Assembly (NCBI RefSeq): GCF_005877055.1
Contig: NZ_CP039424.1
Location: 2,852,001-2,916,000, forward strand
Direction of reading: 5' to 3'
Origin: Citricoccus sp. SGAir0253
GTDB lineage: Bacteria > Actinomycetota > Actinomycetes > Actinomycetales > Micrococcaceae
Length of the DNA stretch: 64,000 bases
Part shown: positions 1 through 64,000 of the stretch, piece by piece
Position numbering within the stretch: the stretch's first letter is position 1
Layout: the number at the start of each line of letters is the position of its first letter
Position numbers and translations under genes: made by a program
Notes under the pieces: generated by a model
What the model was told of the DNA's origin: nothing
Seen by the model: only the letters and a program-made list of their open reading frames with translations
Database searches by the model: none

Positions 1-3000
1 AGCTGGCAGATCCAGGACATCACCCACGACCGCGTCCTCGTCCTGCCCGCCTTCGGCCAGCCGGGCAAGCTGCCGTTCTGGCGCGGGGACGCCGAGGGCC
101 GGCCCGCCGAGCTCGGCGCGGCCGTCGGCGCCTTCCGGCGCGAGGTGGAGGCCGCGCTGGGACCGGACGGCACGCCGTCGGGACCGGCCGGGGAGCGGCT
201 CGCCGCGGCCGGGCTGGACGGATGGGCGCGGGACAACCTCGCCGCGTACCTGTCCGAGCAGCGCGAGTCCACCGGGGTGGTCCCCACGGAGCGCACCCTC
301 GTGGTGGAGCGGTTCCTGGACGAGCTGAGCGACTGGCGCGTGGTGCTGCACTCCCCCTTCGGGATGCCCGTGCACGCCCCGTGGGCGCTGGCCGTCGGGG
401 CCCGGCTGCACGCCCGCTACGGCATGGACGGCTCGGCCATGGCGGCCGACGACGGGATCGTGCTGCGGGTGCCGATGATGGACGACGAGCCGCCCGGGGC
501 CGACCTGTTCCTGTTCACCGCCGAGGAGCTGGATGAGCTCGTCACGGCCGAGGTGGGCGGCTCGGCCCTGTTCGCGGCCCGGTTCCGGGAGAACGCCGCC
601 CGCGCCCTGCTGCTGCCGCGGCGGGACCCGGGCCGGCGCTCGCCCCTGTGGCAGCAGCGCCAGCGGGCCGCCCAGCTGCTCGAGGTGGCCCGGAAGTACC
701 CGCAGTTCCCGGTCATCCTGGAGACGGTGCGCGAGTGCCTGCAGGACGTCTATGACCTGCCGGCCCTCAAGGACCTGGCCGGGCGGATCGAGGCGAAGTC
801 GGTGCGGCTGGTGGAGACCACCACGAAGTCGCCCTCGCCCTTCGCGCAGTCGCTGCTGTTCGGCTACGTGGCCCAGTTCATCTACGAGGGCGACTCCCCG
901 CTCGCCGAGCGCCGCGCCGCCGCCCTGTCCCTGGACCCCGGGCTGCTCAACGAGCTGCTGGGCCGGGCCGAGCTGGCCGACCTGCTGGACGCCGAGGTCA
1001 TCGCCACCGTGGAGGCGGACCTGCAGCGGCTCTCCCCCGCCCGCCGCGTCCGGGGCGCCGAGGGCCTGGCGGACCTGCTGCGGCTGCTCGGGCCGCTGAC
1101 CGCCGCCGAGGCCGCGGCGCGCCTGCAGTCCGGGCGTCCGCCGGAGGCCGAAGCGGGAGCCGTGGCGGGAGCGGTGGCGGCCGGCGCGGCCGGGGTGGTC
1201 GCGGGAGCCGGCGACGAGGGCGCCCCGGACGACGGCGCGGTCGAGCCGGTGGCCGCGGAGCCACCCGTGGCGCCGCCCGCCGGCGAGGAGGAGGCCGCCG
1301 AACTGCTCGACGGGCTGGTGGCCGCGCACCGGGCGCTGCGGATCCGGCTGGCCGGCCGGGAGCACTACGCCGCGGTCGAGGACGCCGCCCGCCTCCGGGA
1401 CGCCCTCGGGGTGGCCCTGCCGATGGGCGTGCCGCTGGCCTTCATCGAGCCGGTCGCGGACCCGCTGGGGGACCTGGTCTCCCGCTACGCCCGCACCCAC
1501 GGGCCCTTCACCGCCACCGAGGCGGGGGCCGCGCTGGGACTCGGTGCCGCCGTCGTGCTCCAGGTCCTGCAGCGCCTGGCCGCCGAGCGCCGGGTCACCG
1601 AGGGCCGGTACCGGCCCGGCGGGGAGTCACCGGCCGGGCCGCTGGACGCCGAGTGGTGCGAGGTCGAGGTGCTGCGCCGGATCCGGCGGCGCTCCCTCGC
1701 GGCCCTGCGCGCCGAGGTCGAGCCGGTCGAGCAGCCCGCCTACGCGCGGTTCCTCGCGGACTGGCAGCACCTGGAGCCGGCGCCGGGCGGCGGCTCGCCG
1801 GCCACGCTGCGCGGGATCGACGGCGTGGCGACCGTCCTGGAGCAGCTCGCCGGGGTGCCCGTGCCCGCCAGCGCGTGGGAGTCGCACGTGCTGCCGGCCC
1901 GCGTGCGGGACTACGCCCCCGCGCAGCTGGACGAGCTGCTCGCGAGCGGGGAGTTCCTGTGGGCCGGCACCGCGGCCGCCGCCGGCACCGACGGCTGGAT
2001 CGCCTTCCACCCGGCCGAGACGGTGGACCTCGGGATCGTGCGCGCCGAGGACTTCGAGCCCGGACCGGTGCACCGGGCGCTGGAGGCGGTGCTCGACGGC
2101 GGCGGGGCCTGGTTCTTCGGCCCGCTCGCCGCGCGCGTCCGGGCCGGCTGGGAGGGCGAGCCGCTGTCCACCCACGACCTGCTCGCCGCGCTCTGGGAGC
2201 TGGTCTGGGCCGGGCGGGTCGGCAACGACACCTTCGCACCGGTGCGCGGACTGCTCGGCCGGGGCCGGACCGCGCACAAGTCGCGCGCCCGCACGCCCCG
2301 CGCGCGCTCGGCCCGGCCCGGCGGGGGCGCCCGGCTGTCCCGGCTGCGCCGGCTCGAGGAGGCCACCGGGGCGTTCGGCGCCGGCGGCCTCGACGGCGAG
2401 GGCACCGGGACCCCGGGGCGCGGGGCCGGGATGCCGGTGGAACTGGGCCCGGCGGACGCCGCCCGGGCGGCCGGGCGCTGGTCGCTGCTGCCGGCCCCGC
2501 TCGAGGACCCGACGATCCGCGCGCACGCCGCCGCCGAGGCCCTGCTGGAGCGCTACGGCGTCATCACCCGCGGCTCCGTGGTCGCCGAGGAGGTCCCGGG
2601 CGGCTTCGGCACCCAGTACCGCCTGCTGACCCGGATGGAGGAGGCCGGCCAGGTCCGCCGCGGCTACTACGTTGAGCACCTCGGGGCCGCCCAGTTCTCC
2701 ACCGGGGCCACCGTGGACCGGCTGCGCGGCTTCGCGCGCCAGGACGTGGCCGCCCCCGAGTCCCCGCCGTCCGGGCCGGGGGGCTGGTCCCCGCCCGGCA
2801 GTGGCGGCCGTCCGCGGCCGGGCCGGGACGAGTGGTCCCGTGCGGGTGGCGCCGCCCGGCCGGACCCCGGCCCACCGGCCCTCGCGCTGGCGGCCACGGA
2901 CCCGGCCAACCCCTACGGCGCGGCCCTGCCGTGGCCGGAGCTGCCCCCGGGCCCGGACGGGGTGCGCCCCACGGGCCAGCGCCCGGGGCGCAAGGCCGGG

Positions 3001-3258
3001 GCCGTCGTGGTGCTCGTGGCCGGGGAGCTGGTGCTGTACGTGGAGCGCGGCGGGCGCACGCTGCTGTGCTTCTCCGAGGACCCGGAGGTCCTGGGGTCGA
3101 CCGCCCGGGCGCTCGAGTGGGCGCTGCGGACCGCCCGGGTGGAGAAGATGTCCCTGGAGAAGGTCAACGGCCTGTCCCTGCCGGGCACGGCCCTGGCGGA
3201 GGCCCTGCTCGAGGCGGGGTTCTACTCCTCGCCCTCCGGCGTGAGGTTCCGCTCGTGA
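1..3258 (+). CDS. lhr: Lhr-family ATP-dependent DNA helicase, C-terminal part (5' end outside window)
   Basis: The reading frame is open from base 1, giving about 1085 residues before the stop. The first residues (SWQIQDITHDRVLV) match the junction after the helicase core of Lhr proteins, so the two RecA domains and ATP motifs lie upstream of the window. What remains is the winged-helix and large C-terminal region typical of bacterial Lhr (usual total about 1500-1600 residues). Low-complexity Ala/Gly/Glu linkers near residues 375-430 and Arg/Ser/Gly-rich linkers near 760-820 and 905-960 look like flexible spacers. The tail is a conserved Lhr block (VVLVAGELVLYVERGGRTLL). Lhr is a 3'-5' DNA helicase tied to DNA repair; the glycosylase gene 33 bases downstream, probably in the same operon, supports that role. 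Family assignment is firm; the missing N-terminus is a window effect. Confidence 0.93.
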   Translation, partial: SWQIQDITHDRVLVLPAFGQPGKLPFWRGDAEGRPAELGAAVGAFRREVEAALGPDGTPSGPAGERLAAAGLDGWARDNLAAYLSEQRESTGVVPTERTLVVERFLDELSDWRVVLHSPFGMPVHAPWALAVGARLHARYGMDGSAMAADDGIVLRVPMMDDEPPGADLFLFTAEELDELVTAEVGGSALFAARFRENAARALLLPRRDPGRRSPLWQQRQRAAQLLEVARKYPQFPVILETVRECLQDVYDLPALKDLAGRIEAKSVRLVETTTKSPSPFAQSLLFGYVAQFIYEGDSPLAERRAAALSLDPGLLNELLGRAELADLLDAEVIATVEADLQRLSPARRVRGAEGLADLLRLLGPLTAAEAAARLQSGRPPEAEAGAVAGAVAAGAAGVVAGAGDEGAPDDGAVEPVAAEPPVAPPAGEEEAAELLDGLVAAHRALRIRLAGREHYAAVEDAARLRDALGVALPMGVPLAFIEPVADPLGDLVSRYARTHGPFTATEAGAALGLGAAVVLQVLQRLAAERRVTEGRYRPGGESPAGPLDAEWCEVEVLRRIRRRSLAALRAEVEPVEQPAYARFLADWQHLEPAPGGGSPATLRGIDGVATVLEQLAGVPVPASAWESHVLPARVRDYAPAQLDELLASGEFLWAGTAAAAGTDGWIAFHPAETVDLGIVRAEDFEPGPVHRALEAVLDGGGAWFFGPLAARVRAGWEGEPLSTHDLLAALWELVWAGRVGNDTFAPVRGLLGRGRTAHKSRARTPRARSARPGGGARLSRLRRLEEATGAFGAGGLDGEGTGTPGRGAGMPVELGPADAARAAGRWSLLPAPLEDPTIRAHAAAEALLERYGVITRGSVVAEEVPGGFGTQYRLLTRMEEAGQVRRGYYVEHLGAAQFSTGATVDRLRGFARQDVAAPESPPSGPGGWSPPGSGGRPRPGRDEWSRAGGAARPDPGPPALALAATDPANPYGAALPWPELPPGPDGVRPTGQRPGRKAGAVVVLVAGELVLYVERGGRTLLCFSEDPEVLGSTARALEWALRTARVEKMSLEKVNGLSLPGTALAEALLEAGFYSSPSGVRFRS

Positions 3259-3291
3259 GGGCCCGGCCCGCCGGCACCCGGGGAGGCCGCC

Positions 3292-4224
3292 ATGCCCGAG
3301 GGTGACTCCCTCGTCCGGGTGGCGAACCGGCTGCGGCCCGTCCTGGCCGGCCGGGAGCTGCGGCGCACCGACTTCCGGGTGCCGCAGCTGGCCACCGCCG
3401 ACCTCTCCGGGCGCACCGTGGAGGCCGTGTGGCCGCGGGCGAAGTACCTGGTGGTGCAGGCGGGCGAGCTGGCGGTCCTGTCCCACCTGAAGATGGAGGG
3501 CCACTGGGACGTCCACGAGCTCACCGGGCCGGACGGCGCGCCCCTGCGCCCGCGGTGGCGCTCCCCCGGCTGGCAGGCCCGGTGCGTGCTCGAGACCGCG
3601 GAGCACCAGGTGGTCGGGTTCCAGCTGGGCCTGCTGGAGGTGCTGCCGACCGCCGGGCTCGAGGAGCGGCTCGGCTTCCTGGGACCGGACCTGCTGGACC
3701 CGGGCTGGGCGGACCCGGCCGTGGCCGCGGCCCTGCTCGAGGAGGGGGTCCGGCGGCTGGCGGCCGAGCCGGAACGGCCGATCGGGGTGGCGCTGCTGGA
3801 CCAGCGCCTCGTGTCCGGGATCGGCAACATCTACCGCTGCGAGACCCTCCTGCTGGCCGGGCTGGACCCGCACCGCCCCGTCTCCGCCGTGCCGGACCTG
3901 CCCGGGCTGGTGCTGCTGGCCCGGGACCTGATGCGGGTCAACACCGGCCCCGGTCCGCGGGGCACCACGGACGTGGTGCGCGACGACGCCGCCCCCTACG
4001 GCATCCGGGTGCGGACCCCGCCGGGCGGGCCGGGCGGGCCGTACGCGAACCGGCCGGCGGCCGGGGCCCGGGGCGGCGCCGACCGCCGCGCGCCCCGGTA
4101 CTGGGTCTACGGCCGCGGCCGGCACGGGTGCTACCGCTGTGGCGGGCCGGTCGCCGTCGAGCAGCTCGGGGACGCGCGCGCCCTGGACCGCACCCTCCAC
4201 TGGTGCCCCCGCTGCCAGCGCTGA
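3292..4224 (+). CDS. nei: Fpg/Nei-family DNA glycosylase (endonuclease VIII-like)
   Basis: A 310-residue bifunctional DNA glycosylase/AP lyase that removes oxidised bases. The N-terminus MPEGDS carries the catalytic Pro-Glu pair exposed after Met removal; PEGD rather than PELP favours the Nei branch over Fpg. The helix-two-turn-helix is visible as VSGIGNIYRCETLL near residues 178-191. The C-terminus has a zinc finger with two CxxC pairs (CYRC near 280 and CPRC near the end). A Gly/Pro-rich insertion (about residues 240-265) sits before the finger. The start has GGGAGG a few bases upstream. It follows lhr by 33 bases, so the pair is probably one repair operon. Actinobacteria usually have two Nei paralogues; I did not resolve which this is. 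Confidence 0.92.
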   Translation: MPEGDSLVRVANRLRPVLAGRELRRTDFRVPQLATADLSGRTVEAVWPRAKYLVVQAGELAVLSHLKMEGHWDVHELTGPDGAPLRPRWRSPGWQARCVLETAEHQVVGFQLGLLEVLPTAGLEERLGFLGPDLLDPGWADPAVAAALLEEGVRRLAAEPERPIGVALLDQRLVSGIGNIYRCETLLLAGLDPHRPVSAVPDLPGLVLLARDLMRVNTGPGPRGTTDVVRDDAAPYGIRVRTPPGGPGGPYANRPAAGARGGADRRAPRYWVYGRGRHGCYRCGGPVAVEQLGDARALDRTLHWCPRCQR

Positions 4225-4323
4225 CCTCTCGCTGACCGCGGCCCGCCGGCCACCGGGGCGTGGCATCCTTGCAGGACCGCCCCGGCAGGCCGCCGGGGCG
4301 CCCGGAGACGAGGAGGATTCACC

Positions 4324-5559
4324 ATGGCCGACCCGTTCCCCCAGGACCCCGCCCGCCGGACCGTCGCCCTCGTGCTGGCCGGCGGCCGCGGCGGCCGGCT
4401 GACCCCGCTGACCGACGCCCGGTCCAAGCCCGCGGTGCCGGTGGCCGGACAGTACCGGCTGATCGACGTGGCGATGTCCAACCTGGCCCACTCGGGGCTG
4501 CGGGACGTGTGGGTGGTCGAGCAGTACCGGCCCTTCACGCTCAACCAGCACTTGGCCGGCGGCCGGCCCTGGGACCTCGACGGCACCCGGCACGGACTGC
4601 GCATCCTGCCCCCGGCCGAGGGCCGCACGGAGGAGGGCTTCTCCGCCGGCAACGGCCACGCGCTGTTCCAGCAGCTGCCGTTGCTGGAGGCCTTCGGGGC
4701 TCGGACCGTGGTGGTGCTCAGCGCCGACCAGCTCTACGAGCTGGACCTGGGCCCCGTGCTGGAGCAGCACCGCGAGCGCGGCTCCGAGCTGACCATGGTC
4801 ACCACCGAGACGGACGAGGACCCCTCCCGGTTCGGCGTGGTGCAGGTGGACGGGGACGGCGCCGTCACCGACTACGCCTACAAGCCCGAGGAGCCGAACG
4901 GGCGCCTCGTGGCCGCGGAGGTCTTCGTGTTCGACGTCGCGGCCCTGGCCCGTGTGGTGCGTGGGCTGGTCGAGGAGCAGGACGACCCGGAGGGCACCTC
5001 CCTGGGTGACTACGGCGAGACGATCCTGCCCCGGTTCCTCGAGGGCTCGCGCGTGCACGAGTACCGCCTCGAGGGCTACTGGCGGGACATCGGCACCCTC
5101 GAGGCGTACTACCGGGCCCACATGGAGCTGGTGGAGCAGCGCGGCCTGCCGCTGGACCGGCCGGACTGGCCGCTCCTCACGAACGCCGAGTCCACGCCGC
5201 CGGCCTGGATCGACGCCGAGGCCACGGTGCGCTCCTCCCTCGTCTCCGCCGGCTGCCGGATCCACGGGGAGGTCGAGTACAGCGTGATCGGCCCCGGTGT
5301 GGTGGTGGAGGCCGGGGCGAGGGTGTCCCGGTCCGTGCTGCTCGGGGACGCCACCGTGCCCGCCGGAGCGGTCCTCGAGACGGTGATCGCCGACGTCGGG
5401 GCCGAGATCCCCACCGGGCGCTCCGGCGGACCCGGGGGCGCGGACGGCGCGGAGGTGGCGAACCGGCTCGAGGGCGACGGCGAGGGCTCCGGGGAGCTCA
5501 CCGTCCTGGTGCCCGCCGACCGCGGCCCCGGCGGCCCGGACGAGACGACCGGGGACTGA
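4324..5559 (+). CDS. glgC: Glucose-1-phosphate adenylyltransferase (ADP-glucose pyrophosphorylase) family
   Basis: A 411-residue nucleotidyltransferase predicted to make ADP-glucose for glycogen synthesis. The N-terminal nucleotide-binding loop (LAGGRGGRLTPLTDARSKPAVP) and YRLIDVAMSNLAHSG match the GlgC pattern, and the GYWRDIGTLEAYY block near residue 250 is a family hallmark. The C-terminal third is a left-handed beta-helix-type region. In the loop, GGRGGRL replaces the more usual GGxGxRL with Glu or Lys, so the exact sugar nucleotide is less certain than the fold. AGGAGG lies 7 bases before the ATG. The gene stands alone between the repair pair and the convergent carboxylase, and ends in a strong hairpin. 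The C-terminus has a Gly/Glu-rich tail not typical of the family. Confidence 0.82.
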   Translation: MADPFPQDPARRTVALVLAGGRGGRLTPLTDARSKPAVPVAGQYRLIDVAMSNLAHSGLRDVWVVEQYRPFTLNQHLAGGRPWDLDGTRHGLRILPPAEGRTEEGFSAGNGHALFQQLPLLEAFGARTVVVLSADQLYELDLGPVLEQHRERGSELTMVTTETDEDPSRFGVVQVDGDGAVTDYAYKPEEPNGRLVAAEVFVFDVAALARVVRGLVEEQDDPEGTSLGDYGETILPRFLEGSRVHEYRLEGYWRDIGTLEAYYRAHMELVEQRGLPLDRPDWPLLTNAESTPPAWIDAEATVRSSLVSAGCRIHGEVEYSVIGPGVVVEAGARVSRSVLLGDATVPAGAVLETVIADVGAEIPTGRSGGPGGADGAEVANRLEGDGEGSGELTVLVPADRGPGGPDETTGD

Positions 5560-5564
5560 CGCCG

Positions 5565-5612
5565 AGGGGCGCCCCCGCCCGCGGCACGCTGGCCGCGGGC
5601 GGGGGCGCCCCT
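5565..5612. terminator. Perfect 21-bp hairpin between convergent genes
   Basis: Arms at 5565-5585 and 5592-5612 are exact reverse complements (outer bases AGGGGCGC, inner CGCGGC) with a 6-base loop. It starts 5 bases after the glgC stop and ends 16 bases from the stop of the opposing carboxylase gene, so it should end transcription from both sides. There is no clear U-tract, as is common in high-GC actinobacteria. Confidence 0.8.
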
Positions 5613-5628
5613 CCGGGGTCCGTGCGGG

Positions 5629-8600
5629 CTACGCCCGGTCGGCCCCGGCCGACTCCAGCTCGCGGCCGGAGTAGCCCGCCAGGCCGCGCTCGACCGCGTC
5701 CACCAGGTAGGGGCGCAGGCCCCCGGGCTGCACGATGACGTCCACCGAGCCCACCTCGCGGGCGCGCTCGATGCTGTGCTTGCGGTCGAACTCGGTGCCG
5801 ACCTCGCTGAGCTTCTCGGAGCGCACCTCGGCGCGCACCTCGTTCAGCTGGACCAGCAGCCGGGCCCGCTCCGCCTCGTCCGCGGCGGCGGCCACCGCGG
5901 ACTCGAGCTCCACGACCCGCGGGTCGGCCGCGGTGCGGCGGTCCACGTCCCGCGTGAACACGACCGCGGCGGCCGAGGACCCGCCGAGCACGGAGGCGTA
6001 GGCGCCCTCCACGGCGGCGACCTCCATGTTCTGGTTGAGGGTCCCGGAGAAGACCACGAAGGCACCGCCGTGGTACCGCGTGAGCACGCAGAACACGATC
6101 GGGCCGTCGAAGTTCACGATCGCCCGCCCGATCTCCGCGCCGAACTCCAGCTGCCACGTGCGCATCGACTCCGGGGAGCCGTCGAACCCGGACAGGTTCG
6201 CCAGCACCACGAGGGGCCGGTTGCCGCTGGCCGCGTTGATCGCCCGCGCGGTCTTCTTCGAGGAGCGCGGGAACAGGGTGCCGGCGGTCCACTGGTCGGG
6301 CCCGTCCGCCGGGTACTGGCCGGTGCGCGGCACCGCGCGGGACTCGATGCCGACCAGGGTGACCGGGTGGCCGCCCAGGTGCGCGTCGAAGACCACGGAG
6401 GTGTCGGCGTCGGCCATGTCCGCCCAGCGCTCGAGCACCCGGTGGTCCTGGTCGGAGACCGCGCGCATCACCGTGCGGATGTCGTACGGCTTCTTCCGGT
6501 CCGGGTTCGCCTCGGCCGAGAAGATGTCCCCCACCGTGGTGAAGTCGCTGGACGGGTGCACGTGCGGGAAGGTCCGCACGTCCCGGTCCACCGGGTCGCT
6601 CGTGGGGGCCTGGCGCGGGAAGCGCTCCCCCGGGGCCACGTAGGCGTGGTCGTAGTGCGCGAACAGCACGCCCACGGCCGAGGTGAGGTCCGGGGCCCAG
6701 TACTGCGCCTGCCCGTTGGGGCCCATGACGCGGTCGTAGCCGCCGATGCCGAAGTTGTCCTCGGCCGAGACGCCGCCGGCGTAGTCCAGCGAGTGCTTGC
6801 CGGTCAGCACCATGGCGCTGTCCGGGGTCATCACCAGGATGCCCTTGGTGTGCATCAGCATGGTGGCCTCGGCGTTCCAGTACGGCTGGGCGCCCACGTT
6901 GATGCCCGTGACCACGATGTTGATCTCGCCGCCGCCCTGGGTGAAGGTCACGATCCGGCGCAGCGCGCGGGACACCCAGTCCATGTTCTCGGTGCCGCGG
7001 TCCATGGAGATCTCGGCACCGGCGGACAGGGCGAACCACTCCACCGGCACGCCCCGCTCCTCGGCGAGGTCGATCGCCGCGACCACCCGGGCGCACTCCG
7101 GCTCGGCGAGCGAGCCCAGCGCCTTGGTCGGGTCGCCGAACAGCACCACGCGGGTCATGCCCTCGGGGTAGAGCGGCGTCGGCGTCGTGACGACGCCGGC
7201 GACGATCCCCGCCGTGTTCTGCCCGTACGGCCGGTCCACCGGCACCAGCCGGCCGGCGTCGTCGAGGTCGTGCTCGGTGAACGAGCCCTGCTCCCCGGTG
7301 AGCAGCGGGATGATCTCGTAGGGGTACACGTTCCCGCGGGAGCGGGCCTTGCGCACCTTCTGCGTGTAGGCGTCCATCGGCTGCAGCGGCTCGGTGTCCA
7401 CCTCGGACAGCTGGGTGGTGATGCCGCCGTCGGCCTCGAAGAGGTAGCGCAGCGCCATCTCGCGCGGCTCGGCGCCGGCCCCCTGGCTGACGCGGAAGAT
7501 CAAGGTGATCTCCTCGAGCCCCACGCCCATCGTCAGGGGCCGGATGTTGCGGGCCACCACCTCGGCCACGTCCGTGACGGGCCGCTCGAAGACCGGCCAC
7601 GCGTAGAGCACCACCCGGTTGGCGTTCAGCCGGCGGCGGGCCCCGCGCCGCGCCTGGGCGCGGCGGATCCCGTCGAGGCAGGCGGCGACCGTGCGCTCGG
7701 CCATCGGCAGCCCGACGACGGCGCCGTCCTCGTCGTACTCCGGCGTGACGTCCCGGATCTCGGCCAGGGCCACGATCCGCTCGTCCTCCGGGTTGCCCTT
7801 GCCCGCCAGGTGGAACACGAAGGTGTCCGGGGCGGCCGGCAGGCGCGTGCCGTCGAAGTTCTTGAACCGCCACAGCTCCACGCGCTGGCCGGTCAGCGGG
7901 TGCATGTCCCGGATGACCCGCTGCTCGCCCGGCCGGCCGTCCTCGTCGCGGCGGAAGGTGAACTGGTGGTGGGAGTCCTGCTCGGCACCGCACACCGTGA
8001 TGGTCACCCGGCGCGCGTCGGCCGGCCAGGAGGCCGAGGCAAGCTCCGAGCGCAGGGTCTCGGCCATCGCGTCCGCGTCCTGCGGGCGGTCGGCCCAGGA
8101 CAGGTAGAGGTCCAGCACCGGCTGGCCCTCCAGCCCCGCGGCGACGGGCTCGACCTCGGCCAGCAGGGCTGGCAGCCCCGCGGCGTCGCCCACCGTGGAC
8201 ACCACGGCCAGCCGGTCGCCCTGGAGCTCGAAGCCGCCCGTGACGACGGGCCGCTCGCCCAGCAGGAAGGACTCCACCTGCCGCAGGGTGCGGATCTTGT
8301 AGTACCGGCGCGTGATGGCCTCCAGCAGCTCCCGGACCCCGGTGCCGCCGCGGCTGATCTTGCGGGACAGCATGTCCAGGATCGGCTCCGGGCCGGACAC
8401 GATGTCCTCGATGCGCTGGGCGCGGTCCGCCGCCTGCGGGTTCTCGGCCAGGTACGCGATGCTGCCGCGGACCCGGTCGTAGACCTGTTCGCGCGCGGCG
8501 CGGATGCGCGGCTCCTCGAAGACGCGGAAGCGCAGGCTGCGCGCCACGTCCCCGACGACGGGGAAGCGGGCCTGGGTGGCGACCACGAGGCGGTCCAGGA

Positions 8601-11148
8601 CCTCCTCGAGGCCCTCGGGCGCGCGCTCGGCCGCCGGCTCGCCCTCGAGCCAGCGCTCGAGCAGCCCCATGACCACGGGGATCTGGTGGTCGATCCGCTG
8701 CTGGGCCAGGAACAGCCGGTACACGGCCTGCTCCAGGTCGGGGGTGTGCTCCAGGCCGGTCACGTCGTAGTGGCGCAGGGCGCGGGAGAGCCGGTCCTGG
8801 AAGGACGCGGGCAGGCCCTCGCGTTCCGGGTCCAGCGAGTGCAGGTAGGTGTGGAAGAACTCGCGCGGGCTGTGCACGCGGGTCTCGAGTTCGTCCTCCG
8901 CGAGGGCCGGCCGGTTGCGGGCCAGTTCGCACAGGTCCGCGAAGGTGGTGAGCACCTCGAGCTCGGCGCGCACCAGCTCCGCGTCCTCCTGGGCGCCGCG
9001 TGCCCCGGCCTGCTCGTACTCGGCCAGCAGCTCGCGTGCGTGGGCGGCCGTGACGTCGTAGCCGGTGATGAGCGCCCGGAGCGTGTCCAGCTGGGCCAGC
9101 GCCGCGGACTGCGGGTCGGCCTGGGCGGCGGTCCCGCCGAGGTCGAAGACCACGCGGGGGGCCTCGTCGGCGGTGGACTGGTCCTCCGCGGACTCGAGGC
9201 GGATCAGCGAGGCCCCGGCGTCCACCTGGGTGTTCACGGAGGCCAGGACCTCGCGGACGCGGCCGGCCTGGGGCGCGCGCACCGCGGTCTCCATCTTCAT
9301 GGACTCGAGCACCACGAGGGTGTCCCCGGCCTGGACCTCGTCGCCCACGCACACCGGCACGGCCATGACGACGGCCGGCGACGGCGTGCGGACGAGCCCG
9401 GCCTCGTCGCGCGTGATGCGGTGCGAGACGCCGTCCACCTCCACGAGGTGCCCGCCGGTGCCGGCCACGGAGACCACCTGGTAGGTGCCCTTGCCGGTCG
9501 CCACGCGGCGGCCGAACTCGCCCAGGCGCTCGACGTCCAGCTGCGCCTCGCCGTGCTCGCCGGTGACCTGGTAGCGGTGCGGGCCGATCTTGCCCACCGT
9601 GAACGTGTAGGGCTGGCCCTGGTAGGCCAGCTCGACGCTGCGGCCCACCGCGTGGTCGGCGCGCGGGCGGCCGCCGCGGGCGGAGGCGAAGAAGCGGCTG
9701 CGCTCGAGCGCCTCCTCCTCCTCGTAGACCTCCACGGCGGTCGCCAGCAGCGCGACGTCGGCGACGGGGCTGGGCGTCCGGGAGGTGCCCGCGCCGGAGC
9801 GGTCCAGCCAGCCGGTGTCCGCGGAGGCCGTGATGACCTCCTCGCGGTCCAGCAGCTCGAGCAGGAAGGACTTCGTGGTGGTGCCGCCGTCGATCACGAC
9901 GGTCGTCTCCCGCAGCGCGGTGCGCAGGCGGGCCAGGGCCACGGCGCGGTCCGGTCCCCACGCGATGATCTTGGCGACCATGGAGTCGTACTCCGGCGGG
10001 ATGACGTCGCCCTGGCCGATGCCGGTGTCCACGCGGATCCCGGGGCCCAGGGGCAGGTTGAGCAGCTTCACGGTGCCGGGGGCGGCGGCGAACTCGTTGT
10101 CCGCGTCCTCGGCGTTGAGGCGGGCCTCCACGGCGTGGCCGAACTCGGCCGGCATCTCCCCGGGCAGCGGCTCGCCGGCGGCGACCAGCAGCTGCAGCTT
10201 CACGAGGTCCAGCCCCGTGGTGGCCTCGGTGATCGGGTGCTCCACCTGCAGGCGGGTGTTGACCTCGAGGAAGGTGAACAGCTCCTGCTCGGGCTGGTAC
10301 AGGTACTCGACCGTGCCGGCGCCCAGGTAGCCCGCGGCGCGCACCAGGTCCGCGGAGACCCGGCGCAGGTGGTCGGACTGCTCCTGGGAGAGCAGCGGGG
10401 AGCTGGACTCCTCGATGACCTTCTGGTTGCGGCGCTGGATGGAGCAGTCGCGCACGCCCGGGGCCCACACGTTGCCGTGCGCGTCGGCGATGACCTGCAC
10501 CTCCACGTGGCGGGCGTGGGTGACGAGGCGCTCCATGAACACGACCGGGTCACCGAAGGAGCGCAGGGCCTCGCCCTGGGTGCGCTCGAAGGCGATCTCC
10601 AGCTCGTCCTCGGCGTACACCTTGCGGATGCCGCGCCCGCCGCCGCCGCTGCGGGCCTTGATGATCAGCGGGTAGCCGATGTTCTGCGCGTGCCGGCGCG
10701 CGTCCGCCAGGCTCTCCACGGGGCCGCCGCTCCACGGGGCCACCGGGACGTCGACCTCCTCCGCCAGCAGCTTCGCGGTCACCTTGTCCCCGAGCCGGCG
10801 CATGGCGTCCGCGGAGGGGCCGATGAGCGTGATCCCGAGCCGCTCGCACAGCTCGGCGAAGGCCGGGTCCTCGGCCACGAAGCCCCAGCCCACCCAGACG
10901 GCGTCCGCGCGGGACAGGCGCAGCACCCGCTCGAGCTCGGCGTGGTCGAGGTAGGGCGTGCCCGTGCCGGTGCTGCGCAGGGTGAAGCCCTCGTCGGCCT
11001 GGCGGACGAACATCGCCCGCCGCTCGGCCTCCGTGTGGAGCGCGAGGGTGCGGATGCCGTACCCGTGCTCGGCATTCACCTCCCGCACCGCCCGGATGAG
11101 CCGCACCGCGGCCTCGCCCCGGTTGACCACTGCAATCCGCTGGAACAT
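5629..11148 (-). CDS. Single-chain multidomain acetyl/acyl-CoA carboxylase (biotin carboxylase, BCCP, central region, carboxyltransferase)
   Basis: A 1839-residue protein predicted to carboxylate an acyl-CoA, most simply acetyl-CoA to malonyl-CoA. In order: a biotin carboxylase (about 1-450, with the ATP-grasp glycine loop SGGGGRGIRKV near 170 and EVNTRLQVEHPITE near 290); a biotin carrier domain with the motif ESMKMET, biotinyl Lys at 618; a long central region (about 660-1290); and a carboxyltransferase pair (about 1290-1830) that looks like AccD fused to AccA. This order is that of eukaryotic cytosolic ACC, not of split bacterial AccBC/AccD enzymes. The ATG has GGTGA 8 bases upstream; an in-frame GTG at 11160 is an alternative. 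It lies 53 bases after the KASIII gene, probably co-transcribed. It could prefer longer acyl-CoAs; the neighbouring condensing enzyme favours a malonyl-CoA supply role. Confidence 0.9.
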   Translation of the reverse strand: MFQRIAVVNRGEAAVRLIRAVREVNAEHGYGIRTLALHTEAERRAMFVRQADEGFTLRSTGTGTPYLDHAELERVLRLSRADAVWVGWGFVAEDPAFAELCERLGITLIGPSADAMRRLGDKVTAKLLAEEVDVPVAPWSGGPVESLADARRHAQNIGYPLIIKARSGGGGRGIRKVYAEDELEIAFERTQGEALRSFGDPVVFMERLVTHARHVEVQVIADAHGNVWAPGVRDCSIQRRNQKVIEESSSPLLSQEQSDHLRRVSADLVRAAGYLGAGTVEYLYQPEQELFTFLEVNTRLQVEHPITEATTGLDLVKLQLLVAAGEPLPGEMPAEFGHAVEARLNAEDADNEFAAAPGTVKLLNLPLGPGIRVDTGIGQGDVIPPEYDSMVAKIIAWGPDRAVALARLRTALRETTVVIDGGTTTKSFLLELLDREEVITASADTGWLDRSGAGTSRTPSPVADVALLATAVEVYEEEEALERSRFFASARGGRPRADHAVGRSVELAYQGQPYTFTVGKIGPHRYQVTGEHGEAQLDVERLGEFGRRVATGKGTYQVVSVAGTGGHLVEVDGVSHRITRDEAGLVRTPSPAVVMAVPVCVGDEVQAGDTLVVLESMKMETAVRAPQAGRVREVLASVNTQVDAGASLIRLESAEDQSTADEAPRVVFDLGGTAAQADPQSAALAQLDTLRALITGYDVTAAHARELLAEYEQAGARGAQEDAELVRAELEVLTTFADLCELARNRPALAEDELETRVHSPREFFHTYLHSLDPEREGLPASFQDRLSRALRHYDVTGLEHTPDLEQAVYRLFLAQQRIDHQIPVVMGLLERWLEGEPAAERAPEGLEEVLDRLVVATQARFPVVGDVARSLRFRVFEEPRIRAAREQVYDRVRGSIAYLAENPQAADRAQRIEDIVSGPEPILDMLSRKISRGGTGVRELLEAITRRYYKIRTLRQVESFLLGERPVVTGGFELQGDRLAVVSTVGDAAGLPALLAEVEPVAAGLEGQPVLDLYLSWADRPQDADAMAETLRSELASASWPADARRVTITVCGAEQDSHHQFTFRRDEDGRPGEQRVIRDMHPLTGQRVELWRFKNFDGTRLPAAPDTFVFHLAGKGNPEDERIVALAEIRDVTPEYDEDGAVVGLPMAERTVAACLDGIRRAQARRGARRRLNANRVVLYAWPVFERPVTDVAEVVARNIRPLTMGVGLEEITLIFRVSQGAGAEPREMALRYLFEADGGITTQLSEVDTEPLQPMDAYTQKVRKARSRGNVYPYEIIPLLTGEQGSFTEHDLDDAGRLVPVDRPYGQNTAGIVAGVVTTPTPLYPEGMTRVVLFGDPTKALGSLAEPECARVVAAIDLAEERGVPVEWFALSAGAEISMDRGTENMDWVSRALRRIVTFTQGGGEINIVVTGINVGAQPYWNAEATMLMHTKGILVMTPDSAMVLTGKHSLDYAGGVSAEDNFGIGGYDRVMGPNGQAQYWAPDLTSAVGVLFAHYDHAYVAPGERFPRQAPTSDPVDRDVRTFPHVHPSSDFTTVGDIFSAEANPDRKKPYDIRTVMRAVSDQDHRVLERWADMADADTSVVFDAHLGGHPVTLVGIESRAVPRTGQYPADGPDQWTAGTLFPRSSKKTARAINAASGNRPLVVLANLSGFDGSPESMRTWQLEFGAEIGRAIVNFDGPIVFCVLTRYHGGAFVVFSGTLNQNMEVAAVEGAYASVLGGSSAAAVVFTRDVDRRTAADPRVVELESAVAAAADEAERARLLVQLNEVRAEVRSEKLSEVGTEFDRKHSIERAREVGSVDVIVQPGGLRPYLVDAVERGLAGYSGRELESAGADRA

Positions 11149-11201
11149 TCTGGTTGTCACCGTTCTTTCGTGAGGGAGCTTGCTGCTGGCGTCGGAGGGG
11201 A

Positions 11202-13142
11202 TCAGGTGAAGGCGACGACCATGTCGTCGACCGAGGAGGCCGGCCGGGCGGAGGTCGCCTCGGCGGCGGCGTCCGGCCGGGGCGCCATCACGGCGGGATC
11301 GACGCGCAGCACCGCGTAGCCGGCCACGGCACCGGCGCCGAAGCCGGGGGCGAACACGCGCGTGGGACGGGTGATCACGCCGTCGCGCACGGCGTCGTGG
11401 ATCGCCAGCGGGATGCTCGCGGAGGACGTGTTGCCCACCTTGTCGATGTTGAAGTACAGCTGCTCGGGCGTCAGCCCCGCCTTGAGGGCCAGGTCGATGA
11501 CCATGGTCTTGTTCGCCTGGTGGGGGACGATCAGCTCGATGCTGTCCAGCAGGGAGGCCGCGCGGCCGTCCGGGTCCGGCAGGGCCTTGATGTCCTCGAG
11601 CATCTGGGCCAGGTAGCGGCCGGCCAGGTCCTTGACCTCCGGGCCGTAGACCGTGAGGTTGCGGTCGAACTCGGGGTTGGGCCAGATGATGGAGTTCACC
11701 TGGCTCTGCGGGCCGCTCGCGTAGGTCTGGAGGAACTCGATGTCCCGGCCCTCGCCCTCGGCGGCGGGCCCCACGAGGACGGCGGAGGCGCCGTCGCCGA
11801 AGATCATCCGGGAGGTGCGCACGTTGCCGATCTTGTCCGAGAACTTCTCCACGCACACCACCAGGACCGGGCGCTCGACCTCCTGCAGCAGGCGCGTGGC
11901 CTCGGCCATGGCGTAGGGCATGCCGGCGCAGGCGGCGATGAGGTCGTAGGAGGCGTAGGCCTGGTAGATGCCGAGCTCGCCCGAGAGGTAGGTGGCGATG
12001 GAGGGCATCAGGCGGTCGTTGGTGCACGTCGCCACGATCACGGCGCCCACGTCCTCCGGGCCCACGCCGGCGTGCTCGAGGGCCGTCCGGGCGGCCTTGA
12101 GGGCCAGGTCCTCGATCCGGGACATGCTGTAGAGGCGCTGCTCGATGCCGGTCTTCTTCACGATCGAGGCGGCGCTCATCGGGGACCAGTTGTACGCGGT
12201 GTTGCGCACGAGGTCGTCGTTGGAGCACACGACCTCGCCGGGGGCCACCGACAGCGAGAGGATGCGCGGCTGGACGGCCAGGGTGCCGACCTCGAGCGCC
12301 CGGTAGGGCCGGGAGGGGCGGCGCGGCTCCACGGCGGCGGACGGCGCGGCCTGGGTGGCCGAGCGCCCGGTGACGGCGCGCCGGATGAAGCGCTGGACCT
12401 GCGGCTCGCGCGGGTGGAACACGACCACGTAGTCGTCGTCCCGCAGCTCGCCCACCGGCACCAGCTCGCTGCGGGTGCGGTCCCACGGGTACTGGTTGTG
12501 CAGCACCATCGCCCAGCGCTCCAGCGCCTCGAGCTCCGGCACGTCCTGGTGGGCGTCGAGGATGGCGTCGTCGCTGAACACCGGGTAGTTCGGGTCGTAG
12601 CCGGTGACCCGGGTGGTCAGCGCGTCCGGGGTCTCCAGGATCTCCGCCACGGTGGGCTTGATCGCGGAGAGCTCGGTGGCGTGGAACTTCCGGTGGGCGA
12701 ACACGTCGAACAGGGTCCGGAAGATGCCGTCCTCCACCTCGGCGTCCCAGCGGGCCGGCAGCTGCGGGTAGGCCTCCTTCACGGCGGCGACCTTGCGGTC
12801 CCCGTCCTCCCACGGCGTCAGGCGCGGCAGGTAGACGTCGTCGCGCTGGCGAGGCACGTCCGCCCAGCGGGTGAGGCGCTTCTCGTACATCGTCATCGCG
12901 TACCGGTTCGTCCAGAACAGGTTCATGGCGAGGTCGCGCAGCAGCTCGGTGCGGTCGCCGTAGCGGCCCTCCGTGATCCGCTGCAGGATGTCGGTGCCGC
13001 TCGGCGACTTCTCCTCGAAGTCCCGGTGGATCACCTCCTCGAGGCCCTCGAGGCTGTCCAGGGCGGACAGGTCCAGCTCCGGCATGAAGTTGGACGGGAA
13101 CACCAGTCGTCCGTGGCTGTTGATCATGGCGGGCTGTGCCAT
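11202..13142 (-). CDS. KASIII (FabH-type) condensing enzyme with a 290-residue N-terminal extension
   Basis: A 646-residue protein. Residues about 295-620 form a thiolase-fold ketosynthase III with the complete Cys-His-Asn triad: C405 (AACAG), H541 (VPHQANK) and N571 (GNTSSAS), with spacing close to E. coli FabH. Such enzymes condense an acyl-CoA or acyl-ACP with malonyl-CoA or malonyl-ACP. The first 290 residues are a separate Trp/Tyr-rich, mainly helical region that I do not recognise; ordinary FabH is about 320-340 residues and lacks it. AGGAG stands 8 bases before the ATG. The gene is immediately upstream of the acyl-CoA carboxylase and close to PHA genes, so acetoacetyl-CoA formation (as known for the actinobacterial KASIII NphT7) is a reasonable inference. 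A long-chain 3-ketoacyl product cannot be excluded. Confidence 0.85.
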   Translation of the reverse strand: MAQPAMINSHGRLVFPSNFMPELDLSALDSLEGLEEVIHRDFEEKSPSGTDILQRITEGRYGDRTELLRDLAMNLFWTNRYAMTMYEKRLTRWADVPRQRDDVYLPRLTPWEDGDRKVAAVKEAYPQLPARWDAEVEDGIFRTLFDVFAHRKFHATELSAIKPTVAEILETPDALTTRVTGYDPNYPVFSDDAILDAHQDVPELEALERWAMVLHNQYPWDRTRSELVPVGELRDDDYVVVFHPREPQVQRFIRRAVTGRSATQAAPSAAVEPRRPSRPYRALEVGTLAVQPRILSLSVAPGEVVCSNDDLVRNTAYNWSPMSAASIVKKTGIEQRLYSMSRIEDLALKAARTALEHAGVGPEDVGAVIVATCTNDRLMPSIATYLSGELGIYQAYASYDLIAACAGMPYAMAEATRLLQEVERPVLVVCVEKFSDKIGNVRTSRMIFGDGASAVLVGPAAEGEGRDIEFLQTYASGPQSQVNSIIWPNPEFDRNLTVYGPEVKDLAGRYLAQMLEDIKALPDPDGRAASLLDSIELIVPHQANKTMVIDLALKAGLTPEQLYFNIDKVGNTSSASIPLAIHDAVRDGVITRPTRVFAPGFGAGAVAGYAVLRVDPAVMAPRPDAAAEATSARPASSVDDMVVAFT

Positions 13143-13559
13143 CGCGGTCTCCTATCGACTCACTCCGCCGCCCTCGTCCGGCCGGTACCGGCGGGCGGTG
13201 ACCCCTCCTCGCGGACGCGCGGAACGATGCCCCACTGCGGTCCGGGTCACATCCATTTACCCACGTCCGGCGGTGCGCGCGGTGAACGGCCGGGGCCTCG
13301 GACGGGTGGTGACGGTGAACACTCCCCGATGACGCACGTCAACACTGGGCTCGCGGCGTGATCGAGGCCTCACGGCGCGTCGTCATGTCCAGTCACATAC
13401 CCGGCGGTAGCATTCTCCCCCGCTGTTCCGGGGTCCCCGGAGCCCGAGGGGGCCTCCGGGCGGAGCCGGGAGCGGGCCCGGTCAACGCCGGGTCCGGACC
13501 CGCTGCGGAAGGGGCCGGGGCCCGGCCGGGCGAGGGGGCCGGCGTCGTAGAATGGGGTG
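13143..13559. promoter_or_regulatory. Divergent control region between KASIII/carboxylase genes and XRE gene
   Basis: About 415 bases without a gene. It holds a perfect palindrome TGACG-CA-CGTCA at 13330-13341. GTCACAT occurs twice on this strand (13246-13252 and 13392-13398), and once more in inverted orientation upstream of the PhaE-like gene (18406-18412). A -10-like TAGAAT lies at 13548-13553, placed so that transcription would start at or next to the ATG of the XRE gene (13560), which has no good ribosome binding site; a leaderless mRNA is therefore likely. I found no convincing promoter for the leftward KASIII gene. Confidence 0.5.
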
Positions 13560-14024
13560 ATGGCGAGTCGAGAGCAGCGCAACCTGATGGGCGCATACAT
13601 CCGCCAGCAGCGGAAGCTGGCCGACCTGTCCATGCGGCAGGTCTCGGCGATGGTCGGGATCTCGAACCCGTACCTCTCCCAGATCGAGCGCGGCCTGCGC
13701 GCGCCCTCCGAGGCCGTGGCCGCCGGCATCGCCACGGCGCTGGGCATCGACATGGACGAGTTCACCGGCCGCGCGGGCGAGGACGAGCGCAGCGAGTTCC
13801 TCCTCGCCCTGGAGAACGCGCGCGAGCTCACGGCCTCCCAGCGGGACTCGCTGGCCGAGATCTACCGGTCCTTCGTCCGGGCGAACGAGCGGGAGGAGCG
13901 CCCGACGGCGGCCCGCACCCGGGCCGGCGACGAGGACCCCGGGGCCCCGGCCGACGAGGACGGCTCCGGGCCGCCCTCGCCGCGGGACGACGGCGGCGAT
14001 GCCGCCGACCGCGGGGAGGACTGA
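13560..14024 (+). CDS. XRE-family helix-turn-helix regulator
   Basis: A 154-residue protein with an N-terminal XRE helix-turn-helix (about residues 8-62, including MRQVSAMVGISNPYLSQIERG) and a mainly helical middle. The C-terminal 50 residues are acidic, Gly/Pro/Asp-rich and probably disordered. The GTG at 13557 is in frame, but the ATG at 13560 fits the leaderless promoter upstream. It is the only regulator between the KASIII/carboxylase pair and the PHA genes and is transcribed divergently from the former, so it is the obvious candidate to control storage-polymer genes. That role is inferred from position only. Its stop is 13 bases from the stop of the convergent hydrolase gene. Confidence 0.85.
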   Translation: MASREQRNLMGAYIRQQRKLADLSMRQVSAMVGISNPYLSQIERGLRAPSEAVAAGIATALGIDMDEFTGRAGEDERSEFLLALENARELTASQRDSLAEIYRSFVRANEREERPTAARTRAGDEDPGAPADEDGSGPPSPRDDGGDAADRGED

Positions 14025-14037
14025 GCCCGGCACGCGG

Positions 14038-15321
14038 TCAGGGGCGCTCCTGGCCCGCCGCGTCCTTCCGGGGCGCCCGCCGCCCGCGCGTGGTGGGCCG
14101 CTTGTGCGTGGGCTCGTCCGTGAGCACGTCCGGGTCGTCGTCCGGCGTCGGCGTGGACAGGGCGCCCATCTCCGCGAAGATGACGTTCCAGTGCTGCTCG
14201 AGGGACTCGTGGCTCATGAACAGGCCCAGGTGCCCCGCGCGCGCGGACTGGCGGCCGATCCGGTCCTCCTCGGTCGAGGCGTGGTCGGCCAGGGCCCACA
14301 CCTGGTCCGGCGGGGTGATGTGGTCCGTCTGGCCCGCCATGAGGAACAGGGGGCAGTCGATGGCCCCCAGGTCCACGCGCCGGCCCTCGACCACGAGCTC
14401 GCCCGCGATGAGGGAGTTGCGCATGAACAGGTGCTCGACGACCCAGAGGTAGAACTCGCCGGGCAGGTCCTGGGTCCACTGGAACCAGTTCTCGAAGATC
14501 CGGTAGCGCTCCACGTGGCGGGCGTCCCGGACGTTGGTCAGCAGGTCCAGCCGGCGGCCCAGCTCCTGGTCCGGCTGCAGCGCCTTGAACCCGTCGAGCA
14601 GGAACCGCCCCGGCAGGACGCCGTCGTTGGCCTCCACGGCCGAGCGGAAGAAGGCCATGTCCTGGTTCGGTGCCAGCGTGCGCACCCAGTCGTGGATGAG
14701 GGGCTCGCCGGCGTGGAAGTCGATCGGGGCGCCGGCGATGGCCAGGGAGTTGACGCGCTCCGGGTACAGCGCGGTGAAGATCGTGGCGAGCCACCCGCCC
14801 TGGCAGTCGCCGACCAGGTTCATCCTGCCGCCCAGCAGGTCCGCGACCTCCCGCAGCAGGGCCATGTAGTCGTCGATCGAGGTGTCCTTGGTGTCCTGCG
14901 TGGCCCCGACCCACTCGAGCGCGTAGACCCGCGCGCAGCCGTTCTCGCGGGCGGTCACCACCTGGCTCTGCCCCTCGGCGAAGTCGACGATGCTGGAGTC
15001 GTGCCCGGCCTGCGGCGGCAGGATGACCGTGGGGACCATGTCGGCCGGGGCGTCCTCGGCGGAGAAGTCCCGCAGGCGCGCGATCGGCCACTCCCGGACC
15101 ACGTGGTTCTCGTGCGCCCACGGCGGACGCTCACGGTCCGTGATGGCGGTGGACCAGGAGAAGAGGTCCTGGGCGAGGTCGAAGGGGGTGGCACCGGTGG
15201 ACAAGGCATTCCACCAGTAGTCCACGGTGAACTGGCGCAGCGAGCGCCAGCTGCCGATCGTCCCGGACACCATGGAGTCGACGATCCCCTGGGGGACGTT
15301 CCGATAGGGGTTCAAGTACAC
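14038..15321 (-). CDS. PHA synthase/intracellular PHB depolymerase-like alpha/beta hydrolase with Cys nucleophile
   Basis: A 427-residue alpha/beta hydrolase. The nucleophile elbow is VGDCQGGW with Cys173, and D333 (GQTDHITPP) and H364 (AGHLGLF) complete a Cys-Asp-His triad. A Cys nucleophile is found in PHA synthases and in PhaZ-type intracellular depolymerases, whose triad spacing this resembles. The real PhaC lies 1.5 kb away on the same strand, so this is more likely a depolymerase, or a second synthase-like enzyme with other chain-length preference. The C-terminal 40 residues are basic (Arg/Lys/Thr-rich) and could bind DNA or granules. The start is GTG with AGGAG 5 bases upstream. It is a separate unit from the phasin gene upstream, as the terminator at 15421-15447 intervenes. 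Confidence 0.75.
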   Translation of the reverse strand: MYLNPYRNVPQGIVDSMVSGTIGSWRSLRQFTVDYWWNALSTGATPFDLAQDLFSWSTAITDRERPPWAHENHVVREWPIARLRDFSAEDAPADMVPTVILPPQAGHDSSIVDFAEGQSQVVTARENGCARVYALEWVGATQDTKDTSIDDYMALLREVADLLGGRMNLVGDCQGGWLATIFTALYPERVNSLAIAGAPIDFHAGEPLIHDWVRTLAPNQDMAFFRSAVEANDGVLPGRFLLDGFKALQPDQELGRRLDLLTNVRDARHVERYRIFENWFQWTQDLPGEFYLWVVEHLFMRNSLIAGELVVEGRRVDLGAIDCPLFLMAGQTDHITPPDQVWALADHASTEEDRIGRQSARAGHLGLFMSHESLEQHWNVIFAEMGALSTPTPDDDPDVLTDEPTHKRPTTRGRRAPRKDAAGQERP

Positions 15322-15353
15322 AGGAGCTCCTGTTGCCGATCGATTAAATCGTG

Positions 15354-15364
15354 GTGAACATCAC
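15354..15364. promoter_or_regulatory. Short palindrome upstream of the PhaZ/PhaC-like gene
   Basis: GTGA-ACA-TCAC is a perfect interrupted palindrome 33 bases before the GTG start. Next to it is CGATCGATT (15337-15345), a 9-mer that also occurs upstream of the PhaE-like gene (18396-18404). The stretch is AT-rich relative to its surroundings, so it is probably the promoter/operator of this gene. The binding factor is unknown; the nearby XRE protein is a candidate. Confidence 0.4.
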
Positions 15365-15420
15365 AATAAGCGGGGACTCTACGCGCAGATCAGACGGTGC
15401 AACAGGGGTGGTATACGAAG

Positions 15421-15447
15421 AGGGCCCTGCCGTGATGGCAGGGCCCT
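15421..15447 (-). terminator. Rho-independent-type terminator after the phasin gene
   Basis: Perfect 11-bp arms (AGGGCCCTGCC at 15421-15431 and GGCAGGGCCCT at 15437-15447) around a 5-base loop, 20 bases after the phasin stop on the minus strand. It is followed in that direction by the moderately T-rich CTTCGTAT. It separates phasin transcription from the PhaZ/PhaC-like gene. Confidence 0.8.
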
Positions 15448-15467
15448 CGATCGTTGTCAGGCCGTGA

Positions 15468-15836
15468 TCACTTCAGGAGCTCACGAGCGGCCTTGACCCA
15501 GGCGTTGGTGACGTCCTCGGCGAACTGGATCTGGGTGTGGGCGGCGTCCTTCATCCACTCGACGCGGCTGGTGCCGGCCATCTGGCGCTGCATCTCGAAG
15601 ACGCTCTTGGCGGCGGTCTCGTAGTTGTCCACGGCGACGCGGCTGCCGGCCTTGGTGGACTCGACCATGGAGGAGCTGAACTCCTTCATGCGCTCGGCGT
15701 TCTCCTCCATGCGGCGGGTGGCCTCCTCGGCCATCTTGGTGGCGGTCTGGTTGGCGCGGTCGGCGGTGGCCTTGGCCTGGTCGGTGGCGGCCTTGGCCTG
15801 GTCGGCGGCGGTGGCGGTGTTGGCGGTGGTGGCCAT
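15468..15836 (-). CDS. phaP: Phasin-like PHA granule protein
   Basis: A 122-residue protein that is Ala/Lys/Glu/Thr-rich and almost wholly helical. The N-terminal third is built of repeated AKA-T/A-DQ-type segments (ADQAKAATDQAKATADRANQ), giving an amphipathic helix. The second half (SSMVESTKAGSRVAVDNYETAAKSVFEMQ) matches the phasin pattern of surface-coating proteins on PHA granules. An ATG at 15836 with GGAGAG 8 bases upstream gives the start; a longer in-frame extension upstream lacks such a site. It follows phaB by 115 bases, with its own control region, and ends at a strong terminator. High expression would fit that layout. Confidence 0.85.
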   Translation of the reverse strand: MATTANTATAADQAKAATDQAKATADRANQTATKMAEEATRRMEENAERMKEFSSSMVESTKAGSRVAVDNYETAAKSVFEMQRQMAGTSRVEWMKDAAHTQIQFAEDVTNAWVKAARELLK

Positions 15837-15891
15837 GGTCTCTCTCCTCGGGTCGGTGTCTCCGGCAGCGGACCCTGCCAGCGTTAACAAA

Positions 15892-15911
15892 GTTAGCAGG
15901 CTCCTGCTAAC
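15892..15911. promoter_or_regulatory. 9-bp inverted repeat between phaB and phasin genes (terminator or operator)
   Basis: GTTAGCAGG-CT-CCTGCTAAC is perfect and unusually AT-rich for this genome. Read on the minus strand it lies about 40 bases after the phaB stop and is followed by TTTGTT, which fits a rho-independent terminator ending phaE-phaC-phaB mRNA. It also sits about 55-75 bases upstream of the phasin ATG, where a repressor operator would lie. The two roles are not exclusive. Confidence 0.55.
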
Positions 15912-15951
15912 TCCACAAGGCCGCTCCCGAAGGCCGGCCCGAGGAGGGGGA

Positions 15952-16767
15952 TCACATGTCCATGCCGCCGTTGACGCCCCAGACCTGGCCGGTGATGTAG
16001 GAGGACTTGTCCGCGCACAGGAAGTGCACCACGCGGGCGATCTCGTCCGGGTTGGCCAGGCGGGCCATCGGGATCTTGCCCTTGATCTTCTCCAGGACCT
16101 TCTCCGGCACGGCCTCCACCATCTCCGTGTTCACGTAGCCCGGGGTGACGGAGTTGACCGTGACCCCGATCGAGTCCGGGCTCAGCTTGCCGGCGCGCTC
16201 GAGGTGGAACAGCGCCTCGCGGGCCAGGGTCTTGGTGAGCCCGAACAGGCCGGACTTGGACGCGGCGTAGTTGGCCTGGCCCACGTTGCCCATCTCGCCG
16301 ATGATCGAGGAGACGTTGACGATCCGGCCGGTGCCGCGCTCGAGCATGTGCTTCAGGGCGGCCTGGGCCATGTAGAAGGTGCCCGAGAGGTTGACCTGCA
16401 GGACCGCGTCCCAGTCGTCGTCCTCCATCTTCAGCACCGTGCGGTCCCGCGTGATGCCGGCGTTGTTGACGAGGATGTCGACCTTGCCGTGCTGCTCCAC
16501 CACGTCCGCGAACGTCTGGCGGGCGTCGGTGGCCTTGCCCACGTTGCCCGAGTGCACCGTGAAGGTGCCCTCGGGGAACTGGCGCTGCATCTCCTCCTGG
16601 AACTGGCGCGCACGCTCGTGGTCCCCGCCGTAGCCCATGGCCACGTCCGCGCCCTGCTCGGCGAGGCTGCGGGTGATGGCGGCCCCGATGCCGCGGGTGC
16701 CCCCCGTCACGAGGGCCGTGCGGCCGGCGAGCTTGTTTCCCTTGAGTCCGGTGGACTGTTCCGACAT
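15952..16767 (-). CDS. phaB: Acetoacetyl-CoA reductase (PHB biosynthesis)
   Basis: A 271-residue classical SDR predicted to reduce acetoacetyl-CoA to (R)-3-hydroxybutyryl-CoA with NADPH. It has the TGGTRGIG cofactor loop near residue 21, NNAGITRD near 100, the catalytic Tyr/Lys in YAASK, and the PhaB-type segment VTPGYVNTEMVEAVPEKVLEKI rather than the FabG equivalent. It lies 36 bases after phaC on the same strand. About 10 extra residues precede the Rossmann strand, and a short insertion near 190 (HLERAGKLSPDS) is longer than in Ralstonia PhaB. FabG activity in fatty acid synthesis is possible, but the context supports PhaB. Confidence 0.88.
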   Translation of the reverse strand: MSEQSTGLKGNKLAGRTALVTGGTRGIGAAITRSLAEQGADVAMGYGGDHERARQFQEEMQRQFPEGTFTVHSGNVGKATDARQTFADVVEQHGKVDILVNNAGITRDRTVLKMEDDDWDAVLQVNLSGTFYMAQAALKHMLERGTGRIVNVSSIIGEMGNVGQANYAASKSGLFGLTKTLAREALFHLERAGKLSPDSIGVTVNSVTPGYVNTEMVEAVPEKVLEKIKGKIPMARLANPDEIARVVHFLCADKSSYITGQVWGVNGGMDM

Positions 16768-16803
16768 GTGAGACTCCTTCGTCCGGTCTGTGTCGAGGCC
16801 CGG

Positions 16804-17880
16804 TCAGTCCGGGCGCTGCCCCTGGCTGCGGGGCGCGAGCCAGTCGTTGATGTGCGGCCAGATGTCCCCCCGGGCCCGGGACCCGGCCATCAGGCCGATG
16901 TGCCCGCCGACGCCGTCGAGGTGCTCCACGTCCGGGCTCTGGAGGACCTGCAGCAGGGGCAGCGTCCCCTCGCGCGGGGCGATGTGGTCCTTGGTGGCCG
17001 TGACCACCAGGATCGACTGGCGCAGGGCCGAGAGGTCCACGCGCTTGCCGCGCAGCCGCAGCCGGCCGGTGGCCAGGCGGTTCTCCTTGTAGATCCACGT
17101 GACCCACTGGCGGAACGCGCGCATGGGGAAGTTCGGGTTGTCCCGCACCCACTTGGCCATGGACTGGTAGGCGTCCCGGTTCACGGTGCCGTCCTGGACC
17201 TGGCGCCACAGCCGCAGCGGGGTGCCCACCATGTTCGGCACGGGCTTGAGCAGCTGGTTCACGGTGTCCACGTAGGACCCGGGCAGGTACTCGGCGTGCT
17301 GCTCGAGCCAGTCGGCGTCCAGCTCGTCGTGGCCCAGGAGGGTCTCATAGAGCGAGTTGGACGCGTCGAACGGCATGGTCAGCGGGATCCAGTTGCGCAC
17401 GGGGGCGTCCGGGGTGACCGCCAGGTACATGCCGGACAGCGCGGCGCCGATGCACCAGCCGATGAGGGTGATCTCCTCGGCGCCGCTCGTGCGGCGGACC
17501 TGCCGGATGGCGCGCGGCAGGAACTCCAGGGCGTAGTGCTCCAGGCCCGTGTCCGCGTCCTCCTCGTCGGCGTAGCCCCAGTCGACGAGGTAGACGTCGT
17601 AGCCCTCGTTCAGCAGGAACTCCACGAAGGAGTTGCCCGGGCGCAGGTCGAAGATGTCCGGGCGGTTGATCAGGGCGAACGTCAGCAGGATCGGGACCGG
17701 GTGGGTGCGCCGGGTGCTGCGGTAGCGGTAGAGGGTGGTCTTCCGGTAAGTCCAGACGACGTCCTTCGGGGTGACGCCGACCGGCGCGTCCGCCGTGGTG
17801 AGGCGGATGTTGGTGTACTGCAGCAGCGCGGAGGGGAACGTCACCAGGTCACGGAACGACGACCGCACGGGATCACTCAC
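16804..17880 (-). CDS. phaC: Class III/IV-type PHA synthase catalytic subunit
   Basis: A 358-residue polymerase predicted to join 3-hydroxyacyl-CoA into polyhydroxyalkanoate. The lipase-like box is GWCIGA with Cys143; D298 (TKDHIAP) and H327 (GGHIGLM) complete the triad. Length and residue spacing match the short class III enzymes (Allochromatium PhaC: 149/302/331) and not the roughly 590-residue class I type. Such enzymes need a PhaE or PhaR partner, and the gene just upstream encodes a suitable one. The GTG start lies inside the end of that gene (8-base overlap), so translation is coupled and subunit ratios are likely fixed. phaB follows after 36 bases. Confidence 0.88.
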   Translation of the reverse strand: MSDPVRSSFRDLVTFPSALLQYTNIRLTTADAPVGVTPKDVVWTYRKTTLYRYRSTRRTHPVPILLTFALINRPDIFDLRPGNSFVEFLLNEGYDVYLVDWGYADEEDADTGLEHYALEFLPRAIRQVRRTSGAEEITLIGWCIGAALSGMYLAVTPDAPVRNWIPLTMPFDASNSLYETLLGHDELDADWLEQHAEYLPGSYVDTVNQLLKPVPNMVGTPLRLWRQVQDGTVNRDAYQSMAKWVRDNPNFPMRAFRQWVTWIYKENRLATGRLRLRGKRVDLSALRQSILVVTATKDHIAPREGTLPLLQVLQSPDVEHLDGVGGHIGLMAGSRARGDIWPHINDWLAPRSQGQRPD

Positions 17881-18292
17881 CCTGCTTGCGGGCCGGGCGC
17901 GAGGCCCCGGAGGTCCGCGACTGCTGGGTGGACTGCTGGGTGGCCTGCTCGGCGGACTGCTCCGCGTGGCGGGCGCGCTCGGCGGCCAGCTCGTCCTCGA
18001 GCCGCTCCACGGTCTCCAGGACCATCTCCAGCTTGTCCTCGGAGCGGGCGAGCTGGCGGTGCAGGGAGGTCACGTCCGCCCGGCTGGCGATCCGGGCGTT
18101 GCGCAACGCCAGGTCCGCCATCTCGTTGCCGATCCGCTGCATGGCCACGAGGTTCCCGGCGGTCTGCGAGAGCATCGCCCCGAAGGAGCGGGAGTTGACC
18201 ACCTCCTCCAGGCCCGGCGCCGCGGCGGCGAGGAAGTCGTCGACGTACTGGCGGAACACGTTGGCTCCCTGGGATCCGGATGCCTCGGCCAT
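17873..18292 (-). CDS. Short PhaE/PhaR-like subunit of PHA synthase
   Basis: A 139-residue, helical, coiled-coil-prone protein. Residues about 60-105 (IGNEMADLALRNARIASRADVTSLH, then a Leu/Glu heptad run ERLEDELAAERARH) resemble the conserved C-terminal segment of PhaE, where a short xxSRxDVxxLxxxL stretch docks on PhaC. Class III PhaE is usually about 350 residues and class IV PhaR about 200, so this is a reduced version. The C-terminal 35 residues are Gln/Ser/Thr-rich and probably disordered. It heads the operon and overlaps phaC. A plain coiled-coil phasin is the alternative, but the coupling to phaC favours a synthase subunit. Confidence 0.75.
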   Translation of the reverse strand: MAEASGSQGANVFRQYVDDFLAAAAPGLEEVVNSRSFGAMLSQTAGNLVAMQRIGNEMADLALRNARIASRADVTSLHRQLARSEDKLEMVLETVERLEDELAAERARHAEQSAEQATQQSTQQSRTSGASRPARKQGE

Positions 18293-18651
18293 GTGGCCCC
18301 CTTCTGCGGTCGCGACGGCCCCGAGCCGTCAGCGTCACGGTCTGTTGGCGATCTGCCGCGCTCATCGTACATATCGGCCTGCGTGAGGCGGATCACGATC
18401 GATTCATGTGACGCAACCTCGCCGCCGGCGTCCCGGCCGGCGTCCCCGCCGCCGACCGGTCGCCGTCCCGTCCCCGCCCCCGGCGTTGTCCCAGTCTTCA
18501 CGGGGAGTTGGCCCGGCGCTCCCCCGCACGTCGCCCGCGGACCGGGCGGGGAGACCGGGGCCCGGACCCGCGGGAGGACCGCACCGCCGTCCGCCGCGGG
18601 ACGCCCGCCGGCCGGGCCGCGCGGGCCGGCGGCTCTGGGAGACTGGGAGGC
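18293..18651. promoter_or_regulatory. Divergent intergenic region between PHA operon and rRNA/tRNA modification gene
   Basis: A 359-base gap. The part near the PHA operon has an AT-richer stretch (about 18362-18412) containing TACATATC, CGATCGATT (18396-18404, shared with the upstream region of the PhaZ/PhaC-like gene) and ATGTGAC (18406-18412), the inverted form of the GTCACAT seen twice in the KASIII/XRE region. The remaining 230 bases are GC-rich with no recognisable signal. Confidence 0.4.
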
Positions 18652-19776
18652 GTGTCCCAGCCCTCCCCCCTGCCCGTCCGCGACGGCGTCAACGCCACCC
18701 GCCTCCGGCTGCCGGACTCCGGCTGGCCCACCGTCCTCGACTACGTGCTGCACCGCTGGGGCCACGTGGACCCGGAGGGCATCGTGGACCGCTTCCGCAC
18801 CGGCGAGGTCCGGGCCGCGGACGGCACGGTGATCACCGAGACCACGCCGCTGGGCGTCCACGGGTCCGTCTGGTACTACCGCTCGGTCCCCCGCGAGGAC
18901 CCCATCCCCTTCGATCTCGAGGTGCTGCACCGGGACGAGCACCTCGTGGTGGCGGACAAGCCCCACTTCCTGCCCACCACCCCCGGCGGGCGGTTCGTGC
19001 AGGAGTCCGCGCTCGTGCGCCTGCGCAACCGGCTGGGGCTGGACCACCTGGTGCCCATCCACCGCCTGGACCGGGCGACGGCCGGCGTCGTGATGTTCTC
19101 CACCGACCCGGACACGCGCGGCGCCTACCAGGTGCTGTTCGAGCGCCGCCAGGTCTGGAAGCAGTACGAGGCGGTCTCCGCCCTCGGCCCGCTCCCCGTC
19201 CCGGCCCCCGGCCCGCGGGAGCCGCGGGATCCCGACGGCGGCCGCGCCCCGGGCGCGGAGGGCACCGACGGAGTCGATCCCGAGGGCACGGGCCCCGAGG
19301 ACGTCGCCGCCCTCGTCCACCGGTTCCCGCTGACCTACCGCAACCGGATGGACAAGGTGAAGGGCGTGCTCACGGCGCGCACCCTGGACTACCCGCCGCT
19401 GCACTCGGGCCGGGCCCCCGGCACGCCGGCCCGGCGGGGCCGGCGGACCAACCGGCCGACCGTCGGGGCGAACGCGGAGACGCGCATCGAGCTGATCGGC
19501 ACGGGGGTCTCCGCGGGCACGTGGGCGGGGGCCGCCGTCGGGCACTTCCGGCTGTTCCCGCGCACCGGGCGCACCCACCAGCTGCGCGTGCACCTCGCGG
19601 CGCTCGGCCTGGGCATCCTCAACGACCCCTTCTATCCCGAGCTGCTGGACGTCGCCCCGGACGACTACGACCGCCCCCTGCAGCTGCTGGCGCACACGAT
19701 CGGCTTCACCGACCCGCTGACCGGCCGCGAGCGGCGGTTCGGCTCCGGGCTGCGGCTACGAGAGCGGCCGGCGTGA
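18652..19776 (+). CDS. RluA-family RNA pseudouridine synthase
   Basis: A 374-residue RluA-type enzyme that isomerises uridine in rRNA or tRNA. The catalytic block HRLDRATAGVVMF (near residue 140, catalytic Asp in HRLD) and the RTGRTHQLRVHLAALGLGI block near 300 are diagnostic. An insertion of about 45 Gly/Pro/Asp-rich residues (near 180-225) splits the catalytic domain and appears to be a disordered loop. The GTG start is preceded by GGGAGG at very short spacing and GGGAGA further up; an upstream start is possible but would add only low-complexity Arg/Ala sequence. The stop overlaps the next start by 4 bases. Confidence 0.88.
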   Translation: MSQPSPLPVRDGVNATRLRLPDSGWPTVLDYVLHRWGHVDPEGIVDRFRTGEVRAADGTVITETTPLGVHGSVWYYRSVPREDPIPFDLEVLHRDEHLVVADKPHFLPTTPGGRFVQESALVRLRNRLGLDHLVPIHRLDRATAGVVMFSTDPDTRGAYQVLFERRQVWKQYEAVSALGPLPVPAPGPREPRDPDGGRAPGAEGTDGVDPEGTGPEDVAALVHRFPLTYRNRMDKVKGVLTARTLDYPPLHSGRAPGTPARRGRRTNRPTVGANAETRIELIGTGVSAGTWAGAAVGHFRLFPRTGRTHQLRVHLAALGLGILNDPFYPELLDVAPDDYDRPLQLLAHTIGFTDPLTGRERRFGSGLRLRERPA

Positions 19777-20375
19777 GCGGCCTCGACGCCGGCTGGGTCG
19801 CCTCCCTGGGGTGGTGGTTCCACCCGCTGACCGCCCTGCTGGTCGCCCTCGACGCCCCCGTCCCGCCCGTGCCGAGCGAGCTGTTCGTCATCGGCTCCGG
19901 GGCGCTGGCGGACCGGGGCGCGGTGGGCCTCGTGCCGTCCGTGCTGGCCGCCTGGCTCGGCTGCTGGGCCGGGGACGCGGGGCTGTACGCCCTGTTCCGC
20001 TACCGGCTCACCCGCCTGCTGGACCGGGCCTCGTGGGGCCAGCGCGTCCACCGCGGCATCCTGCGCCTGCTGGACCGGGCCGGGCCCGCCCCGAGCTACG
20101 CCACGCTGTCCGTGCTGCGCTTCGTCTCCGGCGGGCGGACCGCCTCGATGGCCGCGGCCGGGATCGCCCGGCTCCCGTGGCCGGCGTTCCTCGTCCTCTC
20201 GGGGGCCGGGTCCCTCGCCTGGGCCGCCTGGATGGTGGGCCTGGGCTGGGCCACGGGCAGCGCGACTGGCCTTCCGACATGGGCCAGCGCGGTGGTGGGG
20301 ATGGGATTGGGTACCCTTGCAGGGTTGGTCATTGCGGGCGTGATCGCCGTCCGGCGACGCTCCAGGGAGGGATGA
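19773..20375 (+). CDS. DedA-family membrane protein
   Basis: A 200-residue integral membrane protein of the DedA/SNARE-associated family, proposed to act in lipid scrambling or proton-linked transport. The PPVPSELFVIGSGALAD block (family motif with a Pro-rich loop and acidic residue) and the later VLRFVSGGRTASMAAAGIA with its conserved Arg-x-x-x-Gly-Gly-Arg are visible. There are roughly five hydrophobic segments, the last at residues 165-190 before a basic tail. The GTG start overlaps the preceding stop (GTGA), and the next gene starts right after its stop, so the three genes form one operon. Confidence 0.85.
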   Translation: MSGLDAGWVASLGWWFHPLTALLVALDAPVPPVPSELFVIGSGALADRGAVGLVPSVLAAWLGCWAGDAGLYALFRYRLTRLLDRASWGQRVHRGILRLLDRAGPAPSYATLSVLRFVSGGRTASMAAAGIARLPWPAFLVLSGAGSLAWAAWMVGLGWATGSATGLPTWASAVVGMGLGTLAGLVIAGVIAVRRRSREG

Positions 20376-22226
20376 ATGGCGGACGAGACGTCCTCTTCCT
20401 CTGCCGCGCTGCACCGCTTGAAGGCCGCGGCGGACACGTCCTCCGGCCCGGGGAACACCGGACCGGAGGCAGGGTCGAGCCCCGGGGACGTGCCCCGGCC
20501 CGACGGCCCGGCCGCCGGTCCCACGGACAAGGCCGCCCCCGCCGAGCGCGGACCCGCCCCCGGCATGCCCCGCCTGCGCCACGCCAACCTGCGTGAGCCG
20601 GTGCGCCGCCGCGAGTCCCTCAACGACTGGCTGGACGGGCTCGGCGAGCCCGACTGGGAGAAGGTCAGCGACTCCATCTACCACTCCCCCACGAACGCCA
20701 AGGCCGCGTACGAGCAGGCCAAGGTGCGCCTGGCCGAGGAGCGCGAACGGCGCGCCGAGGAGCGGCGCCGGGCGGAGATCGCGCGCCGGGAGGCCGCCGC
20801 GCGGGCCGAGGCCGCCCGGATCGAGGCCGAGCGCCTCGCCGAGGAGGAGCGACTGGAGGCCGAGCGCCGGGCCGCCGCGCGCGCCGAGGCGGAGCGCCTG
20901 GCCGCGTACCGCCGCGCCCAGGAGGAGGCCCGGCTCGAGGCCGAGCGCCGGGCCGAGGAGGAGGCCCGCCGGGAGGCGGAGCGGCTGCTGGAGCTCCAGC
21001 GCGCCGAGGAGGAGGCGCTGCGCCAGGAGATGGAGCGCCAGGAGTACCAGGAGTGGCTTGAGCGCCAGCGCGAGCGGGAGACCTGGGCCCTGCAGACGGC
21101 CGCCCGCGAGGCCGACGGCATCGACTGGGTGCCCCCGGCCGAGCGCCGCCCGCTGCTCGAGGAGCGCGGCGAGGACCTGACGGACGCGGAGCTGCTGGAC
21201 CGCGCCCGGGCGTCCCTGCCGGAGTGGCGGCACCGGGACCGCATCGCGGAGAAGGCGGCCGCCATCCAGGCCGCCACCCTGCGCACCATGACCGGGCCGG
21301 AGTCGGCGGACGGGGACGAGGACGAACCGCCGGCGGTGCGCTACATCCCGCCCTACAACCTGCCCTCCCGCGAACCCGATCCCCGGCCCACCGTCCTGGA
21401 CGCGCTCCGGCGGGCCGTGGTGACCGTGTCCTGGCTCGCCTTCGTGGTCGGCGGGGTCTACGGGGTCGGGCTGCTCGGCGTGGACGGGACCGGCCCGTGG
21501 CTGCACGAGCTGCACGGTGGCCGGTTCGCCGGCGACTACTCGATGCTCTCCATGCAGTCCTGGGCCCAGCTGGTCTGGCCCCTGCTGTGGCTGGCGCTGG
21601 GCGTGTACACGGTGCACCAGTGGATGCCCTCCCAGGCCTCCGCCGCCCGCCAGCGGGCCACCGGCTGGCGGATGTCCGCGGCGATGCTGGCCGCCGTCGG
21701 GTGGTTCGTCATCGCCCGCACCGGGGTGATGCTCGGCGTGGAGCTCGTGGTCTGGCTGGCGCTGACGTACCTGCTCGTGGACGTGGTGCACCAGCTGAAC
21801 CTCTACACCGCGCGCACCCGCACGGAGCGGGCGCTGACGGACGGGATGATCGGGCTCTACGCCGGCTGGGCGGTCATCCACGCCGCCACCAACCTGTCCA
21901 TCTGGCTGCAGTCCCTGGGCGTGAACCTGCTGTGGATCCCCGGGGCCGTCTGGGCGGTGCTGGCCATCATCGTGGTGGTGTGGGGCACCGCCATGATGTC
22001 CATGACCGAGCGCGGGCGCATCACCATCGCCCTCGGCCTGGCATGGGGCCTCGCGGCCATCCTGGTCCCGCGGCTCGTGGGCACCATGCACTCCGTGTGG
22101 GTGGCGATCATGGCCGCGATGGGGCTGTTCGTGGTGCTGCTGGCCACGGAGAACCGGCGCTACCGGATCAACCACGCCGAGCACCGTGCCGCCCTGGGCC
22201 ACGTGGTGGACGCGGACGACTTCTGA
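20376..22226 (+). CDS. Coiled-coil plus multi-pass membrane protein, function unknown
   Basis: A 616-residue protein in three parts. Residues 1-85 are low-complexity and polar. Residues about 115-250 are an extremely Glu/Arg/Ala-rich single helix or coiled coil with repeated AERxAEEE-type units. Residues about 345-605 contain about eight hydrophobic segments separated by short loops. The membrane part has Trp-rich helices (WPLLWLALGVYTVHQW, LTDGMIGLYAGWAVIHAA) that remind me of actinobacterial TspO/MBR-like proteins; this is a resemblance by eye only. A cytosolic helix tethered to a membrane sensor domain would fit a scaffold or sensor. The ATG directly follows the DedA stop, so expression is coupled. 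Confidence 0.8.
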   Translation: MADETSSSSAALHRLKAAADTSSGPGNTGPEAGSSPGDVPRPDGPAAGPTDKAAPAERGPAPGMPRLRHANLREPVRRRESLNDWLDGLGEPDWEKVSDSIYHSPTNAKAAYEQAKVRLAEERERRAEERRRAEIARREAAARAEAARIEAERLAEEERLEAERRAAARAEAERLAAYRRAQEEARLEAERRAEEEARREAERLLELQRAEEEALRQEMERQEYQEWLERQRERETWALQTAAREADGIDWVPPAERRPLLEERGEDLTDAELLDRARASLPEWRHRDRIAEKAAAIQAATLRTMTGPESADGDEDEPPAVRYIPPYNLPSREPDPRPTVLDALRRAVVTVSWLAFVVGGVYGVGLLGVDGTGPWLHELHGGRFAGDYSMLSMQSWAQLVWPLLWLALGVYTVHQWMPSQASAARQRATGWRMSAAMLAAVGWFVIARTGVMLGVELVVWLALTYLLVDVVHQLNLYTARTRTERALTDGMIGLYAGWAVIHAATNLSIWLQSLGVNLLWIPGAVWAVLAIIVVVWGTAMMSMTERGRITIALGLAWGLAAILVPRLVGTMHSVWVAIMAAMGLFVVLLATENRRYRINHAEHRAALGHVVDADDF

Positions 22227-22236
22227 CCGTCCCCCA

Positions 22237-22282
22237 CCGGTCGGCCCCACCGGTCGGCCCCTCCGGTCGGCCCCTCCGGTCT
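22237..22282. repeat. 13-bp tandem repeat
   Basis: About 3.5 copies of CCGGTCGGCCCC plus A or T, directly after the membrane-protein stop. Copies differ only at the last base. It can fold weakly and may serve as a termination zone between convergent genes. No coding role is seen. Confidence 0.7.
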
Positions 22283-22307
22283 GCCGCCCGGGCCCGGCCG
22301 GCCGGCG

Positions 22308-22616
22308 TCAGCCGACCGGCTGCCACCGGCCGCGGACGCGGCGCAGCACCTCGGCCCGGCCGGTCGTGGCGACCTCCGCCACCGCCTGGCGCATGCGCGC
22401 GGCCGCGGCGAGCGCGGCCCGGTCCTCGCCGGCCCACGTGGACTCCGGCACGGTGAACCGCAGCACGATCCGCGGCACGCGCGCCACCACCTCCAGGTCC
22501 TTCGCCTCCACCGTGTACGCGGCCGCGAGGGCGGCCTCGGCGGCGGCCATGACCTCCTCCGGGGCGTGGCCGGGCAGCAGGTCCCCGATCGGCAGCCGGG
22601 CGCGGAAGGAGGGCAT
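22308..22616 (-). CDS. Small conserved-looking hypothetical protein
   Basis: A 102-residue protein: MPSFRARLPIGDLLPG at the N-terminus, then an Ala-rich helix (PEEVMAAAEAALAAAYTVEAKDLEV), a beta segment (VPRIVLRFTVP) and a second Ala-rich helix. Charge and hydrophobicity patterns look like a folded ferredoxin-like alpha-beta domain rather than a chance frame, and no better frame covers this stretch. It is alone on the minus strand between two plus-strand units. I do not recognise a family. Confidence 0.65.
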   Translation of the reverse strand: MPSFRARLPIGDLLPGHAPEEVMAAAEAALAAAYTVEAKDLEVVARVPRIVLRFTVPESTWAGEDRAALAAAARMRQAVAEVATTGRAEVLRRVRGRWQPVG

Positions 22617-22675
22617 GGGGCCAGTCTAGGGACCGGCCCGCGGCGGGGACCCCGGAGGGCCAGGTGACCGGGCGG

Positions 22676-22720
22676 CGGAGGTGCCGCGGAGGTGCCGCGG
22701 AGGTTGCCGCGGAGGCGCCG
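22676..22720. repeat. 11-bp tandem repeat upstream of OYE gene
   Basis: Four copies of CGGAGGTGCCG (third copy has one extra T, fourth has C for T) end 37 bases before the flavoprotein ATG. Each copy contains GGAGGTG, a near-perfect anti-Shine-Dalgarno complement, so four ribosome-binding-like sites stand in a row. Confidence 0.75.
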
Positions 22721-22757
22721 AGGAATACCACCGCGTCATCGCGTGGTTGTGCCCGGC

Positions 22758-23951
22758 ATGACCGTTCTCCTCGATCCCGTCCAGCTGGCCGGCCGCACCC
22801 TGCGCAACCGGCTGGTCCTGCCCCCCATGTGCCAGTACACCGTCACCGCCAAGGACGGGGTGCCCGGCCCGTGGCACCTGGCCCACCTCGGGGCCCGCGC
22901 CGCCGGCGGCTTCGGGATGGTGGTGGCCGAGGCCACCGCGGTGACGGCCGAGGGCCGGATCTCGGACCAGGACACCGGCCTATGGAACGACGCCCAGCGC
23001 GACGCGTGGGCCCCGATCGCCGACTTCATCCGCTCCCAGGGGGCGCTGCCCGCCGTCCAGCTCGCCCACGCCGGCTCCAAGGCCTCCACGTGGCCCGGCC
23101 ACCCCGGGTACCCCGCCGACGGCATCCCGCTGGACGAGGGCGGCTGGGAGACCGTCTCCCCCTCCGGGATCCCCGCCGTGTCCGCCGTCGGCCCCACCCG
23201 CGAGCTGACCGGCGCGGAGATCGAGGGCCTCGTCGAGGCCTTCGCGGCCGCCGCCCGGCGGGCGGACGAGGCCGGGTTCGAGGCCGTGCAGGTGCACGGC
23301 GCGCACGGCTACATCATCCACCAGTTCCTCTCCCCCGTCACCAACCACCGCACCGACGAGTGGGGCGGGTCCTTCGAGAACCGCACGCGCTTCGTGCGCC
23401 GCGTGGTGGAGGCCGTGCGCGCCGCCTGGCCGGCGGACAAGGTCCTGGGCCTGCGCCTGTCCGGCTCCGACTGGCTCGAGGGCAGCTGGGGCGAGGAGGA
23501 CACCGTGCGCCTGGTGCGCGAGCTCGTCCCGCTCGGCCTGGACTGGGTGGACGTGTCCTCCGGCGGAATCGGGGACACGTACCACGGGCCGAAGGGCCCC
23601 GCCTACCAGGTCCCGCTCGCCGAGGCCGTCCGCACCGGCACCGCGGACCTGGCCCTGGGCCCCGGCCGCGGGACCCCGGATCCCGACGGCGGCGCGCGGC
23701 GGCTGTTCGTCTCCGCCGTCGGCTCGATCACCGACCCGGAGCTCGCCGAGTCCGTGGTGGCCGAGGGCCGGGCGGACGCCGTGTGCATCGGCCGGGCCGC
23801 CCTCGTGCACCCGAACTGGCCGGTGGAGGCCGCCGAGTCCCTCGGGAACGAGCGGTACCGCCAGCTGGCGGCCCCGGCCTACCACCGCGGCTCGTGGGGG
23901 CGCGTGTCCACGCCGCTGCGCCAGGCCGCGGCCGTGGGCGCGTCCGCCTAG
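22758..23951 (+). CDS. Old yellow enzyme family NADH:flavin oxidoreductase (YqjM-like)
   Basis: A 397-residue FMN-dependent ene-reductase. The YqjM-class features are visible: PPMCQYT near the N-terminus with the flavin-tuning Cys, the substrate-binding pair in HGAHGYIIHQFLSP, RTDEWGGSFENR, and the FMN-phosphate loop near GRAALVHPNWP. These enzymes reduce activated C=C bonds with NAD(P)H and often answer thiol or electrophile stress. An insertion (LALGPGRGTPDPDGGARR) near residues 300-320 is unlike YqjM. The ATG at 22758 is chosen because the family starts close to it; no strong ribosome site is adjacent, but a GGAGG repeat lies upstream. Confidence 0.9.
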   Translation: MTVLLDPVQLAGRTLRNRLVLPPMCQYTVTAKDGVPGPWHLAHLGARAAGGFGMVVAEATAVTAEGRISDQDTGLWNDAQRDAWAPIADFIRSQGALPAVQLAHAGSKASTWPGHPGYPADGIPLDEGGWETVSPSGIPAVSAVGPTRELTGAEIEGLVEAFAAAARRADEAGFEAVQVHGAHGYIIHQFLSPVTNHRTDEWGGSFENRTRFVRRVVEAVRAAWPADKVLGLRLSGSDWLEGSWGEEDTVRLVRELVPLGLDWVDVSSGGIGDTYHGPKGPAYQVPLAEAVRTGTADLALGPGRGTPDPDGGARRLFVSAVGSITDPELAESVVAEGRADAVCIGRAALVHPNWPVEAAESLGNERYRQLAAPAYHRGSWGRVSTPLRQAAAVGASA

Positions 23952-23986
23952 CCGTACGGACCCGGCGGGCGGGCTAGCCTGAGCCC

Positions 23987-24763
23987 GTGCTGCCCTTCCT
24001 GCTGGTCCAGACCCGCTCCGACGACGCCGTGGCCGCGGACGAGGTCCGCTCCACCACGGCGCTGGGCGGCTTCGCCCCGGGCGAGCTCGTCCCGCTGCGC
24101 CTGGACCGGGCCGTCGCGGCCGCCGGGCCGTCGTCGGGCGGGACCGCGGACCTGGACTGGGAGGACCTCGTCTCCCGGCACTCCGGGGTGATCGTGGGCG
24201 GCAGCCCCTTCACGTCCTCGGACCCGGAGGAGTTCAAGTCCGACCTGCAGGTGGTGGTGGAGGCCGAGCTGCGGCGGCTGCTGGACGTCGTCATGGACCG
24301 GGACGTGCCGTTCCTCGGGGCCTGCTACGGGGTCGGCACGCTCGGCCTGCACCAGGGCGCCAGCGTGGACGCCACCTACGGGGAGCCGGCCGGGGCGGTC
24401 CGGCTGCGCCTCACGGAGGCCGGTCGGGCCGACCCGCTGCTGGCCGGGGTGGCCGCGGAGTTCGAGGCGTTCGTGGGGCACAAGGAGGCCGTGCGCGAGC
24501 TGCCCGGACACGCCGTGCTGCTCGTGGCGGGCGAGGCGTGCCCCGTGCAGATGTTCCGCATCGGGCGGCACCAGTACGCCACCCAGTTCCACCCCGAGCT
24601 GGACGTGGAGGGCCTGCTGTACCGCCTCGAGGTCTACGCGGACAACGGCTACTACGACCCCGCCGAGGCCGAGGCCCTGTTCGCCCGGGTGCGGGCCGCC
24701 GCCGTGGACGAGCCGCGCAAGGTGCTGGCGAACTTCCGGCGCCGCTACGCGCGGGAGGGCTGA
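23987..24763 (+). CDS. Class I glutamine amidotransferase-like protein
   Basis: A 258-residue stand-alone GATase domain similar to the GMP-synthase amidotransferase-like group. The nucleophile elbow is GACYGVG (Cys near residue 109) and the His-Glu partner pair is in QFHPELD near 200. An N-terminal oxyanion-type segment IVGGSPF is present. No synthase domain is fused, so the amido acceptor is unknown; stand-alone members may hydrolyse gamma-glutamyl compounds. It starts with GTG 35 bases after the flavoprotein stop and is probably in the same unit. Confidence 0.85.
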   Translation: MLPFLLVQTRSDDAVAADEVRSTTALGGFAPGELVPLRLDRAVAAAGPSSGGTADLDWEDLVSRHSGVIVGGSPFTSSDPEEFKSDLQVVVEAELRRLLDVVMDRDVPFLGACYGVGTLGLHQGASVDATYGEPAGAVRLRLTEAGRADPLLAGVAAEFEAFVGHKEAVRELPGHAVLLVAGEACPVQMFRIGRHQYATQFHPELDVEGLLYRLEVYADNGYYDPAEAEALFARVRAAAVDEPRKVLANFRRRYAREG

Positions 24764-24832
24764 GCCCGCCGTTTGGCCCCTCACCGGACCGGCGGCGTGA
24801 CCGGTGCACCGGACTCGGGTAGAACAGAGGGC

Positions 24833-25372
24833 ATGAACGTGCGCACCCCCGACCCGAATCCCGGGTGGCTCTCCGACGAGGACCTCTACGAGGCCCGCCG
24901 GCGGCTGCCGATGGTCTACGTGGAGGCCCTGCCGGTCCGCCTGGACGCCCTCGGATACGTGTCGGAGATCGGCCTGCTGTACCTGGCCGACGGCGACGGC
25001 CACCTGCGCCGGACCCTCGTGTCCGGCCGCGTGATGTACCGCGAGACGGTGCGTGCCGCCCTCATGCGCCACCTGGAGAAGGACCTGGGCCCGCTGGCCC
25101 TGCCGCAACTGCCGCCCTCGATCACCCCGTTCACGGTGGCCGAGTACTTCCCGTCCCCGTCCGAGACCGGGCTGACGGATGACCGCCAGCACGCCGTGGC
25201 CCTGGCCTACCTCGTGCCGGTCACGGGCGAGTGCCAGCCCCGCGGCGACGCGCTGGAGCTGACCTGGCTGACCCCCGAGGAGGCGCTGAGCGCCGAGATC
25301 CAGGCCGAGTTCATCGGCGGCCGCGGGAACCTCGTGCGCCAAGCGCTCGCCCACGTGGGCTGGGGGCGCTGA
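24833..25372 (+). CDS. Nudix-related DUF4916 protein with degenerate Nudix box
   Basis: A 179-residue protein starting with NPGWLSDEDLYEARRRLPMVYVEALPVR, the hallmark of DUF4916 proteins, annotated as Nudix-family in actinobacteria. The region aligning with the Nudix box (GX5EX7REUXEEXGU) reads GRVMYRETVRAALMRHLEKD: Gly and the first Glu are kept, but RE is RH and EE is KD, so metal binding is probably changed or lost. It may therefore be a non-hydrolytic member. The start at 24833 is placed by the conserved N-terminus. The next gene begins 2 bases after its stop. Confidence 0.8.
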   Translation: MNVRTPDPNPGWLSDEDLYEARRRLPMVYVEALPVRLDALGYVSEIGLLYLADGDGHLRRTLVSGRVMYRETVRAALMRHLEKDLGPLALPQLPPSITPFTVAEYFPSPSETGLTDDRQHAVALAYLVPVTGECQPRGDALELTWLTPEEALSAEIQAEFIGGRGNLVRQALAHVGWGR

Positions 25373-25374
25373 CC

Positions 25375-26331
25375 ATGGCCTCCCCCCAGACCCCCGCAGG
25401 GTCCCCCTCGTCCCCGAGCGGTTCCTCCCGCCCCTCCCGGCACGACGCCGCCGGAGACTACCTGCGCTCCGTCAAGGCCCAGCAGGTCCAGCCCGGGGAC
25501 CGCTTCCTGACCCGCCGCGGCGAGCCCTCGGAGCCCGTGCAGCACACCCGCATCTCCCGGGACGACTTCGGCACCCCGGCGCTCATCGTCGCCACCCTGG
25601 CGGACGGCCGCGAGGTGCGGATCGCCTTCGGCTCGACCATCCGCGTGCGCACGCACCGCCCGGCCCCGGTGATCGACCCCGCCGCGGACCTGGCCCCCGT
25701 GGAGGAGGGCTCGCCCGAGGCGGTGGTCGTGGAGATCGCGCGGCGCCACCCGGAGGACCAGCACCTGCTGGCCCTGGCCGCGAAGCTCTCGCGCGGGATC
25801 AACATGCGCTCGGGCTCCCAGCTCGAGGACATCGACACCATGGCGCGGTACCTGTTCACGGACCTCGACGACTCGGAGGGCGCCCTGCGGGCCACCACGC
25901 TGCTGACCGACCTGCCCTACGACGGGGCGATGGGCCGGTGGAAGTCGATCGAGTCCTCCCTCGCCCTGGCCGCGAACATCCACCACCACCGCGGCGAGCG
26001 CGCCGAGGCGGAGGCCGCCGGGGCGCGGCTGCGCGAGCCGGACGAGGCCGAGACGGACCCCGTGCGGGCCCGGCGCACCGCGGAGATCCGCCAGCGCCAG
26101 CTCAACGAGCCGAACCTGTACGACCGGGAGATCCTGCGCGCCCAGGCCGCCGGCGACCTCGTGGCCGAGCGGCAGTGGCGTGAGTCGCGGCTGTCCACCC
26201 TGTTCTACCTGCGGGCCCGCGGCGGGTCCGAGACGTTCACGGACGAGGAGCTGGACCGCCGGGTCGCCCGCGAGGTCGAGGCCGTGCGCGCCGTGGCCGA
26301 CCGCCTGGCCGAGGCCGGCCCGGACGCCTGA
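25375..26331 (+). CDS. Hypothetical protein (possibly DUF6707-type)
   Basis: A 318-residue soluble protein. The first 25 residues are Ser/Pro-rich. Residues about 30-90 have a beta-rich pattern (VQPGDRFLTRRGEPSEPVQHT, TLADGREVRIAFGSTIRVRTH) suggesting a small barrel. Residues about 110-318 are helical with TPR-like spacing (EGALRATTLLTDLPYDGAMGRWKSIESSLALAANIHHHRG). I recall similar proteins in Micrococcaceae under a DUF6707 label but am not certain. It is coupled to the DUF4916 gene and ends before a long inverted repeat. Confidence 0.72.
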   Translation: MASPQTPAGSPSSPSGSSRPSRHDAAGDYLRSVKAQQVQPGDRFLTRRGEPSEPVQHTRISRDDFGTPALIVATLADGREVRIAFGSTIRVRTHRPAPVIDPAADLAPVEEGSPEAVVVEIARRHPEDQHLLALAAKLSRGINMRSGSQLEDIDTMARYLFTDLDDSEGALRATTLLTDLPYDGAMGRWKSIESSLALAANIHHHRGERAEAEAAGARLREPDEAETDPVRARRTAEIRQRQLNEPNLYDREILRAQAAGDLVAERQWRESRLSTLFYLRARGGSETFTDEELDRRVAREVEAVRAVADRLAEAGPDA

Positions 26332-26381
26332 CGGCCACCCCGCTCACCCTCCTCCCCCGCTCCCCCTCCCCCGCCTCCCTT

Positions 26382-26454
26382 CAACTGGCGGTCGAATCCG
26401 CCCCGAATCACCCGTCTGGAGGCGCCGGAACGGTGCGGAATCGACCGCCAGTTG
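26382..26454. repeat. Long inverted repeat (REP-like) between convergent genes
   Basis: Arms 26382-26404 (CAACTGGCGGTCGAATCCGC...) and 26432-26454 (...ATCGACCGCCAGTTG) pair over 23 bases with two mismatches, with a 27-base loop. It is AT-richer than its surroundings. It lies between the hypothetical gene and the convergent FUSC pseudogene, so it may end transcription from both sides, or be a copy of a dispersed REP-type element. Confidence 0.65.
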
Positions 26455-26498
26455 CCGGGGTGGGGGTGCCGGTCGGAGGGGACCGGCCCGGCGCGTGG

Positions 26499-27598
26499 TC
26501 AGCGGCTGGTCTCCACGGCGGGGTCGGGGTCGTGCCGGACCCACTTGCGCCAGGCCCACGGGTAGAGCACGCACGCCACGCCGACCGCGGCACCGATCAC
26601 GGTCTCGATGAACCGGTCCGTCAGCAGCGAGCGCCCGTCCACGGGCGCCCCCGTGCCCACCATGACCAGCACGGTGGACAGCAGCGCCAGCGGCGTGACC
26701 ACCAGCTGGGCGAGGACGTACTGCCGGGCGATGAACAGCTCGGCGCCGGTCTGCAGCACGGCGATGATGAGCACCATCACCCACGGCTCCGGCCGCAGGG
26801 CGAGGATGCCGGCCATGAGCAGGAGCCCCAGGAACGTGCCGATGACGCGCTGCAGGCCCCGGTTGACGCGGTAGCGCGTGGAGTGCCCGGCCAGGGGACC
26901 ACGGCGGCGATCATGGCCCAGTAGTTGTGCTCGATCCCCAGGCCGGGGCCCAGGGCCGTGGCGAGGGACCCCGCCGCCCCGGCCGCGATCGCGTACCACA
27001 GGGCCTCGAGCCAGATGATCCGGTGCTGGTCCGAGGTGGACTGCTCCCGGGGCGGCCACGCGAGGGGCTCCCGGTGGGAGGGCAGGACCCGGGAGGCGAG
27101 GCCCACGAGGATCGCCAGGGCCACGGTGGCCACGGCGGTCAGCATGGCCTCCCCCAGCGGCGGCTGGTACGGCACCGAGGCCACGGCGGCGAAGGCGAAG
27201 ACGTGGAACAGCGAACCGGCCGGGCGCAGCCTCCAGTACCCCGCCACCACGGTGCACAGCCCGGCCACCAGGGTGGTCAGCCCCACGAGCCCCCACGGGT
27301 CCTCCGCCTCGGAGACGCCGTTGCGCCCGGCCAGGGTGGCCGCGAGGATCACCGCGACCATGAGCAGCCCGGCGCGCAGCTGCATCTGCAGCCGGACCCC
27401 GTGCGTGGTGTTGCGGCCGTAGATGGCGGTGAAGGCGCCGAAGGAGGCGAAGATCGCCAGGTCGATGCGGTCGAGCAGCAGCAGGGACAGCAGCGGCACC
27501 AGCACGGTGATGCCGCACCGGATGCCCACCTCGTGGTCGCGGTTCGCGGGGGCGATGGTGAACAGGGAGGGCAGCGGGTTGAGGTCCGACATCCGCAT
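26499..27598 (-). pseudogene. FUSC/aromatic acid exporter-like membrane protein, frameshifted
   Basis: The N-terminal two thirds (from ATG 27598, MRMSDLNPLPSLF...) run in one frame to EHNYWAMIAAVVP, and the C-terminal third (LAGHSTRYRVNRGLQRVIG... to the stop at 26499) continues in another frame. The join falls at about 26893-26900, in a run of four G (26894-26897, four C on the coding strand); one more base there would restore a continuous protein of about 366 residues. The product has two blocks of hydrophobic helices, as in FUSC-family efflux proteins, with the family-like HNYWAMI...RGLQRVIGTFLG segment exactly at the break. It is either a real recent mutation or a sequencing error in a homopolymer. 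Confidence 0.85.
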
Positions 27599-27730
27599 GC
27601 GCACGATCCTGTTCCCGGCCCCGCGGGGCCGTGCCACGAGTGGTCCGGGTGGGTCTCCACCCGGCGGACGGTCCGCGGGGGCCACGGGGCCCCGGCCCGT
27701 CGCACCGGCGCCGGGACGTGCCCGTCCTGA

Positions 27731-29116
<1,386 letters not shown>

Positions 29117-29164
29117 CCGGGGCGGGGTCCCGACGGCGGCCGCGGCGGGTCCGGCGCTCCGGCC

Positions 29165-29214
29165 GCCCGGCGTCCCCGTTCCGGACGCCGGACGGCCGGG
29201 GCGGGACGCCGGGC
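29165..29214. terminator. Hairpin between convergent tgt and monooxygenase genes
   Basis: GCCCGGCGTCCC (29165-29176) pairs exactly with GGGACGCCGGGC (29203-29214) across a 26-base GC-rich loop that can itself fold (CCGGACGCCGG). It sits midway between the tgt stop and the opposing stop, so it probably serves both. The long loop makes it weaker than other hairpins here. Confidence 0.5.
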
Positions 29215-29240
29215 GGTGCGGGCCCGGGCCGGACCGCCGC

Positions 29241-30527
29241 TCAGGCGGAGCCGATGCGGTAGGCCCGTCCCGGCGGGGTCCCGTTGACCTCCCAGTCGCC
29301 GATGTAGCGGGCGCGGTAGATCAGCGGGTTGTGGTTGGCCAGCACCCGGGCGTTGCGCCAGTGCCGGTCGAACCGCTTCGCCGAGCTCGTGGCGGAGGCC
29401 CCGCCCACCTCGAACCAGCGGGTGGCGGCCTCCAGCACGGTCTTCGCGATGACCTGCTGGGCCTGGTAGACGCGGATGTACAGGGCGTTGACGTCCTCCT
29501 CCGGGAGCGCCTCGCCGGCGGCCTCGCGCTCGAGGACGTCCCCGAGCGCGGCGACCACGGCGTCGAACGCGGCGCGGACGGCGAAGGCGGAGGCGGAGAC
29601 CTCGCCGATGACCTGCAGCACCTGGGCGTCGTCCCGCGGCAGCTCGGTGACCCCGTGGCTGAAGGACCGGCGGCGGCCGCGCACGTAGGCGGCCGAGTCC
29701 CGCACCACGGCCTGGGCGATGCCCGTGAGCGAGGCCAGGTGCAGGAACTGCCACGAGGCCTGGCCGGTGGCCACGCGGGTGCCGTCGTCCAGGCCGCCGC
29801 GGTAGACCTCGGCCGGGTCCACGGGGGTGTCCTCGAACACCGTGGTGCCGGAGGCGGTCAGCTGCTGGCCGAAGCCGTCCCAGTCGTCCAGCAGGGTCAC
29901 CCCGGGGGCGTCCACCGGCACCGTTGCGGCGATCTCCTCGCCGTGGGCGTCCACGGCGGCCACGATGATCCAGTCGGCGTACAGCGAGCCGGTGGAGTAG
30001 TACTTGGTGCCGTTGAGCCGCCACGTGCCCCCGGCGTCCTGCACGAGCCGGGTGGTGCCCTCCCCCACCGCGTTGTCGATCTCGGTCACCGCGTTCCCGA
30101 CGACGGCGCCCTCGCCCAGGCGGCGCAGCCACCGGTCGCGGAACGCCGGGTCCGGGTGCCCCAGCACGTTCTCCTGGTTGATCAGGTGGGCGCGCAGCGC
30201 CTGGGTCAGGTTGGAGTCCGCGGCCGCGAGCTCGACGATGAGCCCGGCCGACTGCGCGAACGTGAGCCCGGAGCCGCCGTACTCCACCGGCACCCGCAGG
30301 GAGGTGAAGCCCGCCTCGGCGAGGCGACGGACGGCGTCGCGGTCGATGATGCGCCCGGCCTCGCGCTCGGCGGCGCTCTCCGCGATGGAGGCGAAGACCG
30401 GGGCGAGGCGCTCGCGCACCGCCGCCAGGCGGGCGGCCTGCGCGGCGGCGTCCTGGGCGGGGTCGGTGGCGGTGGCGGTGGTCCCGGCGGTCGGGGTGGT
30501 CGCCGCGGGGTCGTGGGTCAGGGTCAT
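29241..30527 (-). CDS. DszC/SfnB-like flavin-dependent monooxygenase (acyl-CoA dehydrogenase fold)
   Basis: A 428-residue protein of the acyl-CoA dehydrogenase fold. The N-terminal helical domain (FTSLRVPVEYGGSGLTFAQSAGLIVELAAADSN), middle beta domain (WRLNGTKYYSTGSLYADWIIVAAV) and C-terminal helices match the DszC/SfnB sulfur-acquisition group, which use reduced FMN and oxygen on sulfides, sulfones or similar compounds. The acyl-CoA dehydrogenase catalytic Glu region is not conserved. It is the second gene of a pair 79 bases downstream of a paralogue, behind a SAM-type riboswitch, which supports a sulfur role. The FMN reductase partner is not in the window. The N-terminal 40 residues are Thr/Ala-rich. 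Confidence 0.83.
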   Translation of the reverse strand: MTLTHDPAATTPTAGTTATATDPAQDAAAQAARLAAVRERLAPVFASIAESAAEREAGRIIDRDAVRRLAEAGFTSLRVPVEYGGSGLTFAQSAGLIVELAAADSNLTQALRAHLINQENVLGHPDPAFRDRWLRRLGEGAVVGNAVTEIDNAVGEGTTRLVQDAGGTWRLNGTKYYSTGSLYADWIIVAAVDAHGEEIAATVPVDAPGVTLLDDWDGFGQQLTASGTTVFEDTPVDPAEVYRGGLDDGTRVATGQASWQFLHLASLTGIAQAVVRDSAAYVRGRRRSFSHGVTELPRDDAQVLQVIGEVSASAFAVRAAFDAVVAALGDVLEREAAGEALPEEDVNALYIRVYQAQQVIAKTVLEAATRWFEVGGASATSSAKRFDRHWRNARVLANHNPLIYRARYIGDWEVNGTPPGRAYRIGSA

Positions 30528-30606
30528 TGCTCTGGTCCTTCCGTGGTGGTCTGGGGTCGGGGTGCTCGAGGGCAGGCCCGTCCGGGCGGACGGGTCCCGG
30601 ACCGGC

Positions 30607-32010
30607 TCAGGGGCCGGCGGGGGCGGAGTTCCGGGCGGTGGAGTGGAACGGCGGGACGGTCCCGTTGAGGCGGTAGTCGCCGACCGCCCGGGTGCGGTAG
30701 ACCAGCGGGGTGTGGCTCGCGATGGTGCGCGCGTTCAGCCAGTGCCGGTGCAGCTGCCGCGCGGCGTCCGTGGCCGAGGCGCCGCCGCACTCGAAGACCT
30801 GGTTGGTGGCCTCCAGCACCAGCTCGGAGACCACGAGGCTGGCCTCGGACAGGGCCACGTTGGCGCGGGCGTGGGCCTCGAGGACCACCGGGTCCTCCAG
30901 GTCCCGGTGGCCGCGCACCTGCCGGAAGGACTCCTCGACCACGGCCGCGGCGGACGTCACGACGTGCCGGGCGGCGGAGACCTTCGCCGAGACCGCGCCG
31001 ATGACCTGGTGCACCAGCGGGTCCTCGGCGGGGGTCTCGGCCAGGGCGTGGTCGTAGGTGCGGCGGCGCGCCCGCACGAAGTCGGTGATCGCGGCCAGCG
31101 CCGCCGCCCCGATCCCGGCCTGCGTGGCGGAGAGCACCACCCACAGCACCGGGTAGGCCAGCACGCCCGTGGGGACGTTGAACTCCTGGGTCCGGTGGGC
31201 CCGCACGGGCACCCGGTCGAAGGTGGTGGTGCCCGAGGCGGTGAGCCGCTGCCCGAAGCCGTTCCAGTCGTCGATCCGGCGCACCCCCTCGTGGCCGGCG
31301 TCCACGATCGCGAACACCGGCCCCTCGTCCTCCCGGCCGGGCCGCGTGGCGGTCACGAGCAGGTGGTCGGCGAACAGCGCCCCGGTGGAGTAGAACTTGT
31401 CCCCCGTGATCTCGGCGACCTCTGGGCTCCCGACGGCCGAGGCGGCCTGGGCGGTGTCCGGATCGGCATCGGTCCACAGCACGGGCCGGGAACCGGCGGC
31501 CGGGGGGAGCTCCACGAGCGCGTTGCCGAAGATCCGCCCGGCCGCCACCTCCGCCAGCCACCACTCGGAGACCGCGCCCTGGGACTCGTTCTGGTGCTGC
31601 TCGGTGAACATGAAGTGCCCGTGCAGGGCCTGCGGGAGGTTCGAGTCCGCGGCGGCCAGGTCCACCAGCAGGCCGGCGAGCTGAGGCAGGCTCGCCCCGA
31701 TGCCCCCGTGCTCGCGGGCCAGGCGGACGCGGGTGAAGCCGGAGGCGCGCAGGGCCTCGATCGCGGCGAAGGCCAGCTCGTGGTCCAGTTCCCGCTGGGC
31801 CGCCCCGGCCGCGATGGCCGCGAAGACGGGGGCGAAGTGGGCGGTGAGCTGGGCGTCCGTCGGGGCGCCCCCCGCGGTGGCGGCCCACAGGTCCGCGAAG
31901 GTGGGCAGGTCTCCCGGCAGCGGGGGCCCGCCGGCCAGCGTCGCGCTACTGCCGTCCGGGCGGGGCGTTCCGGGGGCGGCGGTGCGCTCGGGTCGGGTCG
32001 TGTCGGTCAT
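30607..32010 (-). CDS. DszC/SfnB-like flavin-dependent monooxygenase, paralogue
   Basis: A 467-residue paralogue of the downstream gene. The same blocks are seen (FTRVRLAREHGGIGASLPQLAGLLVDLAAADSN; ITGDKFYSTGALFADHLLV; GFGQRLTASGTT; ECGGASATDAARQLHRHWLNAR), with an insertion near residues 180-200. Two different DszC-like enzymes in tandem suggest two successive oxidations or two sulfur substrates. The ATG at 32010 has GAGAGG 8 bases upstream, and the first 35 residues are a Pro/Thr/Gly-rich lead. It is the first gene after the riboswitch at 32055-32185. Expression is expected to rise when SAM is low. Confidence 0.83.
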   Translation of the reverse strand: MTDTTRPERTAAPGTPRPDGSSATLAGGPPLPGDLPTFADLWAATAGGAPTDAQLTAHFAPVFAAIAAGAAQRELDHELAFAAIEALRASGFTRVRLAREHGGIGASLPQLAGLLVDLAAADSNLPQALHGHFMFTEQHQNESQGAVSEWWLAEVAAGRIFGNALVELPPAAGSRPVLWTDADPDTAQAASAVGSPEVAEITGDKFYSTGALFADHLLVTATRPGREDEGPVFAIVDAGHEGVRRIDDWNGFGQRLTASGTTTFDRVPVRAHRTQEFNVPTGVLAYPVLWVVLSATQAGIGAAALAAITDFVRARRRTYDHALAETPAEDPLVHQVIGAVSAKVSAARHVVTSAAAVVEESFRQVRGHRDLEDPVVLEAHARANVALSEASLVVSELVLEATNQVFECGGASATDAARQLHRHWLNARTIASHTPLVYRTRAVGDYRLNGTVPPFHSTARNSAPAGP

Positions 32011-32054
32011 GGTCGCCTCTCGGTCCGGGCACCACGCGAACGGTCCGGGCGTCG

Positions 32055-32185
32055 GGACCGCGGGGTGCCGTACTTGCCCGCGCCGCCATGCGCGACCGGG
32101 CCGAATCCTCACCTGGAGCACCCCACTACGGCGAGAGGGTTGCCGTCCGGCCAGCCAGGGCTTGTCACCGGATCTCGTGATTCTG
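32055..32185 (-). promoter_or_regulatory. Probable SAM-IV riboswitch controlling the DszC-like pair
   Basis: On the minus strand the leader reads TCACGAG..GGTGACAAGCCCTGG..GGCCGGACGGCAACCCTC..GGGGTGCTCCAGGTGAGGATTC, followed by GGGCAAGTACGGCACCCCG. This order (ACGGCAACC core, GGGGTGC, CCAGGTGA, then a 3' GGCAAG element) is that of actinobacterial SAM-I/SAM-IV riboswitches. Helix P1 can form between GAATC (32179-32183) and GATTC (32103-32107), and P2 between CCTGG and CCAGG. It ends about 45 bases before the first monooxygenase ATG. SAM-IV over SAM-I is suggested by the extra 3' element and the host group; the class call needs a covariance model. Confidence 0.78.
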
Positions 32186-32272
32186 CTGCCACCCTAGGGG
32201 GCGGGGCCCGTGGCCCCAAGGGCCCGGGTCATGTTTCGCCGTCCACCGTCACGGAGGCCGGCGCCCGGGGCG

Positions 32273-32318
32273 CACGAGGCCCCGTGTGACGTCCGATGAC
32301 GTCACACGGGGCCTCGTG
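32273..32318. terminator. Perfect 46-base palindrome with 21-bp arms
   Basis: Arms 32273-32293 (CACGAGGCCCCGTGTGACGTC) and 32298-32318 match without error around a CGAT loop. It lies 72 bases after the stop of the minus-strand acyl-CoA ligase and upstream of the riboswitch, so it most likely ends the ligase transcript and insulates the riboswitch from read-through. No U-tract follows. The inner TGACGTC...GACGTCA also makes a DNA-level site possible. Confidence 0.7.
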
Positions 32319-32390
32319 ACGAGGGGGTTCCCTCCGCCCGCTGGCGCGGCCGTCACCACCCGGCCGGCGGCCCGGGGGCCGTCGTCCCGC

Positions 32391-34028
32391 TCAGGACCTC
32401 GCCGGGGACGCCGGCTCCTCGTCCCGGAGGGAGCGCAGCATGGTCTTGCGGATCTTGCCGGTGGCCGTGCGCGGCAGCTCATCCACGAACGTCACGCGGT
32501 CCGGCACCTTGAACCCGGCGAGCGACTCCCGGCAGTGGGCGCGGAGCTCCTCGGCGGTCACCGGCGCCCCGGCCTCGGCCACCACGAAGGCCACGGGGCG
32601 CTCGCCCCACTTGTCGTCCTGGACCCCGACGACGGCCACGTCGGACACCCGCGGGTGGGCGTGCAGCACGGACTCGACCTCGATCGAGGAGATGTTCTCG
32701 CCCCCGGAGATGATGATGTCCTTGGCCCGGTCCATCAGCTGGACGTAACCGTCCGGGTGCATCACGCCGAGGTCGCCCGTGTGGTACCAGCCGCCGCGGA
32801 AGGCCTCGGCGGTGGCCTCGGGGTTCTTGAAGTACTCCCGCATGACACCGTTGCCCCGCAGGACCACCTCGCCCAGGGTGGTGCCGTCCGCGGGCAGCCG
32901 GTTCAGCTCGGCGTCCATGACGGCGACCTCGCCGGCGTGCACCATCGGCACGCCCTGGCGGGCCATCAGCCGGGCCCGCTCGGCGGCGGGCAGCCCCGCC
33001 CACGCCGGCTGCGGCTCGCAGATGGTGAACGGCCCGTACACCTCGGTGAGGCCATAGACGTGCACGGGGGTGATGTTGAGCGCCTCGAGCGCCTCGATGA
33101 CCGACGGCGGCGGGGCGGCCCCCGCGGTGGTCATCCGCAGCTCCCGGTCCAGGGGGCGGGCACGCCCGGACTCGTGGATCATGGCGCACACGACCGGCGC
33201 CCCGCACAGGTGCGTGATGCCCTCGTGGTCGAACGCGTCCCAGATGGCGTCCTGGCGCACCGCGCGCAGGCACACGTGCGTGCCGCCCGCGGAGGTCACC
33301 GCCCACGGCGTGCACCAGCCGTTGCAGTGGAACATCGGCAGCGTCCACAGGTAGCGGGTGGTCCCGGTGTAGCCGTTGTGGAACACCGCCCCCTGGGCCG
33401 CCAGGTAGGCACCGCGGTGGGTGTAGACCGCGCCCTTGGGCGGGCCGGTGGTGCCCGAGGTGTAGTTGAGCGTGATCGGCGACTCCTCGTCCTCCACCCG
33501 CCACGGCAGGTCCGGCCCGGCGGGCCCCTGGGCGAGGAAGTCCTCGTAGGCGAGGGCGCCGGCGTCGGTCCCGCGGGGGTCCGCGTGGCCGGCCTGGTCG
33601 TCCACGATCTCCACGACCAGCGGCCGGTGCGGCAGGTCCTGCACGACCTCGCGGACCGTGGCCGCCACGTCGCCGTCCGCGAGCACCACCCGGGCCTCGG
33701 AGTGCTCCAGGATGTACTCCAGCTCGCGGGAGGTCAGGCGCGGGTTGAGGGGGCTCAGCACGCCCCCGGCCAGCGGCACGGCGAAGTGGGCCGCGAGCAT
33801 GGCGGGGACGTTGGGCGCGATCACCGCGACCGTCTGGCCGGGCTCGATCCGCGCCCGGAGGGCCTTGGCCAGCCGCTGCACCTCGGCCGCGAACTCGCGG
33901 TAGGTGGAGCGCCGCTCGCCGTACACCACCGCCTCCCGGTCCGGGAACACGGCGGCCGTGCGCCCGAGGAAGGCCAGCGGCGTGAGGGGTTCGTGGGCGG
34001 CGGGGCGGTCTTCGGCCAGGGCGGTCAT
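32391..34028 (-). CDS. AMP-binding acyl-CoA synthetase
   Basis: A 545-residue ANL-superfamily ligase predicted to activate a carboxylic acid through an acyl-AMP to its CoA ester. The P-loop-like YTSGTTGPPKGA (near residue 182), the VYGLTEVYGPF adenylate motif, GWYHTGDLG and the C-terminal PRTATGKIRK with the catalytic Lys are all present. The overall pattern is that of the medium/short-chain or methylmercaptopropionate-ligase-like group (FHCNGW in the acyl pocket). A TetR gene is divergent across a palindromic operator, so induction by its acyl substrate or product is likely. GGAGG lies 7 bases before the ATG. Confidence 0.9.
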   Translation of the reverse strand: MTALAEDRPAAHEPLTPLAFLGRTAAVFPDREAVVYGERRSTYREFAAEVQRLAKALRARIEPGQTVAVIAPNVPAMLAAHFAVPLAGGVLSPLNPRLTSRELEYILEHSEARVVLADGDVAATVREVVQDLPHRPLVVEIVDDQAGHADPRGTDAGALAYEDFLAQGPAGPDLPWRVEDEESPITLNYTSGTTGPPKGAVYTHRGAYLAAQGAVFHNGYTGTTRYLWTLPMFHCNGWCTPWAVTSAGGTHVCLRAVRQDAIWDAFDHEGITHLCGAPVVCAMIHESGRARPLDRELRMTTAGAAPPPSVIEALEALNITPVHVYGLTEVYGPFTICEPQPAWAGLPAAERARLMARQGVPMVHAGEVAVMDAELNRLPADGTTLGEVVLRGNGVMREYFKNPEATAEAFRGGWYHTGDLGVMHPDGYVQLMDRAKDIIISGGENISSIEVESVLHAHPRVSDVAVVGVQDDKWGERPVAFVVAEAGAPVTAEELRAHCRESLAGFKVPDRVTFVDELPRTATGKIRKTMLRSLRDEEPASPARS

Positions 34029-34072
34029 GCGGTCCTCCGGGAGACGGATCGGTGATCTCCGTCACTATCCAC

Positions 34073-34087
34073 TGATACTGGGTATCA
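34073..34087. promoter_or_regulatory. Perfect TetR-type operator
   Basis: TGATAC-TGG-GTATCA, a 15-bp interrupted palindrome with 6-bp arms in the 102-base gap between the divergent ligase and TetR genes. It is AT-rich against a GC-rich background and placed 44 bases from each start, where it could repress both. Confidence 0.75.
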
Positions 34088-34130
34088 TGTCAAGCAACTC
34101 CGTCTCACCCGCCATGACCCGAGGAGCAGG

Positions 34131-34859
34131 ATGGACCCGGCCACCGCCCCCAGCACGCTCGCCGCCCTGCTGCGGCTCCTGGACGCCCGCGGCTGGGACC
34201 GCACCACGGTGGACGACCTGGCCCGGGAGGCCGGGATGAGCCGGGCGACCTTCTTCCGCACCTTCGGCAGCAAGGAGGACGTGGTCTTCGCCGACCACGC
34301 CGCCATGCTCGCCCGGCTCGGCGACTTCCTCGACCGGACCGGGCACGACACCGCCTCGGCGCTGCGCGAGGGACTGCTGCTGGTGTTCCGCTACCACCTC
34401 GACGACCCGGAACGCACCCTGGCCCGGCACCGGCTGCTGCGCCAGTCCCAGGCCCTGCGCAACCGGGAGCTGCTGACCTCGCACCACTACGAGGCGGTCT
34501 TCCGCCGCTGGCTCCGCGAGCGACTCGCGGGCACGGCCGCGTCCGGCGACGGCGAGGGGAACACCGAGGGGGACGGGAGCGGCGTCGGGCACGACGTCGC
34601 CCCCGTGGCGGCCGCCCTGGCGGGCGCGTGCGTGGCCTTGCACAACAGCCACCTGCGCCAGTGGCTCCGGGCGCCCGACGACCGCGTGCTGGAGGAGTTC
34701 TCAGCCCGGGCCAGGCGGCTGATCCACGTGGTGCTGGAGGGCTACGGGGCGTCGCCCGGCGCCGCCGCGACGGCCCGGCCGGTCGCCGTGGTGACCGTGG
34801 TGGACCCGCACGCGGACACCGAGGAGATCGTCGACGCCGTGCGGCGGGCCCTGGGCTGA
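34131..34859 (+). CDS. TetR-family transcriptional regulator
   Basis: A 242-residue regulator with an N-terminal helix-turn-helix (VDDLAREAGMSRATFFRTFGSKEDVVFADH, about residues 23-55) and an all-helical ligand-binding domain. The C-terminal 35 residues (VVTVVDPHADTEEIVDAVRRALG) form a short alpha-beta tail unusual for TetR proteins. An acidic Gly-rich loop lies near 142-160. AGGAGCAGG stands directly before the ATG. The divergent acyl-CoA ligase and the palindrome between them make that ligase its likely target. Confidence 0.9.
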   Translation: MDPATAPSTLAALLRLLDARGWDRTTVDDLAREAGMSRATFFRTFGSKEDVVFADHAAMLARLGDFLDRTGHDTASALREGLLLVFRYHLDDPERTLARHRLLRQSQALRNRELLTSHHYEAVFRRWLRERLAGTAASGDGEGNTEGDGSGVGHDVAPVAAALAGACVALHNSHLRQWLRAPDDRVLEEFSARARRLIHVVLEGYGASPGAAATARPVAVVTVVDPHADTEEIVDAVRRALG

Positions 34860-34884
34860 GGCGCCCGGGCGACCGGCGGCCCGG

Positions 34885-35712
34885 TCAGGCGGCCGGGGCG
34901 GCGGCCCGCCCGTACTCCGGCTCGGCGCGCTTGACGACCGCGATGACCCCCATGGTCACCGGCGAGAGCACGATCTCCACGAGGGACTTGAAGACGAAGC
35001 CGACCACCACGTAGTTGACGAAGGTGGGCAGGTCGGTGATGCCGATGACCCCGGCGGCGATGGAGCAGAAGACGAGCGTGTCCAGGAACTCGCCCACGAG
35101 CGTGGAGGCGGCGATGCGGCCGAACAGCAGCCGCTCCCCCGCCCGCCGCTTGAGCCGGACCATGATCCAGGAGTTCGCCAGCTGGCCCACGAGGAAGCCG
35201 AGCAGGGAGGCGAGCACGATCAACGGCACGGGCGCCAGGGTCCGGACGAGCTCGTCCTGGCCGTCGTACCACTCGGCCCCCGGCAGCGCGATGATGATCC
35301 AGTAGCACAGGGCGGCGAACGCCGAGAGGCCGAAGGTGGTGACGATCGCCCGGCGGGACGCCCGGAAGCCGTAGACCTCCGAGACCACGTCCCCCACGAT
35401 GTAGGCCAGCGGGAACAGGAAGAAGCCGCCGTCGGTGACGATCGGCCCGAACGTCACGCCCTTGGACGCACCGAGGTTGGACAGGATCAGCACCACGGCC
35501 ATCACCGCCGTGAAGATCGCGTACAGGCCGGTGCCGGTGGGGGCGAAGCGGGCGACGCCGGCGCCCGCCCCTTCCGCCCGGGCGGCGGTCCCGGGGGCGG
35601 TCGCCCCGGGGGTGGCGGCGGCCGCGCCGGCCGGATCGGCCGGCCCGGCGCCGTGGGCGGCTCCGGTGCGGGTGGGGTCGGCGGGCTGGACAGGGGGGTT
35701 CTGGGGGTTCAC
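34885..35712 (-). CDS. yhhQ: Queuosine precursor transporter (YhhQ/VUT family)
   Basis: A 275-residue membrane protein with six hydrophobic helices. Family marks include ILSNLGASKGVTFGPIVTDGGFFLFPLAYIVGDVVSEVYG and the later GFLVGQLANSWIMVRLKRR and EFLDTLVFCSIAAGVIG blocks, characteristic of DUF165/YhhQ importers of preQ0, preQ1 or queuine. The start is GTG at 35712 with GAGGAA 5 bases upstream. The first 55 residues are a Pro/Ala/Gly-rich cytosolic extension. With tgt at 27.7 kb and no preQ0 synthesis genes in view, queuosine salvage is likely. Confidence 0.87.
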   Translation of the reverse strand: MNPQNPPVQPADPTRTGAAHGAGPADPAGAAAATPGATAPGTAARAEGAGAGVARFAPTGTGLYAIFTAVMAVVLILSNLGASKGVTFGPIVTDGGFFLFPLAYIVGDVVSEVYGFRASRRAIVTTFGLSAFAALCYWIIIALPGAEWYDGQDELVRTLAPVPLIVLASLLGFLVGQLANSWIMVRLKRRAGERLLFGRIAASTLVGEFLDTLVFCSIAAGVIGITDLPTFVNYVVVGFVFKSLVEIVLSPVTMGVIAVVKRAEPEYGRAAAPAA

Positions 35713-35953
35713 GACGGTTCCTCGAAGGTGGTGGTTCGCCTGGCGGTGGCCGGCTGTATTAGCACTCACGCGGTCCCGGACGCGGCGGTCGGCGGTCTCC
35801 ACGACCCCGCACTCACCTGCTGCCCCAGGTGGCGCCGGAACGGCGCTCCATTCTCCCACAGGTCCTCCTCCCCCCGCCCCGGAGGCCGCCCGGTCCCGGC
35901 GCCCGGGACGCCGCGCCACTGACACGGGCGCCGCCCCGGCGCAGAATGTCGCC

Positions 35954-36814
35954 ATGGCCCAGTCGCTGACGACCCTGCTCGCGGACGCCCACGGGCTGCT
36001 GCGGTACGTGCCCACGCCGAAGCGGGTGCGCGCCCGGCTCCACGGCCACCCCGTGGCCGACTCGACGCGCGCGGTGCTGTTGTGGGAGCCGCGGCGCGTG
36101 GTCCCCTCCTACGCCGTGCCGCGCGAGGACGTCGCCGCCGCGCTCTCCGACGCGCCGGCCGCCGCGGCGTCGCCGGGTGGGACGGGACCCGCGGGCGGCC
36201 CCGGCGCGGACGGCGAACGCGCCGCCCTGGACCCCTCCGTCCCGTTCGCGGTGCACACCACCCCCGGCCGACCGCTGTCCGTGGAGGCCGGCGGGGCCGT
36301 CGTCGAGGGAGCGGCCTTCGCGCTCGGGGACCCGGACCTGGACGGCTACGTGGTGCTCGACTTCGCCCCCTTCGACTGGTTCGACGAGGACCAGCCGCTG
36401 CTCGGCCACCCCCGCGACCCGCTGCACCGGATCGACGTCTGCCCGTCCGGCCGGACGGTACGGATCGAGCACGAGGGCACCGTGCTGGCCGAGACGGACG
36501 AGGCCCGGTGGCTGTTCGAGGGCACGTTCCCGATGCCGCGCTACTACCTGCCGCGCCGCGCGCTGCGGGTCCCGCTCGTGCCCGGGACGCTGCGCACGAC
36601 GTGCGCGTACAAGGGCCGGGCGAGCCACTGGACGGTCGAGGCACCCGGCCTGCGCCTGCCGGACATCGCCTGGAGCTACGAGGACCCCGCGCACGACGCC
36701 GAGCCGGTCCGCGGGCTGGTCAGCTTCTACACCGAGCGCCTCGACGTGTTCATCGACGGCGAGCCGGTCCGGCGTCCCCGGACCCCCTGGTCGCGTCCCG
36801 CCGGCCAGGCCTGA
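35954..36814 (+). CDS. DUF427 domain protein
   Basis: A 286-residue protein with two DUF427-type repeats. The first (about residues 25-70) contains VLLWEPRRVVPSYAVPREDV and the second (about 155-275) contains VLAETDEARWLFEGTFPMPRYYLPR, TTCAYKGRASHW and DIAWSYEDPAHDAEPVRGLVSFY, the hallmark sequence of the family. The biochemical role of DUF427 is not known to me. A Gly/Pro/Asp-rich linker (about 75-95) joins them. It is monocistronic and divergent from the queuosine-precursor transporter. Confidence 0.85.
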   Translation: MAQSLTTLLADAHGLLRYVPTPKRVRARLHGHPVADSTRAVLLWEPRRVVPSYAVPREDVAAALSDAPAAAASPGGTGPAGGPGADGERAALDPSVPFAVHTTPGRPLSVEAGGAVVEGAAFALGDPDLDGYVVLDFAPFDWFDEDQPLLGHPRDPLHRIDVCPSGRTVRIEHEGTVLAETDEARWLFEGTFPMPRYYLPRRALRVPLVPGTLRTTCAYKGRASHWTVEAPGLRLPDIAWSYEDPAHDAEPVRGLVSFYTERLDVFIDGEPVRRPRTPWSRPAGQA

Positions 36815-36863
36815 ACCCCGCCTCCCCGGGGCCATGGCCAAGGAGCGGCCGACTGCCTATGCT

Positions 36864-36873
36864 TTGTTGACAA
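36864..36873. promoter_or_regulatory. GntR-type operator at the ring-cleavage dioxygenase gene
   Basis: TTGTTGACAA, a TTGT-N2-ACAA palindrome 35 bases upstream of the dioxygenase start and just after a -10-like TATGCT (36857-36862). The same 10 bases recur upstream of the DUF6282 gene at 40485-40494. The TTGT-N2-ACAA form is usual for FCD-type GntR repressors. Confidence 0.6.
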
Positions 36874-36907
36874 TCTTGTTCGCAGTCTCGAGCCGCCAGG
36901 AGCCCAC

Positions 36908-37972
36908 ATGACCGAGCGCATCCGCGACATCGCCCACCTGTCCACGGTCGAGCTCTACACGCCCCGGTTCGAGGAGTCCCTCTGGTTCTTCCGGGACCTG
37001 CTGGCCATGCGGGAGGTCGGCCGCACCACCGAGGACGGCGCCGAGTCGGCGTACCTGCACTGCTGGGACGACTACGAGCCGTACTCCATCAAGCTCACGG
37101 CCAGGGAGCACGCCGGCGTGGGCCGGGTGGGCTGGCGGGCCAACAGCCCGGAGGCGCTGGAGCGCGTGGTCGGCCGGATCGAGGCGGCCGGGCTCGGCGA
37201 GGGCTGGGTGGACGGGGAGATGGGCCGGGGCCGCACCTTCCGGTACCGGGATCCCGACCAGCACCTCATGGAGGTGTACTACGAGACCGAGTGGTACCGG
37301 GCCACGGACGAGGACCGGCCCGCCCTGAAGAACCAGGCCTCGCGCTACCCGGGGTTCGGCGCCAACGCCCGGCGGCTGGACCACATCAACTACCTCACCG
37401 CGGACATGGCCGGGGTCTGCGACTTCACCGAGCAGGTGATGGGCGGGTTCACCACCGAGTACATCCAGCTGGACGACGGCGAGGTGGGCGGGCACTGGTT
37501 CACCTACGGCCAGAAGTCCTACGACGTGGTCTACTCGGACGACTGGACCGGGACGCCCGGCCGGCTGCACCACATCGCCTTCGCCTCGGACACCCGCGAG
37601 GACATCCTCAAGGCCGCGGACATCTTCCTGGAGAACGGCGTCTACATCGAGTACGGCCCGTACAAGCACGCCATCCAGCAGGGCTTCTTCCTGTACGTGT
37701 GGGAGCCGGGCGGCAACCGCATCGAGCTGGCCAACCAGGGCTCCCGGCTCATCCTGGCCCCGGACTGGAAGCCCATCGGCTGGACCCAGGCCGAGCGCGC
37801 CAAGGGCCAGGCCTGGGGCATGAAGACCATCTCCACCTTCCACACCCACGGCACCCCGGTGGTGGAGGGCGGGGACGACGTCGCCAACCCGCACGAGGCC
37901 GTGGCCAAGGCGCAGCGGACGGCCGAGCGGGCCGGCGCCGGGGAGCCGGTGGACGAGGGCCTGGACTCCTGA
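36908..37972 (+). CDS. Extradiol ring-cleavage dioxygenase, catechol 2,3-dioxygenase type (VOC family)
   Basis: A 354-residue type I extradiol dioxygenase predicted to open a catecholic ring next to the hydroxyls. The iron triad is complete: H159 (LDHINYL), H222 (LHHIAFA) and E273 (NRIELAN), with spacing equal to XylE (153/214/265). The C-terminal extension of about 45 residues, with PHEAVAKAQRTAERAG, is longer than XylE. AGGAG stands 7 bases before the ATG. The gene converges on a RraA-like aldolase and a PIG-L hydratase-like gene, so the set may carry a substrate through a meta-cleavage route. The actual substrate is not shown by the sequence. Confidence 0.87.
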   Translation: MTERIRDIAHLSTVELYTPRFEESLWFFRDLLAMREVGRTTEDGAESAYLHCWDDYEPYSIKLTAREHAGVGRVGWRANSPEALERVVGRIEAAGLGEGWVDGEMGRGRTFRYRDPDQHLMEVYYETEWYRATDEDRPALKNQASRYPGFGANARRLDHINYLTADMAGVCDFTEQVMGGFTTEYIQLDDGEVGGHWFTYGQKSYDVVYSDDWTGTPGRLHHIAFASDTREDILKAADIFLENGVYIEYGPYKHAIQQGFFLYVWEPGGNRIELANQGSRLILAPDWKPIGWTQAERAKGQAWGMKTISTFHTHGTPVVEGGDDVANPHEAVAKAQRTAERAGAGEPVDEGLDS

Positions 37973-37994
37973 GCCCCCGCCGACCGGACCCGGC

Positions 37995-38651
37995 TCAGGA
38001 CCCGATCTCGGCCCGCTGCCGGGCCTCGGTGGCGTGCTTGGCCTCGGCCGCGGCCAGCACCTCGGCCGCGCGCTCCCACGGGACCACCGCGACGCCGTCG
38101 TCGTCGCCCAGCACCAGGTCCCCCGGGTGCACCACCACGCCCCCGACGGCGGCGGCGACGCCGGCCTCGAAGGGCCCGTTGCGGTAGGGCCCCGCGGGGG
38201 TGGTGCCGCGGGCGAAGACGGGGAAGCCCATCCGCTGCAGGTCCACGGCGTCCCGCACGCAGGCGTCCAGGACGAAGCCACGGCAGCCGCGGGCCATCGC
38301 CCGCCCGGCGATCAGCTCGCCGACCAGGGCCCGGTGGGTGGCGCCCTGGCCGTTGACCACGAGCACGTCGCCCTCCGTGAGCGTGGGGATGACCTCGTGG
38401 ATGCCCAGGTTGTCCCCGCCGGCCACGGTCACCGGCACGGCACGCCCGGCCAGCCGGGCGCCGACGGCGGGCCACACGGAGTGGATGGCGCCGTCCACGA
38501 CGTGCAGCCGGTCCATCGCGTCGCCCACGTTGGCCACGGGCAGCGCGGCGAGGCGAGCGATGAGCTCCGCCTCCCCCGGCGCCTCCCCGCCGCCGGCCGG
38601 TCGCGGTCCGGGACCGGCCGGCGTCGGGCCCGGGTCCGACGGGGCGCTCAC
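37995..38651 (-). CDS. RraA-like aldolase (4-carboxy-4-hydroxy-2-oxoadipate aldolase type)
   Basis: A 218-residue member of the RraA/dimethylmenaquinone methyltransferase-like fold. The GCRGFVLDACVRDAVDLQRMGFPVFARG segment carries the Arg-Asp pair used for catalysis and metal binding in GalC/LigK-type pyruvate aldolases, which split the last intermediate of gallate/protocatechuate meta-cleavage into pyruvate and oxaloacetate. The N-terminal 35 residues are Pro/Gly-rich. The start is GTG overlapping the PIG-L stop (GTGA), so the two are translated together, which favours the aldolase over the RNase E-inhibitor role of RraA. Confidence 0.8.
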   Translation of the reverse strand: MSAPSDPGPTPAGPGPRPAGGGEAPGEAELIARLAALPVANVGDAMDRLHVVDGAIHSVWPAVGARLAGRAVPVTVAGGDNLGIHEVIPTLTEGDVLVVNGQGATHRALVGELIAGRAMARGCRGFVLDACVRDAVDLQRMGFPVFARGTTPAGPYRNGPFEAGVAAAVGGVVVHPGDLVLGDDDGVAVVPWERAAEVLAAAEAKHATEARQRAEIGS

Positions 38652-39391
38652 AGGGACCCCACGACGTTCGGGACCAGGCGCATGAACGCCTCGGCCTGGC
38701 GGATCTCCTTGGTGCCGGTGACCTTGCGGGCGTGGTTGCCGCGGTGCTCGGCGCGCTCGGCGTAGTAGGACTGCAGGTAGGCCTGCGCCTTCATCTCCGC
38801 CATGGCGGCCTTCTTCTGCTCGAAGACCTCGGTGATGTCCACGAACACGGAGGGCACGAAGCCGCACAGCTCCGGCTGGTGCGGCTCGAAGACGAGGAAC
38901 TCGCTGGGCGGGGCGGTCCGGAACCCGGACTCGACGCCGGCCCCGGAGGTCATCAGCCGGGCCTTCTGGACCATCTGGTACGCCACCGGGTGGTCCGGGT
39001 TGAAGGGGTCCGTGTCCGGGTGCGTCAGCACCACGGTGGGGGCGAAGTCCCGCATGAGCCCGGCCAGGCGCTCGATGTCCGCGTGGTCGTTGACGAGCGG
39101 GTAGTCGCCGAGGTCGAAGGCCTCGAAGGTGGCGCCCAGGTGGGCCGAGGCCCGCTCGGCCTCGCCGTGGCGGATCCTCTTGACGTTCTCCTCCGTCTGG
39201 CCCTCCTGCTTCCACAGCTCGCCGGACTCGCCGCGCTCCCCGTAGGTGAGCGCGACGACCTTGGCCTCGCCGCCGGCCTTCACGAACTTCGCGACGGCGC
39301 CGGCCGCGCGCCAGACGAAGTCGGCGGAGTGGGCGCCGACGACGAGGAGCCGGCCCCTCGCGGGGGCGGGGGTCTCGGAGGTGGTGGTCAT
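38648..39391 (-). CDS. PIG-L/LmbE-family protein, GalB-like hydratase candidate
   Basis: A 247-residue zinc protein. The metal motif is VVGAHSADF (a variant of AHPDD) with a later HPDTDPFNPDHPV block. GalB of Pseudomonas, 4-oxalomesaconate hydratase, belongs to this family rather than being a deacetylase, and the coupled RraA-like aldolase catalyses the next step in that pathway. The assignment to a hydratase therefore rests on context. AAAGGA lies 7 bases before the ATG. It is the middle gene of DUF6282-PIG-L-RraA. Confidence 0.78.
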   Translation of the reverse strand: MTTTSETPAPARGRLLVVGAHSADFVWRAAGAVAKFVKAGGEAKVVALTYGERGESGELWKQEGQTEENVKRIRHGEAERASAHLGATFEAFDLGDYPLVNDHADIERLAGLMRDFAPTVVLTHPDTDPFNPDHPVAYQMVQKARLMTSGAGVESGFRTAPPSEFLVFEPHQPELCGFVPSVFVDITEVFEQKKAAMAEMKAQAYLQSYYAERAEHRGNHARKVTGTKEIRQAEAFMRLVPNVVGSL

Positions 39392-39492
39392 GGGAGGGTC
39401 CTTTCGCGGGCGGTGGAGTGAGGGTCCGGGCCGGGTCGGTGACCGGCCGGCGTGGGGGTCGGAGGGGCGGTCGGGATGAGGTCCCGGCGGCC

Positions 39493-40443
39493 TCAGCGCA
39501 GGTGCGCCGGGGCGTCGGGCAGCGGGTCGGCCCCGGCGAGGTGCCGGGAGTTGTGGACGGTCATGAGCCGGATCTCCGCCTCGGTGTAGTCCTGGTCCAG
39601 CATGAGGTCGGCGACGATCGCCAGCCCGTCCTCGACCGGCGGGTTGAACGGCTGGCCGAGGTCGGTGGAGACCACGGAGTTCTCCACGCCCGCGCCGCGG
39701 ATGTTGCGGTGCCAGGTCTCCCACGGGACCTTCCCGGTCAGCGGGGTGGTCAGGCAGCGCTCGAGGAACACGCCCTGCGCGGCGAGGGACTGCTGGGCGT
39801 CCAGGCCCATCCGCTGGGAGGTGAACTCCGGGTGGGTGACGACGATGCGCCCGACGCCGGCCGCCCGGGCCGCCGGGACGAGGGTGGCGGACTCGTCCGG
39901 GTGCAGGTGACCCGTGGCCAGCACCATGGAGTGCTTGGCCATGACCTGGAGCACCTGGGCGGTCTGGGTGGTCGGCGCGCCGTCCGCGGTGAGGACCGGG
40001 ACGGCCTCGGCCCGCATGCCGGCGTCCTCGATGTCCTGCTGCAGCTGGGCCCACATCGGCGGGGTGGCCCCCTCGGGCTCCTCGGCCAGGCAGGAGCGCT
40101 GGTTGGCCGAGTCCACCGTGGGGAACCAGACCACGCGCGCCCCGCCGCGGCCGGCGATCTCCACCGCGACGGGGTTCATCCCGCCCACCGAGGCGTTGAG
40201 CGTGATGGCCCCGAGGGCGTCCACCTCCGGGACGAGCGTGCGCACGTGCTCGGCGCGCTCCGCGGTGGGGACGTAGTGGGACTTGATGACGAAGCCGGCC
40301 AGCCCGAGGTCCCGGAAGCGGCGGGCCAGGTCCAGGTCGTCGATCCGGCGCCTCATGACGTCCGGGGCCACGTGCACGTGGAGGTCGTACGCGCCGCGGA
40401 CCAGTTCGCGGGCCCGGGCCGAGGGGACGGGGTGCTGCGTCAT
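39493..40443 (-). CDS. DUF6282-type amidohydrolase-like protein
   Basis: A 316-residue TIM-barrel metal-dependent hydrolase-like protein. The N-terminal metal motif YDLHVHVAPD, the middle IKSHYVP, the THPEF strand and the C-terminal STDLGQPFNPP are visible. I associate this pattern with DUF6282; its reaction is unknown to me. It begins the operon that continues to the PIG-L and RraA-like genes 101 bases on, so it could process a ring-cleavage intermediate (lactone or semialdehyde). Two operator-like palindromes (40483-40496 and 40566-40584) lie upstream. Confidence 0.75.
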   Translation of the reverse strand: MTQHPVPSARARELVRGAYDLHVHVAPDVMRRRIDDLDLARRFRDLGLAGFVIKSHYVPTAERAEHVRTLVPEVDALGAITLNASVGGMNPVAVEIAGRGGARVVWFPTVDSANQRSCLAEEPEGATPPMWAQLQQDIEDAGMRAEAVPVLTADGAPTTQTAQVLQVMAKHSMVLATGHLHPDESATLVPAARAAGVGRIVVTHPEFTSQRMGLDAQQSLAAQGVFLERCLTTPLTGKVPWETWHRNIRGAGVENSVVSTDLGQPFNPPVEDGLAIVADLMLDQDYTEAEIRLMTVHNSRHLAGADPLPDAPAHLR

Positions 40444-40482
40444 GCCCCCAGCGTAGCCACGCCCGGAGGGGATTGCCAGCAA

Positions 40483-40496
40483 TATTGTTGACAATA
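40483..40496. promoter_or_regulatory. GntR-type operator at the DUF6282 operon
   Basis: TATTGT-TG-ACAATA, a perfect 14-bp palindrome 40 bases upstream of the DUF6282 start. Its core TTGTTGACAA is identical to that at 36864-36873 upstream of the dioxygenase. Confidence 0.7.
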
Positions 40497-40565
40497 AGGG
40501 TGGGGTGGAACGCCCCAGGTGGTCGACCCCGGCCCGCTCCCGGGCTCGCGGCGCCGGGCAGGACC

Positions 40566-40584
40566 CCTTCCGCCGTGCGGAAGG
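40566..40584. promoter_or_regulatory. IclR-type palindrome, site A
   Basis: CCTTCCGC-CGT-GCGGAAGG is perfect over 8-bp arms. It stands 123 bases from both the leftward DUF6282 start and the rightward CGDC mini-protein start. It belongs to the TTCCGY-N3-RCGGAA series found at 47.1, 56.3, 56.4 and 61.9 kb. Confidence 0.65.
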
Positions 40585-40706
40585 CATCCCGTGCCCGCCG
40601 GCCGGCGTGGACACAATGGACCGATGCGGGCACCCATGCGGCCCCGCGCCCGTGGGTGCCCGCCGACCAATCGCCACGGCCACGCCCCGCGACCACAGGA
40701 GGAACC

Positions 40707-40955
40707 ATGTCCACCCAGCCCCTGGAGGAACTCCGCCAGACCCTGGCCGCCGACGGATACGTCCTCGCGGTGACCCGGGTCGGCCCCCGCCTGGACGCAC
40801 GCATCAGCGCCGAGGCCGGAGTGTGCGGCGACTGCCTGGTGCCCAAGCACCTCATGGCCACGATGATCGCCAACGCGACCGGCCGCACCCCGGAGGACAT
40901 CGACGTCACCTATCCCTCCGAGATCGGCGACGACGGCCAGCTCGTCGAGGCCTAG
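40707..40955 (+). CDS. 82-residue CGDC-motif protein, function unknown
   Basis: A small protein with a near-perfect ribosome site (AGGAGGAACC before the ATG), which implies strong expression. It has an N-terminal helix (LEELRQTLAADGYVLAV), a beta strand, then AGVCGDCLVPKHLMATMIANATG with a CxxC pair, and an acidic end. The layout is like a small redox or metal-binding domain, possibly NifU-like in size, but I do not recognise a family. Upstream is an IclR-type palindrome shared with the alcohol dehydrogenase loci, so it may belong to that regulon. Confidence 0.75.
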   Translation: MSTQPLEELRQTLAADGYVLAVTRVGPRLDARISAEAGVCGDCLVPKHLMATMIANATGRTPEDIDVTYPSEIGDDGQLVEA

Positions 40956-41008
40956 CCCCCCGAGCGCCCGACCGGTCGCGCACCGGCAGGACGAGGACGA
41001 GGACGAGA

Positions 41009-41051
41009 CGGCGGACAGCCGGTGGACCGAGGGTCCACCGGCTGTCCGCCG
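41009..41051. terminator. Perfect 20-bp hairpin between convergent genes
   Basis: Arms CGGCGGACAGCCGGTGGACC (41009-41028) and its exact complement (41032-41051) flank a GAG loop. It stands 53 bases after the CGDC gene and 21 bases from the oppF stop, serving both directions. Confidence 0.82.
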
Positions 41052-41072
41052 TGGGCTCCTGGCGCCCCGCCC

Positions 41073-42224
41073 TCAGGGACGGGCCGGGGAGCCCAGGGCC
41101 TCGACCTCACCGTCCCGCCTCCCGGCGGAACGCCGGCCCGCCCCGGCCGGGTGCCCGTTGGTCGGCAGCCCGTCGTCGTCGAGGGGGAAGTGGCAGGCGG
41201 CCTGCCCGCCCCCGGCACACGCCTCGAGCCGGGGCTCCACCTCGGCACAGACGTCCTGGGCGAAGGGACAACGCGTCCGGAACCGGCAGCCGGAGGGCGG
41301 GTCCAGGGGGCTGGGCACGTCGCCGCCCAGCACCACCGGCCGCTTGGCGACCCCGGTCTCCGGGTCTAGCCCGGGCACCGAGTCCAGCAGCGCCCGCGTG
41401 TAGGGATGGCGCGGCGTCTCGTAGAGCCGGTCCGACGGCGCGATCTCGGCCAACTGGCCGAGGTAGAGCACCGCCACGCGATCGCTGACCTGCTTCACGG
41501 TCGCCAGGTCATGGGCGATGAACAGGTAGGACAACCCCATCTCGACCCGGAGCCGTTCGAAGAGGTTGATGATCTGGGCCTGGATCAGCACGTCGAGGGA
41601 GGAGATCGCCTCGTCGCAGATGATGACGGACGGCTCCAGCGCGATCGCCCGCGCGATCGCCACGCGCTGCGCCTGGCCTCCCGAGAGGTCCATGGGCCGG
41701 CGGCGAAGGTAGGTGTCCGGATCCAGTCCCACCAGGTCCAGCAACTCCCGGACGCGCGCCCGCCGCTCGGACCGGTCCAGCCTCGAGTGCCCCCGCAGGG
41801 GCTCGGCCACCACGTCCTCGATCCGCCAGCGCGGGTTGAGGGAGCCGAACGGGTCCTGGTAGACCATCTGGAACTCCGACCAGACCCGGCGCAGCTCCTT
41901 GCGCCCCAGCTCCGTCAGGTCCCGGCCCCGGAACACGACGGAGCCGGACTTCGGGCGGTCGACCTGGATCACCGCGCGTGCCAGCGTGCTCTTGCCGGAG
42001 CCGGTCTCCCCCACGATCCCCAGCGTCTCCCCCGGCATCAGGTCGAAGGAGACCCCCGAGACGGCGTGGACCACCCCCTCCTTGACCCCACCCGGGCCGC
42101 GGCTCTCGAACTCCTGGACGATGTCCCTGACGGACAGCAGGCACCCGCCCTCCTGGTCCTCGCCGGTACCCCCGTGTCCGTGGGTCCCGTCCCGGGGTGC
42201 CGTCACCGGCGTAGCGTGGCTCAT
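41073..42224 (-). CDS. oppF: Oligopeptide/dipeptide-type ABC transporter ATPase
   Basis: A 383-residue ATPase with Walker A (GETGSGKST), signature (LSGGQAQRVAIARAIA) and Walker B (VIICDEAISSLD). The C-terminal oligopeptide-transporter domain carries GCRFRTRCPFAQDVC with its Cys residues, as in DppF/OppF. A Gly/Arg-rich tail of about 30 residues is added. The ATG overlaps the oppD stop (ATGA). It is the last gene of a five-gene importer. Confidence 0.9.
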   Translation of the reverse strand: MSHATPVTAPRDGTHGHGGTGEDQEGGCLLSVRDIVQEFESRGPGGVKEGVVHAVSGVSFDLMPGETLGIVGETGSGKSTLARAVIQVDRPKSGSVVFRGRDLTELGRKELRRVWSEFQMVYQDPFGSLNPRWRIEDVVAEPLRGHSRLDRSERRARVRELLDLVGLDPDTYLRRRPMDLSGGQAQRVAIARAIALEPSVIICDEAISSLDVLIQAQIINLFERLRVEMGLSYLFIAHDLATVKQVSDRVAVLYLGQLAEIAPSDRLYETPRHPYTRALLDSVPGLDPETGVAKRPVVLGGDVPSPLDPPSGCRFRTRCPFAQDVCAEVEPRLEACAGGGQAACHFPLDDDGLPTNGHPAGAGRRSAGRRDGEVEALGSPARP

Positions 42225-43330
42225 CGTCCGTCCTTCCCGGCCGCGACCTCGAGGGGGTCCGGCCTCGGTGTGTCCACCGGCATCCCGCCGGTGAGGGGTC
42301 CACCGCCTCCGCCGCCGCCCATCGGGTGCCAGCAGGCGTACCGGTGACCCGGCTCGTGTTCCGTGAGGGCGGGAGCCTCGAGGCATGCCTCGGTGGCCCG
42401 GGGGCACCGGGGCCGGAACGGGCAGCCCGCGACCGGCCGGCCGGGGTCCGGCGGGTGGCCACCGATCACGGCGAGCGGCGTGTGGGAGGGCAGGGCGACC
42501 TGCGGGATCGCGTCCAGCAGGGCCCTCGTGTACGGCATCCGCACGCGGGAGAAGAGTTCGGCGGTGTCCGCCTGCTCCACGATGCGGCCCGCGTACATGA
42601 CGACCACCTCGTCCGCATAGCTCGCCGCCAGGCCCAGGTCGTGGCTGATCATGACCACGGCCGTGCCGAGGCGCCCCTGCAGGTCCACGAGGAGTTCCAT
42701 GATCTGGGCCTGGGTGGTGACGTCGAGGGCCGTGGTGGCCTCGTCGGCGATGAGGACCTTCGGGTCCGAGGCCAGGGCGATGGCGATCATGACGCGTTGG
42801 CGCATGCCGCCGGAGAGCTGGTGCGGATACTGGTGGAAGCGCTTCTCCGGCGCCGGGAGGCGCACCATCCGCAGCAGCTCGACCGCCCGTTCCGCCGCCT
42901 CGCGGCGTCCCATCGGCTGGTGCGTCCGCACGGCCTCCACGATCTGCGCCCCCACGGACATGGTGGGGTTCAGCGACCGCGCCGGGTCCTGGAAGACCAT
43001 GGAGACCTCCCGGCCGCGGATGCGGCGCAGCTGCTTCTCGCCCATGCCCACCAGCTCCGTGTCGCCGAGGCGGGCGGAGCCGCTGACGCGGGCGCTGGGG
43101 GGCAGCAGCCCCATCAGGGCCCGCACCGTCACGGACTTGCCGGAGCCGGACTCCCCGATGATCGCGAGCATCCGGCCCGGACGCACGTCGAAGGAGACGC
43201 CCTTGGCGGCCTGGACCTGCCGGCCGCCCCGGGTGAAGGTCACCTTGAGGTCCCGCACCTCCAGTGCCGGCCGGTCGGGACCCGGGACCTGCCGGTCCGG
43301 GGCGGCGGGGTTCGTCAGCACGGTTCTCAT
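42221..43330 (-). CDS. oppD: Oligopeptide/dipeptide-type ABC transporter ATPase
   Basis: A 369-residue partner ATPase with GESGSGKSVTVRALMGLLP, LSGGMRQRVMIAIALA and VLIADEATTALD. The C-terminal block GCPFRPRCPRATEAC and CWHPMGGGGGGGP confirm the OppD/DppD subtype; the eight-glycine run is odd. Start and stop both overlap neighbours by 4 bases, so the ATPases and OppC are translated in concert. Confidence 0.9.
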   Translation of the reverse strand: MRTVLTNPAAPDRQVPGPDRPALEVRDLKVTFTRGGRQVQAAKGVSFDVRPGRMLAIIGESGSGKSVTVRALMGLLPPSARVSGSARLGDTELVGMGEKQLRRIRGREVSMVFQDPARSLNPTMSVGAQIVEAVRTHQPMGRREAAERAVELLRMVRLPAPEKRFHQYPHQLSGGMRQRVMIAIALASDPKVLIADEATTALDVTTQAQIMELLVDLQGRLGTAVVMISHDLGLAASYADEVVVMYAGRIVEQADTAELFSRVRMPYTRALLDAIPQVALPSHTPLAVIGGHPPDPGRPVAGCPFRPRCPRATEACLEAPALTEHEPGHRYACWHPMGGGGGGGPLTGGMPVDTPRPDPLEVAAGKDGR

Positions 43331-44211
43331 CGACCACTCATCTCGTCGCGGATGTTCTCCCCGAGCAGGTTGAAGGACAGGACCGTGGCCAGGAGGGCCA
43401 GGCTCGGCCACAGCACCAGCAGCGGGGTGGCGGACATGGACTGCTGTCCCTCGAAGATCATGTTCCCCCAGCTGGGGTTGGGGGCGGGGATGCCCAGGCC
43501 CAGGAAGCTCAGGGCCCCCTCGGTGACGATGACGATCCCCATGCCGAGCATGGCGAAGTTCAGCATCTGGGGGGTGATGTTCGGGGCGACGTGCAACAGC
43601 AGGGTGCGCCACGCGGGGCTGCCGCCGAGTTCCGCCGCCTGGAGATAGGGCATCGTCTTCACGCGCAGCGTGGCCGACCGGGACACCCTGGCCACGGCGG
43701 GGATGCTGAAGGCCGTCAGGGCCAGGACCGTATTGGGCAGGCTTGGCCCCAGGGCCTGGGCGATGGCGATGGTCAGCACGAGCGAGGGGAAGGCGATCAC
43801 GACGTCCAGGACGCGCATGATCACGTTGTCCACCCACCCGCCCACGTAGCCCGAGACGGCTCCGATCCCCCCGCCGACCACGAGTCCGATGACGTTGACG
43901 GCCACGGCGACGATGAGCGAGGACTGGCCACCGTGGAGCAGCCGGGACAGCACGTCGTTGCCGTTGACGTCCGTCCCGAGCGGGTGTCCCGGCGAGCCGG
44001 GCGGCAGGGCGCTCTCGAGGATGTTGCCGCCCACCGGTGCCGGCAGGGGCAGCAGGACGGGACCGAGGAAGCAGGCCACCAGCAGGAGGCCCACGAAGGC
44101 GACGGGCAGGCCGAGCACCAGCCGCCGGCGGATCCGGGACCAGCGGGCGCCCAGGTCCTCGGGCGGGGACAGGACGGTGGCGACGACGGCCGGGGCTTCA
44201 GTGACTGCCAT
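43327..44211 (-). CDS. oppC: Oligopeptide/dipeptide-type ABC transporter permease
   Basis: A 294-residue inner-membrane permease with about six helices. It has the N-terminal OppC_N-type segment, HPLGTDVNGNDVLSRLLHGGQSSL and the EAA-type coupling helix QAAELGGSPAWRTLLLHVAPNI. It overlaps the end of oppB by 14 bases. Confidence 0.9.
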   Translation of the reverse strand: MAVTEAPAVVATVLSPPEDLGARWSRIRRRLVLGLPVAFVGLLLVACFLGPVLLPLPAPVGGNILESALPPGSPGHPLGTDVNGNDVLSRLLHGGQSSLIVAVAVNVIGLVVGGGIGAVSGYVGGWVDNVIMRVLDVVIAFPSLVLTIAIAQALGPSLPNTVLALTAFSIPAVARVSRSATLRVKTMPYLQAAELGGSPAWRTLLLHVAPNITPQMLNFAMLGMGIVIVTEGALSFLGLGIPAPNPSWGNMIFEGQQSMSATPLLVLWPSLALLATVLSFNLLGENIRDEMSGR

Positions 44212-45229
44212 AGCGGATCCTCGGGTCTAGGACGGCGTACAGGAGGTCGACGACGAGGTTGGCCAGCACTGCCACGGCGGCGAAGACGAAGACGCACATC
44301 TGCACCACGGCCACGTCCCGGGACATGGCGCCCTCGAGCATCATCATCCCCATGCCCGGCATGGCGAAGATCTGCTCGATGATCACGGTGCCGCCCACGA
44401 GGGTGCCGATGTTCAGCCCCACGATCGTCAGCAGGCCGAAGGAGGAGTTCCGGAAGGCGTGGAGCCACAGCACCAGCCAGGGGCGGACGCCCTTGGCCCG
44501 GGCGGTGTCCACGTAGTCGGCCGCGTTCATCTGCTCCACGAGGTCTCCGCGCAGGAACCGCGTGTAGAACGCCGCCAGGGGCACGGCGAGCGCCAGCACC
44601 GGCAGGGTGACCGACCGCAGGTTCGGCAGCAGCCCCTCGGACAGGGGAACGAAGCCGATGGCCGGCAGCAGCCGCAGCATGATGCCGAAGACCAGGACCA
44701 GGAGCATGGCCAGCACGTAGTTCGGCACGGCCAGCATCGTCATGGAGACGACCATCGTGGCCCGGTCGAAGACCCCGCCCGGCCGCCGCGCGGCGAGCAG
44801 GGCCACCGGGATCGCGATGGCCAGGGACACGGCGAAGGCCAGGAGCACCAGTTCCATGGTCACCGGTGCGCGGTCCCCCAGCATCTCGGTCACCGACTGG
44901 CCGCTGACGGAGGACCGTCCGAGGTCTCCCCTGAAGATGCCCCCCAGCCAGCCGAGATAGCGCTCCACGGGCGGCCGGTCCAGGCCCAGCCGCCTCCGGA
45001 CCGCCTCGACCTCCTCCTCCGAGGCGTCCATGCCCGCCTGGTTGCGGGCCGGGTCCCCGGGCATCATCTCCAGCAGGGCGAACACCAGGACGCTGATGGC
45101 CAGCAACAGCGGGATCGCCATCAGCAGCCGCCGCAGGGTCAGTCTCACCAGGGGCGAGCCCGAGACCCGGCCCGGACGGCGGTGCGCCGCGGGCCGGGTC
45201 TCGGTGCTCCGCGTGACGGTCTCAGTCAC
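44198..45229 (-). CDS. oppB: Oligopeptide/dipeptide-type ABC transporter permease
   Basis: A 343-residue permease with the DppB/OppB N-terminal helix and periplasmic loop (MMPGDPARNQAGMDASEEEVEAVRRRLGLDRP), the EAA loop YVDTARAKGVRPWLVLWLHAFRNS and the terminal VDLLYAVLDPRIRYG. It overlaps the binding-protein gene by 8 bases. Confidence 0.9.
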   Translation of the reverse strand: MTETVTRSTETRPAAHRRPGRVSGSPLVRLTLRRLLMAIPLLLAISVLVFALLEMMPGDPARNQAGMDASEEEVEAVRRRLGLDRPPVERYLGWLGGIFRGDLGRSSVSGQSVTEMLGDRAPVTMELVLLAFAVSLAIAIPVALLAARRPGGVFDRATMVVSMTMLAVPNYVLAMLLVLVFGIMLRLLPAIGFVPLSEGLLPNLRSVTLPVLALAVPLAAFYTRFLRGDLVEQMNAADYVDTARAKGVRPWLVLWLHAFRNSSFGLLTIVGLNIGTLVGGTVIIEQIFAMPGMGMMMLEGAMSRDVAVVQMCVFVFAAVAVLANLVVDLLYAVLDPRIRYGSH

Positions 45230-47009
45230 CTTCGACCCACACCTCGTCGTAGAGGACCGTGGAGTTCACGGTCAGGGCGGGGATGGGCGTGGTGAGCCCG
45301 GGACCGTGGACGCCCTTGCGGACCACCTGCGCCGGCGAGAACGCCATCCCGAACGGGCCGTACGCCTCGTCGGAGATCATCGTGGCGGCCTCCTGGTACA
45401 GCTGCTCCCGCTCCGCCGGGTCCACCGTGGCGGAGGCGTCCGTGAGCACCTCGTCCAGGTCGGTCTGCAGCCCCTCCTGCATCGCCTCCGTCGCCGTGGA
45501 CGCCCCCTCCGGCAGCGGCGTGCCGCTGAACGGGGAGGTCGAGCCGAAGCGGACGGCGACGCCGATGCCCGCCGCCGGGTCCCAGGCGCCGGCGGTCTGG
45601 AGCATCGACTCCCACTCGCCGCTGGTGAACTTGGTGATGACGTCCCCCAGCGGCTGGGCCTCGATCTCCACCTCGATGCCGGCCTCGCGCCACTGGGTCT
45701 GCAGCGCGGTGGTCACGGAGCGGGCCGTGACGATGTCCGTGGTGCCGAGCTCGACCTTGAGCCCGCCGAGCTCCTCCACCAGCGCCTTGGCCTTCTCCAC
45801 GTCGTGGGTGCGGTACCCCTCGACCTCCGGCTGGTGGAACAGTCCGCCGGAGGCGGTGAACGACTGGCTCATGTCCCCCTGGCCCTGGAACAGCCCCTGG
45901 TTGATGGCCTCGAAGTCCGTGGCGTAGTAGATCGCCTCACGGGCTCTCTTGTCGTCGAAGGGCTCCGCACGGGTGTTGAGCTGGATGACGTAGGGCGAGG
46001 TCGGGGCGCCCAGCGTGGTCGTCAGCTCCGCGTTGGACTGGGCCTGGGAGATCAGGGTGACCGCGCTGAGGCCCTCGATCGCGTCGCCCTGGCCCGCCTG
46101 GAGCGTCTGGTACGCCACCTGGTCGCCGTTGACGGACTGGAACGTCAGGTCGTCCAGGTACGGCAGCCCCTCCTTGAAGTACTCGGGGTTCTTCTCCAGC
46201 TCCAACCGCTCGCTGAGGTTGTTCGCCTCCACGGTGAAGGGGCCGGCGGCCACGGGCGTCCGGGCGAATTCCTCGGCGCCGAGCTCCTTGTAGGCCGTGG
46301 GCGAGCCGATGTAGTTCATGTTGGTGGCCGGCATCGCGTTGACGAAGGCACCGTTCGGGACCGCGAAGTGGATCTCGAGGGTCTTGTCGTCGACCGCCTG
46401 GATCGCCCCGAGCTGCTGCTCGATGGTCGTCTTGTCGACGTCCTCGGGCAGGGCCGCGTAGAGGTCGTCCAGGAAGTCCTGGTCGAGGTCCGGCATCTCC
46501 CGTTCCAGGTCGAGCTGGATGCGGGGCGCCCCCGTACTGCCCGAGCTCAGGTCGCGGATCCAGTTCCACAGGACGGCCCGGGCGTCCATGGGGGTGCCGT
46601 CGGAGAAGGTGACCCCCTCCTTGAGCGTGACGGTCAGGGTCTTGCCGTCCTCGGAGTATTCGTAGGACTCGGCCTGGTTGGGCCGGATCTCGGCGTTCTT
46701 GCCCTCCTCGTCCGCCACGAGGGTGAACAGGCCACCGAAGATGGCGGAGTTCTGGGCCAGGTTGGCCCCGACGGTGTTGCTCGTGGCGGGGTCGAGGCCG
46801 GTGTTCCACCCACCGGCGAAGCCGGCGTCCAGCAGGACCGTCAGGTCCCCGCCGGCCTGGGGCTCGGCACTGCTGCCGGCCCCGGCGGCACCGGCCGCCC
46901 CCGGGTCCCCGCCCGAGCAGGACGTGAGGGCCAGGCCCAGGCCGGCGGCGAGGGCTACGGTGCCCATCAGACGACGGGCTGCCCAGTGGTGACGCGAAGT
47001 GTGGTTCAT
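45222..47009 (-). CDS. oppA: Extracellular solute-binding lipoprotein of ABC importer (family 5)
   Basis: A 595-residue lipoprotein. A signal peptide ends at the lipobox LTSC, followed by a Gly/Ala/Ser linker, so the protein is anchored outside the membrane. The remainder matches family-5 binding proteins (ESYEYSEDGKTLTVTLKEGVTFSDGTPM; FARTPVAAGPF; AREAIYYATDFEAI). Such proteins bind peptides but also opines, glycosides, nickel and aromatic conjugates; the catabolic context makes a non-peptide ligand plausible. GGGGAG lies 6 bases before the ATG. It heads the importer operon, with an operator-like region at 47069-47123. Confidence 0.9.
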   Translation of the reverse strand: MNHTSRHHWAARRLMGTVALAAGLGLALTSCSGGDPGAAGAAGAGSSAEPQAGGDLTVLLDAGFAGGWNTGLDPATSNTVGANLAQNSAIFGGLFTLVADEEGKNAEIRPNQAESYEYSEDGKTLTVTLKEGVTFSDGTPMDARAVLWNWIRDLSSGSTGAPRIQLDLEREMPDLDQDFLDDLYAALPEDVDKTTIEQQLGAIQAVDDKTLEIHFAVPNGAFVNAMPATNMNYIGSPTAYKELGAEEFARTPVAAGPFTVEANNLSERLELEKNPEYFKEGLPYLDDLTFQSVNGDQVAYQTLQAGQGDAIEGLSAVTLISQAQSNAELTTTLGAPTSPYVIQLNTRAEPFDDKRAREAIYYATDFEAINQGLFQGQGDMSQSFTASGGLFHQPEVEGYRTHDVEKAKALVEELGGLKVELGTTDIVTARSVTTALQTQWREAGIEVEIEAQPLGDVITKFTSGEWESMLQTAGAWDPAAGIGVAVRFGSTSPFSGTPLPEGASTATEAMQEGLQTDLDEVLTDASATVDPAEREQLYQEAATMISDEAYGPFGMAFSPAQVVRKGVHGPGLTTPIPALTVNSTVLYDEVWVEGD

Positions 47010-47068
47010 GAGAGCTCCCCTGAGAGGTGGCGGGCCGTGCTGTGGTCTGGATCACCAGCGGCCATGCC

Positions 47069-47123
47069 CGGAAGTCTTCCGCAGGCGCCGGGGGCGTTCC
47101 ATGCGCTTTCCGTCGGATGAAAG
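47069..47123. promoter_or_regulatory. IclR-type operator region, site B, upstream of the importer
   Basis: A degenerate TTCCGT-CGG-ATGAAA (47108-47122) lies beside a perfect CGGAAG-T-CTTCCG palindrome (47069-47081). They stand 60-115 bases upstream of the binding-protein gene in a 275-base gap that holds nothing else recognisable. The resemblance to sites at 56.3 and 61.9 kb is weaker here. Confidence 0.4.
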
Positions 47124-47284
47124 GGGCCCGTGGCGCCCCTCCGCGGGGGCCACCGTGCGGCCCCGACGGGTGACCGCGGGCCGTGGCGGCCCGGCCCGGG
47201 GACGAGGCCGGGCGCACGGGGACGGCCCCGGAGCCGTCCCCGGAGGGGCGGGTCCGGGGCCGTGGACGCGGCGTGCCCGGCCGG

Positions 47285-48331
47285 TCAGCGGCTCCGGGCC
47301 GCCGGCCCCGCCACGGCCGCCGCCGAGGCGTCCTCCCCGGTCCGGCCGAGCCAGCGCAGGGCGTTGCGGGAGCCGATGTCCTCCCACTGCCCGGCCGGCA
47401 GGTCCATCTCCCGCAGGGTCCGGGCGATGGGTTCCTCCCGGGGCATCGCGGGGAAGTCGGAGCCGACCAGCAGGCGGTCGGCGCCCAGCAGGTCGATCAG
47501 GTACCGGATCGTCCGGTGGTCGAAGACCATCGAGTCGTAGTAGAACCGCCGCGCGATCTCCAGCGGGGACGGACCGTCGTCGGGCATCACGGCGCGCGCG
47601 GGGTCCACCGGGCCCTCGTTCCAGGCACCACCCCAGAAGTACTGGGCCCGGGGCAGCATCATGGCGAAGCCGCCGGCGGCATGGCTGAAGGAGATGCGCA
47701 GGTCCGGGCAGGCGGCGGCCGTGCCGCCGAGGGCCATGGAGCCGGCGGCGAACATGCCCTCCACCCCGACCACGTAGGTCCCCATGGCGGACATCGGCAG
47801 CCGGGACGTGGGCGAGGGCATGGCGTGGACGAAGACGGACAGCCCCAACCGCTCGGCCTCGCGGAAGAACTCCAGGAACCGCTCGTGCCCGATCGAGTCC
47901 CCGAGGACGTTCGAGGCGATCTCGACCCCGGCCAGGCCGGCATCCCGGATGGCGGACAGTTCGGCCGTCGCCGCGTCGGGATCCTGCAGCGGCACCATGC
48001 CGAGGCCGGCCAGGCGGTCCGGGGCGTGCGCGCACGACTGCGCGGTGAAGTCGTTGACGTGCTGGGCCAGGGCGAGGCCGTCCGCCGCGGGCAGGTCGTA
48101 CCTCAGCAGCGGGGGCATGGGGCTGACGACCTCCATGTCCACCCCCGAGGCGTCCTGCTCCTCGAGCCGCCGCTCGGCGGCGAAGAAGGCGTCCCGGGCC
48201 CGGAAGCGCATCTGCCCGAAGACGAGGGTGCGGTCGGTGGACCCGTCCACCGGCTCCATCGACGGGAAGCATGCCGGGGCGCCCTCCGGGTAGTCGGCGG
48301 GCAGGACGTGTGCGTGGGCGTCGATGATCAT
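47285..48331 (-). CDS. Amidohydrolase 2 family protein (ACMSD-like)
   Basis: A 348-residue metal-dependent hydrolase/decarboxylase with the N-terminal zinc motif IDAHAHV, a middle VFVHAM, the ISFSHAAGG strand and the C-terminal LLVGSDFPAMPREE Asp. These are the metal sites of the 2-amino-3-carboxymuconate-6-semialdehyde decarboxylase/gamma-resorcylate decarboxylase group, which act on aromatic or ring-opened acids. It follows a zinc alcohol dehydrogenase by 38 bases and is probably the last gene of that leftward operon. Confidence 0.85.
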   Translation of the reverse strand: MIIDAHAHVLPADYPEGAPACFPSMEPVDGSTDRTLVFGQMRFRARDAFFAAERRLEEQDASGVDMEVVSPMPPLLRYDLPAADGLALAQHVNDFTAQSCAHAPDRLAGLGMVPLQDPDAATAELSAIRDAGLAGVEIASNVLGDSIGHERFLEFFREAERLGLSVFVHAMPSPTSRLPMSAMGTYVVGVEGMFAAGSMALGGTAAACPDLRISFSHAAGGFAMMLPRAQYFWGGAWNEGPVDPARAVMPDDGPSPLEIARRFYYDSMVFDHRTIRYLIDLLGADRLLVGSDFPAMPREEPIARTLREMDLPAGQWEDIGSRNALRWLGRTGEDASAAAVAGPAARSR

Positions 48332-48369
48332 GGGTGGGGTGCCTTCCAGGGGGTCGGGACAACGGCTCG

Positions 48370-49611
48370 TCACGGGGTGCGTCCGAGATGGGGCTGGACG
48401 GTGACGTGGATGGCGCTCGTGTCCTCGCGCTCGCCGGCCAGGGTCTCGATCGCCTCGGCGACCTGGTCCAGCCCGAAGGTGTGGGTGTGCAACCGTTCGA
48501 GCGGGAACCGCCCCGACTCCAGCAGGGCGATCGCCTTCTCGTTGGCGGCCGCGTCCACCCCGAAGGCGCCCCGGACGGTGAGGCCGCGGTTGATGACCAG
48601 GTCGGTGTCCAGCGGGATCTCACGCCCGCCCTTCAGCCCGGCCAGCACCACCCGGCCGCCGTGACGGACGACGTTGAGGGCGTCCGTCACCGGCCCGGCC
48701 GCCATCGGGGTCAGGTCGAGCGAGACGTCCGCCATGCGCCCCCCGGTGATCTCGGTGACCGCCTCGACGATGTCCCGGCCCTCCGGCCCGTCCACCACGA
48801 TGGCGTGGTCGGCGCCGAGCTCCTCCGCGACGGCCAGCTTGTGCCGGTCCGACTCCAGCCCGGTGATGATGACCGTCCGGGCGCCGGCCGCCTTGGCGGC
48901 CATCACGGCGGCGAGGCCGCGCTGGCCCGCGCCGAGGACCACCAGGGTGTCCCCCAGCCCCACCTCCCCGAGGTCCACCGCCCAGCGGACGCCCGCCCCC
49001 AGGGGGTTGTACATGGCGGCGATGTCGATCGGCAGGCGCCTGTCGACCTTGTGCATGACCGCGTTGGGGGCCAGGTACAGGTATTCGGCGAACCCCCCGT
49101 GGAGGGACGGCTCCACGTCCACCGGCGTCACGCCGTGCCCACCCTGCCTGTTCCGGCAGGCCTGGTACCGGCCCACGAGGCAGTCGGCGCACGAGCGGCA
49201 GGGAATGATCACCTCGAGTGCCACCCGGTCACCCACCTGCACGCCCCACCGCTCGGCGGCCCGCTCGCCCAGTTCCTCGATGATGCCCAGGGGCTCGTGG
49301 CCGGGGATGAAGGGGGCGGCCGAGCGGCCGTGGAGGTGTCCGCGGTAGATCTCCACGTCCGAGCCGCAGATGCCGTTGGCCTCCACCCGGAGCAGCCCGT
49401 CGTCGGGACCGGTCACGGGCCGCGGGAACTCCCGGACCTCCAGGGTGCGGGGACCCGTCTGCACGACGGCGCGGATCGTCCGGGACCGCCCGGACGGCCT
49501 CGCGCCGCGGGGCTCCCCGGAGGCGTCACGCTCGCGTGGGCCGTCGGGGACGACGGGGACGGCGGTGACGTCCGAGACGTCGGGGACACTGTCGGTCATG
49601 CGCTCTGGCAT
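48370..49611 (-). CDS. Zinc-dependent alcohol dehydrogenase (threonine/sorbitol dehydrogenase-like MDR)
   Basis: A 413-residue MDR enzyme. The catalytic zinc site is ANGICGSDVEIYRGH, IPGHEP follows, and the structural zinc site is CRSCADCLVGRYQAC. The Rossmann motif is VVLGAGQRGLAAVMAA, with Gln-Arg in place of the usual Gly-pair. The first 45 residues are a charged extension absent from typical MDRs. ATG 49611 has GAGG 10 bases upstream; ATG 49599 is an alternative. A 153-base gap with a hairpin separates it from the SDR gene before it, so it may be partly uncoupled from the upstream genes. Confidence 0.87.
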   Translation of the reverse strand: MPERMTDSVPDVSDVTAVPVVPDGPRERDASGEPRGARPSGRSRTIRAVVQTGPRTLEVREFPRPVTGPDDGLLRVEANGICGSDVEIYRGHLHGRSAAPFIPGHEPLGIIEELGERAAERWGVQVGDRVALEVIIPCRSCADCLVGRYQACRNRQGGHGVTPVDVEPSLHGGFAEYLYLAPNAVMHKVDRRLPIDIAAMYNPLGAGVRWAVDLGEVGLGDTLVVLGAGQRGLAAVMAAKAAGARTVIITGLESDRHKLAVAEELGADHAIVVDGPEGRDIVEAVTEITGGRMADVSLDLTPMAAGPVTDALNVVRHGGRVVLAGLKGGREIPLDTDLVINRGLTVRGAFGVDAAANEKAIALLESGRFPLERLHTHTFGLDQVAEAIETLAGEREDTSAIHVTVQPHLGRTP

Positions 49612-49737
49612 GTCGGTCACCTCTCTGTTGGCTGGCGCGCGGCCGTCGACGGACACGCGCGGCCGGACGTCCGCGAGGCGGTCCCGTCCGGTGGGTGGAT
49701 GCGGAGCCGGGCCCGGTGCCCGCCTCCGGGAACAGGG

Positions 49738-49760
49738 CGGGCCCCCGTCCACGGGGCCCG
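49738..49760 (-). terminator. Hairpin after the SDR gene, partial terminator or processing site
   Basis: CGGGCCCC (49738-49745) pairs with GGGGCCCG (49753-49760) around a small loop, right after the SDR stop on the minus strand. No U-tract follows. It may lower read-through into the alcohol dehydrogenase. Confidence 0.4.
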
Positions 49761-49764
49761 GTGC

Positions 49765-50625
49765 TCAGCGGGCCACGCTGGTGACCGGCGGCCCGGCGGG
49801 CCCCCGGCCGAAGGGGCCACCGTCCACGGCGAGCGTCTGGCCGGTGATCCACCGGGCCTCGTCACTGAGCAGGAATGCGGCCGCGTGGGCGATGTCCCAG
49901 GCGCTGCCCTCCGTCTTCAGCGTGGTGGCCTCCCGGCGCTGCGCCCGGAAGGACTCGTCCATGTTCGCCGCCGCGAAGGAGCCCCAGATGGCGCCCACCT
50001 CGATGGTGTTGACGCGGATGCCCTGCGGACCGAGCGTGGTGGCGGCGCCCTCGCCGAGGTTCTCCAGCCCGGCCTTGGCCACGCAGTAGGGCATCCCCGG
50101 ACCGCGGGCGCGCACCCCCACGGAGGAGATGTTGAGGATGGCGCTGCCGCGGGGCATCCGGGGCACCGCATGGCGCGTCACGTACCAGGCCGACTTGAGG
50201 TTGATGTCCAGCAGCTCCTCGAACCGCTCGGGCGTGATGTCGAAGATTCCGGCCCGGTCACCGCTCGCGACGTTGTTGACCAGCGTGTCCAGGCCCCCCA
50301 TCAGGTCCACCGCCTCGGCGATGGCCCGCTCGCACTCCGCGTCCCGGGTGACGTCCGCCGTGAGCGGGTGTGCCACACCGCCACCTGCCGCGATCCGGTC
50401 CACCGTGCGCCGGGCGGCCTCGGGGCTGCGGTCCAGGACCACCACGGAGGCACCCCGCGCCGCCAGGAGCCGGGCGATCCCGTACCCGACGCCGGGCAGG
50501 TCCCCGTTCTGGCCGGCGCCGGTCACGAGTGCCCGGCGGCCGGCCATCCGGGCCGTCCCCTGGCCGGCCAGGGGGTCCTCGAGCGGTGTCTCCGTGAGCC
50601 GGTCGTCGAGATCGATGCTGTCCAT
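49765..50625 (-). CDS. SDR-family oxidoreductase
   Basis: A 286-residue SDR with catalytic YCVAK and the later TGQTLAVDGG ending typical of classical SDRs. The cofactor loop is stretched (GAGQNGDLPGVGYGIA) compared with TGxxxGxG, so NAD(P) binding geometry may be altered. The first 25 residues (LDDRLTETPLEDPLAGQG) form a polar lead. The ATG abuts the stop of the gene before it. The substrate is unknown; the other operon members are alcohol and aldehyde dehydrogenases. Confidence 0.85.
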   Translation of the reverse strand: MDSIDLDDRLTETPLEDPLAGQGTARMAGRRALVTGAGQNGDLPGVGYGIARLLAARGASVVVLDRSPEAARRTVDRIAAGGGVAHPLTADVTRDAECERAIAEAVDLMGGLDTLVNNVASGDRAGIFDITPERFEELLDINLKSAWYVTRHAVPRMPRGSAILNISSVGVRARGPGMPYCVAKAGLENLGEGAATTLGPQGIRVNTIEVGAIWGSFAAANMDESFRAQRREATTLKTEGSAWDIAHAAAFLLSDEARWITGQTLAVDGGPFGRGPAGPPVTSVAR

Positions 50626-51756
50626 CTACCGTCCCTCTGCTGTCAGCGCCGCGGCGGCCCCGGGACGCGGCCGCGCCCCGTCCTCCGCCGCGGCGACGGT
50701 GGTGGTGGAGCCGGCGGCGCGGACGGCGACGGGCCGGCCGGACCAGTCGGCGAAGTAGCGCACGACCATGGAGATCCCCGCGTTGCGGGACCCGGCCACC
50801 GCGATGATCATCGAGGCCGGGTCCGCGATGGTGCGCTGGAACTCGTCCGGGTCCGCGGGCTCTCCGGGGAAGCGCACGCCGTTCTCGTTGGACCGGTCCT
50901 TGCCCACCGCCGCGAGCTGGCCGGTGGTGCGGCCGGAGTGCTCGGCGAGCCAGGCCGCGACGTCCGCCCGGGAGAACCCTGCCTGCGCCAGCAGGTTCGC
51001 GTGCTCGGGGCACAGCACCAGCCCGGCCGCCGCGTGCCGGAAGATCCATGGGCCGGAACGGCCGATGGTGTCGGCGAAGTCGGCGAGCAACTGCTCCGGG
51101 GCCGCGGTGTGCCGGTTGTCCACGAACTCGCTCGTGCGCAGCAGCGTGGAGGTCACCGCGTCCCCGGGCACGCCCAGGTCCTCGGCGAGCGGGGCCCACG
51201 GGCTCTCCTCCTCGTTCTCCGCCAGGCAGATGGACCACCGTCCCGGGATGCCCTGGGTGGCCTGCTCGAGTTCGTGCGGACGGATGCCGTAGGCGTTGCG
51301 CACGGTCAGCCCGATCGCCCGGGCCACGGTGGCGTTGGGCCTGAACCCGGGGCCGAACACGCCGCCGGTGCCGTTGAAGCCCAGCTCCCGGCGGACCGGT
51401 CCGTTGACGATGATGAGCGGTGCCGGTCCACTGGTGGACTGCCACCCCCCGCCCCCCGTGGTCCGTTCGCGGGCCAGTGCCTCCCACGCGGCCAGGACCA
51501 CCGGGAAGTACTCGGGCAGGCATCCGGCCATCGCCGCGTTGATGGCCAGCAGTTCCACCGTGACGGTGCGGTCCACCTGCCTCAGGTGGCTGAGGACCTC
51601 GTCCGCCGGGCGGCCCGCGGCCGCCAGGAACCGGTCCACCAGCTCCCGGGTGGCGGGCACCGCCGGCAGCCCGTCCGTCCACCCCTGGGCGTAGGCGTAC
51701 TCGATGGCGTCCTGGGCCGCGGCCGGGTCCAGCCGGCCGGCCGTCGGGGCGGTCAT
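50626..51756 (-). CDS. Partner protein of the UGSC-family protein, function unknown
   Basis: A 376-residue, mostly helical soluble protein. The start IEYAYAQGWTDGLPAVPATRELVDRFLAAAGRPADEVL is a recognisable lead of proteins found next to UGSC proteins; the interior has INAAMAGCLPEYFPVVLAAWEAL, SGPAPLIIVNGPVRRELGFN and GFRPNATVARAIGLTVRN. The single-Cys LAINAAMAGCLPEY segment could pair with the Cys motif of the neighbour. I do not know a reaction. Its ATG overlaps the UGSC stop (ATGA), so they are made together and probably form a complex. Confidence 0.8.
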   Translation of the reverse strand: MTAPTAGRLDPAAAQDAIEYAYAQGWTDGLPAVPATRELVDRFLAAAGRPADEVLSHLRQVDRTVTVELLAINAAMAGCLPEYFPVVLAAWEALARERTTGGGGWQSTSGPAPLIIVNGPVRRELGFNGTGGVFGPGFRPNATVARAIGLTVRNAYGIRPHELEQATQGIPGRWSICLAENEEESPWAPLAEDLGVPGDAVTSTLLRTSEFVDNRHTAAPEQLLADFADTIGRSGPWIFRHAAAGLVLCPEHANLLAQAGFSRADVAAWLAEHSGRTTGQLAAVGKDRSNENGVRFPGEPADPDEFQRTIADPASMIIAVAGSRNAGISMVVRYFADWSGRPVAVRAAGSTTTVAAAEDGARPRPGAAAALTAEGR

Positions 51757-52349
51757 GCCCCCTCCCCCGTGGCCCGTCCCGGGGCGGTCAGCGTGGACAG
51801 GATCTCGGGCACCAGCCGCCGGGCCCGTTCCCGGACCTGGTCCTCCGACAGCACGGCCATGGGGTGCTCCGTCCGGATCCACGCGTAGTCGGGCGCGCCC
51901 TGCACCCCGGCCATCGTGCGGCCGGTGATGTCGAAGGCGTCGGTGAGGACGGCCGCGGCCGGTAGTCCGGCACGCTCGAAGGCGATCCCGTCCGCCACCG
52001 CGGCCGCGCTGCAGGATCCGCAGTCGCCCACCCCGGTGACCACCACGTCGCAGGCGGTCCGGTACCGGGAGATGATCTCCTCGTCCACGGGGACCGAGAA
52101 GTTCGCCTTGGTCTCCACGATGCCCACGGAGTCGGCCCCGTGTTCCTCGACCAGCAGCTCGCCCACGGCCTGCAGGAACAGCATCGCGTTGTGCTTGGTG
52201 TTGTCCAGCAGGCCGATGCGGGCCCCGGCCAGCGAGTCCGGCCGGGGTGCCAGCCGCACGGCCGGCCGGCCCTCGGATGCCGTGCCGTCCGGCGCGGGGC
52301 CACCGGTCGCGGGCGCCCGGCCCGTGGGGTCCAGGATGGTGTCGGTCAT
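51753..52349 (-). CDS. UGSC-family protein, Cys form
   Basis: A 198-residue protein with a Rossmann-like layout (GARIGLLDNTKHNAMLFLQAVGELL, VVTGVGDCGSCSAAAVADG, AFERAGLPAAAVLTDAF). The motif at residues 110-113 is Cys-Gly-Ser-Cys; in the UGSC (seleno)protein family the first position is often selenocysteine. Here both codons are TGC, so it is the Cys version, with no need for Sec decoding. Such a motif suggests a thiol/selenol redox or transferase centre. It is embedded between an NDMA-dependent alcohol dehydrogenase and its partner gene. Confidence 0.82.
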   Translation of the reverse strand: MTDTILDPTGRAPATGGPAPDGTASEGRPAVRLAPRPDSLAGARIGLLDNTKHNAMLFLQAVGELLVEEHGADSVGIVETKANFSVPVDEEIISRYRTACDVVVTGVGDCGSCSAAAVADGIAFERAGLPAAAVLTDAFDITGRTMAGVQGAPDYAWIRTEHPMAVLSEDQVRERARRLVPEILSTLTAPGRATGEGA

Positions 52350-52357
52350 GACCGCTC

Positions 52358-53527
52358 CTACTGCTCGTGGACGATGATGCCGCGGATGTTCCGTCCTGCG
52401 AGCAGGTCCTCGTACGCGGTGTTCACCTCGTCCAGGGTGTACTTGCGGGTGATCAGTTCCTCGAGCTTGAGGTCGCCGGAGCGGTACAGGCCGAGCAGCT
52501 TCGGGATGTCGTACAGCGGGTTGCAGTCCCCGAAGAGGGCTCCCCGGACCTGCCGCTGGTAGCTGATGAGCATGCCGGCGTGGATCGTCACCGCCTGCTC
52601 GTCGAGGTGGCCGACCGAGGTGATGGTGAGCTTGCCGCCCTTGCCGGTCATCGCGATCCCGGCGTTGGCCATCTCCTGCGTGACGACGTCGGCGGTGATG
52701 ATCACCTTGTCCGCCAGCTGCCCCCAGGTGGTGTCCACGACGAAGTCGTGGGCCTCCTGCGCGGTGGCGAAGGCGTGGGTGGCCCCGAACAGCTCGAGCG
52801 CGGACTCGCGCTTGAAGGCCACGGGGTCCACGACCACCACGTTCTTGGCGCCGGCGTAGCGGGCGCCCTGGACGGCATTGGAGCCCACGCCGCCGGCCCC
52901 GAAGACCACCACGGTCTCCCCCGCGCGGACCTCGGCGGCGTAGACGGCCGATCCCCAGCCGGTGGGGACGCCGCAGCCCACGAGCGAGCCGAGCTCGAAC
53001 GGGATGTCGTCCGGCAACGGGACGACGGCGTACTCGGAGACCACCGTGAACTGGGAGAACGTGCCCAGGGTGCAGAAGCCGCCGACGTCCTCGCCCGTCC
53101 CGTCATGGAAGCGGAAGGTGTCGTCGAGGAACATGCCCGTCCCGGCGTTGAGGCCCTTGACGCACATGTTCTGGTGTCCGGTGGAGCACGGCCGGCAGTA
53201 CCCGCAGGCGGGGATGTAGGCGCAGACCACGCGGTCGCCCGGCCTCACGCGGGTGACGCTCGGGCCGACCGACTCCACGACCCCGGCGCCCTCGTGGCCG
53301 CCGACGATGGGGAACCGGACGGGGGCGTCCCCGGCGGTGATGTGGTGGTCGGAGTGGCACAGCCCGGCGGCGTGCATCCGCACCCGGACCTCGTGTTCCT
53401 TCGGGGGGTCCACCCGCAGCTCGGTGAGCTGCCAGCCCTCGTGGGGGCCCCGGGCGACGGCGGCGCGCGTGGTCAGCGTGGCCGCGGGGGCCTCTTCCGT
53501 GGTGACCGTGGTCGTGGGGATTGCCAT
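52358..53527 (-). CDS. NDMA-dependent (nicotinoprotein) zinc alcohol dehydrogenase
   Basis: A 389-residue MDR enzyme. Catalytic zinc site AGLCHSDHH and GGHEGAG; structural zinc site CGYCRPCSTGHQNMC; Rossmann motif VVFGAGGVGSNAVQGA. The GCGVPTGWGSAVYAAEVRAGE block marks the NDMA-dependent group, in which NAD stays bound and electrons leave through mycofactocin in vivo. The first 20 residues are Thr/Ala-rich. AAAGGAAG lies 8 bases before the ATG. It is 14 bases behind the aldehyde dehydrogenase gene, so alcohol to acid oxidation in one operon is likely. Confidence 0.88.
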   Translation of the reverse strand: MAIPTTTVTTEEAPAATLTTRAAVARGPHEGWQLTELRVDPPKEHEVRVRMHAAGLCHSDHHITAGDAPVRFPIVGGHEGAGVVESVGPSVTRVRPGDRVVCAYIPACGYCRPCSTGHQNMCVKGLNAGTGMFLDDTFRFHDGTGEDVGGFCTLGTFSQFTVVSEYAVVPLPDDIPFELGSLVGCGVPTGWGSAVYAAEVRAGETVVVFGAGGVGSNAVQGARYAGAKNVVVVDPVAFKRESALELFGATHAFATAQEAHDFVVDTTWGQLADKVIITADVVTQEMANAGIAMTGKGGKLTITSVGHLDEQAVTIHAGMLISYQRQVRGALFGDCNPLYDIPKLLGLYRSGDLKLEELITRKYTLDEVNTAYEDLLAGRNIRGIIVHEQ

Positions 53528-53541
53528 CGTGGTGCTTCCTT

Positions 53542-55032
53542 TCAGTTGCCCGGACGCGTCGCGCCGCGCATCGAGACGGTCTTGACCTGGGTCCACTCCA
53601 GGACGGAGTCGGCGCCCATGGTCCGCCCGAAGCCGCTGTTCTTGTAGCCGCCGAACGGGCCGCCGATCACCCCGGCGCCGAGGGCGTTGTTGATGCCGAC
53701 CTGACCGGCCTGCAGCGCCCGGGACATCCGCACGGCGGTCCCGACGTCCTCGGTCCACACCGAGGCGACCAACCCGTAGTCGACCCCGTTGGCCACCGCG
53801 ATCGCCTCCGCCTCGTCGTCGACGGGGATGACGGACAGCACGGGACCGAAGATCTCCTCCCGGGCGATCGTCATGTCCGGGCTGACGTTGTCGAAGAGGG
53901 TCGGGCTCACGAAGAAGCCGTCCCCGTACTCCGCCCCGCGGGGAACGCCGCCGCCGACCACCACGTCGGCCCCCTCGGAACGGCCCGCCTCGATGTAGCC
54001 CATGACCCGCTCGTGCTGGCGGCCGTTGATGAGCGGTCCCATGTTCACCGGCTGGTGCCACGGGCCCACGGAGATGCGCTCCATGGCCTGGGCCAGGCGT
54101 TCCACCACCTCCTGGTGCACGCTGCGCAGGACCACCACGCGCGATCCGGCGGCACAGATCTGGCCGGTGTTCAGGGTGATGCCGCTGGCGATGGCCGGCG
54201 CGGCCACGGACAGGTCCGCATCGGGGAAGACCACCTGGGGGGACTTTCCACCGAGCTCGAGATGCAGGGGGATGAGGTTGCGGGCGCAGGCCTCCATGAC
54301 GGTGGCCCCCGTGACCGGCGACCCGGTGAAGCCGACGCGGCGGATGCCCGGATGGCTGGGGATCGCCGCCCCGGCCTCGGACCCGTAGCCGGTGACGACG
54401 TTGACGACCCCGGCCGGGATGCCCGCGTCCATCGCGAGGCGGGCCAGTGCCAGGGGCGCGAGCGGCGCGTCCTCGGCGGGCTTGATGACGATGGTGTTCC
54501 CGGCCGCGATGGCGGCGGCCACCTCGGTGACGAACATCGGCCCCGGGGCGTTCCAGGGGATGATGGCGCCGACCACGCCGTAGGGCTCGCGCAGGGTGAA
54601 CCCGACGACGTCCGGCGTGTAGGTCGGCAGCGAGACGCCCTGCACCTTGTCCGCCTGGCCGGCGATGAAGCGCACCTGTCCGGCCATGGGCGGCGGGCCC
54701 CAGTGCGGACGTCCGACGTCGCGTGACTCCAGCTGGTCCAGCACGGCCGCGTGCTCGTCGATCAGCTCCGCCCAGCGGAACAGCAGCCCGGCGCGGGCGG
54801 TGGCGTTGAGGTCCCGCCAGGCGGGCAGCGCCCGCTCCGCCGCCCGGACGGCGGCGTCCACGTCCTCGGCGGTGCCGCGCGGCACCCGGCCCAGCACCTC
54901 GCGGTTGGCCGGGTTGAGGACCTCGATGGTCTCCCCGCTCGCGGCGGGGACCCATTCCCCGCCGATGAGGTGGGCGTTGTCCCGCAGCAGCTCCGTGTCG
55001 AGTGCCGCCTGGGGGTCGATGACTGCAGTCAT
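53542..55032 (-). CDS. NAD(P)-dependent aldehyde dehydrogenase
   Basis: A 496-residue aldehyde dehydrogenase with the cofactor region NTIVIKPAEDAPL, GFTGSPVTGATVM, the general base in LHLELGGKSP and the catalytic Cys in NTGQICAAGSRVV. The length is normal. It sits between two nicotinoprotein alcohol dehydrogenases, so it probably takes the aldehyde they produce to the acid. The exact substrate cannot be read from the sequence. Confidence 0.9.
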   Translation of the reverse strand: MTAVIDPQAALDTELLRDNAHLIGGEWVPAASGETIEVLNPANREVLGRVPRGTAEDVDAAVRAAERALPAWRDLNATARAGLLFRWAELIDEHAAVLDQLESRDVGRPHWGPPPMAGQVRFIAGQADKVQGVSLPTYTPDVVGFTLREPYGVVGAIIPWNAPGPMFVTEVAAAIAAGNTIVIKPAEDAPLAPLALARLAMDAGIPAGVVNVVTGYGSEAGAAIPSHPGIRRVGFTGSPVTGATVMEACARNLIPLHLELGGKSPQVVFPDADLSVAAPAIASGITLNTGQICAAGSRVVVLRSVHQEVVERLAQAMERISVGPWHQPVNMGPLINGRQHERVMGYIEAGRSEGADVVVGGGVPRGAEYGDGFFVSPTLFDNVSPDMTIAREEIFGPVLSVIPVDDEAEAIAVANGVDYGLVASVWTEDVGTAVRMSRALQAGQVGINNALGAGVIGGPFGGYKNSGFGRTMGADSVLEWTQVKTVSMRGATRPGN

Positions 55033-55060
55033 GGTGCTCTCTTCCGTCCGGCGAGCCGGC

Positions 55061-56170
55061 TCAGTGCTCGATGGTGATGATTCCGCGGATGTTCTTGCCG
55101 TCGAGCATGTCCCGGTAGCCCTCGTTGACCTGGTCCAGGGTGTAGCGACTGGTGATCAGTTCATCGAGCTTGAGCTTGCCGGCCTGGTACATGCCGACCA
55201 GCCGGGGGACGTCGTGCAGCGGGTTGCAGGCGCCGAAGATGGCCCCCTGGATCCGGCGCTGGTAGCCGATGAGCATGCCGGGGTGTTCCCGGATGGTCCC
55301 GTTGCCGACGGCCGTGATGGTGACCTGGCCGGACTTGCCGACGATGTTGATGGCGTCGTGGATGACCTCGTCGTGCAGGCTGCCGACCGTGATGATGGCG
55401 TGGTCGGCGAGTTCGCCCCACGTGGACTCGATGACGAAGTCCGTGGCCTCCTGGGCGCTCGGGAACACGTGCGTGGCGCCGAACTCCAGGGCCTTGTCCC
55501 GCTTGAACTCGACGGGGTCGACGACCACCACGCGCTGGGCGCCGGCCAGCGCCGCGCCCTGGACGGCGTTCATGCCGACCCCGCCCGCGCCGAACACCAC
55601 GGCCGTCTGGCCGACCTGGACGCCGGCCGCGTGGACGGCCGAGCCCCATCCGGTGGGGACGCCGCAGCCGACGAGGCAGGCGACGTCGAACGGGAGGTCC
55701 TCCGGGATCGGGATCACGGAGTACTCGGAGACCACCGTGTACTGGGAGAAGGTGCCCAGGACGCAGAGCCCTCCGAAGTCCACGCCGTCCTGGTGGAAGC
55801 GGAAGGTCCCGTCCGGGAACTCCCCGGTGGCGGCGTTCTTGCCGGAGTCGCAGAGGTTCTGGCGGCCGGTGGAGCAGTACCGGCAGGAGCCGCAGGCCGG
55901 GATGAAGGAGCACACGACGTGGTCCCCCACCTTGACGCGAGTGACCCCCTCGCCGACGGCGTCGATGATCCCGGCGCCCTCGTGGCCGCCGACCACCGGC
56001 ATGCGCATGGGGGCGTCGCCCTTCTGGATGTGGTCGTCCGAGTGGCACATGCCGGCGGCCATCATCTTGATGCGGACCTCGTTGGCCCGGGGCTCGTCGA
56101 GGTCGAGTTCGGTGACTTCCCAGGGCTGTCCGGGCGCACGGCACACGACCGCGCGGGTCTTCATGCTCAT
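55061..56170 (-). CDS. NDMA-dependent (nicotinoprotein) zinc alcohol dehydrogenase, paralogue
   Basis: A 369-residue paralogue of the enzyme at 52.4 kb and closer to the standard family start (KTRAVVCRAPGQPWEVTELDLDEP). Zinc sites AGMCHSDDH, GGHEGAG and CGSCRYCSTGRQNLC and the Rossmann motif VVFGAGGVGMNAVQGA are complete. It is the first gene of the leftward operon and its promoter region holds two IclR-type palindromes. Two NDMA-type enzymes around one aldehyde dehydrogenase suggest two related alcohol substrates, or a diol. Confidence 0.88.
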   Translation of the reverse strand: MSMKTRAVVCRAPGQPWEVTELDLDEPRANEVRIKMMAAGMCHSDDHIQKGDAPMRMPVVGGHEGAGIIDAVGEGVTRVKVGDHVVCSFIPACGSCRYCSTGRQNLCDSGKNAATGEFPDGTFRFHQDGVDFGGLCVLGTFSQYTVVSEYSVIPIPEDLPFDVACLVGCGVPTGWGSAVHAAGVQVGQTAVVFGAGGVGMNAVQGAALAGAQRVVVVDPVEFKRDKALEFGATHVFPSAQEATDFVIESTWGELADHAIITVGSLHDEVIHDAINIVGKSGQVTITAVGNGTIREHPGMLIGYQRRIQGAIFGACNPLHDVPRLVGMYQAGKLKLDELITSRYTLDQVNEGYRDMLDGKNIRGIITIEH

Positions 56171-56298
56171 GGGGACCCCTTTCTGGCAGGTGACGCCCCG
56201 GCTCGGGTGCCGGCGGCTGGTGGCGCAGCGCCGGTCGTCGGGGCCGGTGGTGCGGTTGCCTCCACCGTGCTCGCTCGGGCGGGGGGCCGCCACGGGCT

Positions 56299-56313
56299 TT
56301 CCGTCGCACGGAA
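56299..56313. promoter_or_regulatory. IclR-type palindrome, site C
   Basis: TTCCGT-CGC-ACGGAA, perfect 6-bp arms, 129 bases upstream of the leftward alcohol dehydrogenase and 221 bases from the rightward CoA-transferase start, in the 363-base divergent gap. Confidence 0.7.
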
Positions 56314-56386
56314 GCCCCGGACGGGGCACCGGCCACGGCACCGGGTCCGCCACCGGGGGCCGGGGCGCCCGGGGTACCGGTCCGCC

Positions 56387-56401
56387 TTCTGCCGCGTGGA
56401 A
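56387..56401. promoter_or_regulatory. IclR-type palindrome, site D
   Basis: TTCTGC-CGC-GTGGAA, two mismatches in the arms, 88 bases after site C. It gives the divergent region a double operator as at 61.9 kb. Apart from sites C and D the gap is GC-rich with no other recognisable element. Confidence 0.55.
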
Positions 56402-56533
56402 GCGCGCGTGCCCGTCACGGGGTGCCGGGATTGACTACACCATGACCGGTCCGGCACCGGACGGTCCCACCGCCCGCGGCCTCCCCGCCCCGGCCTCCCC
56501 TCTCGACACCGCACACGAAGGAGGACGACCCCG

Positions 56534-57286
56534 ATGGACAAGTTCCGCGCGGATCTCCACGAGCACCTGGACGCCGTCTGGGACGGAGCCTCGATCGCCG
56601 TCGGCGGGTTCGGCAGCTCCGGGCGACCGGACGCCCTGCTCAACGCCCTCTGCGACCTGGGCAAGAGGGACCTGCACCTGTACGTCAACAACGTCGGGGA
56701 CGACTTCACCGGCATCGGCCGGCTGGTGATGGAGGGGCGGGTGCGCCGACTGACCGGTTCCTTCCCCGTGCTGCCGGAGTTCTACGACGAGTACTTCGCG
56801 GGCCGGGTGGAACTCGAGCTCATCCCCCAGGGCACCCTGGCGGAGCGGATGCGGGCGGGAGGGGCCGGCATCGCCGCCTTCTACACGCCCTCGGGGGCCG
56901 GCACCATGCTCTCGGACGGCAGCTTCCCGCTGGCGTACGCCGCGGGGTCCCCGGACCGGTTCGTCCCGGCCAAGGAGGAGCGCTCCTTCGACGGCCGCCC
57001 CCACGTCCTCGAGCATGGCATCCGGGCGGACTTCGGGCTCGTCAAGGCCCAGCAGGCCGACCCCAAGGGCAACGTCCGCTTCCACCTCTCGGCCCGGAAC
57101 TTCAACCCGCTGGCCGCCATGTCCGGCCGGACCACCTTCGTGGAGGTCGAGCGGCTGGTGGGCACCGGGGACCTCGGCCCGGACGACATCCACCTCCCCG
57201 GGGTCTTCGTGGACCACGTGGTGATGACCGCAGCACCCATCCCGGCCGACCTGCCCCGGCGGGCCGCCATGACCCAGGACGGCTGA
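56534..57286 (+). CDS. CoA-transferase subunit A (3-oxoacid/3-oxoadipate CoA-transferase type)
   Basis: A 250-residue family-I CoA-transferase alpha subunit (IAVGGFGSSGRPDALLNALCD; LYVNNVGDD; FVPAKEERSFDGRPHVLEHGIRADFGLVKAQQADPKGN). It moves CoA between succinyl-CoA or acetyl-CoA and a carboxylic acid with the beta subunit. AAGGAGG lies 9 bases before the ATG. The beta subunit starts 2 bases after the stop. The acid might be the product of the divergent alcohol/aldehyde dehydrogenase operon. Confidence 0.88.
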   Translation: MDKFRADLHEHLDAVWDGASIAVGGFGSSGRPDALLNALCDLGKRDLHLYVNNVGDDFTGIGRLVMEGRVRRLTGSFPVLPEFYDEYFAGRVELELIPQGTLAERMRAGGAGIAAFYTPSGAGTMLSDGSFPLAYAAGSPDRFVPAKEERSFDGRPHVLEHGIRADFGLVKAQQADPKGNVRFHLSARNFNPLAAMSGRTTFVEVERLVGTGDLGPDDIHLPGVFVDHVVMTAAPIPADLPRRAAMTQDG

Positions 57287-57288
57287 CC

Positions 57289-57966
57289 ATGTCCACGACC
57301 GACACCGGCACCGGCGTGCCCACCATCACCGGTCGCAGCCGCGACCAGATCGCCCAGCGCCTCGCGGAGGACCTGCAGGACGGCTACACGGTCAACCTGG
57401 GGGTGGGCATCCCGCTGGCCGTGCCCCATCACGTACCGCCCGGCCGGGAGGTGTTCCTCCAGTCCGAGAACGGCATTCTCGGCCTGGGCCCCGCCCCGGA
57501 GCCGGGCGCGGAGGACCCCGACCTCACCAACGCCGGCAAGCAGCCGGCCAGCATGATCCCGGGCGGGGCCATCGTGGACTCCGCCACCTCGTTCGCCATC
57601 ATCCGCGGCGGGCACCTGGACGTGACCATCCTCGGTGCCCTGCAGGTCTCCGAGTCCGCGGACCTGTCCAACTGGTACGTCCCCGGACGCAACCCCGCCG
57701 TGGGCGGGGCCATGGACCTCGTGGCCGGGACGCCCCAGGTCTGGGTCTGCATGGAGCACGTGGACCGGGGCGGACGGCCCAAGCTGGTCCGCGAGTGCAC
57801 CTTCCCGCTGACCGGCCGCGGCGTGGTCACCCGGGTCTACACGGACCTCGCCGTCTTCCACGTGCGCGGCGGCCGGCTGACCCTCGTCGAGTGCGCCCCG
57901 GGCATCACCCCGGAGGACGTCCGGCTGCGGACCGAGGCGGCCTACGACGAGGCGATCGGCCGATGA
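57289..57966 (+). CDS. CoA-transferase subunit B
   Basis: A 225-residue beta subunit. The catalytic Glu is in QSENGILGLGP near residue 62, and DSATSFAIIRGGHLDVTILGALQVSE and NWYVPGRNPAVGGAMDLVAG match the PcaJ/ScoB pattern. The first 15 residues are Thr/Gly-rich. It overlaps the next gene by 4 bases (ATGA). PcaIJ-like similarity suggests, but does not prove, a dicarboxylic beta-keto acid as substrate. Confidence 0.88.
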   Translation: MSTTDTGTGVPTITGRSRDQIAQRLAEDLQDGYTVNLGVGIPLAVPHHVPPGREVFLQSENGILGLGPAPEPGAEDPDLTNAGKQPASMIPGGAIVDSATSFAIIRGGHLDVTILGALQVSESADLSNWYVPGRNPAVGGAMDLVAGTPQVWVCMEHVDRGGRPKLVRECTFPLTGRGVVTRVYTDLAVFHVRGGRLTLVECAPGITPEDVRLRTEAAYDEAIGR

Positions 57967-58910
57967 CCGCGGTGGGCACGGACCCGCCGCCGGTCCCGTC
58001 CCCCGGCCCGGCGGCACCGTCCCTGGACCGGTGGCGGGAGCTGGCCGGGATCGACGTGCACGTGCACGTGCACCGCTCCGTGGAGCACGACGCCGGCCCG
58101 GTCGAGTCGGGCGGGCAACTGGGCGAGTACTTCGGCATCGGCACCATGCACGGCCGCACGGTGCCCGAGATCGCCGAGCACTACCGCGCGCGGCGGATGG
58201 CCGCCGTCGTCTTCACCGTCGACTCCCTCTCCGCGACCGGCGAGGAGCCGGTGCCCGGCAACCGGGAGGTCGCCGAGCTGGCCGCCCAGCATGCCGACGT
58301 CCTGGTCCCCTTCGCCAGCATCGACCCCGCCCGCGGGGCGGCCGGCGTCCGCGAGGCCAGGATCCTCGCCCGCGACCACGGGGTCCGCGGGTTCAAGTTC
58401 CACCCCGGCGTCCAGCGCTTCCACCCCGACGACCGCCGGGCCTACCCCCTCTACGAGGTCATCCAGGAGTACGGGTGCATCGCCCTGTTCCACACCGGGC
58501 AGACCGGCGTGGGTGCCGGGTCCCGGGGCGGCGGCGGGATCCGGCTGAAGTACTCCCGCCCGCTGGCCATCGACGACGTGGCCGCGGACTTCCCCGACCT
58601 GGACATCATCATGGCCCACCCGTCCTTCCCGTGGCAGGACGAGGCCCTGTCCATCGCCCTGCACAAGCCGCGGGTGTACATCGACCTCTCCGGCTGGTCG
58701 CCGCGGTACTTCCCGCCACAGCTCGTCCGGTACGCGGACACGCTGCTGCGCCACAAGGTGCTCTTCGGCACCGACTACCCGGTCATCACGCCCGAGCGGT
58801 GGCTGGAGGAGTTCGCCCGCCTGCCGATCCGCGACTCCGTCCGGCCCCTGGTCCTGCGGGAGAACGCCGCCCGCCTGCTCCGGCTCCCGGGAGCCGGCGC
58901 CGCCGGCTGA
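57963..58910 (+). CDS. Amidohydrolase 2 family protein
   Basis: A 315-residue TIM-barrel protein with IDVHVHVHRS, FKFHPG, IIMAHPSFPW and LFGTDYPVITPERW, the metal-binding positions of the amidohydrolase-2 (decarboxylase/hydrolase) group. The N-terminal 30 residues are Pro/Ala-rich. Coupling to the CoA-transferase implies it acts on the same pathway, perhaps a decarboxylation or hydrolysis before or after CoA activation. It is not a close copy of the amidohydrolase at 47.3 kb. Confidence 0.83.
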   Translation: MTAVGTDPPPVPSPGPAAPSLDRWRELAGIDVHVHVHRSVEHDAGPVESGGQLGEYFGIGTMHGRTVPEIAEHYRARRMAAVVFTVDSLSATGEEPVPGNREVAELAAQHADVLVPFASIDPARGAAGVREARILARDHGVRGFKFHPGVQRFHPDDRRAYPLYEVIQEYGCIALFHTGQTGVGAGSRGGGGIRLKYSRPLAIDDVAADFPDLDIIMAHPSFPWQDEALSIALHKPRVYIDLSGWSPRYFPPQLVRYADTLLRHKVLFGTDYPVITPERWLEEFARLPIRDSVRPLVLRENAARLLRLPGAGAAG

Positions 58911-58965
58911 TCCCCGTCAAGGGCCCCAGCCCCAAGCCCCCCACGTCCCCACGAGAGGAAGCACC

Positions 58966-59877
58966 ATGAAGGAACTGAGCGGCCGCGTCGCGGTCATCAC
59001 CGGCGGCAGCAGCGGCATCGGCCGGGGCATCGCCCTGGCCTGTGCGCGGGCGGACATGGTCGTCTACGTCACGGGGCGCAGTCCCGCGCACCTGGCCGAG
59101 ACTCGGGAGGAGTTCACCGCCCGCGGGCTGCAGGTGTCCACGCTGGAGGTCGACGTCACGGACCTGGACGCCATGCGCCGGGCCGCGGCCCGCGTGGAAC
59201 AGGAACAGGGGCGGGTGGACCTGCTGGTGAACAACGCCGGCATCGGCCTGACCGGTCCGGTGGCCGAGGCCTCCGCCGCCGACTGGGACTGGCTGGTCGA
59301 CGTGAACATCCGCGGCGTCGGACACGGCATCCAGGCCTTCCTCCCGGCGATCCGGCGCCACGGCGAGGGTGGCCACGTCGTCAACACGTCCTCGATGGCC
59401 GGGCTCATGCCGGTGGTGGCCGGTCTGTACTCCATGTCCAAGGCGGCCGTGATCGCGCTCTCCGAGGCCCTGCACATCGAGCTGCTGGCCGAGGGCATCG
59501 GCGTCTCGGCGTACTGCCCGGGGCCCACCCACTCGAACATCGCCTCCGCGGTCGCCCGGCGGCCCGAGCGCTATGGCGGCTCGGGGTACACGAGTCCCGG
59601 CCCGGAGGCCACCGAGTTCCAGCGCGGCCAGCCGTACATGAGTGCCGAGGAGGCCGGTGAGCGGGTGCTCGAGGGGGTCCGGCGAGGTGACATGTTCATC
59701 CTGACCCACCCCGAGTTCAAGGCCGGCGTGGTGCAGCGCCACCGGGCGATCGAGGAGGCCTTCCCGGACGAGCCCCTCGACGAGGAGCGGGCGGCCGCCA
59801 TCCCCTTCCTGCTCTCCTCGCCCGTGTACGAGCCCTCCCGGCGCCTCCCGGCGCCGGTGCACGCGCGGCTGGGCTGA
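58966..59877 (+). CDS. SDR-family oxidoreductase
   Basis: A 303-residue classical SDR with GGSSGIGRGIA, NNAGIGL and catalytic YSMSK; a long C-terminal tail (about 60 residues, LTHPEFKAGVVQRHRAIEEAFPDEP) resembles that of SDRs acting on bulky aromatic ketones or aryl-glycerol ethers. AGAGGAAG lies before the ATG, 55 bases after the amidohydrolase, so it is likely in the same rightward operon. It converges on another SDR with a 6-base gap and no terminator in view. Confidence 0.86.
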   Translation: MKELSGRVAVITGGSSGIGRGIALACARADMVVYVTGRSPAHLAETREEFTARGLQVSTLEVDVTDLDAMRRAAARVEQEQGRVDLLVNNAGIGLTGPVAEASAADWDWLVDVNIRGVGHGIQAFLPAIRRHGEGGHVVNTSSMAGLMPVVAGLYSMSKAAVIALSEALHIELLAEGIGVSAYCPGPTHSNIASAVARRPERYGGSGYTSPGPEATEFQRGQPYMSAEEAGERVLEGVRRGDMFILTHPEFKAGVVQRHRAIEEAFPDEPLDEERAAAIPFLLSSPVYEPSRRLPAPVHARLG

Positions 59878-59883
59878 CCCGGT

Positions 59884-60819
59884 TCACTCCGTGGCGGCCG
59901 AACCGTCCAGGCCGACCAGCGGCACCGGGCCGGCCAGGTCCCCGGCCGCGGCCGGCAGGTACGCGAAGTTGCGGGCCCTCGCGCCGCCGTCGACCACCAG
60001 GTCCGTGCCCGTGACCAGCCGCGCGTAGTCCGAGGACAGCCAGGCCACCGCGTGGCCGATGTCCGTGGGGGTCCCGGTGGTGCCCATCGGGACCATGGGG
60101 GTCCGCTCGCCGCGCCACCGCTCGGGACGGCGCCACGGCTCGTCCCCCGTGGGGCCGCCCAGTCCACCGGCGCCCCGGTCCCCGCCGCGCGGCGGGGACT
60201 GCAGCACGCCGGTGACACCGGCCGCCAGCAGCTCCGGATTGTCGGGGGTGGGCGCGGTCGGGGTGAAGGAGTTGACCCGGATGCCGTAGGGCGCCAGGTC
60301 CATGGCGGCGGCGCGCACGAAGTTGTTCACGCCGCCCTTGCTGAAGGCGTAGGCGATCACCCCCGCCGTGCCGCTCCAGCCGTTGGACGAGGAGATGCAC
60401 ACGACCGAACCGCGGATCCCGCGCTCGGCCATGGCCCGGCCCACGTGCTTCGTGTTGAGGAAGTACCCCAGGGACGAGACCCGGACCGCACGTTCGAAGG
60501 CTGCCGCCTCCTCGTCCAGCACCCCGCGTCCGCCGAGCACGGCGGCGTTGTTCACGAGGATGTCGATCCGCCCCCACCGCTCCAGCACGGCCTCCACGTA
60601 GCCCCTGACGTCCTCCTCCTCGGTCACGTCGCCCGGGGCCGCCATCGCGGTGCCGCCGTTGCGCTCGATCCGGCGGATGCAGGCCGCGATCGACTCGTCC
60701 GAGACGTCGTTGCAGGCCACCTTCGCCCCGTACCGGGACAGCGCCAGGGCGATCCCGCTGCCGATGTTCGGCCCGCAGCCGGTGACCAGGGCCACCTTGC
60801 CCTCCAGGCTGATCTCCAT
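59884..60819 (-). CDS. SDR-family oxidoreductase
   Basis: A 311-residue SDR with GCGPNIGSGIA, NNAAVLGG and catalytic YAFSK. An insertion of about 45 Gly/Arg/Pro-rich residues (near 212-255, SPPRGGDRGAGGLGGPTGDE) sits in the substrate loop, and the C-terminus extends beyond the usual end. Its start shares one base with the stop of the preceding SDR gene, so the two are translated together and may act in sequence or as a heteromer. Confidence 0.84.
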   Translation of the reverse strand: MEISLEGKVALVTGCGPNIGSGIALALSRYGAKVACNDVSDESIAACIRRIERNGGTAMAAPGDVTEEEDVRGYVEAVLERWGRIDILVNNAAVLGGRGVLDEEAAAFERAVRVSSLGYFLNTKHVGRAMAERGIRGSVVCISSSNGWSGTAGVIAYAFSKGGVNNFVRAAAMDLAPYGIRVNSFTPTAPTPDNPELLAAGVTGVLQSPPRGGDRGAGGLGGPTGDEPWRRPERWRGERTPMVPMGTTGTPTDIGHAVAWLSSDYARLVTGTDLVVDGGARARNFAYLPAAAGDLAGPVPLVGLDGSAATE

Positions 60820-61739
60820 CAGGATGCCTCCCCTCGTCCCGCGGCCACGGGGTGGCGCAGCGGGAACGGCGTGAGCCCGCCCCCGTCCACCGGGATCGCC
60901 TGTCCCGTGATGTAGCCGGCCGCGGGGGACGCCAGGAAGGCCACGAGGGCCCCGATGTCCGCGGGTGTGCCGACGCGCCCCACCGGGATGTTCCGCCCCC
61001 GCTGGGCCAGGGTCGCCTCCACGTCCAGGTCCGCGGACGGGTCCAGGATGGCCCGGCTCGTGGCCACGAGTCCCGGGCAGACGGCGTTGACGGTGATGCC
61101 CCAGGGACCGAGGTCCATGGACAGGGCCCGGGTCAGCCCGATCACGGCCGCCTTCGAGGCCGAGTAGGCCACGGACGAGGGCGCGGCCGTCAGCCCGGCC
61201 ATGGACGAGATGTTGATGATGCGGCCGTGGCGCTCCCGGCGCATGAGCGGGACCGCCGCGCGGCACATGGCATAGGTGCCCCGGACGTTGACGTCGATCA
61301 GCAGGTCGAAGGCCTCGTCCGGGACGTCCTCGATGTCCCGCCGGTCGGCCCCCTGCGGGGCGGCCGCGTTGTTCACCAGGATGTCCAGCCGGCCGAAGTG
61401 CTGCTGCACGGCGTCCAGGATGCGGGCCACGTCACCGCGGTCGGCGATGTCGCCGAGCACGGCCAGGACCTCGACGTGCTCGTCCCGGCGCAGCCGTGCG
61501 GCGAACTCCTCCAGGCCGGCGGCCGGGGACTGCCCCAGCACCCGCTGCCGGTCGTTGGCGACGCCCCGGGGCTCCCGGTCGGTCACCGCGAGCGAGGCAC
61601 CGGCGGCGGCGAGCGCCCGGGCGATCGCCTGTCCCATCCCGTCCGGCTTGCCGCACCCGGTGACGAGGGCCACCTGGCCCCGCAGCCCCGGGTCCCTCCC
61701 GTCCGTCCCCTCGGTCAGTCCTGGTTGCCGTGGTGTCAT
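60819..61739 (-). CDS. SDR-family oxidoreductase
   Basis: A 306-residue SDR with GCGKPDGMGQAIA, NNAAAPQG, catalytic YSASK and the C-terminal TGQAIPVDGG. It has a long second-strand loop (DREPRGVANDRQRVLGQSPAAGLEEFAA), suggesting an extended cofactor pocket. AGGAG lies 8 bases before the ATG. It is divergent from the IclR gene across two IclR-type palindromes, so it is the best candidate for direct control by that regulator. Confidence 0.86.
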   Translation of the reverse strand: MTPRQPGLTEGTDGRDPGLRGQVALVTGCGKPDGMGQAIARALAAAGASLAVTDREPRGVANDRQRVLGQSPAAGLEEFAARLRRDEHVEVLAVLGDIADRGDVARILDAVQQHFGRLDILVNNAAAPQGADRRDIEDVPDEAFDLLIDVNVRGTYAMCRAAVPLMRRERHGRIINISSMAGLTAAPSSVAYSASKAAVIGLTRALSMDLGPWGITVNAVCPGLVATSRAILDPSADLDVEATLAQRGRNIPVGRVGTPADIGALVAFLASPAAGYITGQAIPVDGGGLTPFPLRHPVAAGRGEAS

Positions 61740-61861
61740 CGACTCGCTCCTGTCACCCGTCGGGGACCACCCCGGGCGCGGTGCCGTGCCGGTCCCGGTG
61801 CCGGTCACCGGTGTCCCTCCGGGGTGAATCTAGGCAGTCCGGACCTGCCGCTCCCGGCGGC

Positions 61862-61876
61862 TTCCCCCCGGCGGAA
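61862..61876. promoter_or_regulatory. IclR-type palindrome, site E
   Basis: TTCCCC-CCG-GCGGAA, one arm mismatch, 123 bases upstream of the leftward SDR start. Confidence 0.55.
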
Positions 61877-61915
61877 GCCCGGTGTGGCCGCGGCCCGGGT
61901 GCAGGGGCGGGAGGG

Positions 61916-61932
61916 CTTCCGCACCGCGGAAG
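61916..61932. promoter_or_regulatory. IclR-type palindrome, site F
   Basis: CTTCCGC-ACC-GCGGAAG, perfect 7-bp arms, 68 bases upstream of the IclR start. It is the best copy next to the regulator gene and fits autoregulation. Sites E and F are 54 bases apart centre to centre. Confidence 0.72.
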
Positions 61933-61999
61933 TCCATGCTCGGCGCGCCCGGTTCCGCCGACCATGGAACGACCCGTACCCGCCTCGAGGAGGCCCGAG

Positions 62000-62857
62000 A
62001 TGACCGACCCCGATGCCCGCGCATCCTTCCCGGACGGGCCCCCGGACCAACTCCGCCCGGGGGGCGACCGGCGCACCGCGGCCCGTCGCGTGCTCTCCGT
62101 CCTGGACGCCTTCGACCAGGACCACCTCGAGCTGACGCTCAGCGCGATCGGCCGCCGGGCGGGGCTCACGCTGAGCACCACGCACCGGCTCGTGGGCGAG
62201 CTCCGGGAGTGGGGCGCCCTGGAGCGCCTGCCGGACGGGCGGTACACCATCGGCCTGAGGGTCCTCGAGCTGGGCACCCTGGAACCGCAGGTGCTGCACC
62301 TGCAGGAGGTGGCCCCGCCGTTCCTGGCCGACCTGCAGGCCGCCGTGGACGCCAACGTGCACCTGTCCGTGCGGGACCACCACGACGTCGTCTACGTCGA
62401 GTCGCTGCAGCGCCGCCGCGGCGCCCACGTCCTGAGCAGGCTCGGCGGCCGGTGGCCGCTGCACGCGACGGCCACCGGCATGGTCCTGCTGGCCTTCGCC
62501 CCGCCCGAGGTGCGGGACGAGGTGCTGTCCCTGCCGCTGAAGCGGTACACCGACCGCACCATCACGGACCCCGGCGTGCTGCGGCAGATGCTGGCGGAGG
62601 TCCGCCACCGTGGCTTCGCGGTGCTCCACGACTCCATCACCACGGGCGCCTCCGCCGTCGGGGTGCCCGTCCGGGGCCCCCGGGACCGCGAAGTGGCCGC
62701 CCTGAGCGTGACGGTCCCGCGGGACGGGCCCCTGGGGGTCCCGCACGTGCTGCCGGCCCTGGTCGCCAGCGCCCGCGCCCTCTCCCGGGAACTGGGCGCC
62801 CCCTCCGCGCTGCGGGCCGGCCGCACCGGCCTCGGCCCCCGGACCGGCGTGGCATGA
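62000..62857 (+). CDS. IclR-family transcriptional regulator
   Basis: A 285-residue regulator. An N-terminal winged helix (about 25-90; LTLSAIGRRAGLTLSTTHRLVGELREWGALERLPDGRYTIG) is followed by the IclR effector domain (HLQEVAPPFLADLQAAVDANVHLSVRDHHDVVYVES; PLHATATGMVLLAF; GASAVGVPVRGP). IclR proteins commonly control aromatic or acid catabolism and bind short inverted repeats. GAGGAGG lies 7 bases before ATG 62000; an in-frame ATG at 61964 would lengthen it. The GMC oxidoreductase start overlaps its stop. The regulon is proposed from the repeated palindromes. Confidence 0.9.
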   Translation: MTDPDARASFPDGPPDQLRPGGDRRTAARRVLSVLDAFDQDHLELTLSAIGRRAGLTLSTTHRLVGELREWGALERLPDGRYTIGLRVLELGTLEPQVLHLQEVAPPFLADLQAAVDANVHLSVRDHHDVVYVESLQRRRGAHVLSRLGGRWPLHATATGMVLLAFAPPEVRDEVLSLPLKRYTDRTITDPGVLRQMLAEVRHRGFAVLHDSITTGASAVGVPVRGPRDREVAALSVTVPRDGPLGVPHVLPALVASARALSRELGAPSALRAGRTGLGPRTGVA

Positions 62858-64000
62858 GGGCCGGGCTCCCCGTGACGGCCCCGGACGTCCTCGTGGTCGG
62901 GGCCGGTGGCGCCGGCGCACCCTTCGCCGCCCGGCTGAGCGAGGATCCCGGGTGCACCGTGCTGGTGCTGGAGGCCGGCCCCGTCCCGCGCACCGCGGCC
63001 GGCCTGCCGCCCGAGGTCCGCTGCGCCACGGTCCTGCCGACCGTCCGGGGGCCCGGTCCGTACACCTGGTGGCACCGCGCCGAGGTGGCTCCGGGACGGA
63101 CCCACGACGTCGGCCGGGGCCAGGGAGCGGGCGGGTCCACCTCGGTCAACGGCGCCTACTTCGTCCGGCCCCGGGCAGACGACCTGCGGCGATGGGCTGA
63201 GGCCGGCAACCCGGCGTGGGAGCCGGAGGCCGTGCTGCCCCTCCTGGCGGCGGCCGAGCGGGACGTACAGTTCGGCGGCCGCCCCGGCCACGGCGACGCC
63301 GGACCGGTTCCCGTGGACCGCCGGGCCTTCCCGGAGAGCCCCCTGGCGGCGGCGTTCGGCGCCGCCGCGGAGGCCCTCGGTCACCCGGTCCTGGACGACC
63401 TCAACGACATCACCGCGCAGCACGGCCACGGGGAGCTCCCGCTGAACGTGCACGAGGGCACGCGCATGAGCACGGCCCTGGCGTACCTGTTCCCGGCGCT
63501 GGACCGCCCCAACCTCACCGTCCTCGGCGGGGCCAACGTGCTGCGGGTGGTCCTGCGGGACGGCCGCGCCTGCGGGGTCGAGGCCGTGATCGACGGGACG
63601 CTCCACCGCGTCCACGCCGGCCAGGTCGTCCTGGCCGCCGGACCGGTCCGCTCCGCGCACCTGCTGATGCTCTCCGGCATCGGCCCGGCACCGGCCCTGG
63701 CCGAGGCCGGCGTGGACACGGTGGTCGACTCCCCCGGTGTCGGCGCCACCGTCAGCGACCACCCGGACATCGTGCTCTCCGCGCCCCTGGCACGGCCCCT
63801 GCGTCCGGGTCCCGCGGACCCGCTCTTCGCCTGGGCGCTGAACTGGACGGCGTCGGGGTCCACCGCGCCGGGGGACCTGGAGGTCCTGCCGATGCTGCGC
63901 CCCTTCCCCGTCCTGGCCGGTCACCCGGCCGGCGCCGAGCTGCCGGTGATCGTGGCCCTGCAGCGGCCGGAGGGCCGCGGCACCCTGGCCCTGGACCCCG
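62854..64000 (+). CDS. GMC-family FAD oxidoreductase, MftG-like (3' end outside window)
   Basis: The frame is open to the last base: 382 residues of a protein that should reach about 480-530. The FAD-binding VVGAGGAGAPFAARLSEDP and the GMC signature region GRGQGAGGSTSVNGAYFVRPRADDLRRWAEAGNPAW are clear, as is VVLAAGPVRSAHLLMLSGIGP. The VNGAYFVR...GNPAW wording is that of MftG, the GMC enzyme that returns electrons from mycofactocin to the respiratory chain. In GAGGSTS, Ala-Gly replaces the usual Gly-Gly. ATG 62854 overlaps the IclR stop; GTG 62872 is an alternative. Choline-type GMC oxidase is the fallback. Confidence 0.8.
   Translation, partial: MRAGLPVTAPDVLVVGAGGAGAPFAARLSEDPGCTVLVLEAGPVPRTAAGLPPEVRCATVLPTVRGPGPYTWWHRAEVAPGRTHDVGRGQGAGGSTSVNGAYFVRPRADDLRRWAEAGNPAWEPEAVLPLLAAAERDVQFGGRPGHGDAGPVPVDRRAFPESPLAAAFGAAAEALGHPVLDDLNDITAQHGHGELPLNVHEGTRMSTALAYLFPALDRPNLTVLGGANVLRVVLRDGRACGVEAVIDGTLHRVHAGQVVLAAGPVRSAHLLMLSGIGPAPALAEAGVDTVVDSPGVGATVSDHPDIVLSAPLARPLRPGPADPLFAWALNWTASGSTAPGDLEVLPMLRPFPVLAGHPAGAELPVIVALQRPEGRGTLALDP

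Follow-up and report, generated by a model that had tools for sequence, protein, structure and literature searches.

A cysteine-form UGSC protein and its partner in an alcohol-oxidation operon of Citricoccus

What could a Cys-Gly-Ser-Cys protein, from a family that often uses selenocysteine (Sec), be doing beside a protein that matches no family, within an operon of alcohol and aldehyde dehydrogenases? The question is raised by a stretch of 64,000 nucleotides of Citricoccus sp. SGAir0253 (the window), for which a first-pass annotation had suggested that the two proteins may perform a thiol-based step on the aldehyde or acid product. The UGSC passages of the papers found, in a search of mostly open-access journal articles on selenoproteins, go no further than suggesting a general redox role; they name no specific function, no partner gene besides the 'Unknown_1' fusion and no link to GrdB/PrdB.

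The operon and its conservation

The genes and codons on which the argument rests are as follows.

51753..52349, minus strand: UGSC-family protein, Cys form, 198 aa (PF24696, NF041046)
50626..51756, minus strand: partner protein, 376 aa, no family matched (ORF, alignment A3, AlphaFold2 model)
51753..51756, minus strand: ATGA shared by the UGSC stop and the partner start (sequence)
52020..52022, minus strand: Cys110 codon TGC (TGA, Sec, in most relatives; TAG in two loci)
52011..52013, minus strand: Cys113 codon TGC, second Cys of the U/CxxC motif (invariant in alignment A2)
52358..53527, minus strand: NDMA-dependent (mycofactocin-type) alcohol dehydrogenase 1 (TIGR03989, 503.7 bits, cut-off 440)
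53542..55032, minus strand: aldehyde dehydrogenase (PF00171, E 2.1e-159)
55061..56170, minus strand: NDMA-dependent (mycofactocin-type) alcohol dehydrogenase 2, operon gene 1 (TIGR03989, 528.7 bits, cut-off 440)
49765..50625, minus strand: short-chain dehydrogenase (SDR), directly after the partner (PF13561, E 1.4e-57)
48370..49752, minus strand: medium-chain (zinc-type) dehydrogenase, ORF start unrefined (PF08240 and PF00107; syntenic)
47285..48373, minus strand: Amidohydro_2 family protein (PF04909, E 8.2e-27; syntenic)
45222..47009, minus strand: ABC transporter substrate-binding protein (PF00496; syntenic)
43327..44211 and 44198..45229, minus strand: two ABC permeases (PF00528)
56534..58910, plus strand: divergent block of CoA-transferase A and B subunits and a second Amidohydro_2 (PF01144 twice, PF04909)

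The minus-strand genes are closely packed from alcohol dehydrogenase 2 to the ABC permeases (56170 to 43327), and the UGSC-partner pair begins 8 nt past the gene for alcohol dehydrogenase 1. The CoA-transferase A and B subunits are further assigned by TIGR02429 and TIGR02428, both above cut-off. The first mycofactocin genes lie about 0.6 kb past the right end of the window (~64600 onward, L204); they include an MftA-like peptide at ~64600 in window coordinates, whose C-terminus SIDGMCGVY we take to be the MftA-like motif, and the mycofactocin radical SAM gene MftC (646 bits against a cut-off of 265), which starts 980 bp past the window end. Considering the TIGR03989 scores and these nearby genes, the nicotinoprotein label of the dehydrogenases is well supported, and the pathway of the operon seems to be mycofactocin-linked. 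Two placements made in the first-pass annotation stand: the pair follows a nicotinoprotein dehydrogenase, and it is embedded in an alcohol-oxidation operon, which has two NDMA-type alcohol dehydrogenases and an aldehyde dehydrogenase.

Of the seven further genomes listed for the genus, four contained the partner, and among 149 genomes of the family it had no match outside the genus (E <= 1e-10 in both cases). Both divergent blocks, through the ABC permeases, are retained in three of the four partner-bearing congeners; the contig of the fourth (L184) reaches no farther than the binding protein, and no match to the second Amidohydro_2 was obtained there. Apart from that gene in L184, the plus-strand block is syntenic in the four congeners and in a Streptosporangiaceae genome (L062), and the ABC permeases are syntenic in three congeners and L062. 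The SDR following the partner is retained in the four congeners and unmatched in L062, where the blocks are otherwise kept with an extra luciferase-like gene.

Several other features of this region were observed. At its far end, the cluster of two congeners has a further Cys-form pair (L178:8772-10366 and L181:8855-10452), which comes after another match to the binding protein and a PIG-L-like stretch; only one partner was found in the window genome. Next to the ABC genes, window positions 36908-40909 hold catechol 2,3-dioxygenase-like (287 bits, below the cut-off of 320.2), RraA/LigK-like aldolase, PIG-L and DUF6282 genes, which might form an aromatic lower pathway. A link to PIG-L/mycothiol and a substrate of the lignin or beta-ether kind are no more than ideas, unsupported by the papers listed in a literature search.

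Neighbours beyond this lineage were surveyed for 102 of 119 listed same-strand neighbours, five of them from L062, with ORFs called by a simple rule. The commonest were Bac_luciferase (8 of 102), TctC (7), Amidohydro_2 (7), ADH_zinc_N (5) and CoA_transf_3 (4). Among the first 25 of the 157 families listed, the recurrent ones (SDR, Amidohydro_2, luciferase-like, TctC, zinc-type dehydrogenase, CoA-transferase and ABC binding proteins) each accounted for only 3-8 of the 102, which rules out constant neighbours across the UGSC family. The first-pass annotation had named randomly varying neighbours as the outcome that would speak against its interpretation. Gene order is kept with small differences in the four congeners and L062, whereas beyond that group the other neighbours do vary. 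Since the pair stays together while its other neighbours change outside the orthologous group, the alcohol-oxidation setting belongs to the lineage and not to the family. UGSC and its partner are a portable module, placed in an operon for alcohol oxidation in one of the lineages surveyed.

Pairing of the two genes and the Sec or Cys state

The window's UGSC protein scored 210.3 bits against PF24696 (cut-off 25, E 2.8e-62) and 149 bits against NF041046 (cut-off 125), and by these profile scores it is a full-length member of the UGSC family. It was compared with its relatives in alignment A2, which comprises the window protein and 57 of 78 listed copies (58 rows, TGA read as Cys). The motif is C110-G-S-C113, and P8, C110 and C113 are invariant across the 58 rows. 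In the clade of the window's protein, a third motif Cys and the histidine of an HD sequence have been lost.

The phylum sample comprised 396 genomes, including the window's own. The partner occurred in 28 of these and UGSC above cut-off in 27; all 27 UGSC genomes also had the partner, and G183 was the only one of the 28 partner genomes in which UGSC was not found. When the threshold was set at E <= 0.001, UGSC was matched in 29 of the 396, the two additional genomes (G196 and G271) being below cut-off and without the partner. The UGSC search found nothing in 14 control genomes (0/14). Of at least 559 partner relatives in named genomes, the best 80 loci were kept, and in 70 of these the two genes lie on one strand within 300 bp, with the partner first in 52 and UGSC first, as in the window, in 18. 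In four loci they are farther apart or on opposite strands, and in six UGSC was not detected even at maximum sensitivity (L083, which ends at a contig edge, L087, L101 on a short contig, L106, L122 and L128). The UGSC and partner distance matrices of 69 pairs correlated with r 0.927, a value reached in 0 of 999 permutations; joint inheritance of the two genes would be expected to produce such a correlation. The pairing exceeds chance by far, and in the window the partner ATG overlaps the UGSC stop as ATGA, so that translational coupling is plausible. One locus, L028:781-2529, encodes a UGSC-like domain (PF24696, E 6.9e-6) fused to the partner, in which the motif reads MGTS and the cysteines are missing. 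Separately, G183 carries two partner domains one after the other in a single frame (L023), and three to five partner copies with one to four UGSC copies occur in L098, L100, L104 and L139, some of the copies in L139 being partial.

The Cys-less fusion, together with the mycofactocin genes about 0.6-1 kb past the window, would suit a pair that serves as a sensor or carrier of a metabolite or of mycofactocin electrons, with no catalysis of its own. However, the pair is present in many phyla and settings with differing neighbours and its motif is strictly conserved in the aligned copies, and we consider such a carrier or regulatory role quite improbable.

The best 80 loci contain 82 full-length UGSC copies. 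Exactly one in-frame TGA is present in 79 of them, followed in all 79 by G-[SAG]-C, and the remaining three (L062, L063 and L136) have Cys at the Sec site. TAG occupies the Sec position in Geodermatophilus ruber (L065:7771-7773) and Blastococcus (L134:9287-9289); UAG-encoded Sec has already been described for the bacterial family of Geodermatophilus and Blastococcus in the passages of PMC5330540. The initial description of the window's protein as a Cys-Gly-Ser-Cys form of an often Sec-containing family is thus confirmed by PF24696 and NF041046 scores above cut-off and by the TGA counts.

Among the 27 phylum-sample genomes with UGSC above cut-off, 22 contain a TGA copy and five do not (G000, G150, G102, G294 and G136). 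In a search of 34 genomes, SelB was above cut-off in 25, including 20 of the 22 genomes with a TGA copy (exceptions G036 and G326) and one of the five without, which is the window's own genome (266.6 bits against 242.25). Loss of the Sec machinery as the cause of the window's Cys form was therefore ruled out, whereas such a loss fits the lack of a TGA copy in G150, G102 and G294. G136 has no SelB above cut-off, and its fused copy is without cysteines. The window groups with L062 and L063 on one branch of the partner tree (SH-aLRT 99), within a six-row clade (100) that also contains L064-L066, all three with Sec, and the Cys state requires two changes (61 of 63 rows labelled, by locus). Because it is nested among Sec relatives, with two changes on that tree, the window's Cys form is, as judged from the partner phylogeny, derived from Sec. 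UGSC paralogues in three congeners (L176, L178, L179 and L181-L183) are likewise Cys forms.

These residue counts bear on whether the thiol chemistry has to be redox chemistry at all. Close to the step first suggested for the pair, C110 might form a thioester, thiohemiacetal or thioether with the aldehyde or acid of the operon, as in a transferase, isomerase or hydrolase, with C113 being structural, and the aldehyde dehydrogenase, CoA-transferase and Amidohydro_2 genes in the same block would be in keeping with this. We regard it as unlikely, since C113 is as invariant as C110 in A2, residue 110 is Sec in 79 of the 82 full-length copies of the best 80 loci, as is usual for redox chemistry, and part of the partners carry redox appendages.

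Predicted structures and kinship with glycine and proline reductases

A thioredoxin-like fold has been suggested for UGSC in the passages of PMC2398784 and repeated in those of PMC13188914. The AlphaFold2 model of the window's UGSC protein (pLDDT 90.8) is a parallel alpha/beta structure with a beta-alpha repeat, in which C110 immediately precedes the helix at residues 111-126. Its matches in the PDB were flavodoxin-, CheY- and lumazine-synthase-like with modest Z-scores, the highest being 9.4 for a natural and 10.3 for a designed protein, and UGSC sequence searches of the PDB gave chance-level matches only. Thioredoxins were absent among the 50 structural matches listed, which in itself excludes nothing. 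Based on the model, the fold is predicted to be flavodoxin-like alpha/beta, and the predicted structure does not support the thioredoxin-like fold of PMC2398784.

The UGSC profile was then compared with reductase profiles. The Pfam GRDB profile ends just before the Sec, so 12 GrdB genes were extended past it; they read U-G-T-G-T-R-x-G, with x being Cys in 11 of the 12, followed by E-R-x-G-I. The A2 profile aligned with this Sec half of GrdB (A5) at a probability of 87% (E 3.7e-6) and with 14 short PrdB-like selenoproteins (A9) at 57% (E 1e-4), with Sec on C110 in both; these hhalign E-values are pairwise and are not those of a database search. The known relatives A5 and A9 matched each other at 99.7%, and the control profiles reached 0.15% (GrdE), 0.9% (dehydrogenases), 0.4% (thioredoxin-like domain of the partners) and 0.1% (partner) against UGSC. 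The scores of 44.3 with A5 and 36.8 with A9 compare with maxima of 19.9 and 19.3, respectively, over 100 column shuffles each, and with the four motif columns masked the probabilities were still 73% and 65%. By profile comparison, UGSC is computed to be related to the Sec half of GrdB/PrdB, the similarity being remote and spanning about 85 residues only. The UGSC protein gave no match to PF07355 (GRDB) at E <= 0.01, and the GrdB Sec half matched no PDB sequence at the same threshold. Since both a PF07355 match and a partner of the GrdE/PrdA type (PF09338) are lacking, UGSC is not assigned to GrdB/PrdB. As a side observation, the short PrdB-like selenoproteins (L189-L202) consist of the last third of PF07355 plus UPxC, with TGA in 14 of the 14 read, and PF07355 was above cut-off in 63 of 296 phylum-sample genomes, mostly as short PrdB-like partial matches.

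The partner was aligned with 62 of 81 listed copies (A3, 63 rows), which share the motifs GWTDGLP, MAGC, NGP and PGK..C.AE.E..SPW. No Pfam or NCBIfam family was matched at E <= 0.01. Sequence searches of the PDB were likewise without a match, up to E <= 10 for the protein alone and up to E <= 1 for the 63-row profile. The AlphaFold2 model built from A3 (pLDDT 87.1) had no Foldseek match in the PDB at E <= 0.001; its best VIA match, in a structure comparison that covered mostly residues 103-336, was a chorismate mutase at Z 5.5 over 87 residues. Going by this model, the partner could represent a new fold, and the initial reading of a coupled 376-residue protein with no fold match remains valid, coupling being plausible from the ATGA overlap. 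A relationship to GrdE/PrdA was ruled out (hhalign 1.1% against the GrdE profile, no Pfam match), and because the partner is unrelated to this pyruvoyl subunit, the substrate-activating half would differ. Sec-like TGA codons in partners were also dismissed, that in L022 being a natural stop and that in the tail of L004 maybe a stop too, and we make no claim of selenoprotein status for the partners.

Some partners carry thiol appendages, which were counted by motif pattern in 30 partner rows of the phylum sample and 88 rows of the best 80 loci. An N-terminal thioredoxin-like stretch, marked by CxxC (C-P-T-S in two) and farther on by VPT, occurs in 14 of the 30 and 14 of the 88, and a Cys pair near the C-terminus in 5 and 12, respectively, the latter from a raw pattern count of 13 after L121 was dropped. 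In these 12 the tail is C-[ILV]-D-C, ending at the C-terminus or one residue before, and the two appendages never occur in the same row. A profile of eight N-terminal domains (A8) gave 25 PDB matches at E <= 0.01, all of them thioredoxins (best E 1e-5). With single sequences, one of four partners matched PF00085 Thioredoxin at a sub-threshold E of 0.011 and three gave no thioredoxin match, and phmmer with one domain found a thioredoxin at E 0.006. The window partner and its nearest relatives L062-L066 have neither the N-terminal domain nor the Cys tail.

The UxxC/CxxC motif, the thioredoxin-like fusions in part of the relatives and the reactive aldehydes expected from the operon could also be read as detoxification, with the pair as a peroxidase- or disulfide-reductase-like thiol guard of the operon enzymes, or as an aldehyde or oxidant scavenger, outside the pathway itself. 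This appears rather doubtful to us, as the UGSC fold is predicted to be parallel and flavodoxin-like, and by profile UGSC resembles GrdB/PrdB rather than the partners' thioredoxin-like domain. Moreover, the commonest neighbours belong to catabolic and transport families, though each at 3-8 of 102, and 10 of the 80 best loci contain 2 to 5 partner copies, some partial, which suggests substrate variety.

A candidate reductase and its known counterparts

In GrdB/PrdB, a substrate carbon becomes covalently bound to the Sec or Cys nucleophile, and glycine and proline reductases cleave a C-X bond next to a carbonyl. Taken all together, we tentatively favor, at slightly less than an even chance, a reading in which UGSC and its partner are a two-subunit, thiol-recharged selenol/thiol reductase of the glycine/proline-reductase type; the physical complex, the reaction type, the electron donor and the substrate of the pair are what we infer. 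Residue 110, Sec in most relatives and Cys here, would be the nucleophile at the helix N-end of a flavodoxin-like domain and would attack an electrophilic atom in a substrate bound jointly with the partner. C113 would then resolve the intermediate to a (selenenyl)sulfide or disulfide with release of the reduced product, and a thioredoxin-type thiol donor would recharge the 110/113 site. The pathway in the window may comprise ABC import of the substrate and oxidation of alcohol to aldehyde to acid, plus the hydrolase-like and CoA-transferase genes.

Counted for the reductase are the co-occurrence and adjacency of the two genes, the L028 fusion, the operon kept in four congeners and L062, the GrdB/PrdB profile match, the thiol-redox appendages on part of the partners and the invariance of P8, C110 and C113. 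Counted against it are the missing PF07355 match and GrdE-like partner, the homology of only ~85 residues, the lack of the thioredoxin-like domain, the Cys tail, the third motif Cys and the HD histidine in the window's clade, the partners without UGSC (five loci and G183), the Cys-less L028 fusion and the weak single-sequence Thioredoxin matches. Homology to GrdB/PrdB does not in itself establish the chemistry. The thiol-based step of the first-pass annotation gains from the GrdB/PrdB relationship and from the minority of partners that bear a thioredoxin-like fusion or a Cys tail, but the window's own clade has neither appendage, and that interpretation as a whole is partly supported.

With low probability, the pair could go further and constitute a new enzyme class, an aerobic reductase in which a Sec half of the GrdB/PrdB kind works with an unrelated substrate subunit of new fold in the reductive cleavage of an ether, amine or halide C-X bond adjacent to the carbonyl produced by the mycofactocin-dependent dehydrogenases. 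Comparable reductive C-X cleavage is carried out by the glutathione-dependent beta-etherases of other bacteria; if true, actinobacteria and many uncultured lineages would have in the new class a route that needs no glutathione. The near-constant partner, the GrdB/PrdB link, the partial thiol appendages and the Cys-form operon make the role of the family testable, and, with a Cys form whose actinobacterial operon is complete, a two-protein assay would do without Sec incorporation.

Within the UGSC family (PF24696/NF041046), the window copy is a full-length member above both cut-offs that differs in having Cys at the Sec site, its clade showing A-D and not H-D after the motif. As described in the passages of PMC2398784, 'Unknown_1' of marine metagenomes is a conserved domain fused to UGSC, like L028. 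GrdB/PrdB (PF07355) resembles UGSC in a profile match over about 85 residues with Sec aligned to C110, whereas only its C-terminal part aligns, UGSC is located with mycofactocin-type dehydrogenases, and the UGSC partner is not GrdE/PrdA-like. For the C-F bond of fluoroacetate, the passages of PMC10838667 propose cleavage by a GrdB/GrdE-like pair. By the description given there, FarB/FarE is similar to the present pair in being a two-subunit Sec enzyme proposed for C-X cleavage and encoded in an operon with a transporter, and different in consisting of GrdB/GrdE homologues of anaerobes with a radical SAM gene alongside.
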